Source of the DNA: a virus
Virus record (IMG/VR): IMGVR_UViG_3300050821_004159
Location: 1-46,941 of that record
Length of the DNA: 46,941 bases
Direction: 5' to 3' (one strand)
The notes beneath the pieces are model-generated. The model was not told where the DNA came from. It did no database searches and worked only from the letters and a program-made list of their open reading frames with translations. Position 1 is the first letter of the stretch. Each line of letters starts with the position of its first letter. Below, piece by piece: positions 1-46,941 of this stretch. A program made the translations under genes and the position numbers.

Positions 1-97
1 GGGGCCGCGCGGTGATCAAGAACATCGGCTTCATGAAATTCGCCAATGGCAACGTCTGGTATCAGAAGTACGGTGCCAGCGGCGGACCGGCGGCCGC
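1..97. repeat. Terminal direct repeat, left copy (circular assembly overlap)
   Basis: These 97 bases are identical to 46845-46941. The repeat lies inside one coding frame, that of the capsid gene, and the frame runs through the join without a break. This is what a circular or circularly permuted genome looks like when an assembler opens it at a random point. A biological terminal repeat placed inside the capsid gene is less likely. Confidence 0.95.
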
Positions 98-194
98 CAT
101 GGGCTTCATCTATGATTACGATTTTCAGGTTTTCGTAAGGAATCCGCGTAAGGGTGGATACATTGACAATCTCGCGAGGCCGTCCGGATTCTGA
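1..194 (+). CDS. Major capsid protein, C-terminal end (wraps from 45755)
   Basis: This is the last part of the major capsid gene, cut by linearisation. Joining 45755-46844 to 1-194 gives one frame of 427 codons plus TGA. The visible part reads from the GRAVIKNIGF region through a Gly/Ala-rich turn to the C-terminus NLARPSGF. The aromatic, beta-strand-rich end fits the last P-domain/A-domain segment of a capsid protein. An internal GTG at 12 could look like a start but is only an internal codon. See 45755-46941 for the main entry. Confidence 0.85.
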   Translation, partial: GRAVIKNIGFMKFANGNVWYQKYGASGGPAAAMGFIYDYDFQVFVRNPRKGGYIDNLARPSGF

Positions 195-213
195 AATTAG
201 TACAGTTCTTTTA

Positions 214-909
214 TTAACAGAAGAATTCTTCCGCAGTCTTCTTGCCCTTTCGATGGTTGCAACGGCGGCATGCCGGAACGAGGTTTTCGATTTCGTTTGT
301 GCCGCCGCGAGATAGCGGGAGTTTGTGATCGAGTGTTCGTGTCTGCTTGGTGAGGATTGTCGCACAGTAGAAACACTTGAACTCAAATTTCTTTAGCAGT
401 GCGAGCCACTCAGAGGCCGTGCAATACAGGCGGACGTTGTAGCGTTTGGCACGTTGAATGAAATTGTGCAAGGTGCGTCGGTCCCTGTCTTCTTTCCAGC
501 GCCGAGTGTCAATTTCATGGTACTTCTCTGGATTCTGGGCGCGGTCCCTCGCGATGGCAGTGTTTATCTCATGCTTGTGCTGATGATAGTAGCGCCTGCG
601 ACGAGCCTTCTGCTGTTCCAGATTTAATAGGCGCTCTTTCGCGTAGCAGCGTTTCTGGGCGACTCTTCGTTTTGTTCGATTCTTGGCGTAATACTTGCGG
701 CCATGCTTTTTGTACCAGCGGTCCTGCATCGCTTTGGCCTTTTCCGGGTTGGCTTTCCGCCAAGCGTAAAGTTTGGCGTTGAAACGTTCGCGGTTTCGTG
801 ACCTCCATTTCTTCGTGTGGGCATAGGCACGGGCTTTGTTTTTCTTGGCCCACTTCTTGATGTACGCACGATGATATGCGCGGCGCTTTTCTGCGTCCTT
901 GAAGGGCAT
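214..909 (-). CDS. HNH homing-type endonuclease
   Basis: A site-specific DNA endonuclease, probably a free-standing homing or mobile gene. The first ~150 residues of the 231-aa product are an extremely basic Lys/Arg/Tyr-rich array of short repeats (RKANPEKAKA-like units), as in DNA-binding arms of phage HNH proteins. The C-terminal 60 residues hold the HNH core: CFYC, then LDHKLPLSRGG, then NLVPACRRCNHRKG, giving two CxxC zinc ligand pairs and the catalytic DH and N..H residues. It lies on the minus strand between the capsid gene and the next late gene, a common insertion site for such elements. ATG at 909 is preferred: TATAAT lies 7 nt upstream, which would give a nearly leaderless mRNA. A GTG at 945 is possible but has no ribosome site. 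Confidence 0.85.
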   Translation of the reverse strand: MPFKDAEKRRAYHRAYIKKWAKKNKARAYAHTKKWRSRNRERFNAKLYAWRKANPEKAKAMQDRWYKKHGRKYYAKNRTKRRVAQKRCYAKERLLNLEQQKARRRRYYHQHKHEINTAIARDRAQNPEKYHEIDTRRWKEDRDRRTLHNFIQRAKRYNVRLYCTASEWLALLKKFEFKCFYCATILTKQTRTLDHKLPLSRGGTNEIENLVPACRRCNHRKGKKTAEEFFC

Positions 910-915
910 AGCGAG

Positions 916-944
916 ATTATACAGAAAACCCGTGAGCCACGACA
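916..944 (-). promoter_or_regulatory. Candidate promoter of the HNH gene
   Basis: Perfect TATAAT on the minus strand (plus bases 916-921), with a weak TGTCGT -35-like hexamer 17 bp upstream (939-944). Transcription would start close to the ATG at 909, so the mRNA would be leaderless or nearly so. The -35 match is poor, which limits confidence. Confidence 0.4.
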
Positions 945-1567
945 CGCCAAAATGGGCAGCAAAAATTATCCTGGACGCCGGCGGGAAGAATCCGCGCGGC
1001 GATTCGCTCTATCGCCTGATCTGGGGAGCGAATCGGCTTTCCTGGGTCGGCGGCAAATGGATTGATCGCGACCCGAACACGAAAGAAGTAATCCGCCGCG
1101 TAATCGAGGTGCGGCAGTTTCCGAAGTATTCGCACCTGGGTATGAACAAGTGGTACGTGGAGCGCTGGTATCCGCCGGAACATTTCGGCAGTCGCGCCCG
1201 CTGGGAAGCGCTGACGTTTGAAAACGAAGACGGCATCCGCGTCGCTGCGCTGGGCCCGTACCCCGAAAACGGCGACTACGACCACTTCTACACGATGGAA
1301 GGGGAAGACGGAGAGTACCGAGCATTGACGCATGGGCGCGTGAATTGGGTTGCGTCCGTGATCCGCACAAGTGAAGCGGCATATCAAGAGCGCGTCCGTG
1401 CGATGCGTGAGGCGGCGAAGTCGCACTTGGAACTGGAATTCAATCTGACGCCCTCACAGTTACGCGAAAAGCAGGAAGCGGATGCGGCACCGGATGCCGA
1501 GGATCTGGCTTTACTGCGAGACAGGCAAAAGCCTTTCGGGAACGAGCCGATGATCGTTGTTCCGTAG
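932..1567 (+). CDS. Late-region protein of unknown function downstream of capsid
   Basis: A 211-aa protein I do not recognise. It is rich in Trp, Tyr and charged residues in its first half (KWIDRDPNTKEVIRRVIEV, KWYVERWYPPEHFG) and ends in an acidic helical tail with an EADAAPDAEDLALLRD stretch. Its position right after the capsid gene in the circular map suggests a head or head-completion role. The start is uncertain: GTG at 932 is taken, and TTG at 899 would overlap the divergent HNH gene. Neither has a Shine-Dalgarno site, which suggests that the HNH insertion disturbed the original 5' end. Confidence 0.7.
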   Translation: MSHDTPKWAAKIILDAGGKNPRGDSLYRLIWGANRLSWVGGKWIDRDPNTKEVIRRVIEVRQFPKYSHLGMNKWYVERWYPPEHFGSRARWEALTFENEDGIRVAALGPYPENGDYDHFYTMEGEDGEYRALTHGRVNWVASVIRTSEAAYQERVRAMREAAKSHLELEFNLTPSQLREKQEADAAPDAEDLALLRDRQKPFGNEPMIVVP

Positions 1568-1575
1568 AGATGCCA

Positions 1576-1611
1576 GCGGGCCGGGTTGGCCCGCCTCAAT
1601 GCAGGCTTTTT
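1576..1611 (+). terminator. Terminator-like overlapping hairpins
   Basis: A perfect 7-bp stem GCGGGCC/GGCCCGC with loop GGGTT (1576-1594) is followed by a competing small stem GCCT/AGGC (1593-1606) running straight into TTTTT (1607-1611). The two stems share bases, so only one can form. This is terminator-like or attenuator-like, but the second stem is only 4 bp. Confidence 0.4.
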
Positions 1612-1654
1612 ACTGTTCTCCTGCGGCGTGAAAGAACAGGACTTTCTGGTTGTC

Positions 1655-1882
1655 ATGAGATGGACAGAAACAGAGAAAGAGTTGAACGCGCCGCTTGTCA
1701 CGGCCTACGGCGAGCACTACGCCGAGCGTTTATTTCTGTTTATGAAAGAAGCGCGCTCCGAGGCTCAACCGGGCGACAAGGTTATCTCCACGCACGCCGA
1801 TGACTGTCCGTGGAAAAAGAAGAAACGCTGCACTTGCGATGTGAAATTCGAGATTTTTCATCTTCCGCATGGAGTGAATTGA
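1655..1882 (+). CDS. Small late-region protein, unknown
   Basis: A 75-aa protein with an N-terminal helix (KELNAPLVTAYGEHYAERLFLFMKEA) and a basic CPWKKKKRCTC metal-ligand-like cluster near the C-terminus. I do not recognise the family. ATG at 1655 is chosen; in-frame GTG 1628 and TTG 1586 are upstream alternatives, the latter inside the hairpin region. The stop TGA (1880-1882) directly abuts the ATG of the next gene at 1883, so the two are translationally linked. Confidence 0.65.
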   Translation: MRWTETEKELNAPLVTAYGEHYAERLFLFMKEARSEAQPGDKVISTHADDCPWKKKKRCTCDVKFEIFHLPHGVN

Positions 1883-2665
1883 ATGGCCAAGACAGGCTCA
1901 GCAATCGCACTGCCCGAACCGACAAAGCCGCTGGTGCTGCCCGTAGAGACAGCTACGCTGGTGAATATCACCAACATCAAGCTGCCGATCGCGATGTTCA
2001 CCTACGGCAACTACACGATTCCTTTCTGCCGGCCAGGCATACAAACCATGCGCGACGTGGAAGGCAATGTCGACGTGCGAGAGTGCGAGCCTGGCGAAGA
2101 GTGGGCGGCGATGAAGATTCAAGCGGCCCGCGGCACCATCGACTATGGCGAGCAGCATCGCAATGAATACGTGATCCATGGGCGCGAGATTGCGCTGGAC
2201 CTGGCCCGCATGTGCAACAGCGACCTGACCGGATTCGATTCCGATCAGATGGGTAACGTCAACGACGAGAAGGCGCAGAGCTTTGCGGGTATCTTCCTGG
2301 CCGACGGTGACGAACCGACGCAAGAAGAACTTTTGGAGATGCGCGATCTGCTGCGCATGTCGGACGGTGTGCTGGTGGCGGCTGGCCATCGCGCTTGGGA
2401 TCAGTTCGGCAAACCCGACGTGATCCACGAAGGCTACAAGCGTGCGGCTCGGCGCCTGGGCGTCACGGCGGATTGGCTCTACTCCATCTACAACGTGCCC
2501 GACTGCCCGCACTGCGGCAGCAAATTGAAATCAGCTACGGCGACGGTTTGCGCGACCTGCCACCGTGACCTGCCCGAACGCGCCGCCATTGCCGCGCAGA
2601 ACGCACAGGAACGCACAGAGCAATCCGATGCGAAGCCCCGAAAGGGGCGGAAAGCGGCTGCCTGA
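1883..2665 (+). CDS. Unknown structural-region protein with C-terminal zinc ribbon
   Basis: A 260-aa protein. The N-terminal ~75 residues are beta-rich and Pro-rich (VNITNIKLPIAMFTYGNYTIPF). The middle is helical and acidic, with EPTQEELLEMRDLLRMSD and a DGVLVAAGHRAWDQFG segment. Near the C-terminus CPHCGSKLKSATATVCATCHRDL forms a four-Cys zinc ribbon, followed by a low-complexity Lys/Arg tail. GGAG at 1871-1874 lies 8 nt before the ATG. It sits between capsid and tailspike genes, so a head or neck accessory role is inferred only from position. Confidence 0.75.
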   Translation: MAKTGSAIALPEPTKPLVLPVETATLVNITNIKLPIAMFTYGNYTIPFCRPGIQTMRDVEGNVDVRECEPGEEWAAMKIQAARGTIDYGEQHRNEYVIHGREIALDLARMCNSDLTGFDSDQMGNVNDEKAQSFAGIFLADGDEPTQEELLEMRDLLRMSDGVLVAAGHRAWDQFGKPDVIHEGYKRAARRLGVTADWLYSIYNVPDCPHCGSKLKSATATVCATCHRDLPERAAIAAQNAQERTEQSDAKPRKGRKAAA

Positions 2666-2671
2666 GGTTCT

Positions 2672-5071
2672 GTGACCAAATGGGCCCAAGTACTTCTCCT
2701 ATCGCTCCTCTCTCTCTTTCTCGCCAGTAGTGCCTCCGCACAAGGTAGCTTTTTCACTGGAAATGCTTGGCGCTACACGCCATCAGGGATCTTCGCGGCC
2801 AGTGGCGCCACCGTAACCGTCTGCACGGCCCTTGGCTCGGGCACTCCCTGCACTCCTACCATTTCGCTTTTCAAAGACTCTGCACTTGCTTCCCCTGTCA
2901 GTAATCCTCTGCCTGTTTGCTCTGGAACCCCTCCGCAATTCGGGTGTGTGGATGGGCTTGGAAATTTCTCTTTCTACGCTTCCACGACTGGACCTTACGT
3001 TTACACGATCACCGGAGCGGGGTTGACTGCTTACGGCCCAATCCCGATCTTCTCATCGCTCAGTCCAGCGCAGGCCAACAACTTCACCGCCCCGCAAACC
3101 TTCAGTAAAATCAACGGTGCCTACGTTCTGGACGGAACGAAGTATCCAGCAACTCAAGCTGGATTTGCGCAGCTTATAAGCGATGCTCCAGCAGGGGCGG
3201 AAGTGTTCATTCCAGCGAATACCGCAGTCTCTCTTACGAGTTCGATGGGAATTTCTAAAAACCTAAACGTCCACTGCGGGAACAAATGGACTTCGGTTAT
3301 CTCCGGGCCGGCAGGTGCGGCGCAGTTCACCATCACTGGTACGATTCAGAGCCTCGATATCGTCAACTGCAATCTGAATAACGCCGGACAGGTGCTCGAT
3401 ACTACCGGCGCGACGACTTCGGAAGGCCGCTTCATATTCGAGAATAATTTCGTCAATCACATGACGAATGCAACCGGAGCCTTTGTGCTTGGCCATGCGA
3501 CCTACTGGGATTCGTTCTACAAGAACAATTTTTCGACCAACGTCTCCTCGATTTTCATCAAGGATAATTCTGACACTGTAATCTCGGACAATGAGTTTGA
3601 GTTTCCGCAATCGGGCTGCTCGATCACCATCCAAGGCGGCAATGTTCACGTCGTTCACAATACGTTTATCTACGGCTCTCCGAACGGAACCGGGACTGCC
3701 GCTGACATCTGCTTCAACCCTAAAACCGGACTGCTAAACGGTGCAGAATTCATCCAAGACAATAAATTTGGCTCCGAGGGTGAAGTAGCGAACCGCCTCA
3801 AATTCTCCGTGTCAGGAGATGCGGGGCAGATTTTTGGGGATACGCGAGTAACGGGAAATTACTTCGGTTGCTTGCAGGGCAATACAGTAATCCAATTCGC
3901 CAACCAAATCCATGACTGGTACTTTGGCGCGGGAAACATCTACAACAACTGCGGCAAGATCATTGACGACGCTTTCACGCCCGTAAACGGGAATCTAGGG
4001 GCATCGTCTATTTTTGATTCGGGAAACGTGATCGTCAACTCCGGGCCTACGGCGGTACAGCTCTTTACGAACGGCGGGCGGGAATTCGGGCAGGTCGTAC
4101 CGCCTCTACTGACCTCGGATGTGCATCAGGCAGTTGGCAACATCTGGCCGCGTGACAATGAGTCGAATGTCGGACTTCGCAATCGGCTGACGCAATCGGA
4201 AGCATTCACAAATGTCGCTTGGGTAGCGTCAGGCGGGACCATCACGCCAAGCTGCGGCGTTACTGACCCGTGGGGTACGACCAGAGCTTGCACGCTGACC
4301 ACGACTAATTCCACTTCCAACATCTCAGCAGGCATCGACACTACCTCGCTCGGGAATTCTGTCGTAGTCACATTCTGGGCGCAATCGGGAACCGTGAATC
4401 TGCTCGAAGCTGCGCTGAACGATAACACCGCTGGCGTTTCTCAGCCGGACCCGCCAGCGTTCACGCTGCAATCGACTTGGCGGAAGTTAAAATTCAACGT
4501 GAACGGCATAAATTCTGCCCACACATTCTCGCTGCTTTTTCTTCCCAAGGGAACCGGCACGCTAAACATCTGCTGCGCTCAGGTAGCAGACCGAGACACG
4601 GATTACATCCCTACAGCGGGAGCAGCAGTAACCAGCACGGCGGGCAACCGTTACGAACTCGTTGCACGATATGCGAAGGGAGTTGGGTTTGAAGGAACTA
4701 CCAGTGGATTAATTACCCTAGTTCCGGCGAACGCTGCGACCGGAACGCCGACGATCAAACTTCCATTCAACACCGGCACACTTCCAACGGTCTATTCATG
4801 CGGCACGACTACGGCCTGCGCCAACACTGACCCAGTAGGAAATCTGCACATTGAGTACGGCAGTGTGGCGCTGGCTTCAGGCACACCCTCTACGGCAACG
4901 ATTACCGGGATGACGGCATTCGCCTCTTCAACCAGCTACGTCTGCACGCTGACGAACGCGACGACGCAGGCGAATCCAGTAAAAGCGGCGAACGTATCAG
5001 GAACAAGCTTCACGATCACCGGACCGAACACAGTGACTGACACAATCAATTATCAGTGCGTGGGGAACTAG
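2672..5071 (+). CDS. Signal-peptide-bearing beta-helix tailspike-like protein
   Basis: A 799-aa beta-rich protein, probably a receptor-binding or glycan-degrading spike. Residues 1-24 are a textbook Sec signal peptide: basic start, LLLSLLSLFL core, ASA-Q cleavage site. Residues ~110-440 carry repeated Asn-rich rungs (NNFVNHMTN, NNFSTNVSS, DNSDTVISDNEFEF) typical of right-handed beta-helices of phage depolymerases. Residues ~500-640 look like a jelly-roll glycan-binding domain (LTQSEAFTNVAWVASGGTI onward). The C-terminal ~110 residues are small beta repeats rich in Thr/Ala. It starts at GTG 2672, with GAGG 5 nt upstream overlapping the previous stop. A cleavable signal peptide is odd for a virion protein, so it may be a secreted depolymerase or a spike recruited from a secreted protein. 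Confidence 0.75.
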   Translation: MTKWAQVLLLSLLSLFLASSASAQGSFFTGNAWRYTPSGIFAASGATVTVCTALGSGTPCTPTISLFKDSALASPVSNPLPVCSGTPPQFGCVDGLGNFSFYASTTGPYVYTITGAGLTAYGPIPIFSSLSPAQANNFTAPQTFSKINGAYVLDGTKYPATQAGFAQLISDAPAGAEVFIPANTAVSLTSSMGISKNLNVHCGNKWTSVISGPAGAAQFTITGTIQSLDIVNCNLNNAGQVLDTTGATTSEGRFIFENNFVNHMTNATGAFVLGHATYWDSFYKNNFSTNVSSIFIKDNSDTVISDNEFEFPQSGCSITIQGGNVHVVHNTFIYGSPNGTGTAADICFNPKTGLLNGAEFIQDNKFGSEGEVANRLKFSVSGDAGQIFGDTRVTGNYFGCLQGNTVIQFANQIHDWYFGAGNIYNNCGKIIDDAFTPVNGNLGASSIFDSGNVIVNSGPTAVQLFTNGGREFGQVVPPLLTSDVHQAVGNIWPRDNESNVGLRNRLTQSEAFTNVAWVASGGTITPSCGVTDPWGTTRACTLTTTNSTSNISAGIDTTSLGNSVVVTFWAQSGTVNLLEAALNDNTAGVSQPDPPAFTLQSTWRKLKFNVNGINSAHTFSLLFLPKGTGTLNICCAQVADRDTDYIPTAGAAVTSTAGNRYELVARYAKGVGFEGTTSGLITLVPANAATGTPTIKLPFNTGTLPTVYSCGTTTACANTDPVGNLHIEYGSVALASGTPSTATITGMTAFASSTSYVCTLTNATTQANPVKAANVSGTSFTITGPNTVTDTINYQCVGN

Positions 5072-5086
5072 CGCAACACGGCGCTA
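5069..5086. terminator. Hairpin bridging two convergent stop codons
   Basis: Perfect 6-bp stem TAGCGC/GCGCTA with a 6-nt loop. The left arm begins with the TAG stop of the tailspike gene and the right arm ends with the CTA that is the minus-strand TAG of the glycosyltransferase gene. There is no T-run on either side, so efficient intrinsic termination is doubtful. Confidence 0.4.
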
Positions 5087-5665
5087 AATCATGCGAATGG
5101 CCCGATGGAACATCTCTCTATGAGCTTTCTTGGTCTCCTCGATCGAAGGAACGTCACGGGCGTAACGATAGGCATTGCCAGCCAGGACTCGATATGTTTC
5201 TAAGTCGCAATCGACGCAGAATTGCAAGGCTCGTTTCCAGGCGTTCAAATCATTCAGCGGCGGAAGGAACCCGGCCATCCTCTTTTGCAGGTCCTCCCAG
5301 GGCGTCACTTCGTCGCTCAGAAGCACGGGAATGCCAACGGACAGAGCTTCATAAATTACATAACCGAAATTCTCCCCAAACGTGGGGAAGAGAAAGAACT
5401 CATATTTCGCAAAGGTGCCTGGTACCTCTGCGGAAGCAATCGCTCCGCAATAATTCACTGAAACGTGCGGCGGGAGGGCATCGATCTCTTTCTGGCAGGT
5501 TTTCCAGTGACGCTGGTCTTCTTTCGGCCCGTAGATATCCAGCGTTGCTTTCCCTGAGACTGTTCCGAGCAGGCGAATCGCAAACGGTAGATTCTTTTTA
5601 GGGCTGATGCGAGAGATGAATACGAAACGCGCACAACCGGGTTGCTTCAGGGTTGAGTCGCTCAT
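5084..5665 (-). CDS. Half-size GT4-family glycosyltransferase (C-terminal domain only)
   Basis: A 193-aa protein matching only the nucleotide-sugar-binding C-terminal Rossmann domain of GT-B glycosyltransferases. FVFISRISPKKNL (14-26) is the usual start of that domain. E98 and E106 form the family's EX7E motif within GENFGYVIYEALSVGIPVLLSD. The acceptor-binding N-terminal domain (~180 residues) is absent and there is no room for it upstream. It could be a remnant, a partner of a host half-enzyme, or a minimal enzyme that changes host surface glycans. It is on the minus strand with its own sigma70-like promoter, converging on the tailspike gene, which is a typical cargo (moron) arrangement. 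Confidence 0.85.
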   Translation of the reverse strand: MSDSTLKQPGCARFVFISRISPKKNLPFAIRLLGTVSGKATLDIYGPKEDQRHWKTCQKEIDALPPHVSVNYCGAIASAEVPGTFAKYEFFLFPTFGENFGYVIYEALSVGIPVLLSDEVTPWEDLQKRMAGFLPPLNDLNAWKRALQFCVDCDLETYRVLAGNAYRYARDVPSIEETKKAHREMFHRAIRMI

Positions 5666-5675
5666 GGCGCGAGAG

Positions 5676-5703
5676 TCTATACCCCTGATAAGCAGAGAGT
5701 CAA
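5676..5703 (-). promoter_or_regulatory. Promoter of the glycosyltransferase gene
   Basis: On the minus strand TTGACT (5698-5703) and TATAGA (5676-5681) are separated by 16 bp, a good sigma70 pair. Transcription would begin only a few bases before the ATG at 5665, and no Shine-Dalgarno site lies between, so a leaderless mRNA is likely. Confidence 0.65.
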
Positions 5704-5738
5704 TAGAACGGAGTTTTAGGGCCGGAGGCCCAGATTAA

Positions 5739-6125
5739 ATGCCGAATTATATAAATCCTCCCACGCAGACGCCGATAGCGATTTCCGTTGGCGAGCAAGT
5801 CGTTGCTTTCAATGCCGAGCAGCCTGCGGTCCCACAGGCCAGCATAGAATTTGCGCTGCCTCCAAACCCGCGAACGCTGGGGGCCGCTTTGAGTGTGGAA
5901 GTCAGCTTTTCGGGCGCGCCCGGCGTTTTTGAAGTGGATCTGCAAGAGGCGGACACGGACGCGGACGCCAATTTCGTCTCCAACGCGACGACGATTACGG
6001 CGGTAAACGCTGGCAATGTTGGCAGGCAGGACTACGCGAACATCACAGGGCAGTTTGTTCGGATATTGCTGAAGACCCGAACCAACGCGGTTAACGCGCT
6101 GATAAAGATCACCCGCAAGGCGTGA
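5739..6125 (+). CDS. Small beta-rich structural-type protein
   Basis: A 128-aa beta-rich protein (SVGEQVVAFNAEQPAVPQAS, VSFSGAPGVFEVDLQEADTD, GQFVRILLKT). It lacks Cys and membrane segments. The composition and alternating strands resemble small virion decoration or tail proteins, but I do not recognise the family. GGAGG (5724-5728) lies 10 nt before ATG. It is partly held in a short GGGCC-GGA-GGCCC hairpin (5719-5731), which may damp translation. Confidence 0.7.
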   Translation: MPNYINPPTQTPIAISVGEQVVAFNAEQPAVPQASIEFALPPNPRTLGAALSVEVSFSGAPGVFEVDLQEADTDADANFVSNATTITAVNAGNVGRQDYANITGQFVRILLKTRTNAVNALIKITRKA

Positions 6126-6126
6126 C

Positions 6127-6417
6127 ATGGCCAAAACGTGGCAAATTTCGGTTACTTCCGGCTCGCCCACGGCGATTTCGGTAAAGTCCACCACCTGCAA
6201 GATCGTGCGCGTGATGGAGAACCGCGGCGTGGTTGGGTGGCCAAACACGGATCTGCTGATTATGAAGCCCACATCTGCGGATACGCCCGTGCGAATTCCC
6301 CCGGGGAGCTATCCGTTCCAAAAGAGCCAAGGGCCATACCAGGCCGGCGAAGTGGCTGGCTATGTTCAGACGGTAGTAGGCACTACGACACTTGATGTGG
6401 ACGAAGATTCCCCATGA
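6127..6417 (+). CDS. Small beta-rich structural-type protein
   Basis: A 96-aa soluble protein made of beta strands and turns (WQISVTSGSPTAISVKS, RVMENRGVVGWPNTDLLIMKP, YVQTVVGTTTLDVDEDSP). It begins two bases after the stop of 5739-6125 and its TGA overlaps the ATG of 6414-7952, so the three form one translation unit. The family is not recognised. The Gly/Pro-rich composition and position argue for a virion part. Confidence 0.65.
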   Translation: MAKTWQISVTSGSPTAISVKSTTCKIVRVMENRGVVGWPNTDLLIMKPTSADTPVRIPPGSYPFQKSQGPYQAGEVAGYVQTVVGTTTLDVDEDSP

Positions 6418-7952
6418 GGGTTACGCACAAAACACATCCCGCGTATTTTCGCTGGCCACACGCGAAATTATCGACACTCGAAAAGCTTGTCGGATTCCGC
6501 GTGCGCGACGACGACTACGTAAAGTATCGCAGGGAAGCGGAGGAAGCATGCCCCGAAATGACCCGCGAGGAGCGGGATGCCTGGGCGGCTCATATTGCGC
6601 GAACTCATCCCGGTTTCCATTCTCATGCAACGCCGGAAAAGCATCAGGAGCAAGGCTTCCATCGCCGCCATGCGCATGTCACTGCGGCAAATTTTGTCCT
6701 TCTGATAGTTGTGATCGTTCTCCTGTTCTTGCTGCTTGTCCGTCCTTCCAAGGCCGAGCCTAATCCGAATCTGCATTATCGCTACACGCGCAACGAAGTG
6801 GCGGCTACGTTTGGAATGGGCGACGGGATTACGCCTATTTACCCGTTTCAGTTTGACGCCAGCAATTTCCTGAAAGTGAACTGCATCACGGGATGCTCTG
6901 CAACTTCAGGCTTTACCGACAACAGCGCGTACACGGTCGGAACATCAACGATCAATGTCATCGGCGCTTACTTCACCTCGGGAGCCGACCCCGCCTGCAC
7001 GACAGGAAACGCCTGCCGGATGCGCGTAGATGCATCGAGCAACTTGCGCGTGAACTGCATTGTGGGCTGCGCTGGAGGCTCCACGACTCCCGCCGACACG
7101 TTCACTAATCCCGCCACGGCCGGGCTTCAATTTGACTTGCTGGCCGGATTTGACGGCACGACATGGGACAGGCTGCGTTCATCTATCGCCAATGGGCTAC
7201 AGGTGGATGTAACGCGAGTCCAGGGCAACGTCGCTGTTACCGGAACATTTTTCCAAGCTACGCAGCCAGTGAGCTGCACGGCTGCAAATTGCGCAATCAA
7301 TGAAGCCCAGGTAGCCGGAACTGCAAAGAGCGTCAACAACGGCACAACGGACGCCGGTACAACGCGAGTCACACTTTCGAGTGATTCAACCGGCCAAGTC
7401 AAAACAACGAACTTTCCTGCGACGGTAGACACGAACACGGGGAATGCCTCGCCGAGCACGCCGCGAGTGGTTTTGGCAACTAACCAACCGGCCGTCCCTG
7501 TCACAGGAGACACGAACGGTTGCGACGGCGCGACGGGTTCTGCAGTGCCTGCAAAAGGTTGCTATACCGGCAGCAACCAAGACGGGAATCTAGCGGGCAT
7601 TATTACGTGTATCCACTATGCGAAAGACCGCTCTACGACCGCTGATGTTCAGCTTGTTGCTGCTTCTGGTACGACGACGATCTACATTTGCGGGTATTCC
7701 ATTTCGGGCGAATCTTCTACAGCCAGTGATGTGAACTTTCGTTATGCGGATTCCGCGAGTTGCACGACAAATCCAGTGGACATCACGCCTCCTGTAACCA
7801 TTCAAGCGGCTGCTAGCGTAGGGCCTATAGGAAAAGTCATTCCACCGGGGATATGGTCGGGTTTGAAAACAGCAGCAACTGGGAAGCAAGTGTGCGCACA
7901 TCGCAGCGCTGCGCAGCAAACGGAGGTTGAGCTGTGGTACGGGCAATTCTGA
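6414..7952 (+). CDS. Membrane-anchored beta-rich protein with His-rich N-terminus
   Basis: A 512-aa protein with three parts. Residues 1-91 are hydrophilic and His-rich (HARTHPGFHSH-type stretch, several HxxH). Residues ~93-111 are one strong hydrophobic helix (FVLLIVVIVLLFLLLV) followed by RPSKAEP. The remaining ~400 residues are Thr/Ala/Gly/Asn-rich beta repeats with paired cysteines (CITGCSATSG, CIVGCAGGS, CTAANC) typical of extracytoplasmic or tail-fibre-like proteins. The helix acts as a signal anchor, so the beta part would face the periplasm. ATG at 6414 overlaps the upstream stop (ATGA). Function is unknown. Confidence 0.7.
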   Translation: MRVTHKTHPAYFRWPHAKLSTLEKLVGFRVRDDDYVKYRREAEEACPEMTREERDAWAAHIARTHPGFHSHATPEKHQEQGFHRRHAHVTAANFVLLIVVIVLLFLLLVRPSKAEPNPNLHYRYTRNEVAATFGMGDGITPIYPFQFDASNFLKVNCITGCSATSGFTDNSAYTVGTSTINVIGAYFTSGADPACTTGNACRMRVDASSNLRVNCIVGCAGGSTTPADTFTNPATAGLQFDLLAGFDGTTWDRLRSSIANGLQVDVTRVQGNVAVTGTFFQATQPVSCTAANCAINEAQVAGTAKSVNNGTTDAGTTRVTLSSDSTGQVKTTNFPATVDTNTGNASPSTPRVVLATNQPAVPVTGDTNGCDGATGSAVPAKGCYTGSNQDGNLAGIITCIHYAKDRSTTADVQLVAASGTTTIYICGYSISGESSTASDVNFRYADSASCTTNPVDITPPVTIQAAASVGPIGKVIPPGIWSGLKTAATGKQVCAHRSAAQQTEVELWYGQF

Positions 7953-7977
7953 GCATGGTTTGGTGGACGCAATTCTG

Positions 7978-8925
7978 ATGAAACGACTCTTTCTCACTTT
8001 CGCGTTATTGCTTGTGGCGATTCCCGCCTTTGCCGCTGCTCCCACACTGTCGCAACACGCAAGCAACTTCTCCAATGCCACTACCACGGTAAGCGCGACA
8101 TTTCCAAGCGCCCCGGCCAATGGAGATGTTGTAATCGCGTGCGGCGGCGTCGGTGGCTCGGGCGTCACCATGAACACGCCGACCATGACGGGCGGCACGT
8201 TTACCTCATGGACCTCGATAGCGAATGGCGCAAATGGAACGGCTCAATGCTGGCTAACCGGAACAGTGTCAGGGGCGGGGACTTCGGTCGCGCTTACCAG
8301 TAGCGGTGCGGCAGACATCCATCTTCACGTTTTCGACGTTTCTGGGCAGGCCGCAAGCCCAAAGGACAATCAGGGCGCAGCCAACTCCAGTGCGAATCCC
8401 GCTACGGTTACTTCAGGCGCGACCACGACCGCAAACGATTTGATTATCCCGTTTTTCTTCGACAACGCCAACAACCAAACACTTACTGCGGGAGCCGGGT
8501 ATAGCTCGGTAGACCAGAGCAATAACACAACGGGCGGCGACGTGGGTTTAAGCGAGCAGAAAACGGTTGCCGCTACTGGAACACAAACCGCAACGGCGGG
8601 CGGAAATGCTCTGGCGGACACGCTGCAATGTATTGTGCTGGCTGTCGCAGGCACCGCAGGCGGTGGCGGCGGCACAACTCCACCCCCGCAGATGATGTCG
8701 CTGGGAGTAGGAGCGCTGGCCTATTCGATAAACGAACCGAACCTGCTGGGATTTCAGGGCTGTTTGTCGAACGATCCAACGTGCACGATGGAAGCGGATC
8801 TTTGCGACGAGAAAGCAAACTGCCTGCATTTTCCGGTGGGGAGTCACACGCTGGCGCTGAATTTTCTGAAAGCGGGAGTGCCGACACAGGTGGCTACTTC
8901 GACATTCCAAGTTACGGTGCAATGA
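7978..8925 (+). CDS. Secreted beta-sandwich protein
   Basis: A 315-aa protein with a clear Sec signal peptide (MKRLFLTFALLLVAIPAFA-A). The body is Thr/Ser/Ala/Gly-rich beta sheet. Residues ~25-230 resemble a repeated Ig-like or jelly-roll unit, then a GGGGGTTPPP hinge leads to a second small beta domain with six Cys (FQGCLSNDPTCTMEADLCDEKANC). ATG 7978 is chosen because the signal peptide begins there; GGTGG lies 11 nt upstream. A GTG at 7927 would bury the signal. No enzyme motif is seen. A role at the host surface or on the virion is inferred. Confidence 0.7.
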   Translation: MKRLFLTFALLLVAIPAFAAAPTLSQHASNFSNATTTVSATFPSAPANGDVVIACGGVGGSGVTMNTPTMTGGTFTSWTSIANGANGTAQCWLTGTVSGAGTSVALTSSGAADIHLHVFDVSGQAASPKDNQGAANSSANPATVTSGATTTANDLIIPFFFDNANNQTLTAGAGYSSVDQSNNTTGGDVGLSEQKTVAATGTQTATAGGNALADTLQCIVLAVAGTAGGGGGTTPPPQMMSLGVGALAYSINEPNLLGFQGCLSNDPTCTMEADLCDEKANCLHFPVGSHTLALNFLKAGVPTQVATSTFQVTVQ

Positions 8926-8994
8926 CTCTCAACATACCTCCAGGGAATTCGCGCGAACTCCGAACCGTGAGCAAGAAATGGTGGAGGGAATTCC

Positions 8995-9174
8995 TTGAGT
9001 GGCTGGATCAAAAGTGCTAGCGCGAGCGGCGTTTCTGTTTGCCCTTGGTGCCTGAAGCCGATCCGTTTTCCGATTGGCTTTGAAGTCCCTGAGATTCTGA
9101 AGTGTCAACTCTGCGGCGGAATGTGGGTGATGATCGCCCCACCGAAAGAGTCCTCCGTACCAACAAAGCCATGA
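8995..9174 (+). CDS. 59-aa zinc-ribbon mini-protein
   Basis: A short frame starting at TTG with a perfect GGAGGG (8983-8988) six bases upstream. An in-frame TGA at 8968 excludes any earlier start. The product has two CxxC knuckles 19 residues apart (CPWC and CQLC), a classic zinc ribbon. Its TGA overlaps the ATG of the lipoprotein gene at 9171 (ATGA). It is a small DNA- or RNA-binding or adaptor candidate. Confidence 0.65.
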   Translation: MSGWIKSASASGVSVCPWCLKPIRFPIGFEVPEILKCQLCGGMWVMIAPPKESSVPTKP

Positions 9175-9410
9175 AGCGCCTTCTTTTCGCGGCCGCACTG
9201 CTGTGCTCTGGCTGCGGAGTGAAGCACGTCCAGGTGCGGCGCGGAGAAGTAGTAATCGACAACGATTGCATTCAGAAGCTCGAGAAAACAGACAAGACAT
9301 TTTGTCACGGGCCAGATGGCGCGCACGTGAAGTGCGAGAACGTCCAGCTTGTGCGCGACTACGGGTGTGAAAAGTTCCAGGTGAATCAAAAATCGAAGGA
9401 GAAAAAATGA
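9171..9410 (+). CDS. Small lipoprotein
   Basis: A 79-aa product with a lipoprotein signal: MKRLLFAAALLCSGC, with Cys at residue 15 as the lipidation site. The -3 position is Cys rather than Leu, which is unusual. The mature part is ~65 residues with four Cys (DNDCIQK, FCHGPDG, KCENVQL, YGCEKF) and a Lys-rich end. Its size would suit an outer-membrane spanin, but it is not Pro-rich and lies far from the lysin, so that role is doubtful. The gene is coupled at both ends (ATGA at 9171 and at 9407). Confidence 0.7.
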   Translation: MKRLLFAAALLCSGCGVKHVQVRRGEVVIDNDCIQKLEKTDKTFCHGPDGAHVKCENVQLVRDYGCEKFQVNQKSKEKK

Positions 9411-9967
9411 AGAATCGATTCGCAATCGCATTTGTTTTGTTTCTGGGGTTGGCTGTCGCTGCTACGGCGCAGACTCCAGCGCCGGCCGTTTTGCCCGATG
9501 CTCCGCAGGCGAAAGTAGTACTGGGCGCATCGGCCATCGGGTTCAAGAGTGCTGGCGGCACTCACAGCGGCATGGCGCTATACGCTGGACTGCAAGTGAC
9601 GCCGACGATCACGGCGAGCTACGAGCAGGTCAACGTCACCAGCATCGGCTATCGCTACCAGTTGGGCATGGTGACCTACAGCAATTCGTTCGATAAGTTT
9701 CTCGGAAAGAAAATCACCAGCCATACCCTGATCGACTGGTCTAACTACGTTGTTACGGCGGGATGCGGCGCCGGACACCTACTGACTCCGACTGGCAACC
9801 ACATTGCCGAGTCGTGCTTGGGCTCGCTGTCGTATCCGCTGCCTGGCGGTAAGGCCAGCTTGCAAGTGATCAGCTACCAGTACATCCACGCGCCCAGCAT
9901 GTCGGGCACTATCCAGACTAACAATCAGCAACAGACCACGACCGGCATCATGTTTCACCTGTTCTAA
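9407..9967 (+). CDS. Exported outer-membrane-beta-barrel-like protein
   Basis: A 186-aa protein with a Sec signal peptide (MKNRFAIAFVLFLGLAVAATA-Q). The mature part alternates polar and hydrophobic residues in ~10-residue strands (GMALYAGLQVTPTITASYEQV, SIGYRYQLGMVTYSNSF, KASLQVISYQYIHAP) and ends in ...GIMFHLF. A terminal Phe after an amphipathic strand is the hallmark of BAM-inserted beta-barrels. Eight short strands would make a small barrel. AAGGAG sits 7 nt before the ATG. A phage-coded barrel could mask or replace a receptor (superinfection exclusion). This is inference. Confidence 0.6.
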   Translation: MKNRFAIAFVLFLGLAVAATAQTPAPAVLPDAPQAKVVLGASAIGFKSAGGTHSGMALYAGLQVTPTITASYEQVNVTSIGYRYQLGMVTYSNSFDKFLGKKITSHTLIDWSNYVVTAGCGAGHLLTPTGNHIAESCLGSLSYPLPGGKASLQVISYQYIHAPSMSGTIQTNNQQQTTTGIMFHLF

Positions 9968-9984
9968 CCAGGAGGATGAAGCCC

Positions 9985-10167
9985 ATGGACAATCCGCAAT
10001 CACAGAGCGCAACCAGCACGGAAACTAAACTTCCCGTCATTTGCCCGCACTGCAAGAAGGGCTTTTGGGCGAAGTTCGGCCACGTCCTAAAGGAAGTCGG
10101 AATAACCGCCGCGGAAACGGCGGTTGAAATCGCGGCTCCTTCCAACTTCGGCGGATCAGGCGGATGA
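9985..10167 (+). CDS. Small zinc-finger-like protein
   Basis: A 60-aa protein with a CPHCKKGFWAKFGH knuckle (one CxxC plus a downstream His), followed by an Ala/Glu helix and a Gly-rich end. ATG 9985 is chosen over ATG 9976 because GGAGG (9971-9975) would otherwise touch the start codon. The TGA overlaps the next ATG (10164). Confidence 0.6.
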   Translation: MDNPQSQSATSTETKLPVICPHCKKGFWAKFGHVLKEVGITAAETAVEIAAPSNFGGSGG

Positions 10168-10787
10168 AGCGGATTGCATTTCTCTTTTTCCTCGCGGCTT
10201 CCACTGCCTTCGCGTGCGGTTCGGAGCGATGGAGCGTAAAAACGCTGACTGACAAAGACGCAGCGCGAATCAGTGAACAGCCTCTCACCGCAACCATAGA
10301 GGATCTGACCAATATTCCAGCGCCGGCGCGCAGCGCCATGCCGAACGATGGTCGCCTGGGACCGGAACTGCACACGTACCTTGTGACCGGCTACCTGGTG
10401 GGCTTCAAAAAAGAAGCAGACGAGGATTTCCACATCGTAATCGCGGACCTCGACAATCCAAAAGCCACGATGGTTGTCGAGATGGCTGCCCCGGACTGCG
10501 TTGGCGACGATTATCAGAAGCAATTCGCCACTGAGCGCGAGGAGTGGGAAAAACGTTTCGGGAAAGCTACTGCGAAATTCAAGGACGTGCATGCCCACAA
10601 AATCAAGGTGCAGTTCGTGGGCGTCGGCTTCTTTGATTTTATCCATGGGCAGACCGGCGTAGCGAAAAACGGATTCGAGCTGCACCCGGTGCTGGCCTGG
10701 GAGGAAGTGTTTTTCCGGCCCGTGAACGCGCACGAGATTTTAGCGGTTTCAAAAGGAGAAGCAAATGCCACTAGCAGTCAGCGTTGA
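10164..10787 (+). CDS. Secreted protein of a bacterial family (GFFDFIHGQ-type)
   Basis: A 207-aa protein with an export signal (MKRIAFLFFLAASTAFA-C). The mature part begins CGSERWSVKTLTDKDA and contains GFFDFIHGQTGVAKNGFELHPVL near residue 155-178. Both patterns recall a family of small secreted proteins common in Acidobacteria, proteobacteria and others, where the HGQxGVAxNGxELHPVL block is strongly kept. The family's biochemical role is unknown to me. Presence in a phage suggests capture of a host gene. It overlaps the next gene by 23 bp and belongs to the same operon. Confidence 0.7.
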   Translation: MKRIAFLFFLAASTAFACGSERWSVKTLTDKDAARISEQPLTATIEDLTNIPAPARSAMPNDGRLGPELHTYLVTGYLVGFKKEADEDFHIVIADLDNPKATMVVEMAAPDCVGDDYQKQFATEREEWEKRFGKATAKFKDVHAHKIKVQFVGVGFFDFIHGQTGVAKNGFELHPVLAWEEVFFRPVNAHEILAVSKGEANATSSQR

Positions 10788-11175
10788 CCCGAGGAACATT
10801 GACGCGAGCGGCGACAACCTGGTTATCGCCGTCGCGCTCATCACGCCATCGGGAGCTTACCCGACGGGCGGCGACACGATGGACCTGACGCCGGTGATGC
10901 AGCAGGTGCCGGGGACGGAGATCGTGCAGGTATCCGTGCCGGATACGAATAGCCCAAACAATACGGCCTTTGGGCAGATTGGCGGCTACTACGTGCCACA
11001 GGGCCAGCCGGGACCGCAGGGCGGCAACCAAAACGGCAATCCCGTGACGGCCTACAACGCCTGGAAGCTCAAGGCCTTCAGTGCGGGTGGCGCAGAGCTG
11101 GGTGCCGGTGCCTATCCGGCGAGCGTGCTTGCGGACGTGATTACGGTCGAAATCAAAGTCCGCAAGATGATCTAG
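10765..11175 (+). CDS. Beta-rich structural-type protein
   Basis: A 136-aa protein with no signal or Cys, made of beta strands and Gly/Pro turns (a Gly-Tyr-Tyr-Val-Pro-Gln-Gly-Gln-Pro-Gly stretch, then PQGGNQNGN). AAAGGAGAAG lies just before ATG 10765, inside the end of the upstream gene. It ends at TAG 11173-11175, whose last G begins the GTG of the next gene. Likely a virion component by position and composition. Confidence 0.65.
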   Translation: MPLAVSVDPRNIDASGDNLVIAVALITPSGAYPTGGDTMDLTPVMQQVPGTEIVQVSVPDTNSPNNTAFGQIGGYYVPQGQPGPQGGNQNGNPVTAYNAWKLKAFSAGGAELGAGAYPASVLADVITVEIKVRKMI

Positions 11176-11717
11176 TGCTGACCCTGAAACATCTCGGCCT
11201 CATCGAGGGCGCCAAGAGCCTCAATGATGTTCCGCCCGCATATTTGGCGGAAACCCTGCGCGCCCTGATGAACGCACATAACACCATGACGAAAAAAACC
11301 GGCGTGAGCGATACTCCGTTACCGGCTCCGCCGAATATCCGCGCCATTGCGGTGACCGCGCAAAATGGGCAGTTCAACATCACCATCACGGACCCCGACG
11401 GGCAAGCGCAAGCCAGTCTCGGCTTGCACTATTTCTTGGAGTGGGATACGACTCCCGCGTTTGCGAATCCGACCGTGGAAGACATCGGACCCGCCCGCGG
11501 AGAGTCGCTGCAGCTCGGCAATCAGACGCTCTACTGGCGGGCTTACAGCCAGTTCCGGCATTCCCCGATCAGCCAAAAAATCGCCTACGGCGGAGCCAAT
11601 CCTATAGCCGTCGTGGGAGGCGGCGCCGCTACGCCTCCGCCACCGGGCGGGGGGAGCGGCGGAAGCGGCGGGGGCGGCGGGTTCGGTGGGGGCAGTCGCA
11701 TAGCGCTCAGCCAATAG
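11175..11717 (+). CDS. Fn3-like structural protein with Gly-rich tail
   Basis: A 180-aa protein. The N-terminal ~45 residues are helical. Residues ~52-130 look like a fibronectin-III or Ig-type fold, starting PAPPNIRAIAVTAQNG and ending in LYWRAYSQF. The last 40 residues are a Pro then Gly/Ser-rich linker (PPPPGGGSGGSGGGGG). GTG start at 11175 overlaps the previous TAG by one base (TAGTG). Fn3-like domains with flexible Gly tails are common on phage surfaces, where they help weak adhesion. The function is inferred. Confidence 0.65.
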   Translation: MLTLKHLGLIEGAKSLNDVPPAYLAETLRALMNAHNTMTKKTGVSDTPLPAPPNIRAIAVTAQNGQFNITITDPDGQAQASLGLHYFLEWDTTPAFANPTVEDIGPARGESLQLGNQTLYWRAYSQFRHSPISQKIAYGGANPIAVVGGGAATPPPPGGGSGGSGGGGGFGGGSRIALSQ

Positions 11718-11719
11718 CC

Positions 11720-12097
11720 ATGCTTGAAGAACTGCCAGCGCGAATCCGTGAACTGCGAAGAATACGGCATAAAACTTGGCGGGATCTTGGCGTCAGTCGC
11801 AGCTTTGAGTCCAGAATCGAAATGGGCGGCATGGCGCCAAGCCTCGGACTTCTTGAGAGGCTGGCAACGGCGCTGGAAGTGAGCATGTGGCGGTTCTTTC
11901 TGCCGGCGGAACAGTGGGATGCCATGCTTGCCGCGGAGGAACCGTTTGCGTTGGAGGTGGCACCATTCTTGAAGTCATTGAGCGCGGAGCAGAGAGCATA
12001 CATCTTGAAAGTTCTGGAAGCAGCGCCAAAACAGACACCGTGGACAGGCCGCGGCCGACACTCCGCGCCTACCAATCAAGCGACCTCGAGCGGTTGA
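11720..12097 (+). CDS. XRE-family helix-turn-helix regulator
   Basis: A 125-aa DNA-binding protein. Residues ~7-57 fit the XRE/Cro pattern: RIRELRRIRHKTWRDLGVSRSF, a recognition helix around SRSFESRIEMGGMAPS, then LERLATALEVSMWRFF. A second helical region (65-110) may dimerise. It is unusual to find a regulator inside the structural block, only two bases after the Fn3-like gene. No Shine-Dalgarno site is visible, so translation may be coupled. It may tune late genes or host genes. Confidence 0.75.
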   Translation: MLEELPARIRELRRIRHKTWRDLGVSRSFESRIEMGGMAPSLGLLERLATALEVSMWRFFLPAEQWDAMLAAEEPFALEVAPFLKSLSAEQRAYILKVLEAAPKQTPWTGRGRHSAPTNQATSSG

Positions 12098-12444
12098 AAG
12101 CGATTTACGCGAAGCAGGGCTTTCCTTACGAGTTTCCAGATTTAAGCGACCCGGTATTTGCGGTTAAGTGCGTCGCTGAAGATGGTGAGCCGCAAATGGC
12201 CGCGCTTCTCCGCGTAACGGCGGAAGCTTTCCTGCTTGTCGACCCGGATTACGGTACGCCGCGTGATCGGTGGCGGATGCTTTTGGAACTGCACGAATCC
12301 GTGCGCTGGCAGGCAAGAGAACTTGGGTTGCAGGACGTGCATGCGTTTCTTCCGCCGGAGCTCGGTAGGGGCTTTGATCGCAGACTTGGAAAATTGGGTT
12401 GGACTCAGGACGCCTGGCGATGCCTAAACATTCGTATCCGATAG
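12040..12444 (+). CDS. GNAT-fold acetyltransferase-like protein
   Basis: A 134-aa protein resembling short GNAT proteins. RPTLRAYQSSDLERLKAIY is the usual beta1-alpha1 opening. The core includes AALLRVTAEAFLLVDPDYGTPRDRWRMLLELHES, and the end RRLGKLGWTQDAWRCLNIRI is the terminal strand pair. The canonical Q/RxxGxG/A acetyl-CoA loop is not obvious (GTPRDRW occupies its place), so acetyltransferase activity is unproven. GTG 12040 is chosen because conserved sequence starts there. It overlaps the XRE gene by 58 bp in another frame. Confidence 0.6.
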   Translation: MDRPRPTLRAYQSSDLERLKAIYAKQGFPYEFPDLSDPVFAVKCVAEDGEPQMAALLRVTAEAFLLVDPDYGTPRDRWRMLLELHESVRWQARELGLQDVHAFLPPELGRGFDRRLGKLGWTQDAWRCLNIRIR

Positions 12445-12539
12445 GGAGTGAAGTGCTGTGGCTGTTGTTCGGGTTTGGATTGGTGTGCGTGTTGATCATG
12501 GCGTTGCTGTGGTGGATTTTGCGTGACGTGCAATTCTAA
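12420..12539 (+). CDS. 39-aa single-helix membrane peptide
   Basis: ATG 12420 to TAA 12537-12539 encodes a 39-residue peptide with one membrane helix (LWLLFGFGLVCVLIMALLWWIL) and short charged ends. It overlaps the end of the GNAT-like gene by 25 bp. The frame stays open after its TAA and is the frame of the next gene, so it could also be read as an N-terminal anchor if the TAA were suppressed. Holin-like or spanin-like roles are possible. Confidence 0.5.
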   Translation: MPKHSYPIGSEVLWLLFGFGLVCVLIMALLWWILRDVQF

Positions 12540-12551
12540 GAGGGTAACTCT

Positions 12552-13070
12552 ACGGGACGCGGCGAACAAAAACAGGTAAACAAAGAGAGTACGAGTCTCT
12601 TCAACACGGAGACCGCCAACGCGACCGCTGCAAATCCCACTGCAGGCTACAACAGCCTGCTCGCCAACCCTGGCCTAACGCCCACGCAGAAAGCCGCACA
12701 GACCAACGCCACCGAAGGCGGCGTAGGAGCGGCCTTTGGCAGCGCGGAAGAAGGCGCGGTCAATCGTGCGGCAAGAACCAACAACACGGCCGGACTGACG
12801 TCGACAGAAGACGCGCTGGCACGGGACCGCATGGCCACATCCGGGAATCTGGCGGCGAAAAACGAAGCCGGATTCACGCAGGCCGAGCGCGCGGACCGCA
12901 ACTTAGCATTGGCGGGCAAGGCCGGCGTGTACGGCACAAGTCTTTCCGGCGCGAACAGCACGCTAGGTACGCAGGCCCATAACGCACAGACACCCGGCTT
13001 CTGGGATCAATGGGTCCTGAATGCGCAAAAGGGTGCTGCTGATGCTGCCTCTGCAGGAGCATTCGGATAA
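12552..13070 (+). CDS. Ejection/internal virion-type protein with non-canonical start
   Basis: A hydrophilic Ala/Asn/Thr-rich helical protein of ~172 aa (TPTQKAAQTNATEGG, FGSAEEGAVNRAARTNNTAG, ARDRMATSGNLAAKNEAGF). This type is often found before the large ejection proteins of podovirus-like phages. The frame is open from 12540, but no ATG, GTG or TTG occurs until ATG 12831, which would drop half the protein. ACG at 12552 has GAGG (12540-12543) 8 nt upstream and gives an N-terminus MGRGEQKQVNKES typical of the family. I therefore propose ACG as the start, or an ATG-to-ACG change. The alternative is readthrough of the upstream TAA. Confidence 0.6.
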   Translation, partial: TGRGEQKQVNKESTSLFNTETANATAANPTAGYNSLLANPGLTPTQKAAQTNATEGGVGAAFGSAEEGAVNRAARTNNTAGLTSTEDALARDRMATSGNLAAKNEAGFTQAERADRNLALAGKAGVYGTSLSGANSTLGTQAHNAQTPGFWDQWVLNAQKGAADAASAGAFG

Positions 13071-13073
13071 GCG

Positions 13074-14582
13074 ATGGCTTTAGACTTTTCCACTATGCCG
13101 CCTGCCACGGGCGTCGACCCGGCAGCAGAGACTGACGAGCAACGTCGCCAGCGCCTTGCGCGCACCATGCCCCCTGCAATCTCTGCACAGCCACGATCTG
13201 CCCCTTCTACGCCTGCAACCGCCGCGCCGCCCACTGCGGCTCCCAGTGAGCGTTCCGCAGCGTTATCCAAGCCATTGGAGGGCAGGGACAAAGAGTTGGC
13301 GCTCGGTGCGACCTCGCAGCCGACCCTGCCGCCTGCGCACGTGATGGAGAAACCCGCTGCGCCGGATTTGAACGCTATGCCGCCGCTACCCGGGTATGGC
13401 GAGGGATTGAAAGTCACTCCGGGCCAGCCTGCCAAGCCTGCATCGTTCGGAGAAGCGAGCGCTCCCGCCCCTGACCGCAATGTGATGCCGCCCGTCAATA
13501 TCGGGCCCGCACAGCAGCGCTTCCAAGAATTGACTGAGAAAGGGCCGCCCCAGCCAAAATGGTGGCAGCGAGCCTTGGAGGTTGCAGGAAGCCTCGCACC
13601 GTTCGGCCTGGCAGTCGAGAAACAGCTTCCCTTTACGCCCATCGGCTATCAGGCTGCTCTCCGCGCGGCCAAAGGAGGAGCCGAAGGGGAACAGACCGTC
13701 GCCAAGGGCGAGCGCGAAGCTCAAGCGGCTCCCGCCGAAGCGGAACTCCATCGACGCAATGTTGAAAGCGAAATCTCCTCACGTGGAAACAAGGACGAAG
13801 CCGCGCTCGCAAAAATAGGCATGAAGCGCGGGCCGGACGGCGAAATCGTTCCAGACGAAAACTCTGAAATCCACAAAGCCCAGCAGGCGAAAATCACGCA
13901 GGCCGAAGAGACGCAGAAGAGTATCGGAGCGTTGCGCCAAGCGCAGACGGAACTCGCACAGGCCCGGACAGAAGTTGAAAACGCCAAGAACGATCCGAAC
14001 TCGCCCGCCTACAAGGCGGCGCAGCAAAAATTGCAAATGGCGCAGCGTGCGCACGACATCGCGGCGCAGAATCTGGGACTGCATCAGGCAGAGTTTGCGA
14101 ACAAAGTACAGGAACAGGAATTGATTAAGCCCAGCGGCCAGAGTCAGAGTCGCGGGAGCGCGGCGCAGACCGTCCTGAATCTGTATGACCGTCCCGGTAA
14201 ACCGGGATTGGAAACACTGGTGCGCAAGAACGCATCGCAGATGGGCCCGCTGATTGGGCGCGTAAACCGCGGCGAAATGGCGATCGGTGATCTTCCGCCC
14301 GACATCGGGGAGCTCGTCACCGCAATGGAATCGTTTTACGCGCTGCAACCCGCCGTACACGGATTCCGAAACGTGGAGTTTGTAAAGGACTTCAAAACAG
14401 CGATGGGCTCTCTTGAGCGCGATCCCGAATCATTTATCGCTGGCATGAAGGGATTGCGCCCAACGCTCGAGAGCGTGCGCGACGAAGGGAAGACATCGCA
14501 TAAACGTATCGTGGAAGGCAGAGATACGGCGGGCGGCGAGGGCGCCAAGAAGTGGAACGCCAAAACAGGGAAGTACGAGTAG
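13074..14582 (+). CDS. Ejection-type protein with repeated MPP motifs
   Basis: A 502-aa hydrophilic protein. The first ~160 residues are Pro/Ala-rich and contain four spaced copies of an xMPP motif (FSTMPPAT, RTMPPAIS, NAMPPLPG, NVMPPVNI), probably a disordered binding region. Residues ~165-200 hold a WWQRALEVAGSLAPFGL segment that could touch membrane. The middle (230-360) is a long Ala/Gln/Glu coiled coil. The C-terminus is helical. Size, composition and position between two similar genes suggest a DNA-ejection or internal head protein like P22 gp20/gp16 or T7 gp15. This is inferred from context, not from a clear match. Confidence 0.65.
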   Translation: MALDFSTMPPATGVDPAAETDEQRRQRLARTMPPAISAQPRSAPSTPATAAPPTAAPSERSAALSKPLEGRDKELALGATSQPTLPPAHVMEKPAAPDLNAMPPLPGYGEGLKVTPGQPAKPASFGEASAPAPDRNVMPPVNIGPAQQRFQELTEKGPPQPKWWQRALEVAGSLAPFGLAVEKQLPFTPIGYQAALRAAKGGAEGEQTVAKGEREAQAAPAEAELHRRNVESEISSRGNKDEAALAKIGMKRGPDGEIVPDENSEIHKAQQAKITQAEETQKSIGALRQAQTELAQARTEVENAKNDPNSPAYKAAQQKLQMAQRAHDIAAQNLGLHQAEFANKVQEQELIKPSGQSQSRGSAAQTVLNLYDRPGKPGLETLVRKNASQMGPLIGRVNRGEMAIGDLPPDIGELVTAMESFYALQPAVHGFRNVEFVKDFKTAMGSLERDPESFIAGMKGLRPTLESVRDEGKTSHKRIVEGRDTAGGEGAKKWNAKTGKYE

Positions 14583-16577
14583 ATGGCTGACGGCCAACAA
14601 TACGACACTTCGCAACTCGACGAGGTGCAACACCCGACGCTGGGCACGCTGAAGTTTCCTCACGCAATGCCGTTCGAGGAGCGGAACCAGCATATCGATG
14701 AAATGCTGAAGGCGAAGCCTGCGAAATCGCCGACACTTCCAAAGACAGACATCAATCTGCCGGGCGGTACGGACCTCTTGAAGAAGAAAGCCGCCGAACT
14801 GGGTGCGCAGCCGGAAACAGAATTTGAAAAGCAGAACAAGTCAGGTTTTTTTGGCAAGGCGGCAGAGGTGGCACGACGCGCTACGCAGGGCGCGGGATTA
14901 CCGCAAAGCACAGAGGCGTCGGATTACAGTCTTTACCCTGGTGCGAAGCACATACTCACGCATCCGGTCGACTCGACCGAGTTGATTGCCGACGCACAAA
15001 AGCAGGGACTGCAGAGCCGTGCAGATAAAAGCGTGGCGGCATGGGACGCCGCAGGGAAAGAACCGAACTTCTGGAAAAAGGCTAGCGATTATTTGAGTTC
15101 GGGCACTTACGCTCTTGAATCTGGAGTTCCATTCCTCGGTCCAGCGGTTGGAGGAATGGCAGATTCCGGCGAGCAGGCCATTAGGGAGAAAGACCCGTGG
15201 GAAGATGCGGGCACTCTCGCCGAAGCGTTGGGCATGGGCGCGACGATGGGACTGGCGAAAAAGCCTACAGAGGTTGGCGGTCCATCATTCGCGACGAAAG
15301 CGGTGCAGGCAGCGCGCGGAACAAAATTGAGTGCCGCCGAGGCTGCAAAGGTACGCCCAGAAGGCGCATTCCAGCCGGCCTTGGCGAACACGCCGGCGGA
15401 CGTACTCGCGCACGCGAAGCAGGAGGGCATTAACCTGACACCTTTTCAGGCGAGTGAAACAAAACTCGCGGGCAAACTGCAAGTTGCCGGCGAGCACGGA
15501 ATCGTGGGAGGCCAAACTCTTGAATCGGCAATGAAGGCGGAGCGCGCAAAGTTTGGCGAAGCGGTCAACAAGTTCAGCGAGCGTGTCGATCCGACTCGCT
15601 TGGGACTGTCTGAGGAGGCGGCCGGGGAATCCATCAAGCAGGCGGCTGAAACAGCGAAGGATGTTTCCCATACGAATGCGTCGAACAACTACAAACAGAT
15701 CGATTACCTAATGAAGGAGAAAGTCGAACCGAAATCTATTTCTGATGCATGGAATAAAGTCCGAGAGGACTTGCCGCTCGGTGCCGAAGAGCAGATTCTT
15801 GCGCAATCGCCGCGCAGCATGAGGGCCGTGGTGGAAGATTTGCTTTCCGGGAAGCCCGAAGGATTCAAGCCGACTTTCGAGCAGTCCATTCAACTGCGGA
15901 AGTTTTTCCGCGACCTGGCGGACACAGAAGGATTGCCGAGTAGAACGGAAGCCCTTTACAAGTCGATGGAAAAAACAGTCGGCAAGGCGATGGACGGCAC
16001 CGCGCGGAAACTTGGTTCGTTCAAAGAGTGGGATGCGGCGAATCAGGGCTGGAAAGAGTACACGGCCCAATATGGCGACAAACAGAGTCCGCTCTACAAA
16101 ATTCTCAATCAGAAAGACCCTGCGAAGATCACCCGCGACCTGATGAATCGAGGTTCGGCTGCGGACATCGAGACACTGACCAAGGAGGGCATGACCTCAG
16201 CGTTGGAACCGCTCCGACGTCAGGTCTTGCAGGACATTGCGCGCAATAAATTCACGGTGGGCCGTGATGGCGTAGGTGGCTATTCTGATTCTTTCCTGCA
16301 TCAACTTTTCGGGCCAACAGGGAAGAAGGAACTGTACTTGAAGGCCGATCTCGCGCGCCGCATGAACTGGGAGCCGAATCCATCGGGAACTGGCGGTGTC
16401 AATCTTGCAGGCGAGCAACTAAGCAAGCCCAGTAAAATCGCGCAACTTTTTGGTGCGGCCAAAATGTCCATGCCGCGGCCTGCGGGGAGTTTCCTGCCAT
16501 CCACCGCGCCGCCGCGCTACAACCTTTCGCCGGGACTCGTCACGGCGGCGATGCTGCACGCAAGGCAAGCGCAGTAG
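14583..16577 (+). CDS. Large ejection-type / internal virion protein
   Basis: A 664-aa mostly helical protein. It begins with the short motif HPTLGTLKFPHAMPFEERNQHIDEML, a pattern (D/H-P-x-G-x-x-x-F-P, then a helix) seen at the N-terminus of many phage injection proteins. Residues ~175-225 include a Gly/Ala-rich hydrophobic stretch (PFLGPAVGGMADSG, GTLAEALGMGATMGLA) able to enter a membrane. The rest is charged helices with a basic, Pro-rich end. ATG follows the preceding TAG directly. With 12552 and 13074 it forms a three-gene set like the ejectosome of short-tailed phages. Confidence 0.65.
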   Translation: MADGQQYDTSQLDEVQHPTLGTLKFPHAMPFEERNQHIDEMLKAKPAKSPTLPKTDINLPGGTDLLKKKAAELGAQPETEFEKQNKSGFFGKAAEVARRATQGAGLPQSTEASDYSLYPGAKHILTHPVDSTELIADAQKQGLQSRADKSVAAWDAAGKEPNFWKKASDYLSSGTYALESGVPFLGPAVGGMADSGEQAIREKDPWEDAGTLAEALGMGATMGLAKKPTEVGGPSFATKAVQAARGTKLSAAEAAKVRPEGAFQPALANTPADVLAHAKQEGINLTPFQASETKLAGKLQVAGEHGIVGGQTLESAMKAERAKFGEAVNKFSERVDPTRLGLSEEAAGESIKQAAETAKDVSHTNASNNYKQIDYLMKEKVEPKSISDAWNKVREDLPLGAEEQILAQSPRSMRAVVEDLLSGKPEGFKPTFEQSIQLRKFFRDLADTEGLPSRTEALYKSMEKTVGKAMDGTARKLGSFKEWDAANQGWKEYTAQYGDKQSPLYKILNQKDPAKITRDLMNRGSAADIETLTKEGMTSALEPLRRQVLQDIARNKFTVGRDGVGGYSDSFLHQLFGPTGKKELYLKADLARRMNWEPNPSGTGGVNLAGEQLSKPSKIAQLFGAAKMSMPRPAGSFLPSTAPPRYNLSPGLVTAAMLHARQAQ

Positions 16578-16579
16578 TC

Positions 16580-16813
16580 CTAATTTTTGTGAAGTGGAAT
16601 ATTTACCCAACGGCACAATCGGGGAAACCGAGCAACGAAGAGCCAACGGAGTAAACGGTACATGCAATATAGCGGCAAGCAAAATATGGTGGCGAAAAGC
16701 GCCCCTGTCCAAGCGTGCGCGATGAATGCCGCTCCAGTCAAATAAAGCAGCACCCAGAAGAACAGTGTTTCACGCACAGCGCGACGATTGAGATAGGCGC
16801 GAAGTCGGAACAT
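16580..16813 (-). CDS. Two-helix membrane protein
   Basis: A 77-aa protein on the opposite strand between late genes. Two hydrophobic helices (ETLFFWVLLYLTGAAFIAHAW and GALFATIFCLPLYCMYRLL) are joined by a short turn, with many Arg residues at both ends (FRLRAYLNRRAVR, ARFPRLCRWVN), consistent with both ends inside. No good Shine-Dalgarno site or promoter is obvious. Its stop lies two bases beyond the stop of the convergent ejection gene. It could be cargo for superinfection exclusion or a pinholin-like peptide. I do not recognise it. Confidence 0.5.
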   Translation of the reverse strand: MFRLRAYLNRRAVRETLFFWVLLYLTGAAFIAHAWTGALFATIFCLPLYCMYRLLRWLFVARFPRLCRWVNIPLHKN

Positions 16814-16900
16814 TTTCAGTTCGCAACTCTATCCCGCAACACCAAGTTTTGTATAGGCAAAGCGTAGGCGAAACCACATCACGGTTAGAAAGGTAATTCA

Positions 16901-17152
16901 TTGGACACCTGGATCACACCCGCCCTGATCAGCGCTGTCGTGTTGCTGGTGACGCAGGCCATCCTGTTCATCAACTGGTGGTATAGAAATAAGCGCGACT
17001 CGGACATTCACCGCGTGTTTTTGTACGACGTCGCGACCAACCATTTGCCGCACCTCTACCACGGCATGAAACAGCTCGCCAAGGCTCAAGGCATCGAATT
17101 GGAAGACCCTCCGCCGGTGCAGTTCATCCAGTTCAACGGGAAGCATAAGTGA
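16901..17152 (+). CDS. Small N-anchored membrane protein
   Basis: An 83-aa protein with one N-terminal membrane helix (LISAVVLLVTQAILFINWWY), then a basic boundary (RNKRDSD) and a soluble helical tail of ~50 residues. TTG start at 16901 with AAGG about 8 nt upstream. It is GTGA-coupled to the next gene. This shape is common in small phage membrane proteins near tail genes, including some inner-membrane spanins, but no coiled coil is evident. Confidence 0.65.
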   Translation: MDTWITPALISAVVLLVTQAILFINWWYRNKRDSDIHRVFLYDVATNHLPHLYHGMKQLAKAQGIELEDPPPVQFIQFNGKHK

Positions 17153-17355
17153 CGCTCTCGAATAAATCACTGCAGGTGCTCGCAGACCTGAAGAAAGAAT
17201 TGCTCTCGGAAAAAGAGACTCCGCAGATGGAAGCTTTTCTCGCAATCAAGCACAAAAAAGAGAAGCAGAAGCGCGAGAGTCGAAAGCAAACGATGCGTCA
17301 CGCACGGGTCCGCTGTTCCGGCTGGCAGAGATACTGTCAGCGAGGGAAATGGTAA
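17149..17355 (+). CDS. Small basic helical protein
   Basis: A 68-aa highly charged protein: a helix with Lys/Glu heptads (SLQVLADLKKELLSEKE, AFLAIKHKKEKQKRESRKQT) and a basic C-terminal tail with two Cys. GTG start overlaps the TGA of 16901-17152, and its stop TAA abuts the ATG of the adaptor gene at 17356. Unknown. It may be a small assembly or nucleic-acid-binding factor. Confidence 0.6.
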   Translation: MTLSNKSLQVLADLKKELLSEKETPQMEAFLAIKHKKEKQKRESRKQTMRHARVRCSGWQRYCQRGKW

Positions 17356-18093
17356 ATGCCTCTCCTTGGATCGAGCGCTTACAACACCGCAGGGCAAGTC
17401 ACCAGCCTCATCCGAAGTTTGGTCAATGACGCATCGGGGAACTGGGCCACCGATGCTGTCTTGCTCCCCTACGTTTCCTCCGTCTACCGCACAACACAGA
17501 AGAAGATTGCGAACGCGGGTGGTGAAGGCTTCATCCAAGATGACACTCTGCTGGTTGTAAAAGCAGTTCCCGCCGCGCAGCAAGATCCCGGCACGCAGAC
17601 CGTCATCAACGACGCAACTCCCGCGCCGAACCAGCTTCCTTCCAACCTTCTAGTCCCGCTGAAAATCTGGGAGCGTCCAAATCTCTCCACGCAACAATTC
17701 GTAGAGATGGAAGACATGTCGCAGCACGGCGGGCTGCCATCGCGCATTCAAACGGCAACGCTGGGCGAGTGGGAATGGCGCTCGGATGGAATTTACTTTG
17801 TCGGAGCCACGCAGGACGTGCAGATCCGGCTGCGCTTCAGTGCGGCATTTCCCGACTTGGCGGGATCGGGAGATGTAATTCTGATTCGCGGAGCCATCGA
17901 ATGCTTGGCCTACGGCGCGGCGGGGCTCGTGGGTCTGGCGCGCGGCAGTCCAGTGGCAGAGAAAATAGACGAACTGTACAGCGATGCGATCGAAGACGTG
18001 ATCCTCGAAAACGTGCGCCGCGACCAGAACACCGGGCGGCGGCGAAAGCCATTCCGTAGCCGTATGCGAAATTGGGGAAGGCGCGGATTTTGA
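17356..18093 (+). CDS. Head-tail adaptor-like protein
   Basis: A 245-aa protein that fits the adaptor or tail-tube type of short-tailed phages (P22 gp4 / T7 gp11 role). It opens with a helical segment (QVTSLIRSLVNDASGNWATDAVLLPYVSSVYRTTQKKIA), the usual sign of connector proteins. LPSNLLVPLKIWERP and LGEWEWRSDGIYFVGATQDVQIRLRF follow as beta hairpins, then a helical C-terminus ends in a very basic RRDQNTGRRRKPFRSRMR tail. The assignment rests on pattern and on the adjacent large hub gene. Its TGA overlaps the TTG of that gene. Confidence 0.65.
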   Translation: MPLLGSSAYNTAGQVTSLIRSLVNDASGNWATDAVLLPYVSSVYRTTQKKIANAGGEGFIQDDTLLVVKAVPAAQQDPGTQTVINDATPAPNQLPSNLLVPLKIWERPNLSTQQFVEMEDMSQHGGLPSRIQTATLGEWEWRSDGIYFVGATQDVQIRLRFSAAFPDLAGSGDVILIRGAIECLAYGAAGLVGLARGSPVAEKIDELYSDAIEDVILENVRRDQNTGRRRKPFRSRMRNWGRRGF

Positions 18094-20555
18094 GCGTAGC
18101 GGACGCAGTAGATGTCTCGATAGAGATTCTCGGCGGCCTCGTCACCGATGTTGCGCCTGCAGACCTCCCGCACGGAGTCAGTCCTGACTGCCAGGACGTC
18201 CAATTCTCTATCGGCTCCGTAAAAACCCGCCCAGGCATCACCTCGCAATACGCTTTGGCTGGCAATCCCACGGTCAACTATCTCAAGACCTTCATGACAT
18301 TGAACGAAACCCCGCGCCTGCTCTCGCTCGATTCTTTAGGTGTTTTACGCAAGGACGCCGCGCCTGGGGGCGCTTTGCAAATTATTGCCAGCGGACTGCT
18401 CGGAGCTTTTTGCAAAAGCACTTCTCTTTTCGCTAGAGAATATTTCGCGCTCCACAACGGCATCAACGGAACGGACATCCCGCGGCAGTATGACGATACA
18501 AACTTCGACCGCATTTCGCAGGCCGGACCAGGTGCCGCGCCCACGGCCGTAGACTCGGCTGCCGCAGGAAATATTCCCGCCGGCGTCCACCAAATCAGTT
18601 GCATCTTCGTAACCCGCAACGGCTACTACACCAAGCCCGCACCGCCGAATCAGTGGACAGCGGCCGGCGGCAAGAAAGCCAGCATCACCAACATTCCCAT
18701 CGGGCCTCCAAATGTAATAGCCCGCATCCTGTGCTTCACCGGGGCGGGAGGACCGAGTTTCTATCACCTGGGACCAACAGGGATCACGCTGGCGGGCAGC
18801 AATATGTACATCGCCGACAATGTGACCACGGCGCTGACGGTGGATTTTTCCGATGCGGTGCTGCTGCTGGGTACGCTTGATGATCCGCTGTTCAATCAGA
18901 TTGTGCTGCCGCCCGTGGCCGGCGTAATTGATTACTCTACCCGCCTGTTGAGCTGGGGCGAGCAAGCCAATCTGCAATCGTTTCTGAGTCTGGGTTTCGA
19001 TGGAGGATTCAGCGGCAACCTTCCGCTCGGCTGGACATTGGTCAACGCTGGCGGGTTTTCCGCAGTCGCGCAAGGCCAGCCCGTCGTATTTGGAGACGCC
19101 TACGAAATCAAGGGAGACGGCGCGACCGCAGTTCCCGGCAAAATCACGCAGAACGCCGCTGTAAACTACCTCGGGAATCCCATCCTGCAGCCCAACACCG
19201 CCTACACGGTGCGCGCGAGAATCATGGTCCTGGGGGCCACGCAAGGAACCATCCACGTTAATTTGCAAAGCACCATCCAAGGGTTCACGACGGCCGGAAT
19301 ATCGCAAGCGTTCAACACGCTAACAGGAGCTTATCTCGCCTACACCGGAAACTTGACCGCCGGCTTGGCGGCAATCCCTACGGATCTGCTGCTGCAGGTC
19401 TACGTCGACGGCACGCCGAACAACGGCGGTATCTTTCTCATCGACGAAATAGAAATCTACCCGACCAATCAGCAGTTCAACAACTCCAACGTGCGGGCCA
19501 GCAAGGGCCAGCTCAACATCCAAGGCCAGGAAAGCTACGATTCGCAAACCGGACTCCTGCAATACGGCCTGAACGACGGCACCAGCGTACGCACCTGCTT
19601 TAAGATTCGTGAACGCCTCTACATCGTAAAAGAGCATTCCTTCGGGGCAACGCAAGATGACGGCGTGAACGAGCCTTCGCTTTGGCCCATCACCGACGTG
19701 TCAAAAAAAGTAGGCACGCCGTCCGTCAACGGCGTGGGCATCGGCGAGGATTGGGCAGTGATCGCGCACCGCACCGGACTCTACATCTTCCACGGCGGAG
19801 AGCCGGAGAAGATCAGCCAGGAGATTCAGCCGCTCTGGGACACCATCAACTGGCAGTATGGATACACCATTTCGGTGAGCGTGGACACGCGCAAGCGAAG
19901 GATCTTAGTCTGCGCCCCGTTCGGCGCGTCGACCAAGCCCAGCAAAACTTTAGTGCTGGATTACCACGACGTCGGCGGAGCCGAGCAGATTGCGTCCAGC
20001 CCGCCGATTCACCTGACCTACACCGGCCGCAAGGCGGCATTCGATAAAGCCAGAAAGTGGTCACCGTGGACGATTGCCGCGAACTCCATCGCACAAATTG
20101 AGCAAGCCAACGGGCAGACACTCATCTACTTCGGGTCGAACGATGGAACGGGAAACATCAACCAACTGGACGACACCGGTCTTGTGTTTACTGACAATGG
20201 CGCGCAGATCCCAAGCTACTACACGACGGCCTTCTTCGTGGAGCAGCCCCAAGAGCAGGCTTTACAGCTCCGCACGCACCGCAAACTCTTCCAGTACATG
20301 ACGCAGTTCATTCAGGGCAGCGGGACGCTGGGTCTGACCGTGTACCTGGCTTCGCTATCGAATGCTGTCGCGCTCAATCCGCAGACACTCACGAATCCAG
20401 CGGTTAAGGATTTAGAAGTGGGACTGAACCAACTGATCGAGCGCATGGCGGTAAAGGTTTCAGCGGGCGGAGTGGCAGGGAATTGGTTCGATTTACAGAA
20501 GACTACGCTCGCGGTGAAACAAGATCCGTGGGCTCCAGTGCGTGGCGTGAATTAG
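18090..20555 (+). CDS. Large tail hub/nozzle-type protein with glycan-binding-like insertion
   Basis: An 821-aa beta-rich protein. Residues ~1-290 (GLVTDVAPADLPHGVSPDCQDVQF onward) and ~480-820 (RERLYIVKEHS, DWAVIAHRTGLYIFHGGEPEKISQEIQPLW, RRILVCAPFG) have the repeated blades of tail hub proteins of podoviruses (T7 gp12 or P22 gp10 role). Between them, residues ~305-465 look like a carbohydrate-binding jelly roll (FSGNLPLGWTLVNAGGFSAVA, PNTAYTVRARIMVLGATQGTIHVNLQ). TTG 18090 overlapping the previous TGA (TTGA) is preferred over TTG 18072; GGAAGG lies about 9 nt upstream. Confidence 0.7.
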   Translation: MSVADAVDVSIEILGGLVTDVAPADLPHGVSPDCQDVQFSIGSVKTRPGITSQYALAGNPTVNYLKTFMTLNETPRLLSLDSLGVLRKDAAPGGALQIIASGLLGAFCKSTSLFAREYFALHNGINGTDIPRQYDDTNFDRISQAGPGAAPTAVDSAAAGNIPAGVHQISCIFVTRNGYYTKPAPPNQWTAAGGKKASITNIPIGPPNVIARILCFTGAGGPSFYHLGPTGITLAGSNMYIADNVTTALTVDFSDAVLLLGTLDDPLFNQIVLPPVAGVIDYSTRLLSWGEQANLQSFLSLGFDGGFSGNLPLGWTLVNAGGFSAVAQGQPVVFGDAYEIKGDGATAVPGKITQNAAVNYLGNPILQPNTAYTVRARIMVLGATQGTIHVNLQSTIQGFTTAGISQAFNTLTGAYLAYTGNLTAGLAAIPTDLLLQVYVDGTPNNGGIFLIDEIEIYPTNQQFNNSNVRASKGQLNIQGQESYDSQTGLLQYGLNDGTSVRTCFKIRERLYIVKEHSFGATQDDGVNEPSLWPITDVSKKVGTPSVNGVGIGEDWAVIAHRTGLYIFHGGEPEKISQEIQPLWDTINWQYGYTISVSVDTRKRRILVCAPFGASTKPSKTLVLDYHDVGGAEQIASSPPIHLTYTGRKAAFDKARKWSPWTIAANSIAQIEQANGQTLIYFGSNDGTGNINQLDDTGLVFTDNGAQIPSYYTTAFFVEQPQEQALQLRTHRKLFQYMTQFIQGSGTLGLTVYLASLSNAVALNPQTLTNPAVKDLEVGLNQLIERMAVKVSAGGVAGNWFDLQKTTLAVKQDPWAPVRGVN

Positions 20556-20836
20556 TAGAGGAACTTAACCGTGTCGCGTAGTTGGTTGTGCAGCCAGTTC
20601 GACCGTTCTTGTGCGGCGATCATTTTAACGGGAAAGCCAGTCGGGTACATGCGCGTCGTGAGCGAGCAAGGCTTCGTCGGGTCAGTTGCGCGAGCGACAC
20701 ACCCTTCAAAGGTGATGTTTTCAGCTTCGACAAATTCGTGACCAAAAAGCGTTTGGTTGCCCCACGGCTTTAGCTTCGGCAGAAACCGGGCCAGCAGTCC
20801 ACCAAACAGAATACCAAAGAAGGAGCGACGTTCCAT
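20552..20836 (-). CDS. Small protein with twin-arginine-like N-terminus
   Basis: A 94-aa protein on the minus strand in a late-gene gap. MERRSFFGILFGGLLARF resembles a Tat signal (RRSFF followed by a weakly hydrophobic Gly/Leu stretch). The rest is soluble with two Cys (GCVARATDPTKPCS). No plausible Shine-Dalgarno site is seen. The 3' end overlaps the end of the tail hub gene by 4 bp, tail to tail. It may be a small exported or membrane-associated cargo protein. An ORF by chance is not excluded. Confidence 0.5.
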   Translation of the reverse strand: MERRSFFGILFGGLLARFLPKLKPWGNQTLFGHEFVEAENITFEGCVARATDPTKPCSLTTRMYPTGFPVKMIAAQERSNWLHNQLRDTVKFLY

Positions 20837-20858
20837 AATCGCAGGAGACTAACATATT

Positions 20859-21254
20859 ATGAACTTCCAAACAATCGCCGTATGGGCAGCGCACCATCTG
20901 AGTTTTCATCTACTGTTCTACAGCTTCATCATTCTGCTGCTGCTTTACAAGCCACCGGCGGGCGTCATATCGCGGCTCCAAGGGCTCGGAGATTTCGTGA
21001 GCCGTCACTGGGGCGACTCCATCGGCTTGTACATGATCCACCTGGGAGTTGTGCTGATTGTTTTGGGTGGACTCTACGGTGCGTTGAAAGACGTCGCGCA
21101 CGTAGGGGAGAGTTTCATCCTGACCGGCGTGGGAATGCTCAAGCTCAAATATAACCCTGCTCCGAACGGAAACGGCGGAACGCCTCCCGTGACTGAAGCG
21201 CCTTCACCTGACACGCCAGTGCCGCATGTGATTGCAACGGGACATCCTCAGTAG
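20859..21254 (+). CDS. Multi-helix membrane protein, holin candidate
   Basis: A 131-aa protein with two clear membrane helices (HLLFYSFIILLLLYK at ~17-31 and IGLYMIHLGVVLIVLGGLYGAL at ~55-76) and a third weaker Gly-rich segment (ESFILTGVGMLKL). A Pro/Thr-rich soluble tail of ~35 residues follows. AGGAG lies upstream of ATG 20859. It is the last plus-strand gene before the endolysin, separated only by a tRNA on the other strand. Holin is the natural guess from this position and shape. No family match is claimed. Confidence 0.6.
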   Translation: MNFQTIAVWAAHHLSFHLLFYSFIILLLLYKPPAGVISRLQGLGDFVSRHWGDSIGLYMIHLGVVLIVLGGLYGALKDVAHVGESFILTGVGMLKLKYNPAPNGNGGTPPVTEAPSPDTPVPHVIATGHPQ

Positions 21255-21256
21255 GT

Positions 21257-21331
21257 TGGGGTGACCGGCGAGAGTCGAACTCGCTAGAACCTGAGCCACA
21301 GTCAGGCGCCGCACCGTTTGGCTTCGGCCAC
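21257..21331 (-). tRNA. tRNA-His (anticodon GTG)
   Basis: Read on the minus strand: 7-bp acceptor stem GTGGCCG/CGGTCAC, D arm GCC...GGC with GG in the loop, anticodon stem CCTGA/TCAGG with loop CTGTGGC (anticodon GTG), variable TTCTA, T arm GCGAG-TTCGACT-CTCGC, discriminator C73 and an encoded CCA. Two features are odd. The base before position 1 is C, so the G-1 required by bacterial HisRS is not encoded. Positions 8-9 are AA instead of the near-universal U8. The gene lies antisense in the gap between holin candidate and endolysin. Confidence 0.85.
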
Positions 21332-21345
21332 GGCAGGAGAATAGC

Positions 21346-21792
21346 ATGAACCCCCAGCCTTACGAACAGTTGAGCGATTTGCAGCTCGCCGCGCTTTGCA
21401 TCTGGCGCGAAGCCCGCGGCGAAGGGCTGCTCGGCAAGCGCGGTGTAGCGCACGTCATCCACAACCGCGCCCAGCAAGGATTCGGGTACTCCATCGCTCA
21501 CGTAATTTTGAAGCCCTACCAGTTCAGTAGTTTCAATGCGAACGATCCCAACGCGGATAAGTGGCCAGCGGATGCAGACCATTCTTGGCTGGACTGCCAG
21601 CAAACTGCGAGCGAAGTGCTCGGCGGAAGCGATGAAGATATTACGAACGGAGCGACGTTCTACTATTCGCCGCCGCTCACTGCGCCGCCGCATGCGTGGG
21701 GTCCAGTTGACATTGTGCTGAAAGTCGGGAACCTTACTTTTTGCAAGCCAGCCCGCCGCCCTGCCGATTTAGGACTGCAAGGTGATCTGTGA
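21346..21792 (+). CDS. Endolysin, SleB/Hydrolase_2-type cell wall hydrolase
   Basis: A 148-aa peptidoglycan hydrolase. LAALCIWREARGEGLLGKRGVAHVIHNRAQ (15-44) is the core of the SleB/CwlJ (Hydrolase_2) family, with the catalytic Glu in WREARGE (E22). Further conserved parts are the YQFSSFN segment and GATFYYSP, which line the cleft. The family cleaves the glycan strand of peptidoglycan. There is no signal peptide, so release through the inner membrane needs a holin (20859 is the candidate). GGCAGGAG precedes ATG 21346. It overlaps the next gene by 4 bp (GTGA). Confidence 0.9.
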   Translation: MNPQPYEQLSDLQLAALCIWREARGEGLLGKRGVAHVIHNRAQQGFGYSIAHVILKPYQFSSFNANDPNADKWPADADHSWLDCQQTASEVLGGSDEDITNGATFYYSPPLTAPPHAWGPVDIVLKVGNLTFCKPARRPADLGLQGDL

Positions 21793-22133
21793 AGGTCTAC
21801 GCGCTGCAAACGGATCGGCTCGGCACTCTCTCTGTCACGGTCGAGACCAATACCGCCGGGAAAAAGCACAACGAATACCTGAAGTACGCGCTCCAGTTCG
21901 CGGTGGGCAAACTCGGCTTCGACATCGGCAATTCTTCGGACGAAGCTAAGAACCTCGCGCTATCGCTGATGAGCGATTACTACGAAGGAGCTCCCGAGGA
22001 AGCGGAGCGGAAAGCAGATGCATTTCTGGGAGCGTTTCTGGTGCATCACACGATGCCACCGGGGAGTAAGCTGGAGATTAGCAGCGAGACGCTGGACAGG
22101 TGGGTGTTTCTTATGCAGATCCCGGTTGGGTGA
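21789..22133 (+). CDS. Unknown 114-aa protein coupled to endolysin
   Basis: A soluble helical protein. A beta-rich start (VYALQTDRLGTLSVTVETN) is followed by LALSLMSDYYEGAPEEAERKADAFLGAFLVHH and a C-terminal helix. The central block faintly recalls DUF6166-like proteins, but this is a weak impression. GTG 21789 overlaps the endolysin stop. It is the last gene before the leaderless regulator and its promoter, so it probably ends the lysis transcript. Confidence 0.6.
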   Translation: MKVYALQTDRLGTLSVTVETNTAGKKHNEYLKYALQFAVGKLGFDIGNSSDEAKNLALSLMSDYYEGAPEEAERKADAFLGAFLVHHTMPPGSKLEISSETLDRWVFLMQIPVG

Positions 22134-22208
22134 AGAAATGGCGAAACGAACCACGTAACCGATACAGCAACTCCCCCAATAGGCTCCCACTTTTTTTGAA
22201 AATAGTTC

Positions 22209-22238
22209 TTGACGCCCATATGCGCTTTCCTGCATAGT
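22209..22238 (+). promoter_or_regulatory. Promoter of the early XRE regulator
   Basis: TTGACG (22209-22214) and CATAGT (22233-22238) are 18 bp apart. The start point would fall at or next to the ATG at 22246, giving a leaderless mRNA. An inverted repeat TGCGC (22221-22225) / GCGCA (22242-22246) flanks the -10 and may be an operator for autoregulation. Confidence 0.55.
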
Positions 22239-22245
22239 GCTGCGC

Positions 22246-22488
22246 ATGGCAAAGATTCATCCTCTCGGACAGAAAATCAAGGCTTTCCGGCTCAAGCGTC
22301 AGTGGACGCAAGCCCAGGTCGCCCGCCATCTCGGCATCAGCCGCCGCACGGTGCAAGCGTTAGAGAGCGGCCAATCCCGCGAGATACGCGCACTTACCGC
22401 AGCGAAGATCAACATGGCGATCGAGGCTATTGAGGGGAACGAGCCCGCTCCGCGTCAAGCCCTGGAAGTTGTAGGTGCGCGCCCATGA
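22246..22488 (+). CDS. Leaderless XRE-family helix-turn-helix regulator
   Basis: An 80-aa DNA-binding protein. LGQKIKAFRLKRQWTQAQVARHLGISRRTVQALESGQ (residues 6-42) is a canonical XRE/Cro HTH with recognition helix SRRTVQALESG. It is short, with only a brief C-terminal tail, so Cro-like rather than a full CI-like repressor. GTG at 22237 is in frame but lies in the promoter, so ATG 22246 is chosen. It faces a minus-strand gene (22589-22858) and is a likely switch protein for the early region. Confidence 0.85.
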   Translation: MAKIHPLGQKIKAFRLKRQWTQAQVARHLGISRRTVQALESGQSREIRALTAAKINMAIEAIEGNEPAPRQALEVVGARP

Positions 22489-22588
22489 CGCCGTCCTCCC
22501 TTTTTTTATTTCGAAAAGCGCAAATGCGGGTTATAAGTTATAATTCTCTGGGTAACATAACGCAGCCGTTAATCGAAAAAAATACCCC

Positions 22589-22858
22589 TCACGCCGTTTT
22601 ACTCAGCCGGAACTCCTCAAACCGCAGCATAGCCTGCTTGCCGTCCACTACCGTGCGCGACAGCCGAATGAACGTATCCCGCTCGTCCAGCATCCAGCGT
22701 AAAACCCACGCCTTTGCTTCTGCTTCGCGTGCGATCTCCATGTCTTTCTTTGCGCGTTTCCATGCCTGTGCGGCTTCATCCAGCGCGGCCAGTTCTGCTG
22801 ACTGCAAAGCTGCGTCGGACCAATCAATTACTTGCTCGGGACTAGGTAGCGAGTTCAA
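22589..22858 (-). CDS. Small helical protein divergent from the early operon
   Basis: An 89-aa all-helical, Ala/Glu/Arg-rich protein (AALDEAAQAWKRAKKDMEIAREAEAKAWVLRWMLDERD) with coiled-coil character. TTG start with a strong GGAGG six bases upstream, and a plausible promoter at 22892-22920. It is the only minus-strand gene in the early region with its own control signals, so it may be an early regulator or host-takeover factor. No family is recognised. Confidence 0.65.
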   Translation of the reverse strand: MNSLPSPEQVIDWSDAALQSAELAALDEAAQAWKRAKKDMEIAREAEAKAWVLRWMLDERDTFIRLSRTVVDGKQAMLRFEEFRLSKTA

Positions 22859-22891
22859 AGAGGCCTCCAGGGATTTGAGGTACGGCGGCGG

Positions 22892-22920
22892 ATTCTCTGT
22901 GCATATGAACGGGATGTAAA
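22892..22920 (-). promoter_or_regulatory. Minus-strand early promoter
   Basis: On the minus strand TTTACA (plus 22915-22920) and GAGAAT (plus 22892-22897) are 17 bp apart, five and four matches to sigma70 consensus. It would drive the 22589-22858 gene with a ~30-nt leader containing the GGAGG site. Confidence 0.45.
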
Positions 22921-22940
22921 TAGATCGGATTAGTTCTTTC

Positions 22941-22959
22941 GTACGGGGTACTTCGGTAC
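22941..22959. promoter_or_regulatory. Triple GTAC operator-like array
   Basis: Three GTAC palindromes occur at 22941, 22948 and 22956 in a 19-bp stretch, the last two able to form a GTAC-TTCG-GTAC hairpin. They sit in the divergent intergenic region between the minus-strand gene and the early operon. A binding site for one of the phage regulators is a reasonable guess only. Confidence 0.3.
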
Positions 22960-22995
22960 TGGGTTGTTAGAGCGCAGGCAATAAGGAGAGCAACG

Positions 22996-23397
22996 GTGTC
23001 CCAGCCAATCCGTTGGTCAGTAAGCGTAGACGAAGAAACAGTGAGACTTGAAAAGCGTTGGCGGGAGAAGTTCTCGCCGATGACTAAAAGTCGATCCTCT
23101 GTGGTGGTGCTTCTTTTTAAGCTGTGGGATGAAGTAGCCACGGACCCCAAGGTAATTCCGCTGCTCGCAGCCCTTCAAGGATTAAAAGTTAATAAAAGTG
23201 AATACGAGCTTCCTGCCCCAACTCTCTCCGTCGAGGGCAGGGCGAAGCCTCCGGTGCGTTCGACCTTTGGCGAGGGCACGCATCGGGGGCGGGTTTCCGG
23301 CGTTAGTCGACGCAGCTGTCTGGCTTCGGTGGTAGCGGTGGCATATGGCACCTCCTTTCCCCTGCATTCTACGCGGTTTATCGGGAGGGCGGCGTGA
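22996..23397 (+). CDS. First gene of early operon, possible ribbon-helix-helix protein
   Basis: A 133-aa protein. The N-terminus RWSVSVDEETVRLEKRWREKF followed by SRSSVVVLLFKLWDEVA resembles a ribbon-helix-helix DNA-binding unit (strand then two helices) but with a longer spacer than usual. The C-terminal half is basic and poorly ordered. AAGGAG lies about 9 nt before GTG 22996. Its stop overlaps the GTG of the next gene. As first gene of the early operon it may be a regulator. The HTH/RHH call is uncertain. Confidence 0.6.
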   Translation: MSQPIRWSVSVDEETVRLEKRWREKFSPMTKSRSSVVVLLFKLWDEVATDPKVIPLLAALQGLKVNKSEYELPAPTLSVEGRAKPPVRSTFGEGTHRGRVSGVSRRSCLASVVAVAYGTSFPLHSTRFIGRAA

Positions 23398-24059
23398 TTC
23401 GCTTCATCCCAGCCTTCGTCTCTGTGGTCGCCGTTGCTCTCGCCGCAGGCTTTTCTTTTCGCGCACGTCTGCCGTGGCTCATTTCCGCGTATCTGGCCGT
23501 GCAGTGCGTGTTTGCGCTCTGCGCCTGGTGGAACCTTTGCCGCGGAGAGGAAGTGTTTCATAGCCACGGCTACCGCGTGTTTTTCGCTTCCGTTTTCGGT
23601 CTAACGCTGGCCGTCGCTTTGATCGTTTCGTTTGGTTGGCCCCTTGGTTTCCGCGTGAGCCTTGCTCTTTGGCCGTCGCTGCTCTTGACGCTCTATCTCT
23701 TGGCCGTCGCGCTCGACGCTCCGCGAGGGCTGCGCGTGACGATGATTCAGGGCGGCGTGCTTCTCTTTAACGGCGTGCTCGCGTTCATCGCCCGGGCGAA
23801 AGTGGACTCGCCGGAGCTTCGGTTTACCTCGGCTGCTCTCGCCTGCTTCTGGATTGGGCTCGGCATTTTCTTTTGGGCCTACGCGGTGGCAGAGGACGGG
23901 TGGACGGTGCAGAACCTTTTGATTCCGCCAATGCTCGGAATCGTGTGCTTTGGCTGGCTGGCGTGGAAGTTGAACGGCCTGCAGAGCGAAAGAGTACTGG
24001 AAAGCCTGCGCGACCAATCAGCTTTAACCGAGTTGCAGCACCTGGAGGCGCGGCCATGA
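23394..24059 (+). CDS. Seven-helix integral membrane protein
   Basis: A 221-aa protein with about seven membrane helices: ~4-22, 28-46, 62-82, 90-110, 117-136, 147-168 and 177-193. Loops are short, and a soluble C-terminal helix (~28 residues) ends it. No transporter or enzyme signature is seen. GGGAGG lies just upstream of GTG 23394, and it is coupled to genes on both sides. Polytopic membrane proteins are rare among phage early genes. Candidate roles are superinfection exclusion, membrane-potential change or host takeover. It is not a holin by size and place. Confidence 0.75.
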   Translation: MIRFIPAFVSVVAVALAAGFSFRARLPWLISAYLAVQCVFALCAWWNLCRGEEVFHSHGYRVFFASVFGLTLAVALIVSFGWPLGFRVSLALWPSLLLTLYLLAVALDAPRGLRVTMIQGGVLLFNGVLAFIARAKVDSPELRFTSAALACFWIGLGIFFWAYAVAEDGWTVQNLLIPPMLGIVCFGWLAWKLNGLQSERVLESLRDQSALTELQHLEARP

Positions 24060-24265
24060 AAGACCAATTCTTCGTGAGCATGACGACGTGGGCGAAGGTT
24101 CGCGGGGATTACTCGCAAGCGGAAAAGGACAAACTCAACGCCGCGATCACTGGCGAGGCCCTATGTCCGCGCGGCGTTTTCCTTGACACGGAAAAGCTTG
24201 GCGCAGAACTGACCGCGAAGATTCGAGCGGCCAACAAAGCGACGAATGCGCTGGTGCAACGATGA
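24056..24265 (+). CDS. Small early protein
   Basis: A 69-aa soluble helical protein (MKDQFFVSMTTWAKVRGDYS then an Ala/Lys-rich helix). It is coupled by ATGA to the seven-helix membrane gene and to the next gene, with GGAGG 8 nt before its start. No family is recognised. It may act with the membrane protein given the strict coupling. Confidence 0.6.
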   Translation: MKDQFFVSMTTWAKVRGDYSQAEKDKLNAAITGEALCPRGVFLDTEKLGAELTAKIRAANKATNALVQR

Positions 24266-24489
24266 GCGACTTTCAATCTCCCTATCAGCAATTTCTCGAA
24301 CAAGCAGAAAGCGAGGCAGCGATGACCCAACAAGAGCGCGACAAGATAACCGAGTTCGTGGCGAGCATGGGCTTTGAGCACACCGATGACCTGATGGTGC
24401 TAACGGAGTCCATCGAGAACCGCATGGAGGACCGTAGGCGTTTCGCTGCGAGGCGTGACGCGAAGGAGAAGGCCCATGCATCCGTGTGA
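24262..24489 (+). CDS. Small acidic helical early protein
   Basis: A 75-aa helical protein rich in Glu and Gln (QFLEQAESEAAMTQQERDKITEFVASMGFEHTDDLMVLTESIENRMEDRRR). Coupled by ATGA. The acidic helix pair could mimic nucleic acid or serve as a partner-binding hairpin, but nothing specific is recognised. Confidence 0.6.
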   Translation: MSDFQSPYQQFLEQAESEAAMTQQERDKITEFVASMGFEHTDDLMVLTESIENRMEDRRRFAARRDAKEKAHASV

Positions 24490-24724
24490 ATCAGACCGCG
24501 AGCATTCGACGGGCGAGATAGAAGAGCCGAAGGCATCGAAAGATTGCGATGAGTGCGAGCACCCGATTGCGGCGCACCACCAAGAATATGGCTGCCAAGT
24601 TGTAATCGCCGAAGAAGGAACTGCTTATCGCGGCCCGTGCGGATGCACGGCGTGGGAGCGCGAAGAGTGGCCGTGCGCATCCGTTCCGCTGGTGGATGAA
24701 GAGTTTGAAGTTCGGGCCAAGTAA
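24476..24724 (+). CDS. Cys/His-rich mini-protein
   Basis: An 82-aa acidic protein with zinc-type ligands: CDECEHPIAAHH, then YGCQVV and GPCGCTAWE. AAGGAGAAGG precedes ATG 24476, inside the end of the previous gene. Similar small CxxC...CxC proteins (an IxxHxxxxxxC..CxC layout) are common in phage operons and have no known function. It opens the series of zinc mini-proteins in this region. Confidence 0.65.
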   Translation: MHPCESDREHSTGEIEEPKASKDCDECEHPIAAHHQEYGCQVVIAEEGTAYRGPCGCTAWEREEWPCASVPLVDEEFEVRAK

Positions 24725-24759
24725 ATCCAATCGCTAAATCTACGAAAAGGAGAAGTGGA

Positions 24760-25668
24760 ATGTTGAAGATCATCAAGGCGTCAGAACCAATGCTCGTGGA
24801 ACAGATCGTACTCTGTATTTACAGTCCGCCAGGATTAGGAAAGACAACCCTGGGATTCACCGCAGATAGCCCGCTGGACTTCGACGCCGATAAGGGAGCC
24901 TACCGCGCGAAGAACCGCAAGGATACCGTTCCCGCACCAACGTGGGCCGCGATCGAGACTATGACCGCCGACGAGCTCCGGCCCTACAAAACACTGCTTC
25001 TGGATACCGCTGGCCGTGCCTTGGACCTCTTGGCCATTGACATCATCGCCAAAGACCCCAAGGCAGGTTCCGGGGGAACTTTGAACCTAAAGGGATTCGG
25101 CCAACTCAAAAAGCGCTTTTCCGATTGGCTGAAAATGGTCCGCCTGTTCGGGAAAGATGTGGTGCTCATCTGCCACATGGATGAGCAACGCAGCGGCGAC
25201 GAAGTAATCGAGCGCCTGGACGTGCAAGGCGGAAGCAAGGGGGAAATCTACAAATCCGCCGACGCGATGGGCCGCATCTTCGTCAAGAACAACGGCGAGC
25301 GGTTTATCGACTTCAACCCCCGCGAAAATTCGTTCGGCAAAAATCCATGCGAACTTCCGATCATGCCGATTCCGCTTTCGAGCGAGCGCTGCTTGGCTGA
25401 AATCATCGCCACGATCAAAGACCGCTTGAATGCTTCCGTCGAAGTAGAGAAAGAGGCCGATCGCGAAATGCAGGACTGGGGTATTGCCATCAACGAGTGC
25501 TCCACCGTCGAGGAGTTGAATCAGTTGCTCCCCGAAGTGAAAAAGGCCAGCCCTGCAATCCGCTTCCTTGCGCAGAAACGTGCAAAGGACTTGGGTTTCG
25601 CATTCGACCGGACCGCTGGAATCTACAAGCCGAACGGCGCACCGCAGACCGCTGGCGCGGCAAGGTAG
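24760..25668 (+). CDS. Sak4-like RecA-core ATPase (single-strand annealing recombinase)
   Basis: A 302-aa ATPase of the phage AAA_24/Sak4 type. Walker A is SPPGLGKTT (22-30); Walker B is KTLLLDTAG with D82. The following region LKGFGQLKKRFSDWLKMVRLFGKDVVLICHMDEQRSGD holds sensor residues and matches the family's typical layout. Sak4 proteins bind ssDNA and work with phage or host SSB in annealing and recombination-dependent replication. The next gene is a PD-(D/E)XK nuclease, its natural partner. AAAAGGAGAAG precedes the ATG. Confidence 0.85.
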   Translation: MLKIIKASEPMLVEQIVLCIYSPPGLGKTTLGFTADSPLDFDADKGAYRAKNRKDTVPAPTWAAIETMTADELRPYKTLLLDTAGRALDLLAIDIIAKDPKAGSGGTLNLKGFGQLKKRFSDWLKMVRLFGKDVVLICHMDEQRSGDEVIERLDVQGGSKGEIYKSADAMGRIFVKNNGERFIDFNPRENSFGKNPCELPIMPIPLSSERCLAEIIATIKDRLNASVEVEKEADREMQDWGIAINECSTVEELNQLLPEVKKASPAIRFLAQKRAKDLGFAFDRTAGIYKPNGAPQTAGAAR

Positions 25669-25672
25669 GCCA

Positions 25673-26272
25673 ATGCTCAGCGCCTCCGTATCGAACGTGG
25701 ACCTCTACCGCATGTGGCGCGGCAACGAAGATCTGGACACCGATTGGTTGCTGCGCCGGTTGCGCGGAGAGGACGAACAAACCGAGCAGATGAAGGCCGG
25801 GGAAGCGTTCCACAAAATTCTGGAAGCTCCCAACTTCACCGAGCAGACCGAAGTCACGCAGGGAGGTTTCTGGTTCTCGATTCTCTGCGAGATTCAACTG
25901 GCGCTTCCTCCCGTGCGGGAGCTTCCGATCGAGAAGCGTTACGGCGATTTACTCATCCGTGGGCGCGTGGACGGCTTATCCGGCAAGACCGTGACCGACT
26001 ACAAGACCACAGCGCAATTCGACGCTGACCGCTTGATGGAAGGCTACCAGTGGCGCTTCTACCTCGACATGCTGGACTGCGACACCTTCACCTGGAAAGT
26101 GTTCGTGCTCTCCCAGTACGGGAAGCCGGGACACTACGACGTTACGCAAGCCCACGAACTCACGCAGAAACGCTATCCGGGCTTGCATGGGGATTGCGAA
26201 CGGCTGGCCGCTGACTACCTGCAATTCACGCGGTCGGTCGGATTCGTAAAAGAAATAGTCGCAGCGGACTGA
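25673..26272 (+). CDS. PD-(D/E)XK recombination nuclease
   Basis: A 199-aa exonuclease-type protein. GEAFHKILE (43-51, H47) is motif I of RecB/Cas4-like nucleases. GRVDGLSGKTVTDYKTT provides D100, D109 and K111, the D-(D/E)xK active site. YQWRFYLDML follows as the usual QxxxY-type helix. There are no Fe-S cysteines, unlike Cas4. Downstream of Sak4 it likely generates the ssDNA used for annealing. ATG 25673 is preceded by an AGGTAGG site. Confidence 0.85.
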   Translation: MLSASVSNVDLYRMWRGNEDLDTDWLLRRLRGEDEQTEQMKAGEAFHKILEAPNFTEQTEVTQGGFWFSILCEIQLALPPVRELPIEKRYGDLLIRGRVDGLSGKTVTDYKTTAQFDADRLMEGYQWRFYLDMLDCDTFTWKVFVLSQYGKPGHYDVTQAHELTQKRYPGLHGDCERLAADYLQFTRSVGFVKEIVAAD

Positions 26273-26345
26273 TTTTCGTTAACTCGCCGGGGAGTTGGGG
26301 CAGGCTCGCACCCTTCCTCAACTCTTCGGCAGAAAGGAAGCGCAG

Positions 26346-26528
26346 ATGGAAGGCAGATACGACAATCACCCGCTCGTCGCTCCGCACCTGGAGCATAGGG
26401 CGATATTGCATGAGCGCATGGACGACCTACAAAAGATTCTGGAATGCGTACACGCGCTGCTGACTTGTCCGTGCGCGAATTGCCAAGGGGAACGATCTAT
26501 GGAGGTAGCTCATGCCCAGGCCCGATGA
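26346..26528 (+). CDS. Small His/Cys mini-protein
   Basis: A 60-aa protein with HLEHRAILHERMDD then a CPCANC cluster near the C-terminus. AAAGGAAG lies upstream of ATG 26346. The 72 bases before it contain only a short AACTC/GAGTT hairpin. The following gene starts within its end. Unknown. Confidence 0.55.
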   Translation: MEGRYDNHPLVAPHLEHRAILHERMDDLQKILECVHALLTCPCANCQGERSMEVAHAQAR

Positions 26529-26655
26529 CTGGTCGGATGTTCCAAGCGCGACCGAGTTGCTTAACGCGGAGAGGTGGCGGCAGAGATTCGCGATCGCTCT
26601 TTTTCTGCTGGCCTTCGCGGTGCTCTGTGCGGCGCTGGTGAGGGGATTGAATTGA
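26512..26655 (+). CDS. 47-aa membrane peptide
   Basis: A short gene with a strong GGAGG 6 nt before ATG 26512. The peptide has a polar N-terminus (PRPDDWSDVPSATELLNAERWRQR) and one membrane helix (FAIALFLLAFAVLCAALV). TGA 26653-26655 overlaps the TTG start of the next gene. It could be a small membrane toxin or anchor. Unknown. Confidence 0.6.
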   Translation: MPRPDDWSDVPSATELLNAERWRQRFAIALFLLAFAVLCAALVRGLN

Positions 26656-26948
26656 ATACCTGTATTCATCCAGACCGCCTGCTATTCGATTTCACCGTCC
26701 CCTACATGGGCGAAGTGAAAGTCTGCCTGGAATGCCGCCGAGAGCTTGCGCTGCGGACGGTGGAGAAACCGCTTGGACTTATCCCGGCAGATTGCGGACG
26801 ACTCGGTTATCGCTGCTCACGGTGTGGCGGCGAGTACACCAGTACGGACGCGATGACGTGCTCCTGCAAAGGTCGGATTGAAGAGTGTCAGCGGTCGGCG
26901 AAGTTGTTTTTGGAATGGCTGAAGTATCGAGAGTTGACGGCACGGTAG
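26652..26948 (+). CDS. Multi-CxxC zinc-ribbon protein
   Basis: A 98-aa protein with several metal knuckles: CLECRREL, YRCSRCGGEY, then CSCKG. The layout suggests a zinc ribbon plus an extra CxC. TTG start overlaps the previous TGA (TTGA), with GAGGGG about 6 nt upstream. It belongs to the dense zinc-protein group. Function unknown. Confidence 0.65.
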   Translation: MNTCIHPDRLLFDFTVPYMGEVKVCLECRRELALRTVEKPLGLIPADCGRLGYRCSRCGGEYTSTDAMTCSCKGRIEECQRSAKLFLEWLKYRELTAR

Positions 26949-26990
26949 CAAGGTCGGATCTGGTCGGTAAGCCAAAAAGGGGGATGTCCG

Positions 26991-27461
26991 GTGGCAGTAA
27001 TACGTAAGGGTATGCGTGTACGCAGCATCTATGAGCCTGACCGTGTGTTTGTTGTGGACCGCAGCTTGCTACCAGGGCGCGTGTTCCACGAAAAAGGGGC
27101 TACGCGCTGGTACACGAAGAGGGAGTTGGTTCCCGCAGGGAAGCAATTTAAGGCACCTAAAAAAGCCGCCAAGCCTGTTACTCGTGCCAAGCTGCGAGCG
27201 GTGCGGAATGAGCGTTCCTCAGCGTTCCTCAGCACTCCGCCGCTGTCCCCTAAGCGCCCGTATCAGCCAAAACTGACCTGCACCGAATGCGGCGTGGAAT
27301 TTACGCGCGGATCGAAGGCGCGAAAGTTGAAGCCGGGTGAGCGCCCGTTTTGCACAACCGCGCACCGCGTGAAATTTTGGAAGCGGCAGCAAGTTCCGAT
27401 TGTTATCCACTTTTCCACACCGAAATCCACAGATAAAAACTTGCAAAAGGGAGCCGCATGA
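26991..27461 (+). CDS. Basic protein with C-terminal zinc motif
   Basis: A 156-aa basic protein. Residues 1-50 resemble a small beta barrel (RKGMRVRSIYEPDRVFVVDRSLLPGRVFHEKGATRWYTKREL), as in KOW/SH3-like nucleic-acid binders. A Lys/Arg/Pro linker is followed by CTECGVEFTRGSKARKLKPGERPFCTTAHRVKFWKR, a zinc knuckle with C-x2-C and C..H. GTG start with AGGGGGA upstream. A nucleic-acid-binding role is likely by charge. A 10-bp tandem duplication (27211-27230) lies in the linker. Confidence 0.65.
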   Translation: MAVIRKGMRVRSIYEPDRVFVVDRSLLPGRVFHEKGATRWYTKRELVPAGKQFKAPKKAAKPVTRAKLRAVRNERSSAFLSTPPLSPKRPYQPKLTCTECGVEFTRGSKARKLKPGERPFCTTAHRVKFWKRQQVPIVIHFSTPKSTDKNLQKGAA

Positions 27462-27799
27462 GTACAGCCCCTACGAGTCACGGAAGATCGTCTAGACGTG
27501 TGGCGGCGCAAAGCGGACAAAAACCGGAGTTTTCCGCAAATCCACAGGACTCATCATCACAAGCTTTAAATACTATTCAATTCTTAAAACCTAAGAGTAA
27601 TTCTGTTTCTTGCAGTGATGAGCGCGGTGGAAAAGTGGAAAAGCGGCCGTGCAACCGCCAGGTATTCGCAAGCGAAGCGGTCGCGTTCAACTCCGCGCGG
27701 ATGCTGCGCGGCATAAAAATCGCGGTGAAGCCTGAACGCTGTGCAAAGTGTGGCTTGATGCATTTATCCCGAGACAACGGAGGGCCGGACCAGCCATGA
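27458..27799 (+). CDS. Low-complexity protein with zinc knuckle
   Basis: A 113-aa protein, Ser/Gln/Asn-rich and probably unstructured for ~60 residues, ending with a RMLRGIKIAVKPERCAKCGLMH segment (CxxC plus His). ATGA-coupled on both sides. The base composition of its first half is more AT-rich than the neighbours. Unknown. Confidence 0.55.
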   Translation: MSTAPTSHGRSSRRVAAQSGQKPEFSANPQDSSSQALNTIQFLKPKSNSVSCSDERGGKVEKRPCNRQVFASEAVAFNSARMLRGIKIAVKPERCAKCGLMHLSRDNGGPDQP

Positions 27800-28140
27800 A
27801 GAAAAATCTTCCCTACTGCAAGCATCACCCGAACGTGCGAATGAAACTCTCCATCGAGCCTATTCCGTTCCGCGATAAAGGCAATCCAAATCTGAATCGC
27901 CAAGTTCTGCGCTGCCCGGTAGTGGATAAATCCACAAAGCTGCAGTGTCCGTGGATGGAGCTGGTGCTGGACAGCGAGCGCATAGAAACCGCATTTTGCA
28001 AAACCTGCAAGAAGCCTTTGACGCTCGAAGATCATCACCGCTCAGAATGCGGAACCTGCCGCTATGCACGGCAGAAGAAAAGCATCGGGTTGCACGCGCG
28101 GTATCTGACGAAACTGGCGAGAAAGCGAGTCGCGGCTTGA
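27796..28140 (+). CDS. Double zinc-ribbon protein
   Basis: A 114-aa protein with eight or more potential ligands: YCKHHP, LRCPVVDKSTKLQCPWM, FCKTCKKPL and CGTCRYARQ, ending in a basic tail. Two zinc ribbons side by side suggest nucleic-acid or protein binding. ATGA-coupled to the previous gene. Unknown family. Confidence 0.6.
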   Translation: MKKNLPYCKHHPNVRMKLSIEPIPFRDKGNPNLNRQVLRCPVVDKSTKLQCPWMELVLDSERIETAFCKTCKKPLTLEDHHRSECGTCRYARQKKSIGLHARYLTKLARKRVAA

Positions 28141-28373
28141 GCGTAATTCCTGAAAAGCGCGAAGACCTCGTGGCGATGGGTTACGTGTACACAGGCGACG
28201 GAAAGTGCCGTGATTGCCATGTGCGGGTGGAGTGGTGGATCAAGCCAAACGGAAAGCGAGTGCCACTTACCGTTCACGAAGAGGGTAGCGGGTTGATGCA
28301 GGAGCACACCGGGAGAGTTGGATTTTTCAGGAAGCTGCACTTTCTGCATTGCCCGGAAAGGAAGGAGCGATGA
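28137..28373 (+). CDS. CxxC mini-protein of a common phage type
   Basis: A 78-aa protein with the layout GKCRDCHVRVEWWIKPNGKRVPLTVHEE...HFLHCPER. The CRxC...(W)..TPxGKxxPL...HxxxCP pattern is one I recognise as widespread in phages with unknown role. TTG start overlaps the previous TGA. Continues the zinc series. Confidence 0.65.
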   Translation: MSVIPEKREDLVAMGYVYTGDGKCRDCHVRVEWWIKPNGKRVPLTVHEEGSGLMQEHTGRVGFFRKLHFLHCPERKER

Positions 28374-28624
28374 ATACCGCGAAAGAAGTGCGCGAGGAAA
28401 AGCAGGGCCAGCTTGGCCGGCGAGAAGTAATCCTTCGCCTACTGAAAGAAGCAGGCCCGCAAGGCCGCACCAACCTGGAACTGAAAGACGTGTGCCTGCG
28501 CGTGGGCGCAAGAATCTTTGAACTGAGAGAGCGCTATGAGATCGAAACCAAACCGGAGAAACGGGGAGTCTATCGCTTTATTTTTCGCGGCGAAAAAGAG
28601 AGTCAGAGGAGATTATTCGCGTGA
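28370..28624 (+). CDS. Small winged-helix/HTH protein
   Basis: An 84-aa protein. RREVILRLLKEAGPQGRTNLELKDVCLRVGARIFELRERYEIETKPEKRGVYRF (~24-77) fits a winged helix: helix 1, helix 2, recognition helix around RVGARIFELRE, then a beta wing. Such HTH proteins of phage early regions (HTH_39-like) often regulate replication or early genes. AAGGAG precedes the ATG closely, and ATGA coupling is present. Confidence 0.65.
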   Translation: MNTAKEVREEKQGQLGRREVILRLLKEAGPQGRTNLELKDVCLRVGARIFELRERYEIETKPEKRGVYRFIFRGEKESQRRLFA

Positions 28625-28869
28625 CGCTCGGGAGGCGCTTCGAATTGTTGACGGCCCATGCCGCGCGCAACATCGCAGCACAGCGCAGAACGGAATTACT
28701 GGACTCCGTTCAGGATTGGCTGGAGTCCGATGACTGCCCGGCAGAGAGTATCGAAGAAATGTTCTACGCGCTGGCGGGAGTGGCGGCAATTTGCATGAGC
28801 GAGTATTGCGAAGAAGTGCAGGCGAGGATCGGCGGAGAAATCCTTGAGCGGGAGATGAAGCAGGGATGA
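28621..28869 (+). CDS. Small helical early protein
   Basis: An 82-aa helical protein (RRFELLTAHAARNIAAQRRTELLDSVQDWLES, then EEMFYALAGVAAICMSEYCEEVQARIGGEI). GTG start with GAGGAG 9 nt upstream, overlapping the previous stop. Its own TGA overlaps the next ATG. Unknown. Confidence 0.6.
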   Translation: MTLGRRFELLTAHAARNIAAQRRTELLDSVQDWLESDDCPAESIEEMFYALAGVAAICMSEYCEEVQARIGGEILEREMKQG

Positions 28870-28973
28870 TGACCGAACGTCTGCGCACCCGTCACATTCT
28901 AGTGGTGTGCGGGATCTGTTTCTTTTGGTGCTGGCAGTTTGCGAAGGCTTTGGCGGCGAGCATTGGACAGTGA
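28866..28973 (+). CDS. 35-aa membrane peptide
   Basis: ATG 28866 overlaps the upstream TGA. The peptide has a basic start (MMTERLRTRH) and one hydrophobic, aromatic and Cys-rich helix (ILVVCGICFFWCWQFA). Small size makes the call tentative. Coupling and a positive-inside pattern support it. Confidence 0.45.
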   Translation: MMTERLRTRHILVVCGICFFWCWQFAKALAASIGQ

Positions 28974-29171
28974 AAGGAGGATTGCAGCAAACAGGACGGG
29001 GAGCGGCATTCAGAGGGGAGTGAGAAATATCTGATCACTCCAGCGAGCGGAGATGGTACCCGACAGAAAATCGGGGCAACTGCCGGCGCTAGTACATCCT
29101 GAGGGGCCGTCACGCGGGGACGAGGCAAGCCCAGCACAGTTTTTGTAGAGGTTAAATCTGAAAGGAGCAAT

Positions 29172-29378
29172 GTGGACATAAACAACATCTTCACCTATCA
29201 CTCGCCGCGACCGGAGCAACTTCCGAAGTATGAAGCAATCCGCGCGAAGGCGAAGGAGTTGGGCCAAGTAATCGTGGACAACACGCCGACCTGCGCAGAC
29301 CAAACCGCTGCGATTCGCTTGCTGCGTGAAGCGGTGATGACGGCGAATGCCGCTATCGCACTAGATGGAAAACTCTGA
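29172..29378 (+). CDS. acb2: Acb2/Tad1-hairpin-type cyclic-nucleotide sponge (anti-CBASS candidate)
   Basis: A 68-aa all-helical protein. IFTYHSPRPEQLPKYEAIRAKAKELG, then TPTCADQTAAIRLLREAVMTANAAIA, closely follows the pattern I know for the Acb2/Tad1 helical hairpin: FTYHxP..Q..Y..IR..A...A near the N-terminus and L..A.M.ANA.IA near the C-terminus. Proteins of this type form hexamers that sequester cyclic di- and trinucleotides and so block CBASS abortive immunity. Y9 and K26 lie where ligand-contacting Tyr and Lys are expected. GTG 29172 has AAAGGAG 4 nt upstream; the overlapping ATG 29170 meets TAA after three codons. A 198-bp gap with no convincing gene lies upstream. Confidence 0.8.
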   Translation: MDINNIFTYHSPRPEQLPKYEAIRAKAKELGQVIVDNTPTCADQTAAIRLLREAVMTANAAIALDGKL

Positions 29379-29388
29379 GGCAGATCGC

Positions 29389-29577
29389 GTGAGTGGCCCT
29401 CTCTGCGGTGCCCGCTGGCTAGAAAGCACTGAAGTGTTCTGTCAGCGGGAGCCGCATACATCGGGAGAATGCTTTTCCAAGATACAGATCATTTATGAAA
29501 ACGGGATTGTAGGGAAGGCGGAGATTACTTGGAAAGATTTCAGGGAGGAACGACTTGAGCGAGCACCTAGCATTTGA
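29389..29577 (+). CDS. Small Cys-containing early protein
   Basis: A 62-aa protein (from GTG 29389) beginning MSGPLCGARWLESTEVFCQREPHTSGECFSK, with three Cys and a His, followed by two beta strands. GAGG (29377-29380) overlaps the stop of the Acb2-like gene and lies 8 nt before the GTG. ATG 29365 would give 70 aa but has no ribosome site. It overlaps the RNA ligase start by 23 bp. Direct linkage to the Acb2-like gene makes it worth testing as a second counter-defence factor. Confidence 0.6.
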   Translation: MSGPLCGARWLESTEVFCQREPHTSGECFSKIQIIYENGIVGKAEITWKDFREERLERAPSI

Positions 29578-30493
29578 GCATCTGCATAGCTACCCGAAAG
29601 TGTACGCGATTGGTCATGGCGCGATTGCGGAACTGTTCGACGGTGACGTGCTGGTGGAAGAGAAAGTGGACGGCAGCCAGTTCTCGTTCGGTGTGTTCAA
29701 GGGCCAAATTTCCATGCGCTCACGCGGCGCGACGGTAATCCCCGGCTCCGCTGATTCCGGCATGTTCGCGGCGGCAATCAAGTCCGTCGAGGAGATGAAG
29801 GACCGCCTACATGATGGCTGGACCTATCGCTGTGAGTACCTGCAAAAGCCAAAGCACAACGTCCTGTGCTATGGCCGCGTCCCGTTGCGCAACCTGATTC
29901 TTTTCGACATCAACACAGGCGATGAGGTCTATCTGTCACGCGCTGAGAAGGTAGCTGAGGCCGAGCGCATCGGCTTGGAATACGTTCCCGTGCTGCACTT
30001 CGGGCCAGTGAGTTCCCCAGAAAAGCTCTACGCGCTTCTACAAAGAGAGAGCGTTCTTGGCGGCAAAACAGAAGGAATTGTCGTCAAAAACTACTCCCGG
30101 TTTGGCAAAGACAAGAAAGTGCTGATGGGGAAGTACGTCAGCGAAGAGTTCAAGGAGACGCACGGCAAGGAATGGAAGGCCAGCAATCCAACGATGGCCG
30201 ACGTAGTCGAGCGAATCATCGCCACGCTCCGCACCGATGCGCGTTGGGAGAAAGCAGTATTCCGGCTCCGCGATCTGGGCCAGCTCGAAAACTCCCCGCG
30301 TGACATCGGCAACCTCATCAAAGAAGTGCAGCGCGACGTGCGCGAGGAAGAGACGGAATTTATTGAGCAGAAGTTGCGGGAATGGGCGTTGCCGAGAATC
30401 CTGCGAGCATCCTCTGCGGGAATTCCTGAGTGGTACAAAAAGCGCCTGCTAGAGAGTGCCTTTCCGGCTGCGGAGACAACGGTCGAGCCGTGA
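29555..30493 (+). CDS. Rnl2-type RNA ligase
   Basis: A 312-aa nucleotidyltransferase that seals RNA nicks. Motif I is EEKVDGSQ with K37 as the AMP-accepting lysine; R57 lies in motif Ia. The RCEYLQKPKHN segment (E94) is motif III-like, TEGIVVKNY (E173, K178) is motif IV and VLMGKYV (K193) is motif V. The C-terminal ~110 residues are helical, as in T4 Rnl2. Phage RNA ligases repair tRNAs cut by host anticodon nucleases, and a phage tRNA-His is present. TTG start with GGGAGGAA upstream. Confidence 0.88.
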   Translation: MSEHLAFEHLHSYPKVYAIGHGAIAELFDGDVLVEEKVDGSQFSFGVFKGQISMRSRGATVIPGSADSGMFAAAIKSVEEMKDRLHDGWTYRCEYLQKPKHNVLCYGRVPLRNLILFDINTGDEVYLSRAEKVAEAERIGLEYVPVLHFGPVSSPEKLYALLQRESVLGGKTEGIVVKNYSRFGKDKKVLMGKYVSEEFKETHGKEWKASNPTMADVVERIIATLRTDARWEKAVFRLRDLGQLENSPRDIGNLIKEVQRDVREEETEFIEQKLREWALPRILRASSAGIPEWYKKRLLESAFPAAETTVEP

Positions 30494-30909
30494 AACCCGA
30501 CTACATACTCCGCCAAGAAATAGCCGCAAACAAAAAGCTTCTCCGTGAGCGCAAGAGGCAACGCATCGGTCTGCCCTCCAGCAAGCCGACAACGCACTGG
30601 AAGGACGGGCATGAATACCTAGTAGGAGTGTTAGCGCACACAAGACGGCGCCTGGAAATCTTCCGCAACGCAGGGGGAGAAGCGACCTGGTTTGATGAGT
30701 CAGATCCCAGTACCGTCGAGGAAATTAAGCCGGCAATGTGCCAGGGGTGCGCGGAAACGCACTTAGTCGGATGGCTCGAGGGGGAATGGTCCCACCCAAA
30801 GTCGAAGGGTGAGCGACGCTGCGATTGCGCGGAGCATAGTTTGTGGGTCTGCCGTACTTGGCACGTCGTCTCAGGTCATGGGCGAGTGCTTCATTGGAGC
30901 CAGAGATGA
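30490..30909 (+). CDS. Zinc-binding protein downstream of RNA ligase
   Basis: A 139-aa protein. The N-terminal ~60 residues are a basic helix pair (ILRQEIAANKKLLRERKRQRIG, EYLVGVLAHTRRRLEIFRNAGG). The second half has CQGCAETH, CDCAEHSLWVC and a final GHGRVLHW, suggesting one or two zinc sites. GTG start overlaps the ligase stop (GTGA), so it may assist RNA repair. The family is not recognised. Confidence 0.65.
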   Translation: MKPDYILRQEIAANKKLLRERKRQRIGLPSSKPTTHWKDGHEYLVGVLAHTRRRLEIFRNAGGEATWFDESDPSTVEEIKPAMCQGCAETHLVGWLEGEWSHPKSKGERRCDCAEHSLWVCRTWHVVSGHGRVLHWSQR

Positions 30910-31325
30910 AGGCGGGTAAGCAATTCGGCGTGCCGGGAGCTGAGAACGTAAATTTCCGGCACGGAAACAGCGTTGGCTACAAGGTCACCGGGACGTACCA
31001 CAGTTGGCGAAGCATGATCCAGCGCTGCACGAATCCAAAGCGGCACAACTACAAATGGTACGGCGCCCGAGGCGTTACAGTCTGTGAACGATGGCGAATG
31101 TCTTTTGATGCGTTCCTGGCCGACATGGGCGATAGGCCGAAAGGGACCACGCTGGACCGATTCCCAAATAAGGAAGGCAACTACGAGCCCGGCAACTGCC
31201 GATGGGCGTCGCAGCGGGAGCAGATGCGTAATTCTCGAAACTTTCGAGGGATTGGGCCGCGATGGAGAGACGGCTCTTTTCGCACACCTTGGAAGATCAG
31301 GCGCGGGGAGGAACTTTCTATATGA
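30906..31325 (+). CDS. HNH-related phage protein (YGARGVTVCERW type)
   Basis: A 139-aa protein. TYHSWRSMIQRCTNPKRHNYKWYGARGVTVCERW, then FLADMGDRPKGTTLDRFPNKEGNYEPGNCRWA, is a pattern found in many phage genomes and often annotated as HNH-like. The LDR..N..GNYEPGNCRWAS block mirrors the HNH core (D-x-I-x-P...N-L-x-x-x-C) with altered ligands. Catalytic competence is unclear. ATGA overlap with 30490-30909. Its stop overlaps a small frame inside the repeated leader. Confidence 0.65.
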   Translation: MKAGKQFGVPGAENVNFRHGNSVGYKVTGTYHSWRSMIQRCTNPKRHNYKWYGARGVTVCERWRMSFDAFLADMGDRPKGTTLDRFPNKEGNYEPGNCRWASQREQMRNSRNFRGIGPRWRDGSFRTPWKIRRGEELSI

Positions 31326-31335
31326 GGCAGCTTTT

Positions 31336-31398
31336 CACAACCACCGTCCGACCGGAGCGAGCGATGGCATACCGCGCCAAGGAGGCTGAGCATGGCTG
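31336..31398 (+). repeat. 63-bp duplicated leader, copy 1, with mini-ORF
   Basis: Matches 34356-34418 at 59 of 63 positions, with the first 40 bases identical. It contains GGAG then ATG 31364, opening an 11-codon frame MAYRAKEAEHG whose TGA (31396-31398) overlaps the ATG of the next gene (31392). The AAGGAG in the mini-ORF is the ribosome site of that gene. In this copy the frame extends upstream to ATG 31322 (25 codons, overlapping the previous stop), so the peptide could be longer. Confidence 0.85.
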
Positions 31399-31628
31399 AA
31401 ATCGAAGAGAATGGCGAGCATCCGTGCTTCGTTGGCAAAGCTCCATGCGGGTGCTACCGATTTGCGATGGTTAACGATGAGCACACACAAGCGGAGGATT
31501 TTTCAGAGATGGCTCGCATGGTGAAAGCTGGATGGAAGATTGAGATTAAGCCCGTCAAATTTGTGTGGGATGGAGGTCTGAATTTCAACTGCGGCCATAT
31601 TCAGGCCAAAGCGTGCGGTAAGCCATGA
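31392..31628 (+). CDS. Small Cys-rich protein under duplicated leader
   Basis: A 78-aa protein with APCGCYRFAMVND, a helix (EDFSEMARMVKAGWKIEIKPV) and a final FNCGHIQAKACG. The PCGC...C.H layout with a middle helix is common among phage mini-proteins of unknown function. Its start lies in the 63-bp duplicated leader and should be coupled to the mini-ORF. Confidence 0.65.
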   Translation: MAEIEENGEHPCFVGKAPCGCYRFAMVNDEHTQAEDFSEMARMVKAGWKIEIKPVKFVWDGGLNFNCGHIQAKACGKP

Positions 31629-31679
31629 TCGACCCGTTTGAGCGGTATTTGTAGGGAAAAGAGGGAGGAAAAGTTTCCA

Positions 31680-32621
31680 ATGACGCAGACGAAGCTGGAA
31701 GTGGGGCAGGAAGTTTGGGTGCGGGGCAAGCTGCTATACGTTTACGGGGACGGAGTGTTGCAAGTGAAATTTGAGCGAGCGGACCCGATGAATAATCAGA
31801 TCGCGTTCATTGAGTCGAAAGACGTGCTCACAGGCAGCGCGGGAGCCTCTTCTGAGCCGCCGAGCGTCATCCATGTTGCACTTCATTTTGACGCCGACCA
31901 AAAGGGCTGGCCGCGAGTCGCTGGCGTGTATTCAACTTACGAGGCCGCCGAAAAGCGCGTGGAAGAACTTGGCAGCGGGGCAACACAATCGCTTCGCCTC
32001 AATGAGCCGGTGCGATTTACATCTGAGCGCGGAGGCAGCGCGGGAGCAGCGAGCGCAGAGCGGGAGAGTGATAGGGGAGCCCCAAATCTAAAGCGCCCAA
32101 CGTGCTCACTCCACAATCGACTGATGGACAACATTGCGAGTGGCGGAGATGACTCAGCGGAAGTTTGGCAGTGCAAGGAGTGCGCACCAAGGCAGGCTCA
32201 AATTGAGCGGCAAATAGACGCACTAATGGAAAAGTTGCGCCCTGTCGCAGGCAGCGCAGGCTTGAGAGAGCGACTGGAAGGCCATTCCTTTATCTGGAAC
32301 GACAACTATAAAGCGAGATGTCGCTGCGGTTGGCGTGACGATGCGCCGATGGGCTATACGAATGCGTGGGAAGCGTGGGTTGAGCACGTTGCCGCCCTCG
32401 CACGCGAAACTGCGCCTGCGGGTTCGCGTGAGCTGAAGGAGCGCATACAAATAATTATCGAGATGCTGCAACGTATCCTGCCAAAGGCACTTACAGAAGA
32501 ACTCGGCATATCCGCCGAGGATACTTACGAAGGGTCGGGATATAAAAGCATTCTTGGCGTTCTTTTACCGCAAATAGAAGTCGTGTTGAGAGAGGAGCTT
32601 GCCACCAATGAGCGCAAGTGA
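31680..32621 (+). CDS. Mosaic multi-domain protein with two zinc motifs
   Basis: A 313-aa protein that looks assembled from mini-protein modules joined by AGSAG/GGSAG-type linkers. Residues 1-55 are a small beta barrel (LEVGQEVWVRGKLLYVYGDGVLQVKF). The stretch 60-115 is a beta-alpha module (VIHVALHFDADQKGWPRVAGVYSTYEAAEKRVEELG). At 135-190 is a zinc knuckle (CSLHNRLMDN...WQCKECAPRQ), and at 205-245 a second one (ARCRCGWRDDAPMGYTNAWEAWVEHV). The end is helical. GGGAGGAAAAG precedes ATG 31680. Function unknown. Confidence 0.65.
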   Translation: MTQTKLEVGQEVWVRGKLLYVYGDGVLQVKFERADPMNNQIAFIESKDVLTGSAGASSEPPSVIHVALHFDADQKGWPRVAGVYSTYEAAEKRVEELGSGATQSLRLNEPVRFTSERGGSAGAASAERESDRGAPNLKRPTCSLHNRLMDNIASGGDDSAEVWQCKECAPRQAQIERQIDALMEKLRPVAGSAGLRERLEGHSFIWNDNYKARCRCGWRDDAPMGYTNAWEAWVEHVAALARETAPAGSRELKERIQIIIEMLQRILPKALTEELGISAEDTYEGSGYKSILGVLLPQIEVVLREELATNERK

Positions 32622-33003
32622 GCTAAGTAACGCTGTGCGTAAGTACCTAGACTATTTCGACCCTGTAGACGGCTACGATGGAAATGTGGAGCTTCAGAAA
32701 CTCAGCGAAGCGTTAGCGGCTTATGAATCTGACCTGACCTGTGGATACTGCGGAAATCATGCGGTGACGGACGGGCATCATCCAGCGTGTCCGCAAGCGG
32801 CTGCGCTGGCCCCTGCACCAGCACCCGACATACGACAAAAAGTGTGCGACGAAATCTTGTCCATCATGCGTGTGTACCGCGAACAAGAACAGTCGATGTA
32901 TGGCGTCGGCACGCCCGGAGGACTTGAGCACATGGGCGACGTGTGGAAGCTGTTTGCCAAGTGGGAAGCTTCGCTGGCAGCGGGAACGGAGAGGGAACAG
33001 TGA
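32608..33003 (+). CDS. Small zinc-knuckle protein
   Basis: A 131-aa protein with an N-terminal helix (LSNAVRKYLDYFDPVDG), CGYCGNHAVTDGHHPACP in the middle (CxxC-x4-HxxxxHHxxxC, a plausible zinc site) and a helical C-terminus (RQKVCDEILSIMRVYREQEQSMYGVG, then DVWKLFAKWEASL). GAGGAG lies ~11 nt before ATG 32608. It overlaps its neighbours at both ends. Unknown. Confidence 0.6.
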   Translation: MSASELSNAVRKYLDYFDPVDGYDGNVELQKLSEALAAYESDLTCGYCGNHAVTDGHHPACPQAAALAPAPAPDIRQKVCDEILSIMRVYREQEQSMYGVGTPGGLEHMGDVWKLFAKWEASLAAGTEREQ

Positions 33004-33170
33004 GCGACGGAAAATTGGACTGCGAAGAACGGCAAACATTCTACCACGGCGCGGCGATGCACCTTTTATTCTGCCCGAAGAAGTTGGAAGAGTGCATTCG
33101 CTGTCAGAAAATCGCGGCTGCATTGGCTCTTACAGAGCGCACCCCGGAGGCGAGGAAGGAAAGCAAATGA
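33000..33170 (+). CDS. 56-aa Cys mini-protein
   Basis: GTG 33000 overlaps the previous TGA. The product has DCEERQTFYHGAAMHLLFCPKKLEECIRCQK, with Cys/His ligands for one zinc, and ends ARKESK. The end of the gene (GGAAGGAAAGCAAATGA) is nearly repeated at the end of the next gene. Confidence 0.55.
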   Translation: MSDGKLDCEERQTFYHGAAMHLLFCPKKLEECIRCQKIAAALALTERTPEARKESK

Positions 33171-33310
33171 GCCAAAAAGAGGAATCCTGTAAACGCTGCC
33201 ACGGGACTGGCTACATTCCTTCTGAAACGTGCGACATGGGCTGTGTAGACTGCCAAGATAAATGTCCAGACTGTGGTGGTTCGGGCAACGCGGGAAAGGA
33301 AAGCAAATGA
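33167..33310 (+). CDS. 47-aa DnaJ-type zinc-finger mini-protein
   Basis: A very small protein containing the DnaJ central zinc pattern: CKRCHGTGY, then CDMGC and CVDC, then CPDCGGSG. Two CxxCxGxG half-sites pair in DnaJ to bind zinc, and here they make up almost the whole protein. No J domain exists. ATGA overlap at both ends. It may mimic or compete with host DnaJ, or be a stand-alone zinc sponge. Confidence 0.65.
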   Translation: MSQKEESCKRCHGTGYIPSETCDMGCVDCQDKCPDCGGSGNAGKESK

Positions 33311-33540
33311 GAACCTGGAACCTAGACGGCTTGCGTAAACACGCCAAAGCTCGCGGTGAAGCAACCATATGTCACAAAGAAAAGAAGCGCCGCGCGTCCT
33401 CACTGATAGATGACCCGCCATGCGTATGCGGCTATCGCAAAAGCTCCCACAGCGAAAAACACCCTTGGCACAAATTCTACTTGAGCGAAGGAATGTGTGC
33501 AGAATTTCGGGCGGGAAAGGAAAGGAAGCCAGCTTTATGA
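33307..33540 (+). CDS. Small Cys/His protein
   Basis: A 77-aa basic protein. TICHKEKKRRASSL, then PPCVCGYRKSSHSEKHPWHKFYLSEGMCAEF, gives a likely zinc site (CxC...H..H...C). ATGA overlaps at both ends. Unknown family. Confidence 0.6.
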   Translation: MRTWNLDGLRKHAKARGEATICHKEKKRRASSLIDDPPCVCGYRKSSHSEKHPWHKFYLSEGMCAEFRAGKERKPAL

Positions 33541-33761
33541 GCGAGCATCGAGGCATTATTCCCCGCTGTGCGCCTTGGCGAGAGGTTGTGAGTCGGGAGT
33601 TCTTTGGCCGGCAAGGGTACAACTGCCTACTCTCCTGTGGCCATAAAGTCTACCGCGAAGGCGGCGTGGTACGGCCAGCGCCGAAGAAAGTCAGATGCGA
33701 AGGCTGTGCCGGCGATATTTTACGTGCTGAGAGCGCAGCAGCCGCAAAGGAGAAGGGGTAG
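33537..33761 (+). CDS. Small zinc-ribbon-like protein
   Basis: A 74-aa protein with NCLLSCGHKVYREGGVVRPAPKKVRCEGCAGDI, a CGH...CxxC arrangement of the type seen in many phage mini-proteins. The start overlaps the previous TGA. Lys/Glu-rich tail. Confidence 0.6.
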   Translation: MSEHRGIIPRCAPWREVVSREFFGRQGYNCLLSCGHKVYREGGVVRPAPKKVRCEGCAGDILRAESAAAAKEKG

Positions 33762-33762
33762 C

Positions 33763-33966
33763 ATGAGCGAGCGAACGCAAAGATCAATTTGGGTAGTGGA
33801 ATCGCGTGAGAAATTCAGCACTGGTCGATGGAGTCTATGGAGACTATACCGAAGTTCTGGTATTCCCGAGAACCGCCAGGAAGCATTCGACATCGCCGCC
33901 AATCTGAATGGTGGAAGCACGAACGTACAATATCGAGTTTGGCAGTATGGGCCGGTGCGCCCATGA
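33763..33966 (+). CDS. Small Trp-rich early protein
   Basis: A 67-aa protein (IWVVESREKFSTGRWSLWRLY, then a helix, then YRVWQYGPVRP). The shape, beta strands around one helix without Cys, is a recurrent phage mini-protein type of unknown role. AAAGGAGAAGGGG precedes ATG 33763. ATGA overlap with the next gene. Confidence 0.6.
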   Translation: MSERTQRSIWVVESREKFSTGRWSLWRLYRSSGIPENRQEAFDIAANLNGGSTNVQYRVWQYGPVRP

Positions 33967-34325
33967 CCGACCACAGCGAGAAGGCGCGGGAGCTGGCAGA
34001 GCGGGTCTATCAGCTTGAACGCGATGAGCATTATTCATATTGGAGCCGAAAGAGTGGGCACTTGGCCTGTCAGTGCGGCACGGAATTTGAGAGTGGCGTA
34101 GGGCATGAGGAGCACGTCCTGAAAGTCGCTGAGAAAATCGTGGCCGAGGCGCTGGCCGCGTGTCGGCTGGAGGCGCGCATTGCAGAAGTCGAGCATTGTC
34201 AGATGATTTGGTCGAATAACTGGAACGATGATTTGCTGGGAGAACTTTTTGACAAGCGTATCGCTGAGTTGCGCGCCGCCTTGGAGCGAGCAGCGGGGCA
34301 GCCAGAAGCGAAATCTCAGGTTTGA
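33963..34325 (+). CDS. Helical early protein
   Basis: A 120-aa helical protein (SEKARELAERVYQLERDEHYSYWSRK, then HVLKVAEKIVAEALAACRLEARIAEVEHC, then KRIAELRAALERAAG). The middle has ACQCGTEFESGVGHEEH, a potential C/H metal site. It is the last gene of the tight run before the second leader copy. Unknown. Confidence 0.6.
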   Translation: MTDHSEKARELAERVYQLERDEHYSYWSRKSGHLACQCGTEFESGVGHEEHVLKVAEKIVAEALAACRLEARIAEVEHCQMIWSNNWNDDLLGELFDKRIAELRAALERAAGQPEAKSQV

Positions 34326-34355
34326 TGCAGAACCCTTGATCCTATGATGTTTTTG

Positions 34356-34418
34356 CACAACCACCGTCCGACCGGAGCGAGCGATGGCATACCGCCACAA
34401 GGAGACTGGGCATGGCTG
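34356..34418 (+). repeat. 63-bp duplicated leader, copy 2, with mini-ORF
   Basis: Second copy of the leader at 31336-31398, four substitutions, no indels. GGAG then ATG 34384 opens MAYRHKETGHG, ending at a TGA that overlaps the ATG at 34412. All four differences change amino acids but keep the frame. Upstream of the core the two copies differ and here the frame is closed by TGA 34345, so only the 11-codon version is possible. Confidence 0.85.
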
Positions 34419-34675
34419 ACATAAAAGTATTCAAGTTAAATGATTGCGATTGGTGGGCTGCTAGCGACCTTGAGGCTGCCAAAGCTGCCTACATCGAACA
34501 AACCGGCGAAGAAGATTTCGATGATGCATATGAACTGAGCGACCACCAAATGGAGTTTCTAAAATTCCGGCGTGACGATGACAATCACACGGAAGTGTCA
34601 TTCAAGGAAGAATTGGAACGCAGGCTCCGCGACGGCGAAACATTTCCATGCTTTTTCGCCTCCACGGAGTATTGA
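34412..34675 (+). CDS. Acidic protein of a widespread phage/bacterial type (FASTEY end)
   Basis: An 87-aa acidic protein: IKVFKLNDCDWWAASDLEAAKAAYIEQTG...YELSDHQMEFLKF...SFKEELERRL and a final ETFPCFFASTEY. The opening VNDCDW-type strand with a helix, and the FPxxFASTEY-like ending, recall a small family seen in many phages and bacteria with no known function. It is strongly acidic, so a mimic or regulator is possible. The start is coupled to the mini-ORF of leader copy 2. Confidence 0.65.
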   Translation: MADIKVFKLNDCDWWAASDLEAAKAAYIEQTGEEDFDDAYELSDHQMEFLKFRRDDDNHTEVSFKEELERRLRDGETFPCFFASTEY

Positions 34676-34770
34676 TGCGGAATGCCATGAATGAATCCGC
34701 AAGCGGTAGTTGTAGGCCATGATGTTTGGGGTGCCAAGGGGAGCGAGTGAGAGGTTTTTAGGAGCGAGCG

Positions 34771-35061
34771 ATGCAGATAATTCATAGTGAGCCGATTGAA
34801 TCTTTTCCGTTTGAGCGGATGTCACGAGCGATGGAGATGGTTGGGTGGAAATGGTTTATCGGCAGGACGCCGAGCGGTCCTGAGTTGCAGCTTGAGGCGT
34901 CACGGATGTTGCGAGATTTGCAGAAGCGCAAAGATTCAAAAACGGTGGCATCTGGTGGGCTGGTGGTTTCGCGCGACGGCAATGTGGGATTCGAGGCGAA
35001 GAGTGGAAAGCTGGCAGCCTGTCAGAAAGCGTGGGAATACGGCGGGCCGGGGCGAGACTAG
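34771..35061 (+). CDS. Small early protein
   Basis: A 96-aa protein, helical with a beta hairpin (GGLVVSRDGNVGFEAKSG). The ribosome site GGAGCGAGCG-ATG is the same 13-bp string as in front of the mini-ORFs of the two leader copies, so its 5' end is a third, shorter relative. The 95 bases upstream contain only very short frames. Confidence 0.6.
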   Translation: MQIIHSEPIESFPFERMSRAMEMVGWKWFIGRTPSGPELQLEASRMLRDLQKRKDSKTVASGGLVVSRDGNVGFEAKSGKLAACQKAWEYGGPGRD

Positions 35062-35065
35062 ACGG

Positions 35066-35296
35066 ATGAGCGATCGACACATGAAGCTATCTGAATTAAC
35101 CCCGCGGCGCCGGCAGATCGTAGAACTTGTCAGCGAAGGTTTGAGCAATAAAGAGATCGCTGCGAAGCTGGGCATCGCGCCGGATACTGTGGACCGCATT
35201 CTATGCACGATGTACGACAAATTCCTTCCGTCGCAGGGAACACGCAATCGACTTGCGCTGACCCGTCTATTTTTCGAGTTTAGGCCGATAGCATAG
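35066..35296 (+). CDS. Stand-alone LuxR/GerE-type HTH regulator
   Basis: A 76-aa DNA-binding protein. LTPRRRQIVELVSEGLSNKEIAAKLGIAPDTVDRILCTMYDKF is a full GerE-type four-helix HTH with recognition helix PDTVDRILCTMYDK. There is no receiver or autoinducer domain. Similar single-domain regulators (FixJ/GerE C-terminal only) occur in phages and may switch on late genes. It lies just before the late promoter region and is a good candidate for its activator. That link is inferred. Confidence 0.8.
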   Translation: MSDRHMKLSELTPRRRQIVELVSEGLSNKEIAAKLGIAPDTVDRILCTMYDKFLPSQGTRNRLALTRLFFEFRPIA

Positions 35297-35435
35297 TTTA
35301 CGGTATTTCCTTCCTCGGATGATTCCTGTACAAAGCGTCGAAGAACCGCAGTTCTCTCCTTTCTCTCGCTGAACGGGGCGCTATTCATGGCTGGGTAGCA
35401 GCCCCAGGAAGCGGGAGGTGGTTGGAAAGGAAACT

Positions 35436-35960
35436 TTGAGCCTATCCCCGAAGTTAGCCTTCGATGTATGCCATGAAGTTTACGCAGCAATCCGCGGTGA
35501 TCTTGACGGCATCGCCTTAATCGACCCCAACAAAGTACCCAGCGATCACTGCTGGCGGCCGCAGAGCGGACCGCGAGGAGAAGAGTATGTTGCCGACTTC
35601 GCGCTTGCGGGCAGAAAAGCACTCAGCCGTCCCGAAGATGCATCGCGGCTCATCCTCTTCAACTTGTTCTACCTCGCACTCAACCCGTACCAGAGCGTGC
35701 GGCACTTCATTGGATTGCGTGAGGACACCTGGGCGATGTGGACTGAGGAGATTCGGGAAGCGGTAGGCAGGGAGATTATTCGGCGGCAGATGTTTCCGCC
35801 ACGCAACTACTTCAACGAGCGGACGAAGCCGAGGAAGCAGCTAACTGGGAAGATCAACGGCAAGCCTGCGAGTGCGCACGCGGTGTCGACTTACGGAATG
35901 AACTACCTCCGGAGTACGGAAGAGTTTCGCGGATTAGCACGCGGAAGCGCAACTTCTTGA
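35436..35960 (+). CDS. Unknown protein preceding the terminase operon
   Basis: A 174-aa soluble protein (LAFDVCHEVYAAIRGDLDGIAL, a long helical middle RLILFNLFYLALNPYQSVRHFIG, and a basic C-terminus). TTG 35436 follows AAAGGAAA. GTG 35418 is an alternative that would add six residues. The 139 bases before it hold no gene. Nothing in it is recognised. Position suggests a role late in the early programme. Confidence 0.6.
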   Translation: MSLSPKLAFDVCHEVYAAIRGDLDGIALIDPNKVPSDHCWRPQSGPRGEEYVADFALAGRKALSRPEDASRLILFNLFYLALNPYQSVRHFIGLREDTWAMWTEEIREAVGREIIRRQMFPPRNYFNERTKPRKQLTGKINGKPASAHAVSTYGMNYLRSTEEFRGLARGSATS

Positions 35961-35968
35961 AAAAGTAC

Positions 35969-35996
35969 TTGACAACCCTACAGCGATTCCTTGACA
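35969..35996 (+). promoter_or_regulatory. Paired TTGACA repeats upstream of late genes
   Basis: Two perfect TTGACA hexamers (35969-35974 and 35991-35996) occur 22 bp apart inside a near-direct repeat CTTGACA..CCCTAC. Neither has a good -10 at 16-18 bp (best is GACACT, three of six). They may be -35 elements of an activator-dependent late promoter or activator-binding sites. Confidence 0.45.
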
Positions 35997-36023
35997 CTCC
36001 CCTACGTTGAACAGTCAGCACTG

Positions 36024-36052
36024 AAGCCGCCCCACAGATGGGCGGCTTTTTT
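36024..36052 (+). terminator. Strong intrinsic terminator before terminase genes
   Basis: AAGCCGCCC-CACAGAT-GGGCGGCTTTTTT: a perfect 7-bp GC stem, 7-nt loop and six Ts. It lies just upstream of the terminase small-subunit gene and downstream of the paired TTGACA elements. It closes the early transcript and could be a lambda tR'-like control point. Confidence 0.85.
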
Positions 36053-36108
36053 ATTTCCCCGATGAAAAAAAAAAGGAACTTCGAGATGAGCGCTTCGCTC
36101 AAGAGTAT

Positions 36109-36642
36109 GTGATCGACCTGAACGGTGAGCAGGCGGCGATCCGTGCCGGCTACAGCGCCAAGAGCGCACGGTCTAAGGCGTCTCAGCTATTAACAAAAGT
36201 AAACGTGCAAGCCCGAATCGCTGAACTCACAAAGGCGAGAGCGGACGGCCTTGGGCTGACTGCCGAGAAAGTTCTTCGAGAACTCACGCTGATGGGCTTC
36301 TCGAACATGTTGGATTATGTTAGGCCGCAGAAAGATGGGTACGCGTACGTCGACCTCTCGAAGCTGACGCGAGAGCAAGCTGCGGCGATTCAGGAAATAA
36401 CGACAGAAAGCTTCGTGGCGGATGACCCTGAGTCGGAAGACGGCGACGGCCAAAAGATTGTAACGAAAGTGAAATTCAAGCTGGCCGACAAGCGCGGCAG
36501 CTTGGAGTTGCTGGGGAAATACCTGAAGTTGTTTCTGGATCGTACCGAAGTCACTGGGCCGGGTGGTGGTCCGGTGCCAATTCAAATAGTATCCGCGATT
36601 CCACGACCGAAACGTGATAAGTCCGCTACTCAAGGTAGTTGA
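36109..36642 (+). CDS. terS: Terminase small subunit (N-terminus out of frame, A10 tract)
   Basis: The DNA-recognition subunit of the packaging motor. IDLNGEQAAIRAGYSAKSARSKASQLLTKVNVQARIAEL is the Terminase_2 signature. The family normally continues upstream as (R)F-x-x-EY-L-x-D, and the frame upstream of GTG 36109 indeed reads ELRDERFAQEY, but it has no ATG, GTG or TTG. ATG 36062 plus the A10 tract (36065-36074) would join it only by a -1 shift, giving MKKKKELRDERFAQEY. An ATG at 36086 with AAGGA upstream encodes an 8-aa peptide whose TGA overlaps GTG 36109. The conventional start 36109 is given (177 aa). Confidence 0.85.
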   Translation: MIDLNGEQAAIRAGYSAKSARSKASQLLTKVNVQARIAELTKARADGLGLTAEKVLRELTLMGFSNMLDYVRPQKDGYAYVDLSKLTREQAAAIQEITTESFVADDPESEDGDGQKIVTKVKFKLADKRGSLELLGKYLKLFLDRTEVTGPGGGPVPIQIVSAIPRPKRDKSATQGS

Positions 36643-38119
36643 GACTTACACGCCGTTTCCCCGGCAAGCAGAGTTTCATCGCAGCCCAGCGAAGTACCGG
36701 CTCTTTGGCGGGGCTGCTGGCCCAGGTAAAACCGCTGCATTGGTCTGGGAAGCGGTCATGCAGAATCTGGAAGTAGAACGCAGCACCGTTCTGCTTCTGC
36801 GCCGGACCTTGGGGCAGCTCGAAGATTCTCTGCTGAAAGAGTTTCACAAGAGCGTGCCGTGGCGCGAAATTGGCGCGCGGTACAACGACCAGAAGCACCG
36901 TGTGATGTGGCCGAATGGGTCCGTGCTGCGCTTTGGATATTGCGAAGCGGAAAACGATGTCTACCAATATCAGGGCGCGGAGTTTCTGTTCATCGGGCTT
37001 GATGAACTGACGCACTTCACGCTGAAGCAGTGGCAGTTCTTGACTTCCCGTAATCGGCATCCAGGCTGCTTTGCATCAATGGCCGGGGCAACAAACCCCG
37101 GCAACATCGGGCACGCCTGGGTGAATGCGTTGTGGGGCTGCGATGGCACTGGCAAGAAACCAGCTCCGGGCATGGATGAACCGGAGAAGTATGACCCGAA
37201 CGATTACGATTTTATCCGCGCGCTGATCGCCGACAACCCGATTTACGCGAACGACAAGAATTACCTGAAGACGCTGGACGGACTGGGCAAGGCGTTGCGT
37301 ACCGCGATGCTCGAGGGATTGTGGGATCAGTTCGCGGGACAGTACTTCGACATTTTCAATCCGAATCGGCACATTGGACGCTGGCAGGGCAGTGAACTGC
37401 TTGCGAAGGTCATCAACAAAGATGGCCAGCAAGTCGGCGAAAAGAAATACAAGATTGAATCGTGGTGGCCGAGATGGGTTTCGCTTGATTGGGGCAGACA
37501 GCATCCTTCGGCGGTCTATTGGCACACGACGGCACCGGATGGCAGGCACATAACATATCGGGAGTGGGTGCAGCCTGGCTTGACTCCGCGAATGTTAGGG
37601 ACGGGAATCGTTGAGCGAAGCATTGACAGCGAGGGACGCCCGGAAACAATTCAGCAGTTTTTTATCAGCCCGGACGCAAACGCGGACCGTACGGGTGAGT
37701 CCACTATCTTTGAGCAGATCCGAGAACAGACTTCTACTGGTAATCGACTCCCGAATCCAGCCGAGGCAAGTGATGATCGGATTGGAGGGTGGCAGCTTCT
37801 CTACACGCTTCTTGAGGCTGATGAATGGCTCATCGCAGAGAACTGCAAGGATTTAATTGGCTGCCTTCCGCGGCTGATTCACGACGAGAAAAAAGTTGAG
37901 GATGTGAAGAAGGTCGACGGAGACGATCCTGCGGACTCCGCGCGCTACGGCTTGTATTCACGGCTTGGAACCGTACAGGCTCCCGTAGAAGTACGCCGCG
38001 AACAGGCAATCGCTAAGGCCGCGAACCCGACCATGCGCGTGATTCTGGCGGAAAAGTTTGACGAAGAAGAGAAGAAGAGAAGCCGCCCTGTACCGCTGAT
38101 GCGGCGGCGCCGGCATTAA
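36614..38119 (+). CDS. terL: Terminase large subunit
   Basis: The ATPase-nuclease that packages DNA, 501 aa. Walker A is GAAGPGKT (33-40), Walker B is FLFIGLDE (124-131, D130/E131) and the coupling motif is GATNPGN (158-164). The RNase-H-like nuclease domain begins at VSLDWGRQHPSAV (~290), with its first Asp, and ISPDANADRTGES holds a second acidic position. GTG start, overlapping the small subunit by 29 bp, which is typical. This length is normal for the family. Confidence 0.92.
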   Translation: MISPLLKVVETYTPFPRQAEFHRSPAKYRLFGGAAGPGKTAALVWEAVMQNLEVERSTVLLLRRTLGQLEDSLLKEFHKSVPWREIGARYNDQKHRVMWPNGSVLRFGYCEAENDVYQYQGAEFLFIGLDELTHFTLKQWQFLTSRNRHPGCFASMAGATNPGNIGHAWVNALWGCDGTGKKPAPGMDEPEKYDPNDYDFIRALIADNPIYANDKNYLKTLDGLGKALRTAMLEGLWDQFAGQYFDIFNPNRHIGRWQGSELLAKVINKDGQQVGEKKYKIESWWPRWVSLDWGRQHPSAVYWHTTAPDGRHITYREWVQPGLTPRMLGTGIVERSIDSEGRPETIQQFFISPDANADRTGESTIFEQIREQTSTGNRLPNPAEASDDRIGGWQLLYTLLEADEWLIAENCKDLIGCLPRLIHDEKKVEDVKKVDGDDPADSARYGLYSRLGTVQAPVEVRREQAIAKAANPTMRVILAEKFDEEEKKRSRPVPLMRRRRH

Positions 38120-38140
38120 ACAAGTTTCGGAGGAAATGAA

Positions 38141-39883
38141 ATGAAGAATTATCGCAAAGCACTGATTAGCCTTCTTGTGGCTTACGTGCTGATCCTGGCG
38201 GGATGGGCGCCGCCTGTTCTCGCCCAGCAGGGAACTGCCGCAAGCTACGTTGCTGGCGAGCGAAACGTAGCTTGGTACAACTTCGGCAAGGGCTCGGTGC
38301 AGGGCGCGTACATCACTTCGGGTAACACCGCGACTGGCTCGCAGACGATTACGGTGTGCCCCGCGTTCCGGCCTCTCCCTGATGGCCGTGTCGTGAACCT
38401 GTTTGGCGGTCCTGGGCTGGCTTCGGTGCCGATCACCGTTGATGCGCAGAGCTCCACAAACGTCGAGACGGTCACTCCTACCGCTGTCGCACTGACAACG
38501 CCTCAACAGTTGCAGGGTTCCAACCAGGCGGTCTCTTGCGCGCAGATCACCGCATCTTTTTCTTTTACTCACGCGCCTTCGCAGAACACCCACCAAGTAA
38601 TCTCCGGTGATGGCGGAGTCCAAGAAGCGATCAATGATGCGGCCCCGGCAGGCGGCGGTGTCGTAACCGTTGGAGCGGATTCCGCGGGCTTTGTAACGAA
38701 CGCCATTCTTGCCGCGGCGGTTCCTTATGCGAACGTGAGCATCGCGGACAAACGCGCGGCGTTGCAATATTGGAATCCCGCTCCGACAACCACGACCACG
38801 ATTACCGCGCCCACAACGCTGACCGCGACAACCGTAGGCTTCGGCTTGAACGGCGCGAACACGACAGGCGGGACGTACACGGGTGCCTCTACCTATCACG
38901 TCGCGGTAGCTTGCGTTGACGTGATGGGGAATGAAAGCCAGCCATCTGCGGACTTTAGCGGGCTTACCGCCGGGACGGGCACAACCAATCAAATCGGTAT
39001 CGCGGCCCCTGCGGCGCAGACGGGCTGCGTTGGGTGGGTGCCGTACATCTCGCTAGCTGGCGGTTCCTATGCGCTTGCCTATCGCGTGCCGGTAGCGACC
39101 TACTCTAACGGTGTCCCCACGGCGAACGGTGTCTGCGCTCTTACGCAGATTGAAACTATTACGGCCGCCTGCAAGATCACAAATTCCACTTACAACCAGA
39201 CAGGCGTTGCGGCGATCGTTTCGGCTCTGACGGTCAACACCGCGCGCATCTGGGTAGGGGTGGGCGGGACCTCTTCGACGTCCGACGTTGTAGGGAACTC
39301 GTCCGCGCGCACGACTTACGCTTACGCTCCGGGTGCCCGGCTCGCCATCGGAAACGTACAAACCTACAACGCCTTCGCTGCGGCGACGGCGCCGGCCACG
39401 ACCGTTCCCGCCATTGTCGGAACAATCCACCTGCCGCCCGGCTACATGAACTTTGTTGGCCGCTCAATCCGTATTTGCGGAACGATTCAGGGCGGCGGCG
39501 CCAGCACGGCAACCGTCGAGAACGTAGCGTTCTACTGGGACGCGGACGGCTCCAATGCAACCGGTGCTGGAGTCCTGCTGAGCGGACCAACGCTCACGTC
39601 AACGTTGACAGGCACGCCTGCCATTCAATTCTGCCAAACGCTCACCACTACCGTCTCTGGCTCTGGTGCGACTGCCGGATCAATTCTATCGACCCAAGGA
39701 CACATCACGATTGCAAACGGCGCTGGCGGAACCGCTGGCGTAACCACCATGACGCAGCCCGGTAGCGCGGTAGCCTCGCTGAACTTGGCACAGGAAGCGC
39801 GCATCGACATCGACTACCTGCACACCACGGGTACGGACGGAACCGAAACACTGAAGAACCTTACGGTCGAAGCGATCAACTAG
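38141..39883 (+). CDS. Exported 580-aa beta-rich protein in the packaging operon
   Basis: A large Thr/Ala/Gly-rich beta protein. The N-terminus is a Sec signal peptide (MKNYRKALISLLVAYVLILAGWAPPVLA-Q). The body has beta strands with a few Cys, and low-complexity Thr repeats at ~215-235 (TTTTTITAPTTLTATT). GGAGGAAATG precedes the ATG. An exported protein between terminase and portal genes is very unusual. It might coat the host surface, be a virion decoration protein, or be a secreted adhesin. No domain is recognised with confidence. Confidence 0.65.
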   Translation: MKNYRKALISLLVAYVLILAGWAPPVLAQQGTAASYVAGERNVAWYNFGKGSVQGAYITSGNTATGSQTITVCPAFRPLPDGRVVNLFGGPGLASVPITVDAQSSTNVETVTPTAVALTTPQQLQGSNQAVSCAQITASFSFTHAPSQNTHQVISGDGGVQEAINDAAPAGGGVVTVGADSAGFVTNAILAAAVPYANVSIADKRAALQYWNPAPTTTTTITAPTTLTATTVGFGLNGANTTGGTYTGASTYHVAVACVDVMGNESQPSADFSGLTAGTGTTNQIGIAAPAAQTGCVGWVPYISLAGGSYALAYRVPVATYSNGVPTANGVCALTQIETITAACKITNSTYNQTGVAAIVSALTVNTARIWVGVGGTSSTSDVVGNSSARTTYAYAPGARLAIGNVQTYNAFAAATAPATTVPAIVGTIHLPPGYMNFVGRSIRICGTIQGGGASTATVENVAFYWDADGSNATGAGVLLSGPTLTSTLTGTPAIQFCQTLTTTVSGSGATAGSILSTQGHITIANGAGGTAGVTTMTQPGSAVASLNLAQEARIDIDYLHTTGTDGTETLKNLTVEAIN

Positions 39884-40234
39884 ATGACTTGGCTCCGCCA
39901 ACTCTGGCAGCGCATCAGCGGCATTCGGCTAGCTCTCGTTGAGTCCGAGAATCGCCTGCTGATCGAAACCAATGCCGCACTCGAGGAAGAGAACTATCGC
40001 CTCCGCGGCGAGGTGCGAGCGCTGACCAATTCACTACTGAGCGGAGCGGGAGTAACCCCGCTTCCGCCGGTCAACGAAGAGCCGCCGAAACCAATTCAGC
40101 GTATCCGGCACCTGACCGTGCATCAGGAACGTCGCTTGAATGAATTGAAAGCTGCGCGGATCGCGGTCAGTGAGGCCAAAGAGTTGCGCAAGCGCTTCGA
40201 GGAAAAGTATCACCCGGCAGTCAGGAGTAACTGA
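39884..40234 (+). CDS. Coiled-coil protein
   Basis: A 116-aa helical protein. RLALVESENRLLIETNAALEEENYRLRGEVRALTNSLL (~15-52) has leucine-zipper heptads. A Pro-rich hinge (PLPPVNEEPPKPIQR) is followed by a second charged helix. It starts right after the TAG of the exported protein, and TGATGA overlaps the next gene. It is a likely oligomeric assembly factor, but unknown. Confidence 0.65.
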   Translation: MTWLRQLWQRISGIRLALVESENRLLIETNAALEEENYRLRGEVRALTNSLLSGAGVTPLPPVNEEPPKPIQRIRHLTVHQERRLNELKAARIAVSEAKELRKRFEEKYHPAVRSN

Positions 40235-40503
40235 TGAAAGATTTACGAGAAGCCCTTAACGCGATGAATACCAGCTCCGCCGAGTCGGAGAAGAACCCGA
40301 CTAATGGCGCACAAGAGGAGCCCGCCGGCGACCGAGGCGGACGAGTAATCGCCACGCATCATCATTCCCACGAAGGCGGAGGCGGCAAGGGAACGCACAG
40401 TGTCCATCACATCCATGAGGATGGGACGGTGAAGAGTTCCACGCACGGGCATGGCGAGGGTGGTGGAGCGTGCCCACTCTGCGGCGGCACTGGCAAGGAG
40501 TAA
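40234..40503 (+). CDS. His-rich metal-binding protein
   Basis: An 89-aa protein with dense His clusters (THHHSHEGGGGKG, HSVHHIHEDG, THGHGEGGG) and a terminal CPLCGGTG. The His/Gly spacing resembles nickel- or zinc-binding tails. It overlaps the previous stop by one base. It could store metal for the many zinc proteins or stabilise a virion part. Unknown. Confidence 0.65.
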   Translation: MKDLREALNAMNTSSAESEKNPTNGAQEEPAGDRGGRVIATHHHSHEGGGGKGTHSVHHIHEDGTVKSSTHGHGEGGGACPLCGGTGKE

Positions 40504-40510
40504 GCGAAAT

Positions 40511-40891
40511 ATGGTTTGTCCAACATGCGGACTTGATAACGAAACCGGCGAATCTAAGCTCTCGAAGAGGGTTGCAGAATTCAGCCATGGCCGTCTGCGC
40601 GTTTACGAGTGCGGCGGGAAATCGCTATTCCCTGTTTACGGAATGTCCGGCGGCCTGGCGGCGCAGTATGTCTTCTATCTCTACGATGGCAACGAAATCG
40701 GCAAAAAAGAATACCGGGTTTTGTGCGTGCGTCTGCCGCATTTGACCGACGACATTGAAAAAGGAACCGAGCGGGCTGCACGGCTGGCCGTCGAACGCTT
40801 TGATGAGTTGTCCCATGTAATCCAGGATGGCGGCGACATGGGCTTGCAAGGGTTGGATTTACGCGAGGAAGTCGGTGCCTGCAGAGAGTAA
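40511..40891 (+). CDS. Small zinc-motif protein in the head operon
   Basis: A 126-aa protein starting MVCPTCGLDNETGES, with a further YECGG, then beta strands (YVFYLYDGNEIGKKEYRVLCVRL) and a helical end. CAAGGAGTAAG precedes ATG 40511. The N-terminal CxxC is a zinc knuckle. Unknown, head-gene context. Confidence 0.6.
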   Translation: MVCPTCGLDNETGESKLSKRVAEFSHGRLRVYECGGKSLFPVYGMSGGLAAQYVFYLYDGNEIGKKEYRVLCVRLPHLTDDIEKGTERAARLAVERFDELSHVIQDGGDMGLQGLDLREEVGACRE

Positions 40892-41045
40892 AGCACAGCG
40901 CACGGCAATGGCGATTGCCGAGCACGATCCGCAAAAGCTTTACAAGAAGAATCGGGGCTTGCTGCGCATGACAAATTCCCAGTTGCATGATTACGCGGCG
41001 ACTCCCGAGAGGGGCTTGCCGGAAAAGAAAAAGAAGAAAGCTTGA
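40875..41045 (+). CDS. DUF3008-like small protein
   Basis: A 56-aa basic protein: MPAESKAQRTAMAIAEHDP...MTNSQLHDYAATPERGLPEKKKKK. The opening SKAQ..AM.IA and the end L.D.A.T...GLPEK match the DUF3008 pattern common in phages and bacteria near structural genes. GTG start with GAGGAAG upstream, overlapping the previous gene by 17 bp. Confidence 0.75.
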   Translation: MPAESKAQRTAMAIAEHDPQKLYKKNRGLLRMTNSQLHDYAATPERGLPEKKKKKA

Positions 41046-41209
41046 GACCGCCGAGCAAGGTCCGCATTCCGGTTCAGATGGACAAGGACAGGCCGGAATT
41101 TGCGCCCGTCACAAACGACAAGGGCGAGCACGCTGGTTTTGCATTGAAAGTTTCTAAGGAGCAACCTGATGGCCGACAAGGAAAAGCCGAACCTTCCGCT
41201 AAAGGCTGA
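41042..41209 (+). CDS. 55-aa basic protein
   Basis: TTG 41042 overlaps the DUF3008-like stop (TTGA). The product is basic and Pro-rich (RPPSKVRIPVQMDKDRPEF, SKEQPDGRQGKAEPSAKG) and its end overlaps the next gene by 41 bp. The overlap is longer than usual here, so the call is tentative. Confidence 0.45.
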   Translation: MRPPSKVRIPVQMDKDRPEFAPVTNDKGEHAGFALKVSKEQPDGRQGKAEPSAKG

Positions 41210-41597
41210 AGCGTTCTGGCATCCCCAGGACTTCAACAAGGACACCAAGACTTTCGAGAAGCCGCGGCTAGAATTGCGGCTCGAACTGTTGCCGACAAGC
41301 GAGCTCTCGCATCACCAGCTTGCCGCCATGTTCGACAAGGACGTGGAAGTCTCGGTCGACTCGACCAACGAACAATCGATTCTGAAGGTCGTTGTCACCT
41401 TCGAGCACGATAAAGACGCCGCTGGCGAAGGCAAGGCCGAGCATGATCTTCATCTCGCGGCGCGCGACAAGGGCATGAGCGTGCCCGCGTACCGCGAATG
41501 GAAGGCCGCTGAGGAAAGGAAGGCTGCGGACGCCAAGGCCGCTGCGGACAAAGCGGCAAAGAAGGCCGCGAAACCGGAACCGCCAGCCGCGACCTAG
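41169..41597 (+). CDS. Head-region protein with Ala/Lys-rich tail
   Basis: A 142-aa protein. The first ~85 residues are beta-rich (RLELRLELLPTSELSHHQLAAMFDKDVEVSVDS, ILKVVVTFEHD). The C-terminal ~35 residues are an Ala/Lys helix (AADAKAAADKAAKKAAKPE). AAGGAG precedes ATG 41169. It lies just before the portal gene. Unknown. Confidence 0.6.
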   Translation: MADKEKPNLPLKAEAFWHPQDFNKDTKTFEKPRLELRLELLPTSELSHHQLAAMFDKDVEVSVDSTNEQSILKVVVTFEHDKDAAGEGKAEHDLHLAARDKGMSVPAYREWKAAEERKAADAKAAADKAAKKAAKPEPPAAT

Positions 41598-41608
41598 TCT
41601 GAGAGCCC

Positions 41609-44065
41609 ATGCCGATCAAAGAACTTCTCGCGAGCATGGCGCAAGGTGTCGCTGACAAGCTAGGAGGGGAAAAGAAACAGCAACCTGGCTCACAGGACGG
41701 TAACGTACCTTCGCCTGCAGGACTGAGCGAAGCGCAGAAAAAGTATGGGCCGAATTTCGAGAAGCTGAAGGATCTCCGCCCGGATCTGGTAGGCGCCCTC
41801 CAATCTCTTGTGATGGAGCGGCGCCTCGCGGACATCTGGGCGCAGCGCCGCAAAATCCGCCGCATCCGCATGGCGCGGGATTTCTGGCAAGGTAATCAGT
41901 ATTCGAGTTATGACGGCGATGCGTACAGTTCACCCGCTGGCTTGCGGGCGAACATGGACTTTGACGACCCGGACAGCGAAGAAACCGGGCCGCGCTATCA
42001 GTTTGTAACGAACTTTTTCCAGGCGTACGGGCTGGGTTTTTGCGCGGTGATGAGCCAGGACGTTCCGCACCCGGAGTTTTATCCGGCTTCGCGGGAGCGG
42101 CAGGAAGACATCACCTTCTCGAAGGTCGTTGATGACGTCGTTGACGAAATAGAGCGCAACAACAAGCCCAAGAGCCTGCTGACCAATATCGCCAATCGGT
42201 TCTGGACCGACGGGACCATGGGCGGGTATGTCCGCTACGTAGTCGACGGCGAACGATTCGGCTACAAAACACTGCCGGTGCAGGGCACGCAAGAAGGGAA
42301 TCTCGGCGGCGTGCCGATGACGCTGCCAGTCGACCAGGGCGAAGAGAAAATACCGAACGGGCAGGAAGTCATTACCATCGTAGGCGGGCTGGAACTTGCT
42401 GTCCCGAACTATGGCGATGACTTCGAAGACTGCGAATACCTGCAGTGGAATTGCGAACCGGCAATCACGAAGCTGAAGGCCGCGTTTCCGCATGCTGCGG
42501 ATGGAATCGAAGGCGATTCCGGGCTTTCCGCCGATCAGGTGTATGAACGCATCGCACGCCTGGGCGTGAAGCAGAACGTTCCGTATTTGGTGCCTGGCGA
42601 TGCGCTGAGCATTCTGGCGACGTTCAGCCGGACCTGGCTGCGCAAGTGGGCTTTTGAAGGGATCAGCGACAAAGGACTGAAGAAAGAGCTTCAGGAGCTA
42701 TTTCCCGACGGTTGTTATGTGGCTTTCGCGGGCTTGCAGTACTGCGAATCACGTAACGAGTCGATGGCCGATCACTGGCGGATTAAAAACGCCATGCCGG
42801 GAGACGGGCAGAGCCGCCCAGCGGTTGGTGGCGCACTGATCGACGTGCAGGATCGTTACAACGTCCTGGCGAACATTCAGGCCGAGACGTATGAGTACGG
42901 CATTCCGCCGATTTATTACAGCGCGAGCCGGCAGAACTCGGACGCGATAGGCAACACGGTTTCAGAACCAGCGGTACACATTCCCATTCAGCCGCGGCCG
43001 GGAATGGCGATTGCGGACGACTTCTTTCAGCCCGATCCGGCAAAAGAAGCTGCGACTCTTGCGCAGACCATGCAGGAGTTGATGGGTCCGGTAGCGCAGT
43101 TTCTCTGCGGCTTGTTTCCCGCGATCTTCGGCGGCGAAATGCAGGACGTAAAAACGGCCAAGGGCTACCAGATGGCCCGCGACCAGGCGATGGGCCGCTT
43201 AGGGCTGATCTGGCGCGCGGTGCAGGAAGTTTATTTTGAGCTGATGTTTCTGGGCGTTAAGTGCTTCAAGGAAAACCGCCCGGAAGACGTGGAAGTGCCG
43301 TTCGCCGGCGAGACAGATCAGGAAAAAGCAAAGTGGATTCGCAAGGGCGACCTACAGGGCAACATCATGCTCAAGGGCGAGCCCGACGCGGACATGCCGC
43401 GGATGAAGGGCGAGCAGCGAGCGGTGCTGCAGCAGTTGTTTGGGCTGGCGGATAATCCGCTCTTGCAGGAAGTCTTCACCGAGCCAGCCAACCTTGGATT
43501 CATCAAGGAAGTTTTCGGCATTACGGAACTGGAAATTCCGGGCGACGATTCGCGTGTGAAGCAGATGCGCGAGACGCAGATGCTTTTGCAGAGCGGACCG
43601 TTTCAGCCGCCACCGCAACCGACCATGCAACCCGGTCCTGACGGGCTGCCGGTTGAAGGGATGGTGCAGCCGCCACCGCAACCGACGATTGGAGTGGGAA
43701 AGTACGACCGTCACGAGGTAGAGCTGGCCGAAGGGCTGCGCTACTGGAGTAGTAACGCAGGACAGGATGAAGCGCGGTCGAATCCGCAAGGCTGGGCAAA
43801 CTTCACCTTGCACCTGGACATGCACGCGCAGGCGATTGCGGAAAAAGCGGCGCAGCAGCAGCCGAAGATTCCGCCGAAACCGCCAAGCATGAGCGTGCAG
43901 ATTGACAAGCTGCCGCCGGGGCCGATGGCACAAGCACTGGCGATGGATAACATCCAAGCGGACCCGAACGAATTGGCCGCGAACAAAGAGCAGCAGCGGC
44001 AAGACAAAGCGAATGAGTTGCAGGCGAGGCTCAGCGCGAAGGGGAGTGGCGGAAATGTCGGGTGA
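41609..44065 (+). CDS. Portal protein
   Basis: A 818-aa protein between terminase and scaffold/capsid genes, the position and size of a P22-like portal. Helical wing segments (ERRLADIWAQRRKIRRIRMARDFWQGNQY) are followed by a stem/crown region with long helices (EAATLAQTMQELMGPVAQFLCGLFPAIFGGEMQDVKTAKGYQMARDQAMGRLGLIW). The C-terminus is Pro/Gln-rich, with two copies of a QPPPQPT motif, then a coiled-coil-like QQQRQDKANELQARL tail. No Shine-Dalgarno site of note is seen. The call is by context plus architecture. Confidence 0.8.
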   Translation: MPIKELLASMAQGVADKLGGEKKQQPGSQDGNVPSPAGLSEAQKKYGPNFEKLKDLRPDLVGALQSLVMERRLADIWAQRRKIRRIRMARDFWQGNQYSSYDGDAYSSPAGLRANMDFDDPDSEETGPRYQFVTNFFQAYGLGFCAVMSQDVPHPEFYPASRERQEDITFSKVVDDVVDEIERNNKPKSLLTNIANRFWTDGTMGGYVRYVVDGERFGYKTLPVQGTQEGNLGGVPMTLPVDQGEEKIPNGQEVITIVGGLELAVPNYGDDFEDCEYLQWNCEPAITKLKAAFPHAADGIEGDSGLSADQVYERIARLGVKQNVPYLVPGDALSILATFSRTWLRKWAFEGISDKGLKKELQELFPDGCYVAFAGLQYCESRNESMADHWRIKNAMPGDGQSRPAVGGALIDVQDRYNVLANIQAETYEYGIPPIYYSASRQNSDAIGNTVSEPAVHIPIQPRPGMAIADDFFQPDPAKEAATLAQTMQELMGPVAQFLCGLFPAIFGGEMQDVKTAKGYQMARDQAMGRLGLIWRAVQEVYFELMFLGVKCFKENRPEDVEVPFAGETDQEKAKWIRKGDLQGNIMLKGEPDADMPRMKGEQRAVLQQLFGLADNPLLQEVFTEPANLGFIKEVFGITELEIPGDDSRVKQMRETQMLLQSGPFQPPPQPTMQPGPDGLPVEGMVQPPPQPTIGVGKYDRHEVELAEGLRYWSSNAGQDEARSNPQGWANFTLHLDMHAQAIAEKAAQQQPKIPPKPPSMSVQIDKLPPGPMAQALAMDNIQADPNELAANKEQQRQDKANELQARLSAKGSGGNVG

Positions 44066-44264
44066 TTTAGGACGGGGAAGCGTGAGCGTTCACGGAGTCC
44101 TGAAGCTAGAAGATGGAATGAACGTTGCGGACCTTAGGAAGCAACTGGATTCGCTGCCAGCAAGCGGCGTTCTGTATTTGGGTGACATTCAAACCCTGAG
44201 CGAAAAACAAGTACGCATCGCAGTCGAAATTAAGGGCGGCACGTTGGCCGGGAAGGAATTGTAA
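44055..44264 (+). CDS. Small protein between portal and scaffold
   Basis: A 69-aa protein (SVSVHGVLKLEDGMNVADLRKQLDSLPASGVLYLGDIQTLSEKQVRIAVEIKGG), an alpha-beta mix without Cys. GGAG precedes ATG 44055, inside the portal gene end, and its TAA overlaps the next ATG (TAATG). Unknown head-assembly factor. Confidence 0.6.
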   Translation: MSGDLGRGSVSVHGVLKLEDGMNVADLRKQLDSLPASGVLYLGDIQTLSEKQVRIAVEIKGGTLAGKEL

Positions 44265-45727
44265 TGAATAGGTTCAAATATTTCGGCTCACGGCCCGTGT
44301 TCTACTTCGCGGAACCTGCAGGCGGTGCAGGAGCGGGCGGAGGTAGTGCGGCTGCAGGGGGCGGTGCTGCGGCGAGTGGAGCCGAAGGGGCAGGCGCTAC
44401 AGCGGGCGGTGGAACTGGCGGTGGTGGAGGCGCAGCAGCGCCCGCAGTCAGCGATGAAAAATTCCTCGAGCAAGCGCACCCGCAGCAAGCGGAAGGTACG
44501 GATGCCGCAAAAGCAGCCGCAGACAAAGCGGCAGTGGACGCCAAGGCCGCAGAAGGAGCCAAGGACGAAATAAATCTTTCCGCGCTCGAGCCGGGACAGC
44601 CGGAATGGCTGGGCAACGTTACCGATCCCGCAGCGAAGGCGGAGATTCAGAAGCTTCTGGATTACCAGAAAGCGGTATCCGCGCGCTTCAAAGACCAAGC
44701 GGAACTGGACGCATTCTTCAAGGATCTGCCGGGCGGCAAGGAGCAAGTCGCCGCTTTGCAGTTGCTTTCAAAAGAAGTAGGCGAGATTGACGGGCACATT
44801 GAGGCCAATACGCCCGAGGGCAATGCGCTGGTGGCCGAGCGGTATTTGAGCGAAGCGCCAGATGGCGGATTGGGGCTCTTCAAGGCGGGAGCGCATCACC
44901 TCGCGAGTAAGAACCCCGAAGCGTACGCGCAGATCGGTAAAGAGATTGCCAACTCCACGCTGAAATCAGCGGGCATCGGCGCCGACGTGGATTCCGTGAT
45001 TAGTGCGGTCAATGAAATGCGCGCCGCTGTCGCGAAAGATGACGGCGAAGCCTTCGGCAAGGCCGCAGCGAAGTTGCTGGGCGAGCCGAAAGCGGATGCT
45101 GTCTCGAGCGCCGATCCCCGACTGACCGCCGCACAAGAGCGCGAGAAAGCGGCTCGTACAGCGGAAACAAAAGCGCTCGGCGAAAGCTGGCAGTCCCGCG
45201 ACGTAAAGATTGGCGAAGGCTTCAAATCGCACATCACCAGCCAAGTGGAGAAAATATTCAACGAGAAAGTCTTCACCAACGCCAAGAGCGTGACTGCGGA
45301 ACAGCGCGCGGACCTGAGCGGAAAGATTTACGCCGAAATTTTGGGGCAGGTCGTATCGAATGCTTACCTGCGGGCGCAAGTCACGCAACTGATCGGCATC
45401 GCCAATAACGGCGACTTGTCCAAAGCAAATCTGCGCGCCACGCAAGCCGAATTTGACAAAGCGTTGGACCTGCTGAAGGGCGCAGCCAACGGGGATCTAA
45501 TCAATCGCGCCGTCGCGAAAGTGGTATCGGCCTTTGCGAAAGAGCGAGCGGGAACAAATGCGGCCACGCGCGAAGCGGCCAAGGGCGCGGCGGCTACCTC
45601 CGAAAAAGTCGGAGCGGCACCGGCGGTGCGGGGCGGTTATAAGCCCATCACTGAAGATGAATTGAAGGGCAAGACTGACGAAGAAATTCTAACGCTCTAC
45701 ACGGAACGGCGCGGAGCCTACGCCTAA
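44264..45727 (+). CDS. Scaffolding protein
   Basis: A 487-aa hydrophilic, Ala/Glu/Lys-rich, nearly all-helical protein directly upstream of the capsid gene, the standard scaffold arrangement. The first ~65 residues are Gly/Ala low complexity. The middle and C-terminal parts are long charged helices (SQVEKIFNEKVFTNAKSVTAEQRADL, TEDELKGKTDEEILTLYTERRG). No protease motif is seen, so the capsid is probably scaffolded without a fused protease. A 27-bp gap with AGGAGA leads to the capsid ATG. Confidence 0.75.
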   Translation: MNRFKYFGSRPVFYFAEPAGGAGAGGGSAAAGGGAAASGAEGAGATAGGGTGGGGGAAAPAVSDEKFLEQAHPQQAEGTDAAKAAADKAAVDAKAAEGAKDEINLSALEPGQPEWLGNVTDPAAKAEIQKLLDYQKAVSARFKDQAELDAFFKDLPGGKEQVAALQLLSKEVGEIDGHIEANTPEGNALVAERYLSEAPDGGLGLFKAGAHHLASKNPEAYAQIGKEIANSTLKSAGIGADVDSVISAVNEMRAAVAKDDGEAFGKAAAKLLGEPKADAVSSADPRLTAAQEREKAARTAETKALGESWQSRDVKIGEGFKSHITSQVEKIFNEKVFTNAKSVTAEQRADLSGKIYAEILGQVVSNAYLRAQVTQLIGIANNGDLSKANLRATQAEFDKALDLLKGAANGDLINRAVAKVVSAFAKERAGTNAATREAAKGAAATSEKVGAAPAVRGGYKPITEDELKGKTDEEILTLYTERRGAYA

Positions 45728-45754
45728 ACGATTTTACAGGAGAAATAACAAGCT

Positions 45755-46941
45755 ATGCCTCCACAGAGTAACGCGGAAGTCGCGGCAGCGCAGCTCGAGC
45801 TCGTCGACCCGACAATCGCCACGCTTTTCGAGCGCGGCCAGCACTTCCTGCAGGAGATCGAGCGCGCGGAAGACGCGCACGAAGTCTCTACACGCTTGAT
45901 GCGTCTCGTGCTCGAAGTGAACCCCGGCGGCGATGCGGGGAGCTTCGACCCGGACGGCGGAGACCTCGGCACCGGGAGCGGCGAAGTGTACGACGTCGCC
46001 ATGGTCGGCCCGGTCTACAAAAAGATGAGCTTCGAGCTCACCTTTCTGTCGAAGTACGCCACTGACTCGCGCAAGAAAGCCGTAATCGACTCCACGAATA
46101 ACATTGTGGCCAAGGGCATGAAGCAGTTCCGCGCCTACTTGGACAAAGTGCTGAACGGCGGGCCCGGCAACGGCGTGCTGGGCACGATCGCTTCCCTTGC
46201 GGGCACAACGGCAACCATGGCCGTGCCTTCGGGCGCGCAGTTGGTGTATGTGAACCAGCCGGTGCAGATTTACGACTCGACACTGACGATTAACCGCAGC
46301 GCGAACGCAGGTCTTATGACGCGCGTGCTATTGGCCGATCCGATCGTCACGCAAACCATCGTCTTTGACCAGTTGCCTCCGGGCACCGTGGCGACAGACG
46401 TGATTGTCAGCGCGGGCTTGAACGGTGCGAATCCGGTGGATCTCTACGGCATCAAGTACCACCAGAACAATGCGACAACCGGAACCTGGCTGAACCTGAA
46501 CCGCGCGAATTATCCGGTTCAGTTGCAAACGCCGCGCGTCAATGGCAATGCCGGTGCACTCGTGCCCATGCAGCCTTGGCTGGTAATCAACAAAGTCAAG
46601 AAAGCGCTGGGACTCGAAGAGCTGGGCCGCCCCTTCTGGCACATGCCGGTGGAGCAATCGCACGCCTGGAACCAACTCGCCGTCACGGTGCAGATTATCG
46701 ACCGCGCACAACGGGAAACCGGCGAAGGGCAGGACATGGCCATCCGCGGCGCGAAGTCAAGCGCCGGAAATATGTGCGGACTGCGCATCAAGGAATCGCA
46801 GAACGCCGACCAGACGCGCGTCGACCTGATTGATGCTTCCGTGTGGGGCCGCGCGGTGATCAAGAACATCGGCTTCATGAAATTCGCCAATGGCAACGTC
46901 TGGTATCAGAAGTACGGTGCCAGCGGCGGACCGGCGGCCGC
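45755..46941 (+). CDS. Major capsid protein (continues at 1-194)
   Basis: The N-terminal and middle part of the 427-aa capsid protein. It opens with a helical arm (NAEVAAAQLELVDPTIATLFERGQHFLQEIERAEDAHEV) followed by beta-rich, Gly/Ala-loop regions as in HK97-fold capsids (YDVAMVGPVYKKMSFELTFLSKY, VLLADPIVTQTIVFDQLPPG). Scaffold upstream and head genes around support the call. ACAGGAGAAA lies 9-10 nt before ATG 45755. The window ends inside the gene. The last 97 bases duplicate the start of the window, so the protein finishes at base 194. Confidence 0.85.
   Translation, partial: MPPQSNAEVAAAQLELVDPTIATLFERGQHFLQEIERAEDAHEVSTRLMRLVLEVNPGGDAGSFDPDGGDLGTGSGEVYDVAMVGPVYKKMSFELTFLSKYATDSRKKAVIDSTNNIVAKGMKQFRAYLDKVLNGGPGNGVLGTIASLAGTTATMAVPSGAQLVYVNQPVQIYDSTLTINRSANAGLMTRVLLADPIVTQTIVFDQLPPGTVATDVIVSAGLNGANPVDLYGIKYHQNNATTGTWLNLNRANYPVQLQTPRVNGNAGALVPMQPWLVINKVKKALGLEELGRPFWHMPVEQSHAWNQLAVTVQIIDRAQRETGEGQDMAIRGAKSSAGNMCGLRIKESQNADQTRVDLIDASVWGRAVIKNIGFMKFANGNVWYQKYGASGGPAA
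46845..46941. repeat. Terminal direct repeat, right copy
   Basis: Identical to 1-97. Removing one copy gives a circle of about 46,844 bp with the capsid gene intact. Confidence 0.95.

Follow-up and report, generated by a model that had tools for sequence, protein, structure and literature searches.

A compact hairpin-only protein of the Acb2/Tad1 family in a phage genome, a probable nucleotide sponge

The window analysed here, a whole virus record of 46,941 bases, carries on its plus strand at 29172..29378 a gene for a 68-aa, hairpin-only protein of the Acb2/Tad1 hairpin family, as indicated by its match to the domain model PF24729, its membership in PHROG 1454, its AlphaFold2 model and the purifying selection acting on it. 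The product (VDINNIFTYHSPRPEQLPKYEAIRAKAKELGQVIVDNTPTCADQTAAIRLLREAVMTANAAIALDGKL, the translation of ORF 29172-29378 with the first residue read as Met) is probably a sponge that works like the Acb2 proteins of other phages, a role for which we infer an oligomer, ligand binding and an anti-CBASS effect.

The ORF is a real gene. Its start codon is GTG, and a ribosome-binding site AAAGGAG, as read from the sequence, lies 4 nt before it (29161..29167, plus strand). Boxes of the AGGAG type are also found 5' of the starts in several relatives, and the GTG is aligned with the ATG or GTG starts of close relatives. In comparison with the eight closest relatives, pN is 0.05-0.11 and pS 0.55-0.90 per site, and the gene is thus under strong purifying selection among close relatives. 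A short frame with a GTG start might be suspected to have arisen by chance or to be what is left of a decayed gene, but we give this almost no credence, as it is refuted by the PF24729 match, by 154 relatives in IMG/VR, by the intact frame and start, and by a pN far below pS. The motifs named in the preliminary description are present in the product, namely FTYHSP (residues 7-12), Y20..IR24..A27..LG and EAVMTANAAIA (53-63), and they are not a matter of chance, since eight residues (F7, P12, D43, R52, T57, A58, N59 and A63) do not vary in 72 distinct sequences, that is the query and its relatives.

The assignment to the Acb2/Tad1 family, which the preliminary description had proposed from such motifs, is borne out by profile searches. 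PF24729, the Acb2/Tad1 hairpin domain, matches the protein with 47.1 bits (E 2.8e-12), well above the curated gathering cut-off of 27 bits, and 57 of the 58 profile positions (1-57) are covered. The same model recognises T4 Acb2 (Vs.4) at 71.4 bits. Tad1 was described from Bacillus phage SBSphiJ7 (PMC12043709), in whose genome the model matches a single protein; this 142-aa protein, with 35.2 bits, we take as Tad1. Neither NCBIfam nor PADLOC-DB held a model matching the 68-aa protein, and single-sequence or profile searches found none of the Acb2 or Tad1 chains in the PDB. The kind of hairpin is already known, as UniProt names relatives "Acb2/Tad1 hairpin domain-containing", and the novelty is therefore limited to a further member in an apparently uncharacterised clade. 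In the literature, which was covered incompletely, we found no experimental report on this clade.

The clade was found in no fewer than 154 places among virus records by an IMG/VR scan, of which the best 80 of the 154 relatives were kept. In GenBank, 88 phage records contain a relative, each with less than 60% identity. The best of these, at 58%, is from Tunturiibacter phage Tunturi_1 (gp101), which together with the proteins of Mycobacterium phage Phabba and Lactococcus phage 1706 makes up the closest named relatives (47-58% identity). The proteins of Phabba and of Lactococcus phage 1706 have the same predicted fold as the query. Some named relatives are longer (106-149 aa), and in the GenBank records viewed they are described as hypothetical or unknown.

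The preliminary description had expected a helical hairpin as in Acb2 and Tad1, and this is the fold that AlphaFold2 predicts. From an input alignment of 38 sequences it gave a model with a mean pLDDT of 94.7, with helices at residues 3-6, 14-37 and 42-63 and no strands. The predicted monomer would thus have the architecture of Acb2, a short N-terminal helix followed by a helical hairpin. When 350,542 PDB chains were searched with Foldseek, chains of T4 Acb2 (7uq2) occupied ranks 1, 2 and 3, with probabilities of 0.84 to 0.51 and E-values of 0.55 to 2.5, which are not significant alone, as is expected for a short helical hairpin. VIA-align likewise placed 7uq2 first (Z 6.7, 65 residues, 4.0 A), with a narrow lead over unrelated helical proteins at Z 6.3 and 6.2. 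For a helical hairpin such a PDB match proves little alone, but it agrees with the Pfam result. Among the predicted viral proteins of BFVD, the top-ranking matches bear the name of the Acb2/Tad1 hairpin domain, the best with an E-value of 1.8e-4.

Within the family, the layout of the protein is that of Acb2. In Tad1 a beta-sheet domain at the N-terminus precedes the hairpin (PMC12043709), and the hairpin shared through PF24729 is C-terminal (SBSphiJ7; Clostridium prophage, 7uaw). The query lacks such a domain: only about 23 open codons precede the start of the 68-aa ORF, and 74 of the 80 relatives are hairpin-only without an extension, with C-termini at most five residues from the query's end. 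The alternative that the protein is a Tad1-like anti-Thoeris sponge, which would bind mainly gcADPR and CBASS signals only secondarily, appears improbable to us. The SBSphiJ7 protein does contain the PF24729 hairpin, the local profile match of the query family is slightly better to Tad1 (P 0.008) than to T4 Acb2 (P 0.016), and Asn59 corresponds to an Asn in SBSphiJ7 Tad1 (MWLN) that is not found in T4 Acb2 (MWAC). The missing beta domain, the short open stretch before the start and the strandless model speak against it, however, as does the VIA-align score, which for Tad1 is only Z 4.1 and hence below that of T4 Acb2.

The query also differs from T4 Acb2. T4 Acb2 shares with it the PF24729 domain, the short N-terminal helix and hairpin, the Y8 and K23 positions (Tyr and Arg here) and the hexamer alanines, but it is 88 aa long, whereas the query has 68 aa and a shorter loop between the helices. 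T4 Acb2 belongs to PHROG 717, which gathers the homologues of Vs.4 (PMC10097602), and matches PHROG 1454 weakly (7e-4); the query, in contrast, matches only PHROG 1454 (5e-17) and 31113, both without known function. As it lies outside PHROG 717, which groups proteins by sequence and does not define a function, we prefer the term Acb2-like and place the protein in the PF24729 hairpin family, and do not count it as a proven Acb2. In profile-profile comparison the query family reaches an hhalign probability of 2.8% against the T4-type Acb2 set and 5.1% against the Tad1 set, while the T4-type Acb2 and Tad1 alignments reach 67% with each other. With such weak matches to both, the query family is most aptly treated as a third clade within PF24729.

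The sponge function of T4 Acb2 has been demonstrated (PMC10097602). According to Jenson et al., it stacks on cGAMP via Y8 and F82, makes polar contacts through Y8, H11, K23 and R79, and needs L29, A66, A73 and A77 for its hexamer (PMC10097602). In the hhalign register, which was extended gap-free from residue 61, the contact residues correspond to Tyr9 (Y8), Pro12 (H11), Arg24 (K23), Ala60 (R79) and Ala63 (F82) of the query, and the hexamer residues to Leu30 (L29), Ala47 (A66), Ala54 (A73) and Ala58 (A77). Tyr9 (codon at 29196..29198, plus strand) is Tyr in 94% of the family and Arg24 (29241..29243, plus strand), at the place of the phosphate-binding cation K23, is Arg in 97%, with Y9, R24 and R49 all in the range of 94-99% over the 72 sequences. 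On the side of assembly, Ala58 (29343..29345, plus strand), aligned with the interface residue Ala77, is invariant, A47 is conserved to 97%, and position 30 is occupied by L or F and position 54 by A, C or S across the family. The residues that replace T4 contacts are likewise conserved, with A60, A63 and P12 at 99-100%.

By this register, half of the pocket thus seems to be kept together with the assembly surface, and the other half is changed throughout the family. Since several cGAMP contacts are replaced family-wide, ligand binding is something that we infer from the aligned residues. The loss of F82 does not exclude binding, since Acb2 of Pseudomonas phage PaP2 (8h2j) by alignment also has Ala at this position. 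This protein is likewise a short hairpin, with Tyr and Lys at the positions of Tyr9 and Arg24, but it keeps an Arg at the R79 position and is not matched by the query-family profile. The conserved residues R49, R52, D43 and N59 could belong to an altered site.

If the protein works like Acb2, it would be made during infection and form an oligomer, probably a hexamer, through its helical hairpins. Pockets between the subunits, with Tyr9 and Arg24 as putative binding residues, would take up the host's nucleotide second messengers, which may be cyclic di- or trinucleotides made by CBASS or by systems like it, and the effectors would thereby not be switched on. The gene, its family, its conservation, the predicted monomer fold and the retained Y8, K23 and interface-alanine positions are in favour of this sponge role, and purifying selection on a gene that moves from phage to phage on its own is expected of an accessory gene. 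The low hhalign probabilities, that is the weak direct similarity to the experimentally tested proteins, and the family-wide change of the T4 contacts H11, R79 and F82 count against it. A further, though uninformative, point on this side is that an SMODS nucleotidyltransferase was detected in only one of the 11 genome assemblies to which relative-bearing contigs belong; these assemblies and the phage hosts are uncertain.

The same changed residues permit two other readings. It is possible, and we propose this only tentatively, that the clade is a third, widespread group of sponges with a rewired pocket, in which the Arg at the R79 position was lost and the near-invariant Arg49, Arg52 and Asn59 were gained, and that it sequesters other signals than T4 Acb2 and Tad1 do, for example mainly cyclic trinucleotides or an undescribed signal. 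Or the hairpin may be conserved because it serves a different function, for instance in oligomerisation or in an interaction with the virion or a host protein, in a clade that no longer binds signalling nucleotides. The family-wide loss of the R79 and F82 contacts would fit the latter, as would the C-terminal extensions of some relatives, including capsid-protein-like segments. We consider it unlikely, however, given the 94-97% conservation of the two residues that align with the nucleotide-binding Y8 and K23, and given the further conserved polar residues D43, R49, R52 and N59.

Downstream of the hairpin gene, the ORFs are those that the preliminary description reported, a 70-aa Cys ORF, for which no relatives were detectable, and then an RNA ligase (29555-30493; PF09414 with E 3.6e-15, PHROG 548) with a KVDG motif. 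An HNH endonuclease gene follows downstream of the ligase (30843-31325; PHROG 3377, E 2.7e-37). The suggestion that this stretch may be a counter-defence island found no support. When the 14 neighbouring genes (24760 to 32621) were compared at E 1e-4 with the flanks of the 80 hairpin relatives, no recurring neighbour was found save for a single weak match, at 34% identity, that involves the ORF at 30430, a result that is strongest for close and long loci, as many of the 80 are cut by contig ends. The RNA ligase has four relatives in viral contigs (35-66% identity), none of which (0/4) has a hairpin gene within up to 5 kb on each side, and PADLOC-DB gave no match among seven other ORFs tested. 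The hairpin gene acts like a solitary accessory gene that is mobile. The RNA ligase may serve independently as a repair enzyme, and nothing links it to the hairpin.

Elsewhere in the window, recognisable terminase genes lie at 36109-38119, and the large ORFs 13074-16577, 38141-39883 and 41609-44065 had no match in the libraries scanned (Pfam and/or PHROGs). This points to a group of phages that has been sampled little and perhaps infects Acidobacteriota.

Some relatives are found in other contexts or carry additional parts. Three huge-phage contigs of 275, 235 and 350 kb encode a 302-aa fusion (L048:4992-5900, L223:3001-3909 and L224:3001-3906), in which some 235 residues after the hairpin contain two segments like PHROG 544 and 2522. 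Both of these are major head proteins and are matched at E about 1e-7; the L223 and L224 fusions are 83% identical over 302 aa, and the AlphaFold model of the capsid-like fusion has a pLDDT of 33. According to a review, phiKZ injects its own Tad1 into the host cell (PMC13282480), which makes a virion-borne sponge thinkable for the huge-phage fusion, and the fusion is possibly such a sponge or a capsid mimic. Two further hairpin proteins, of 191 aa (L055) and 153 aa (L069), are extended at the C-terminus by 120 and 81 residues, in which no Pfam match was found. At another locus (L012:4745-5865), the hairpin gene is flanked by one gene for a small membrane protein and another whose product is peptidase-like, which by eye have the look of lysis genes.

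Nucleotide sponges are one of the main phage strategies for overcoming CBASS and Thoeris. They in turn set off the Panoptes defence (PMC12657218). A single hairpin gene in a phage is in itself expected; the clade described here gives small proteins that are open to testing, and with its compact 68 aa and altered pocket it would illustrate the evolution of ligand choice on a single fold.
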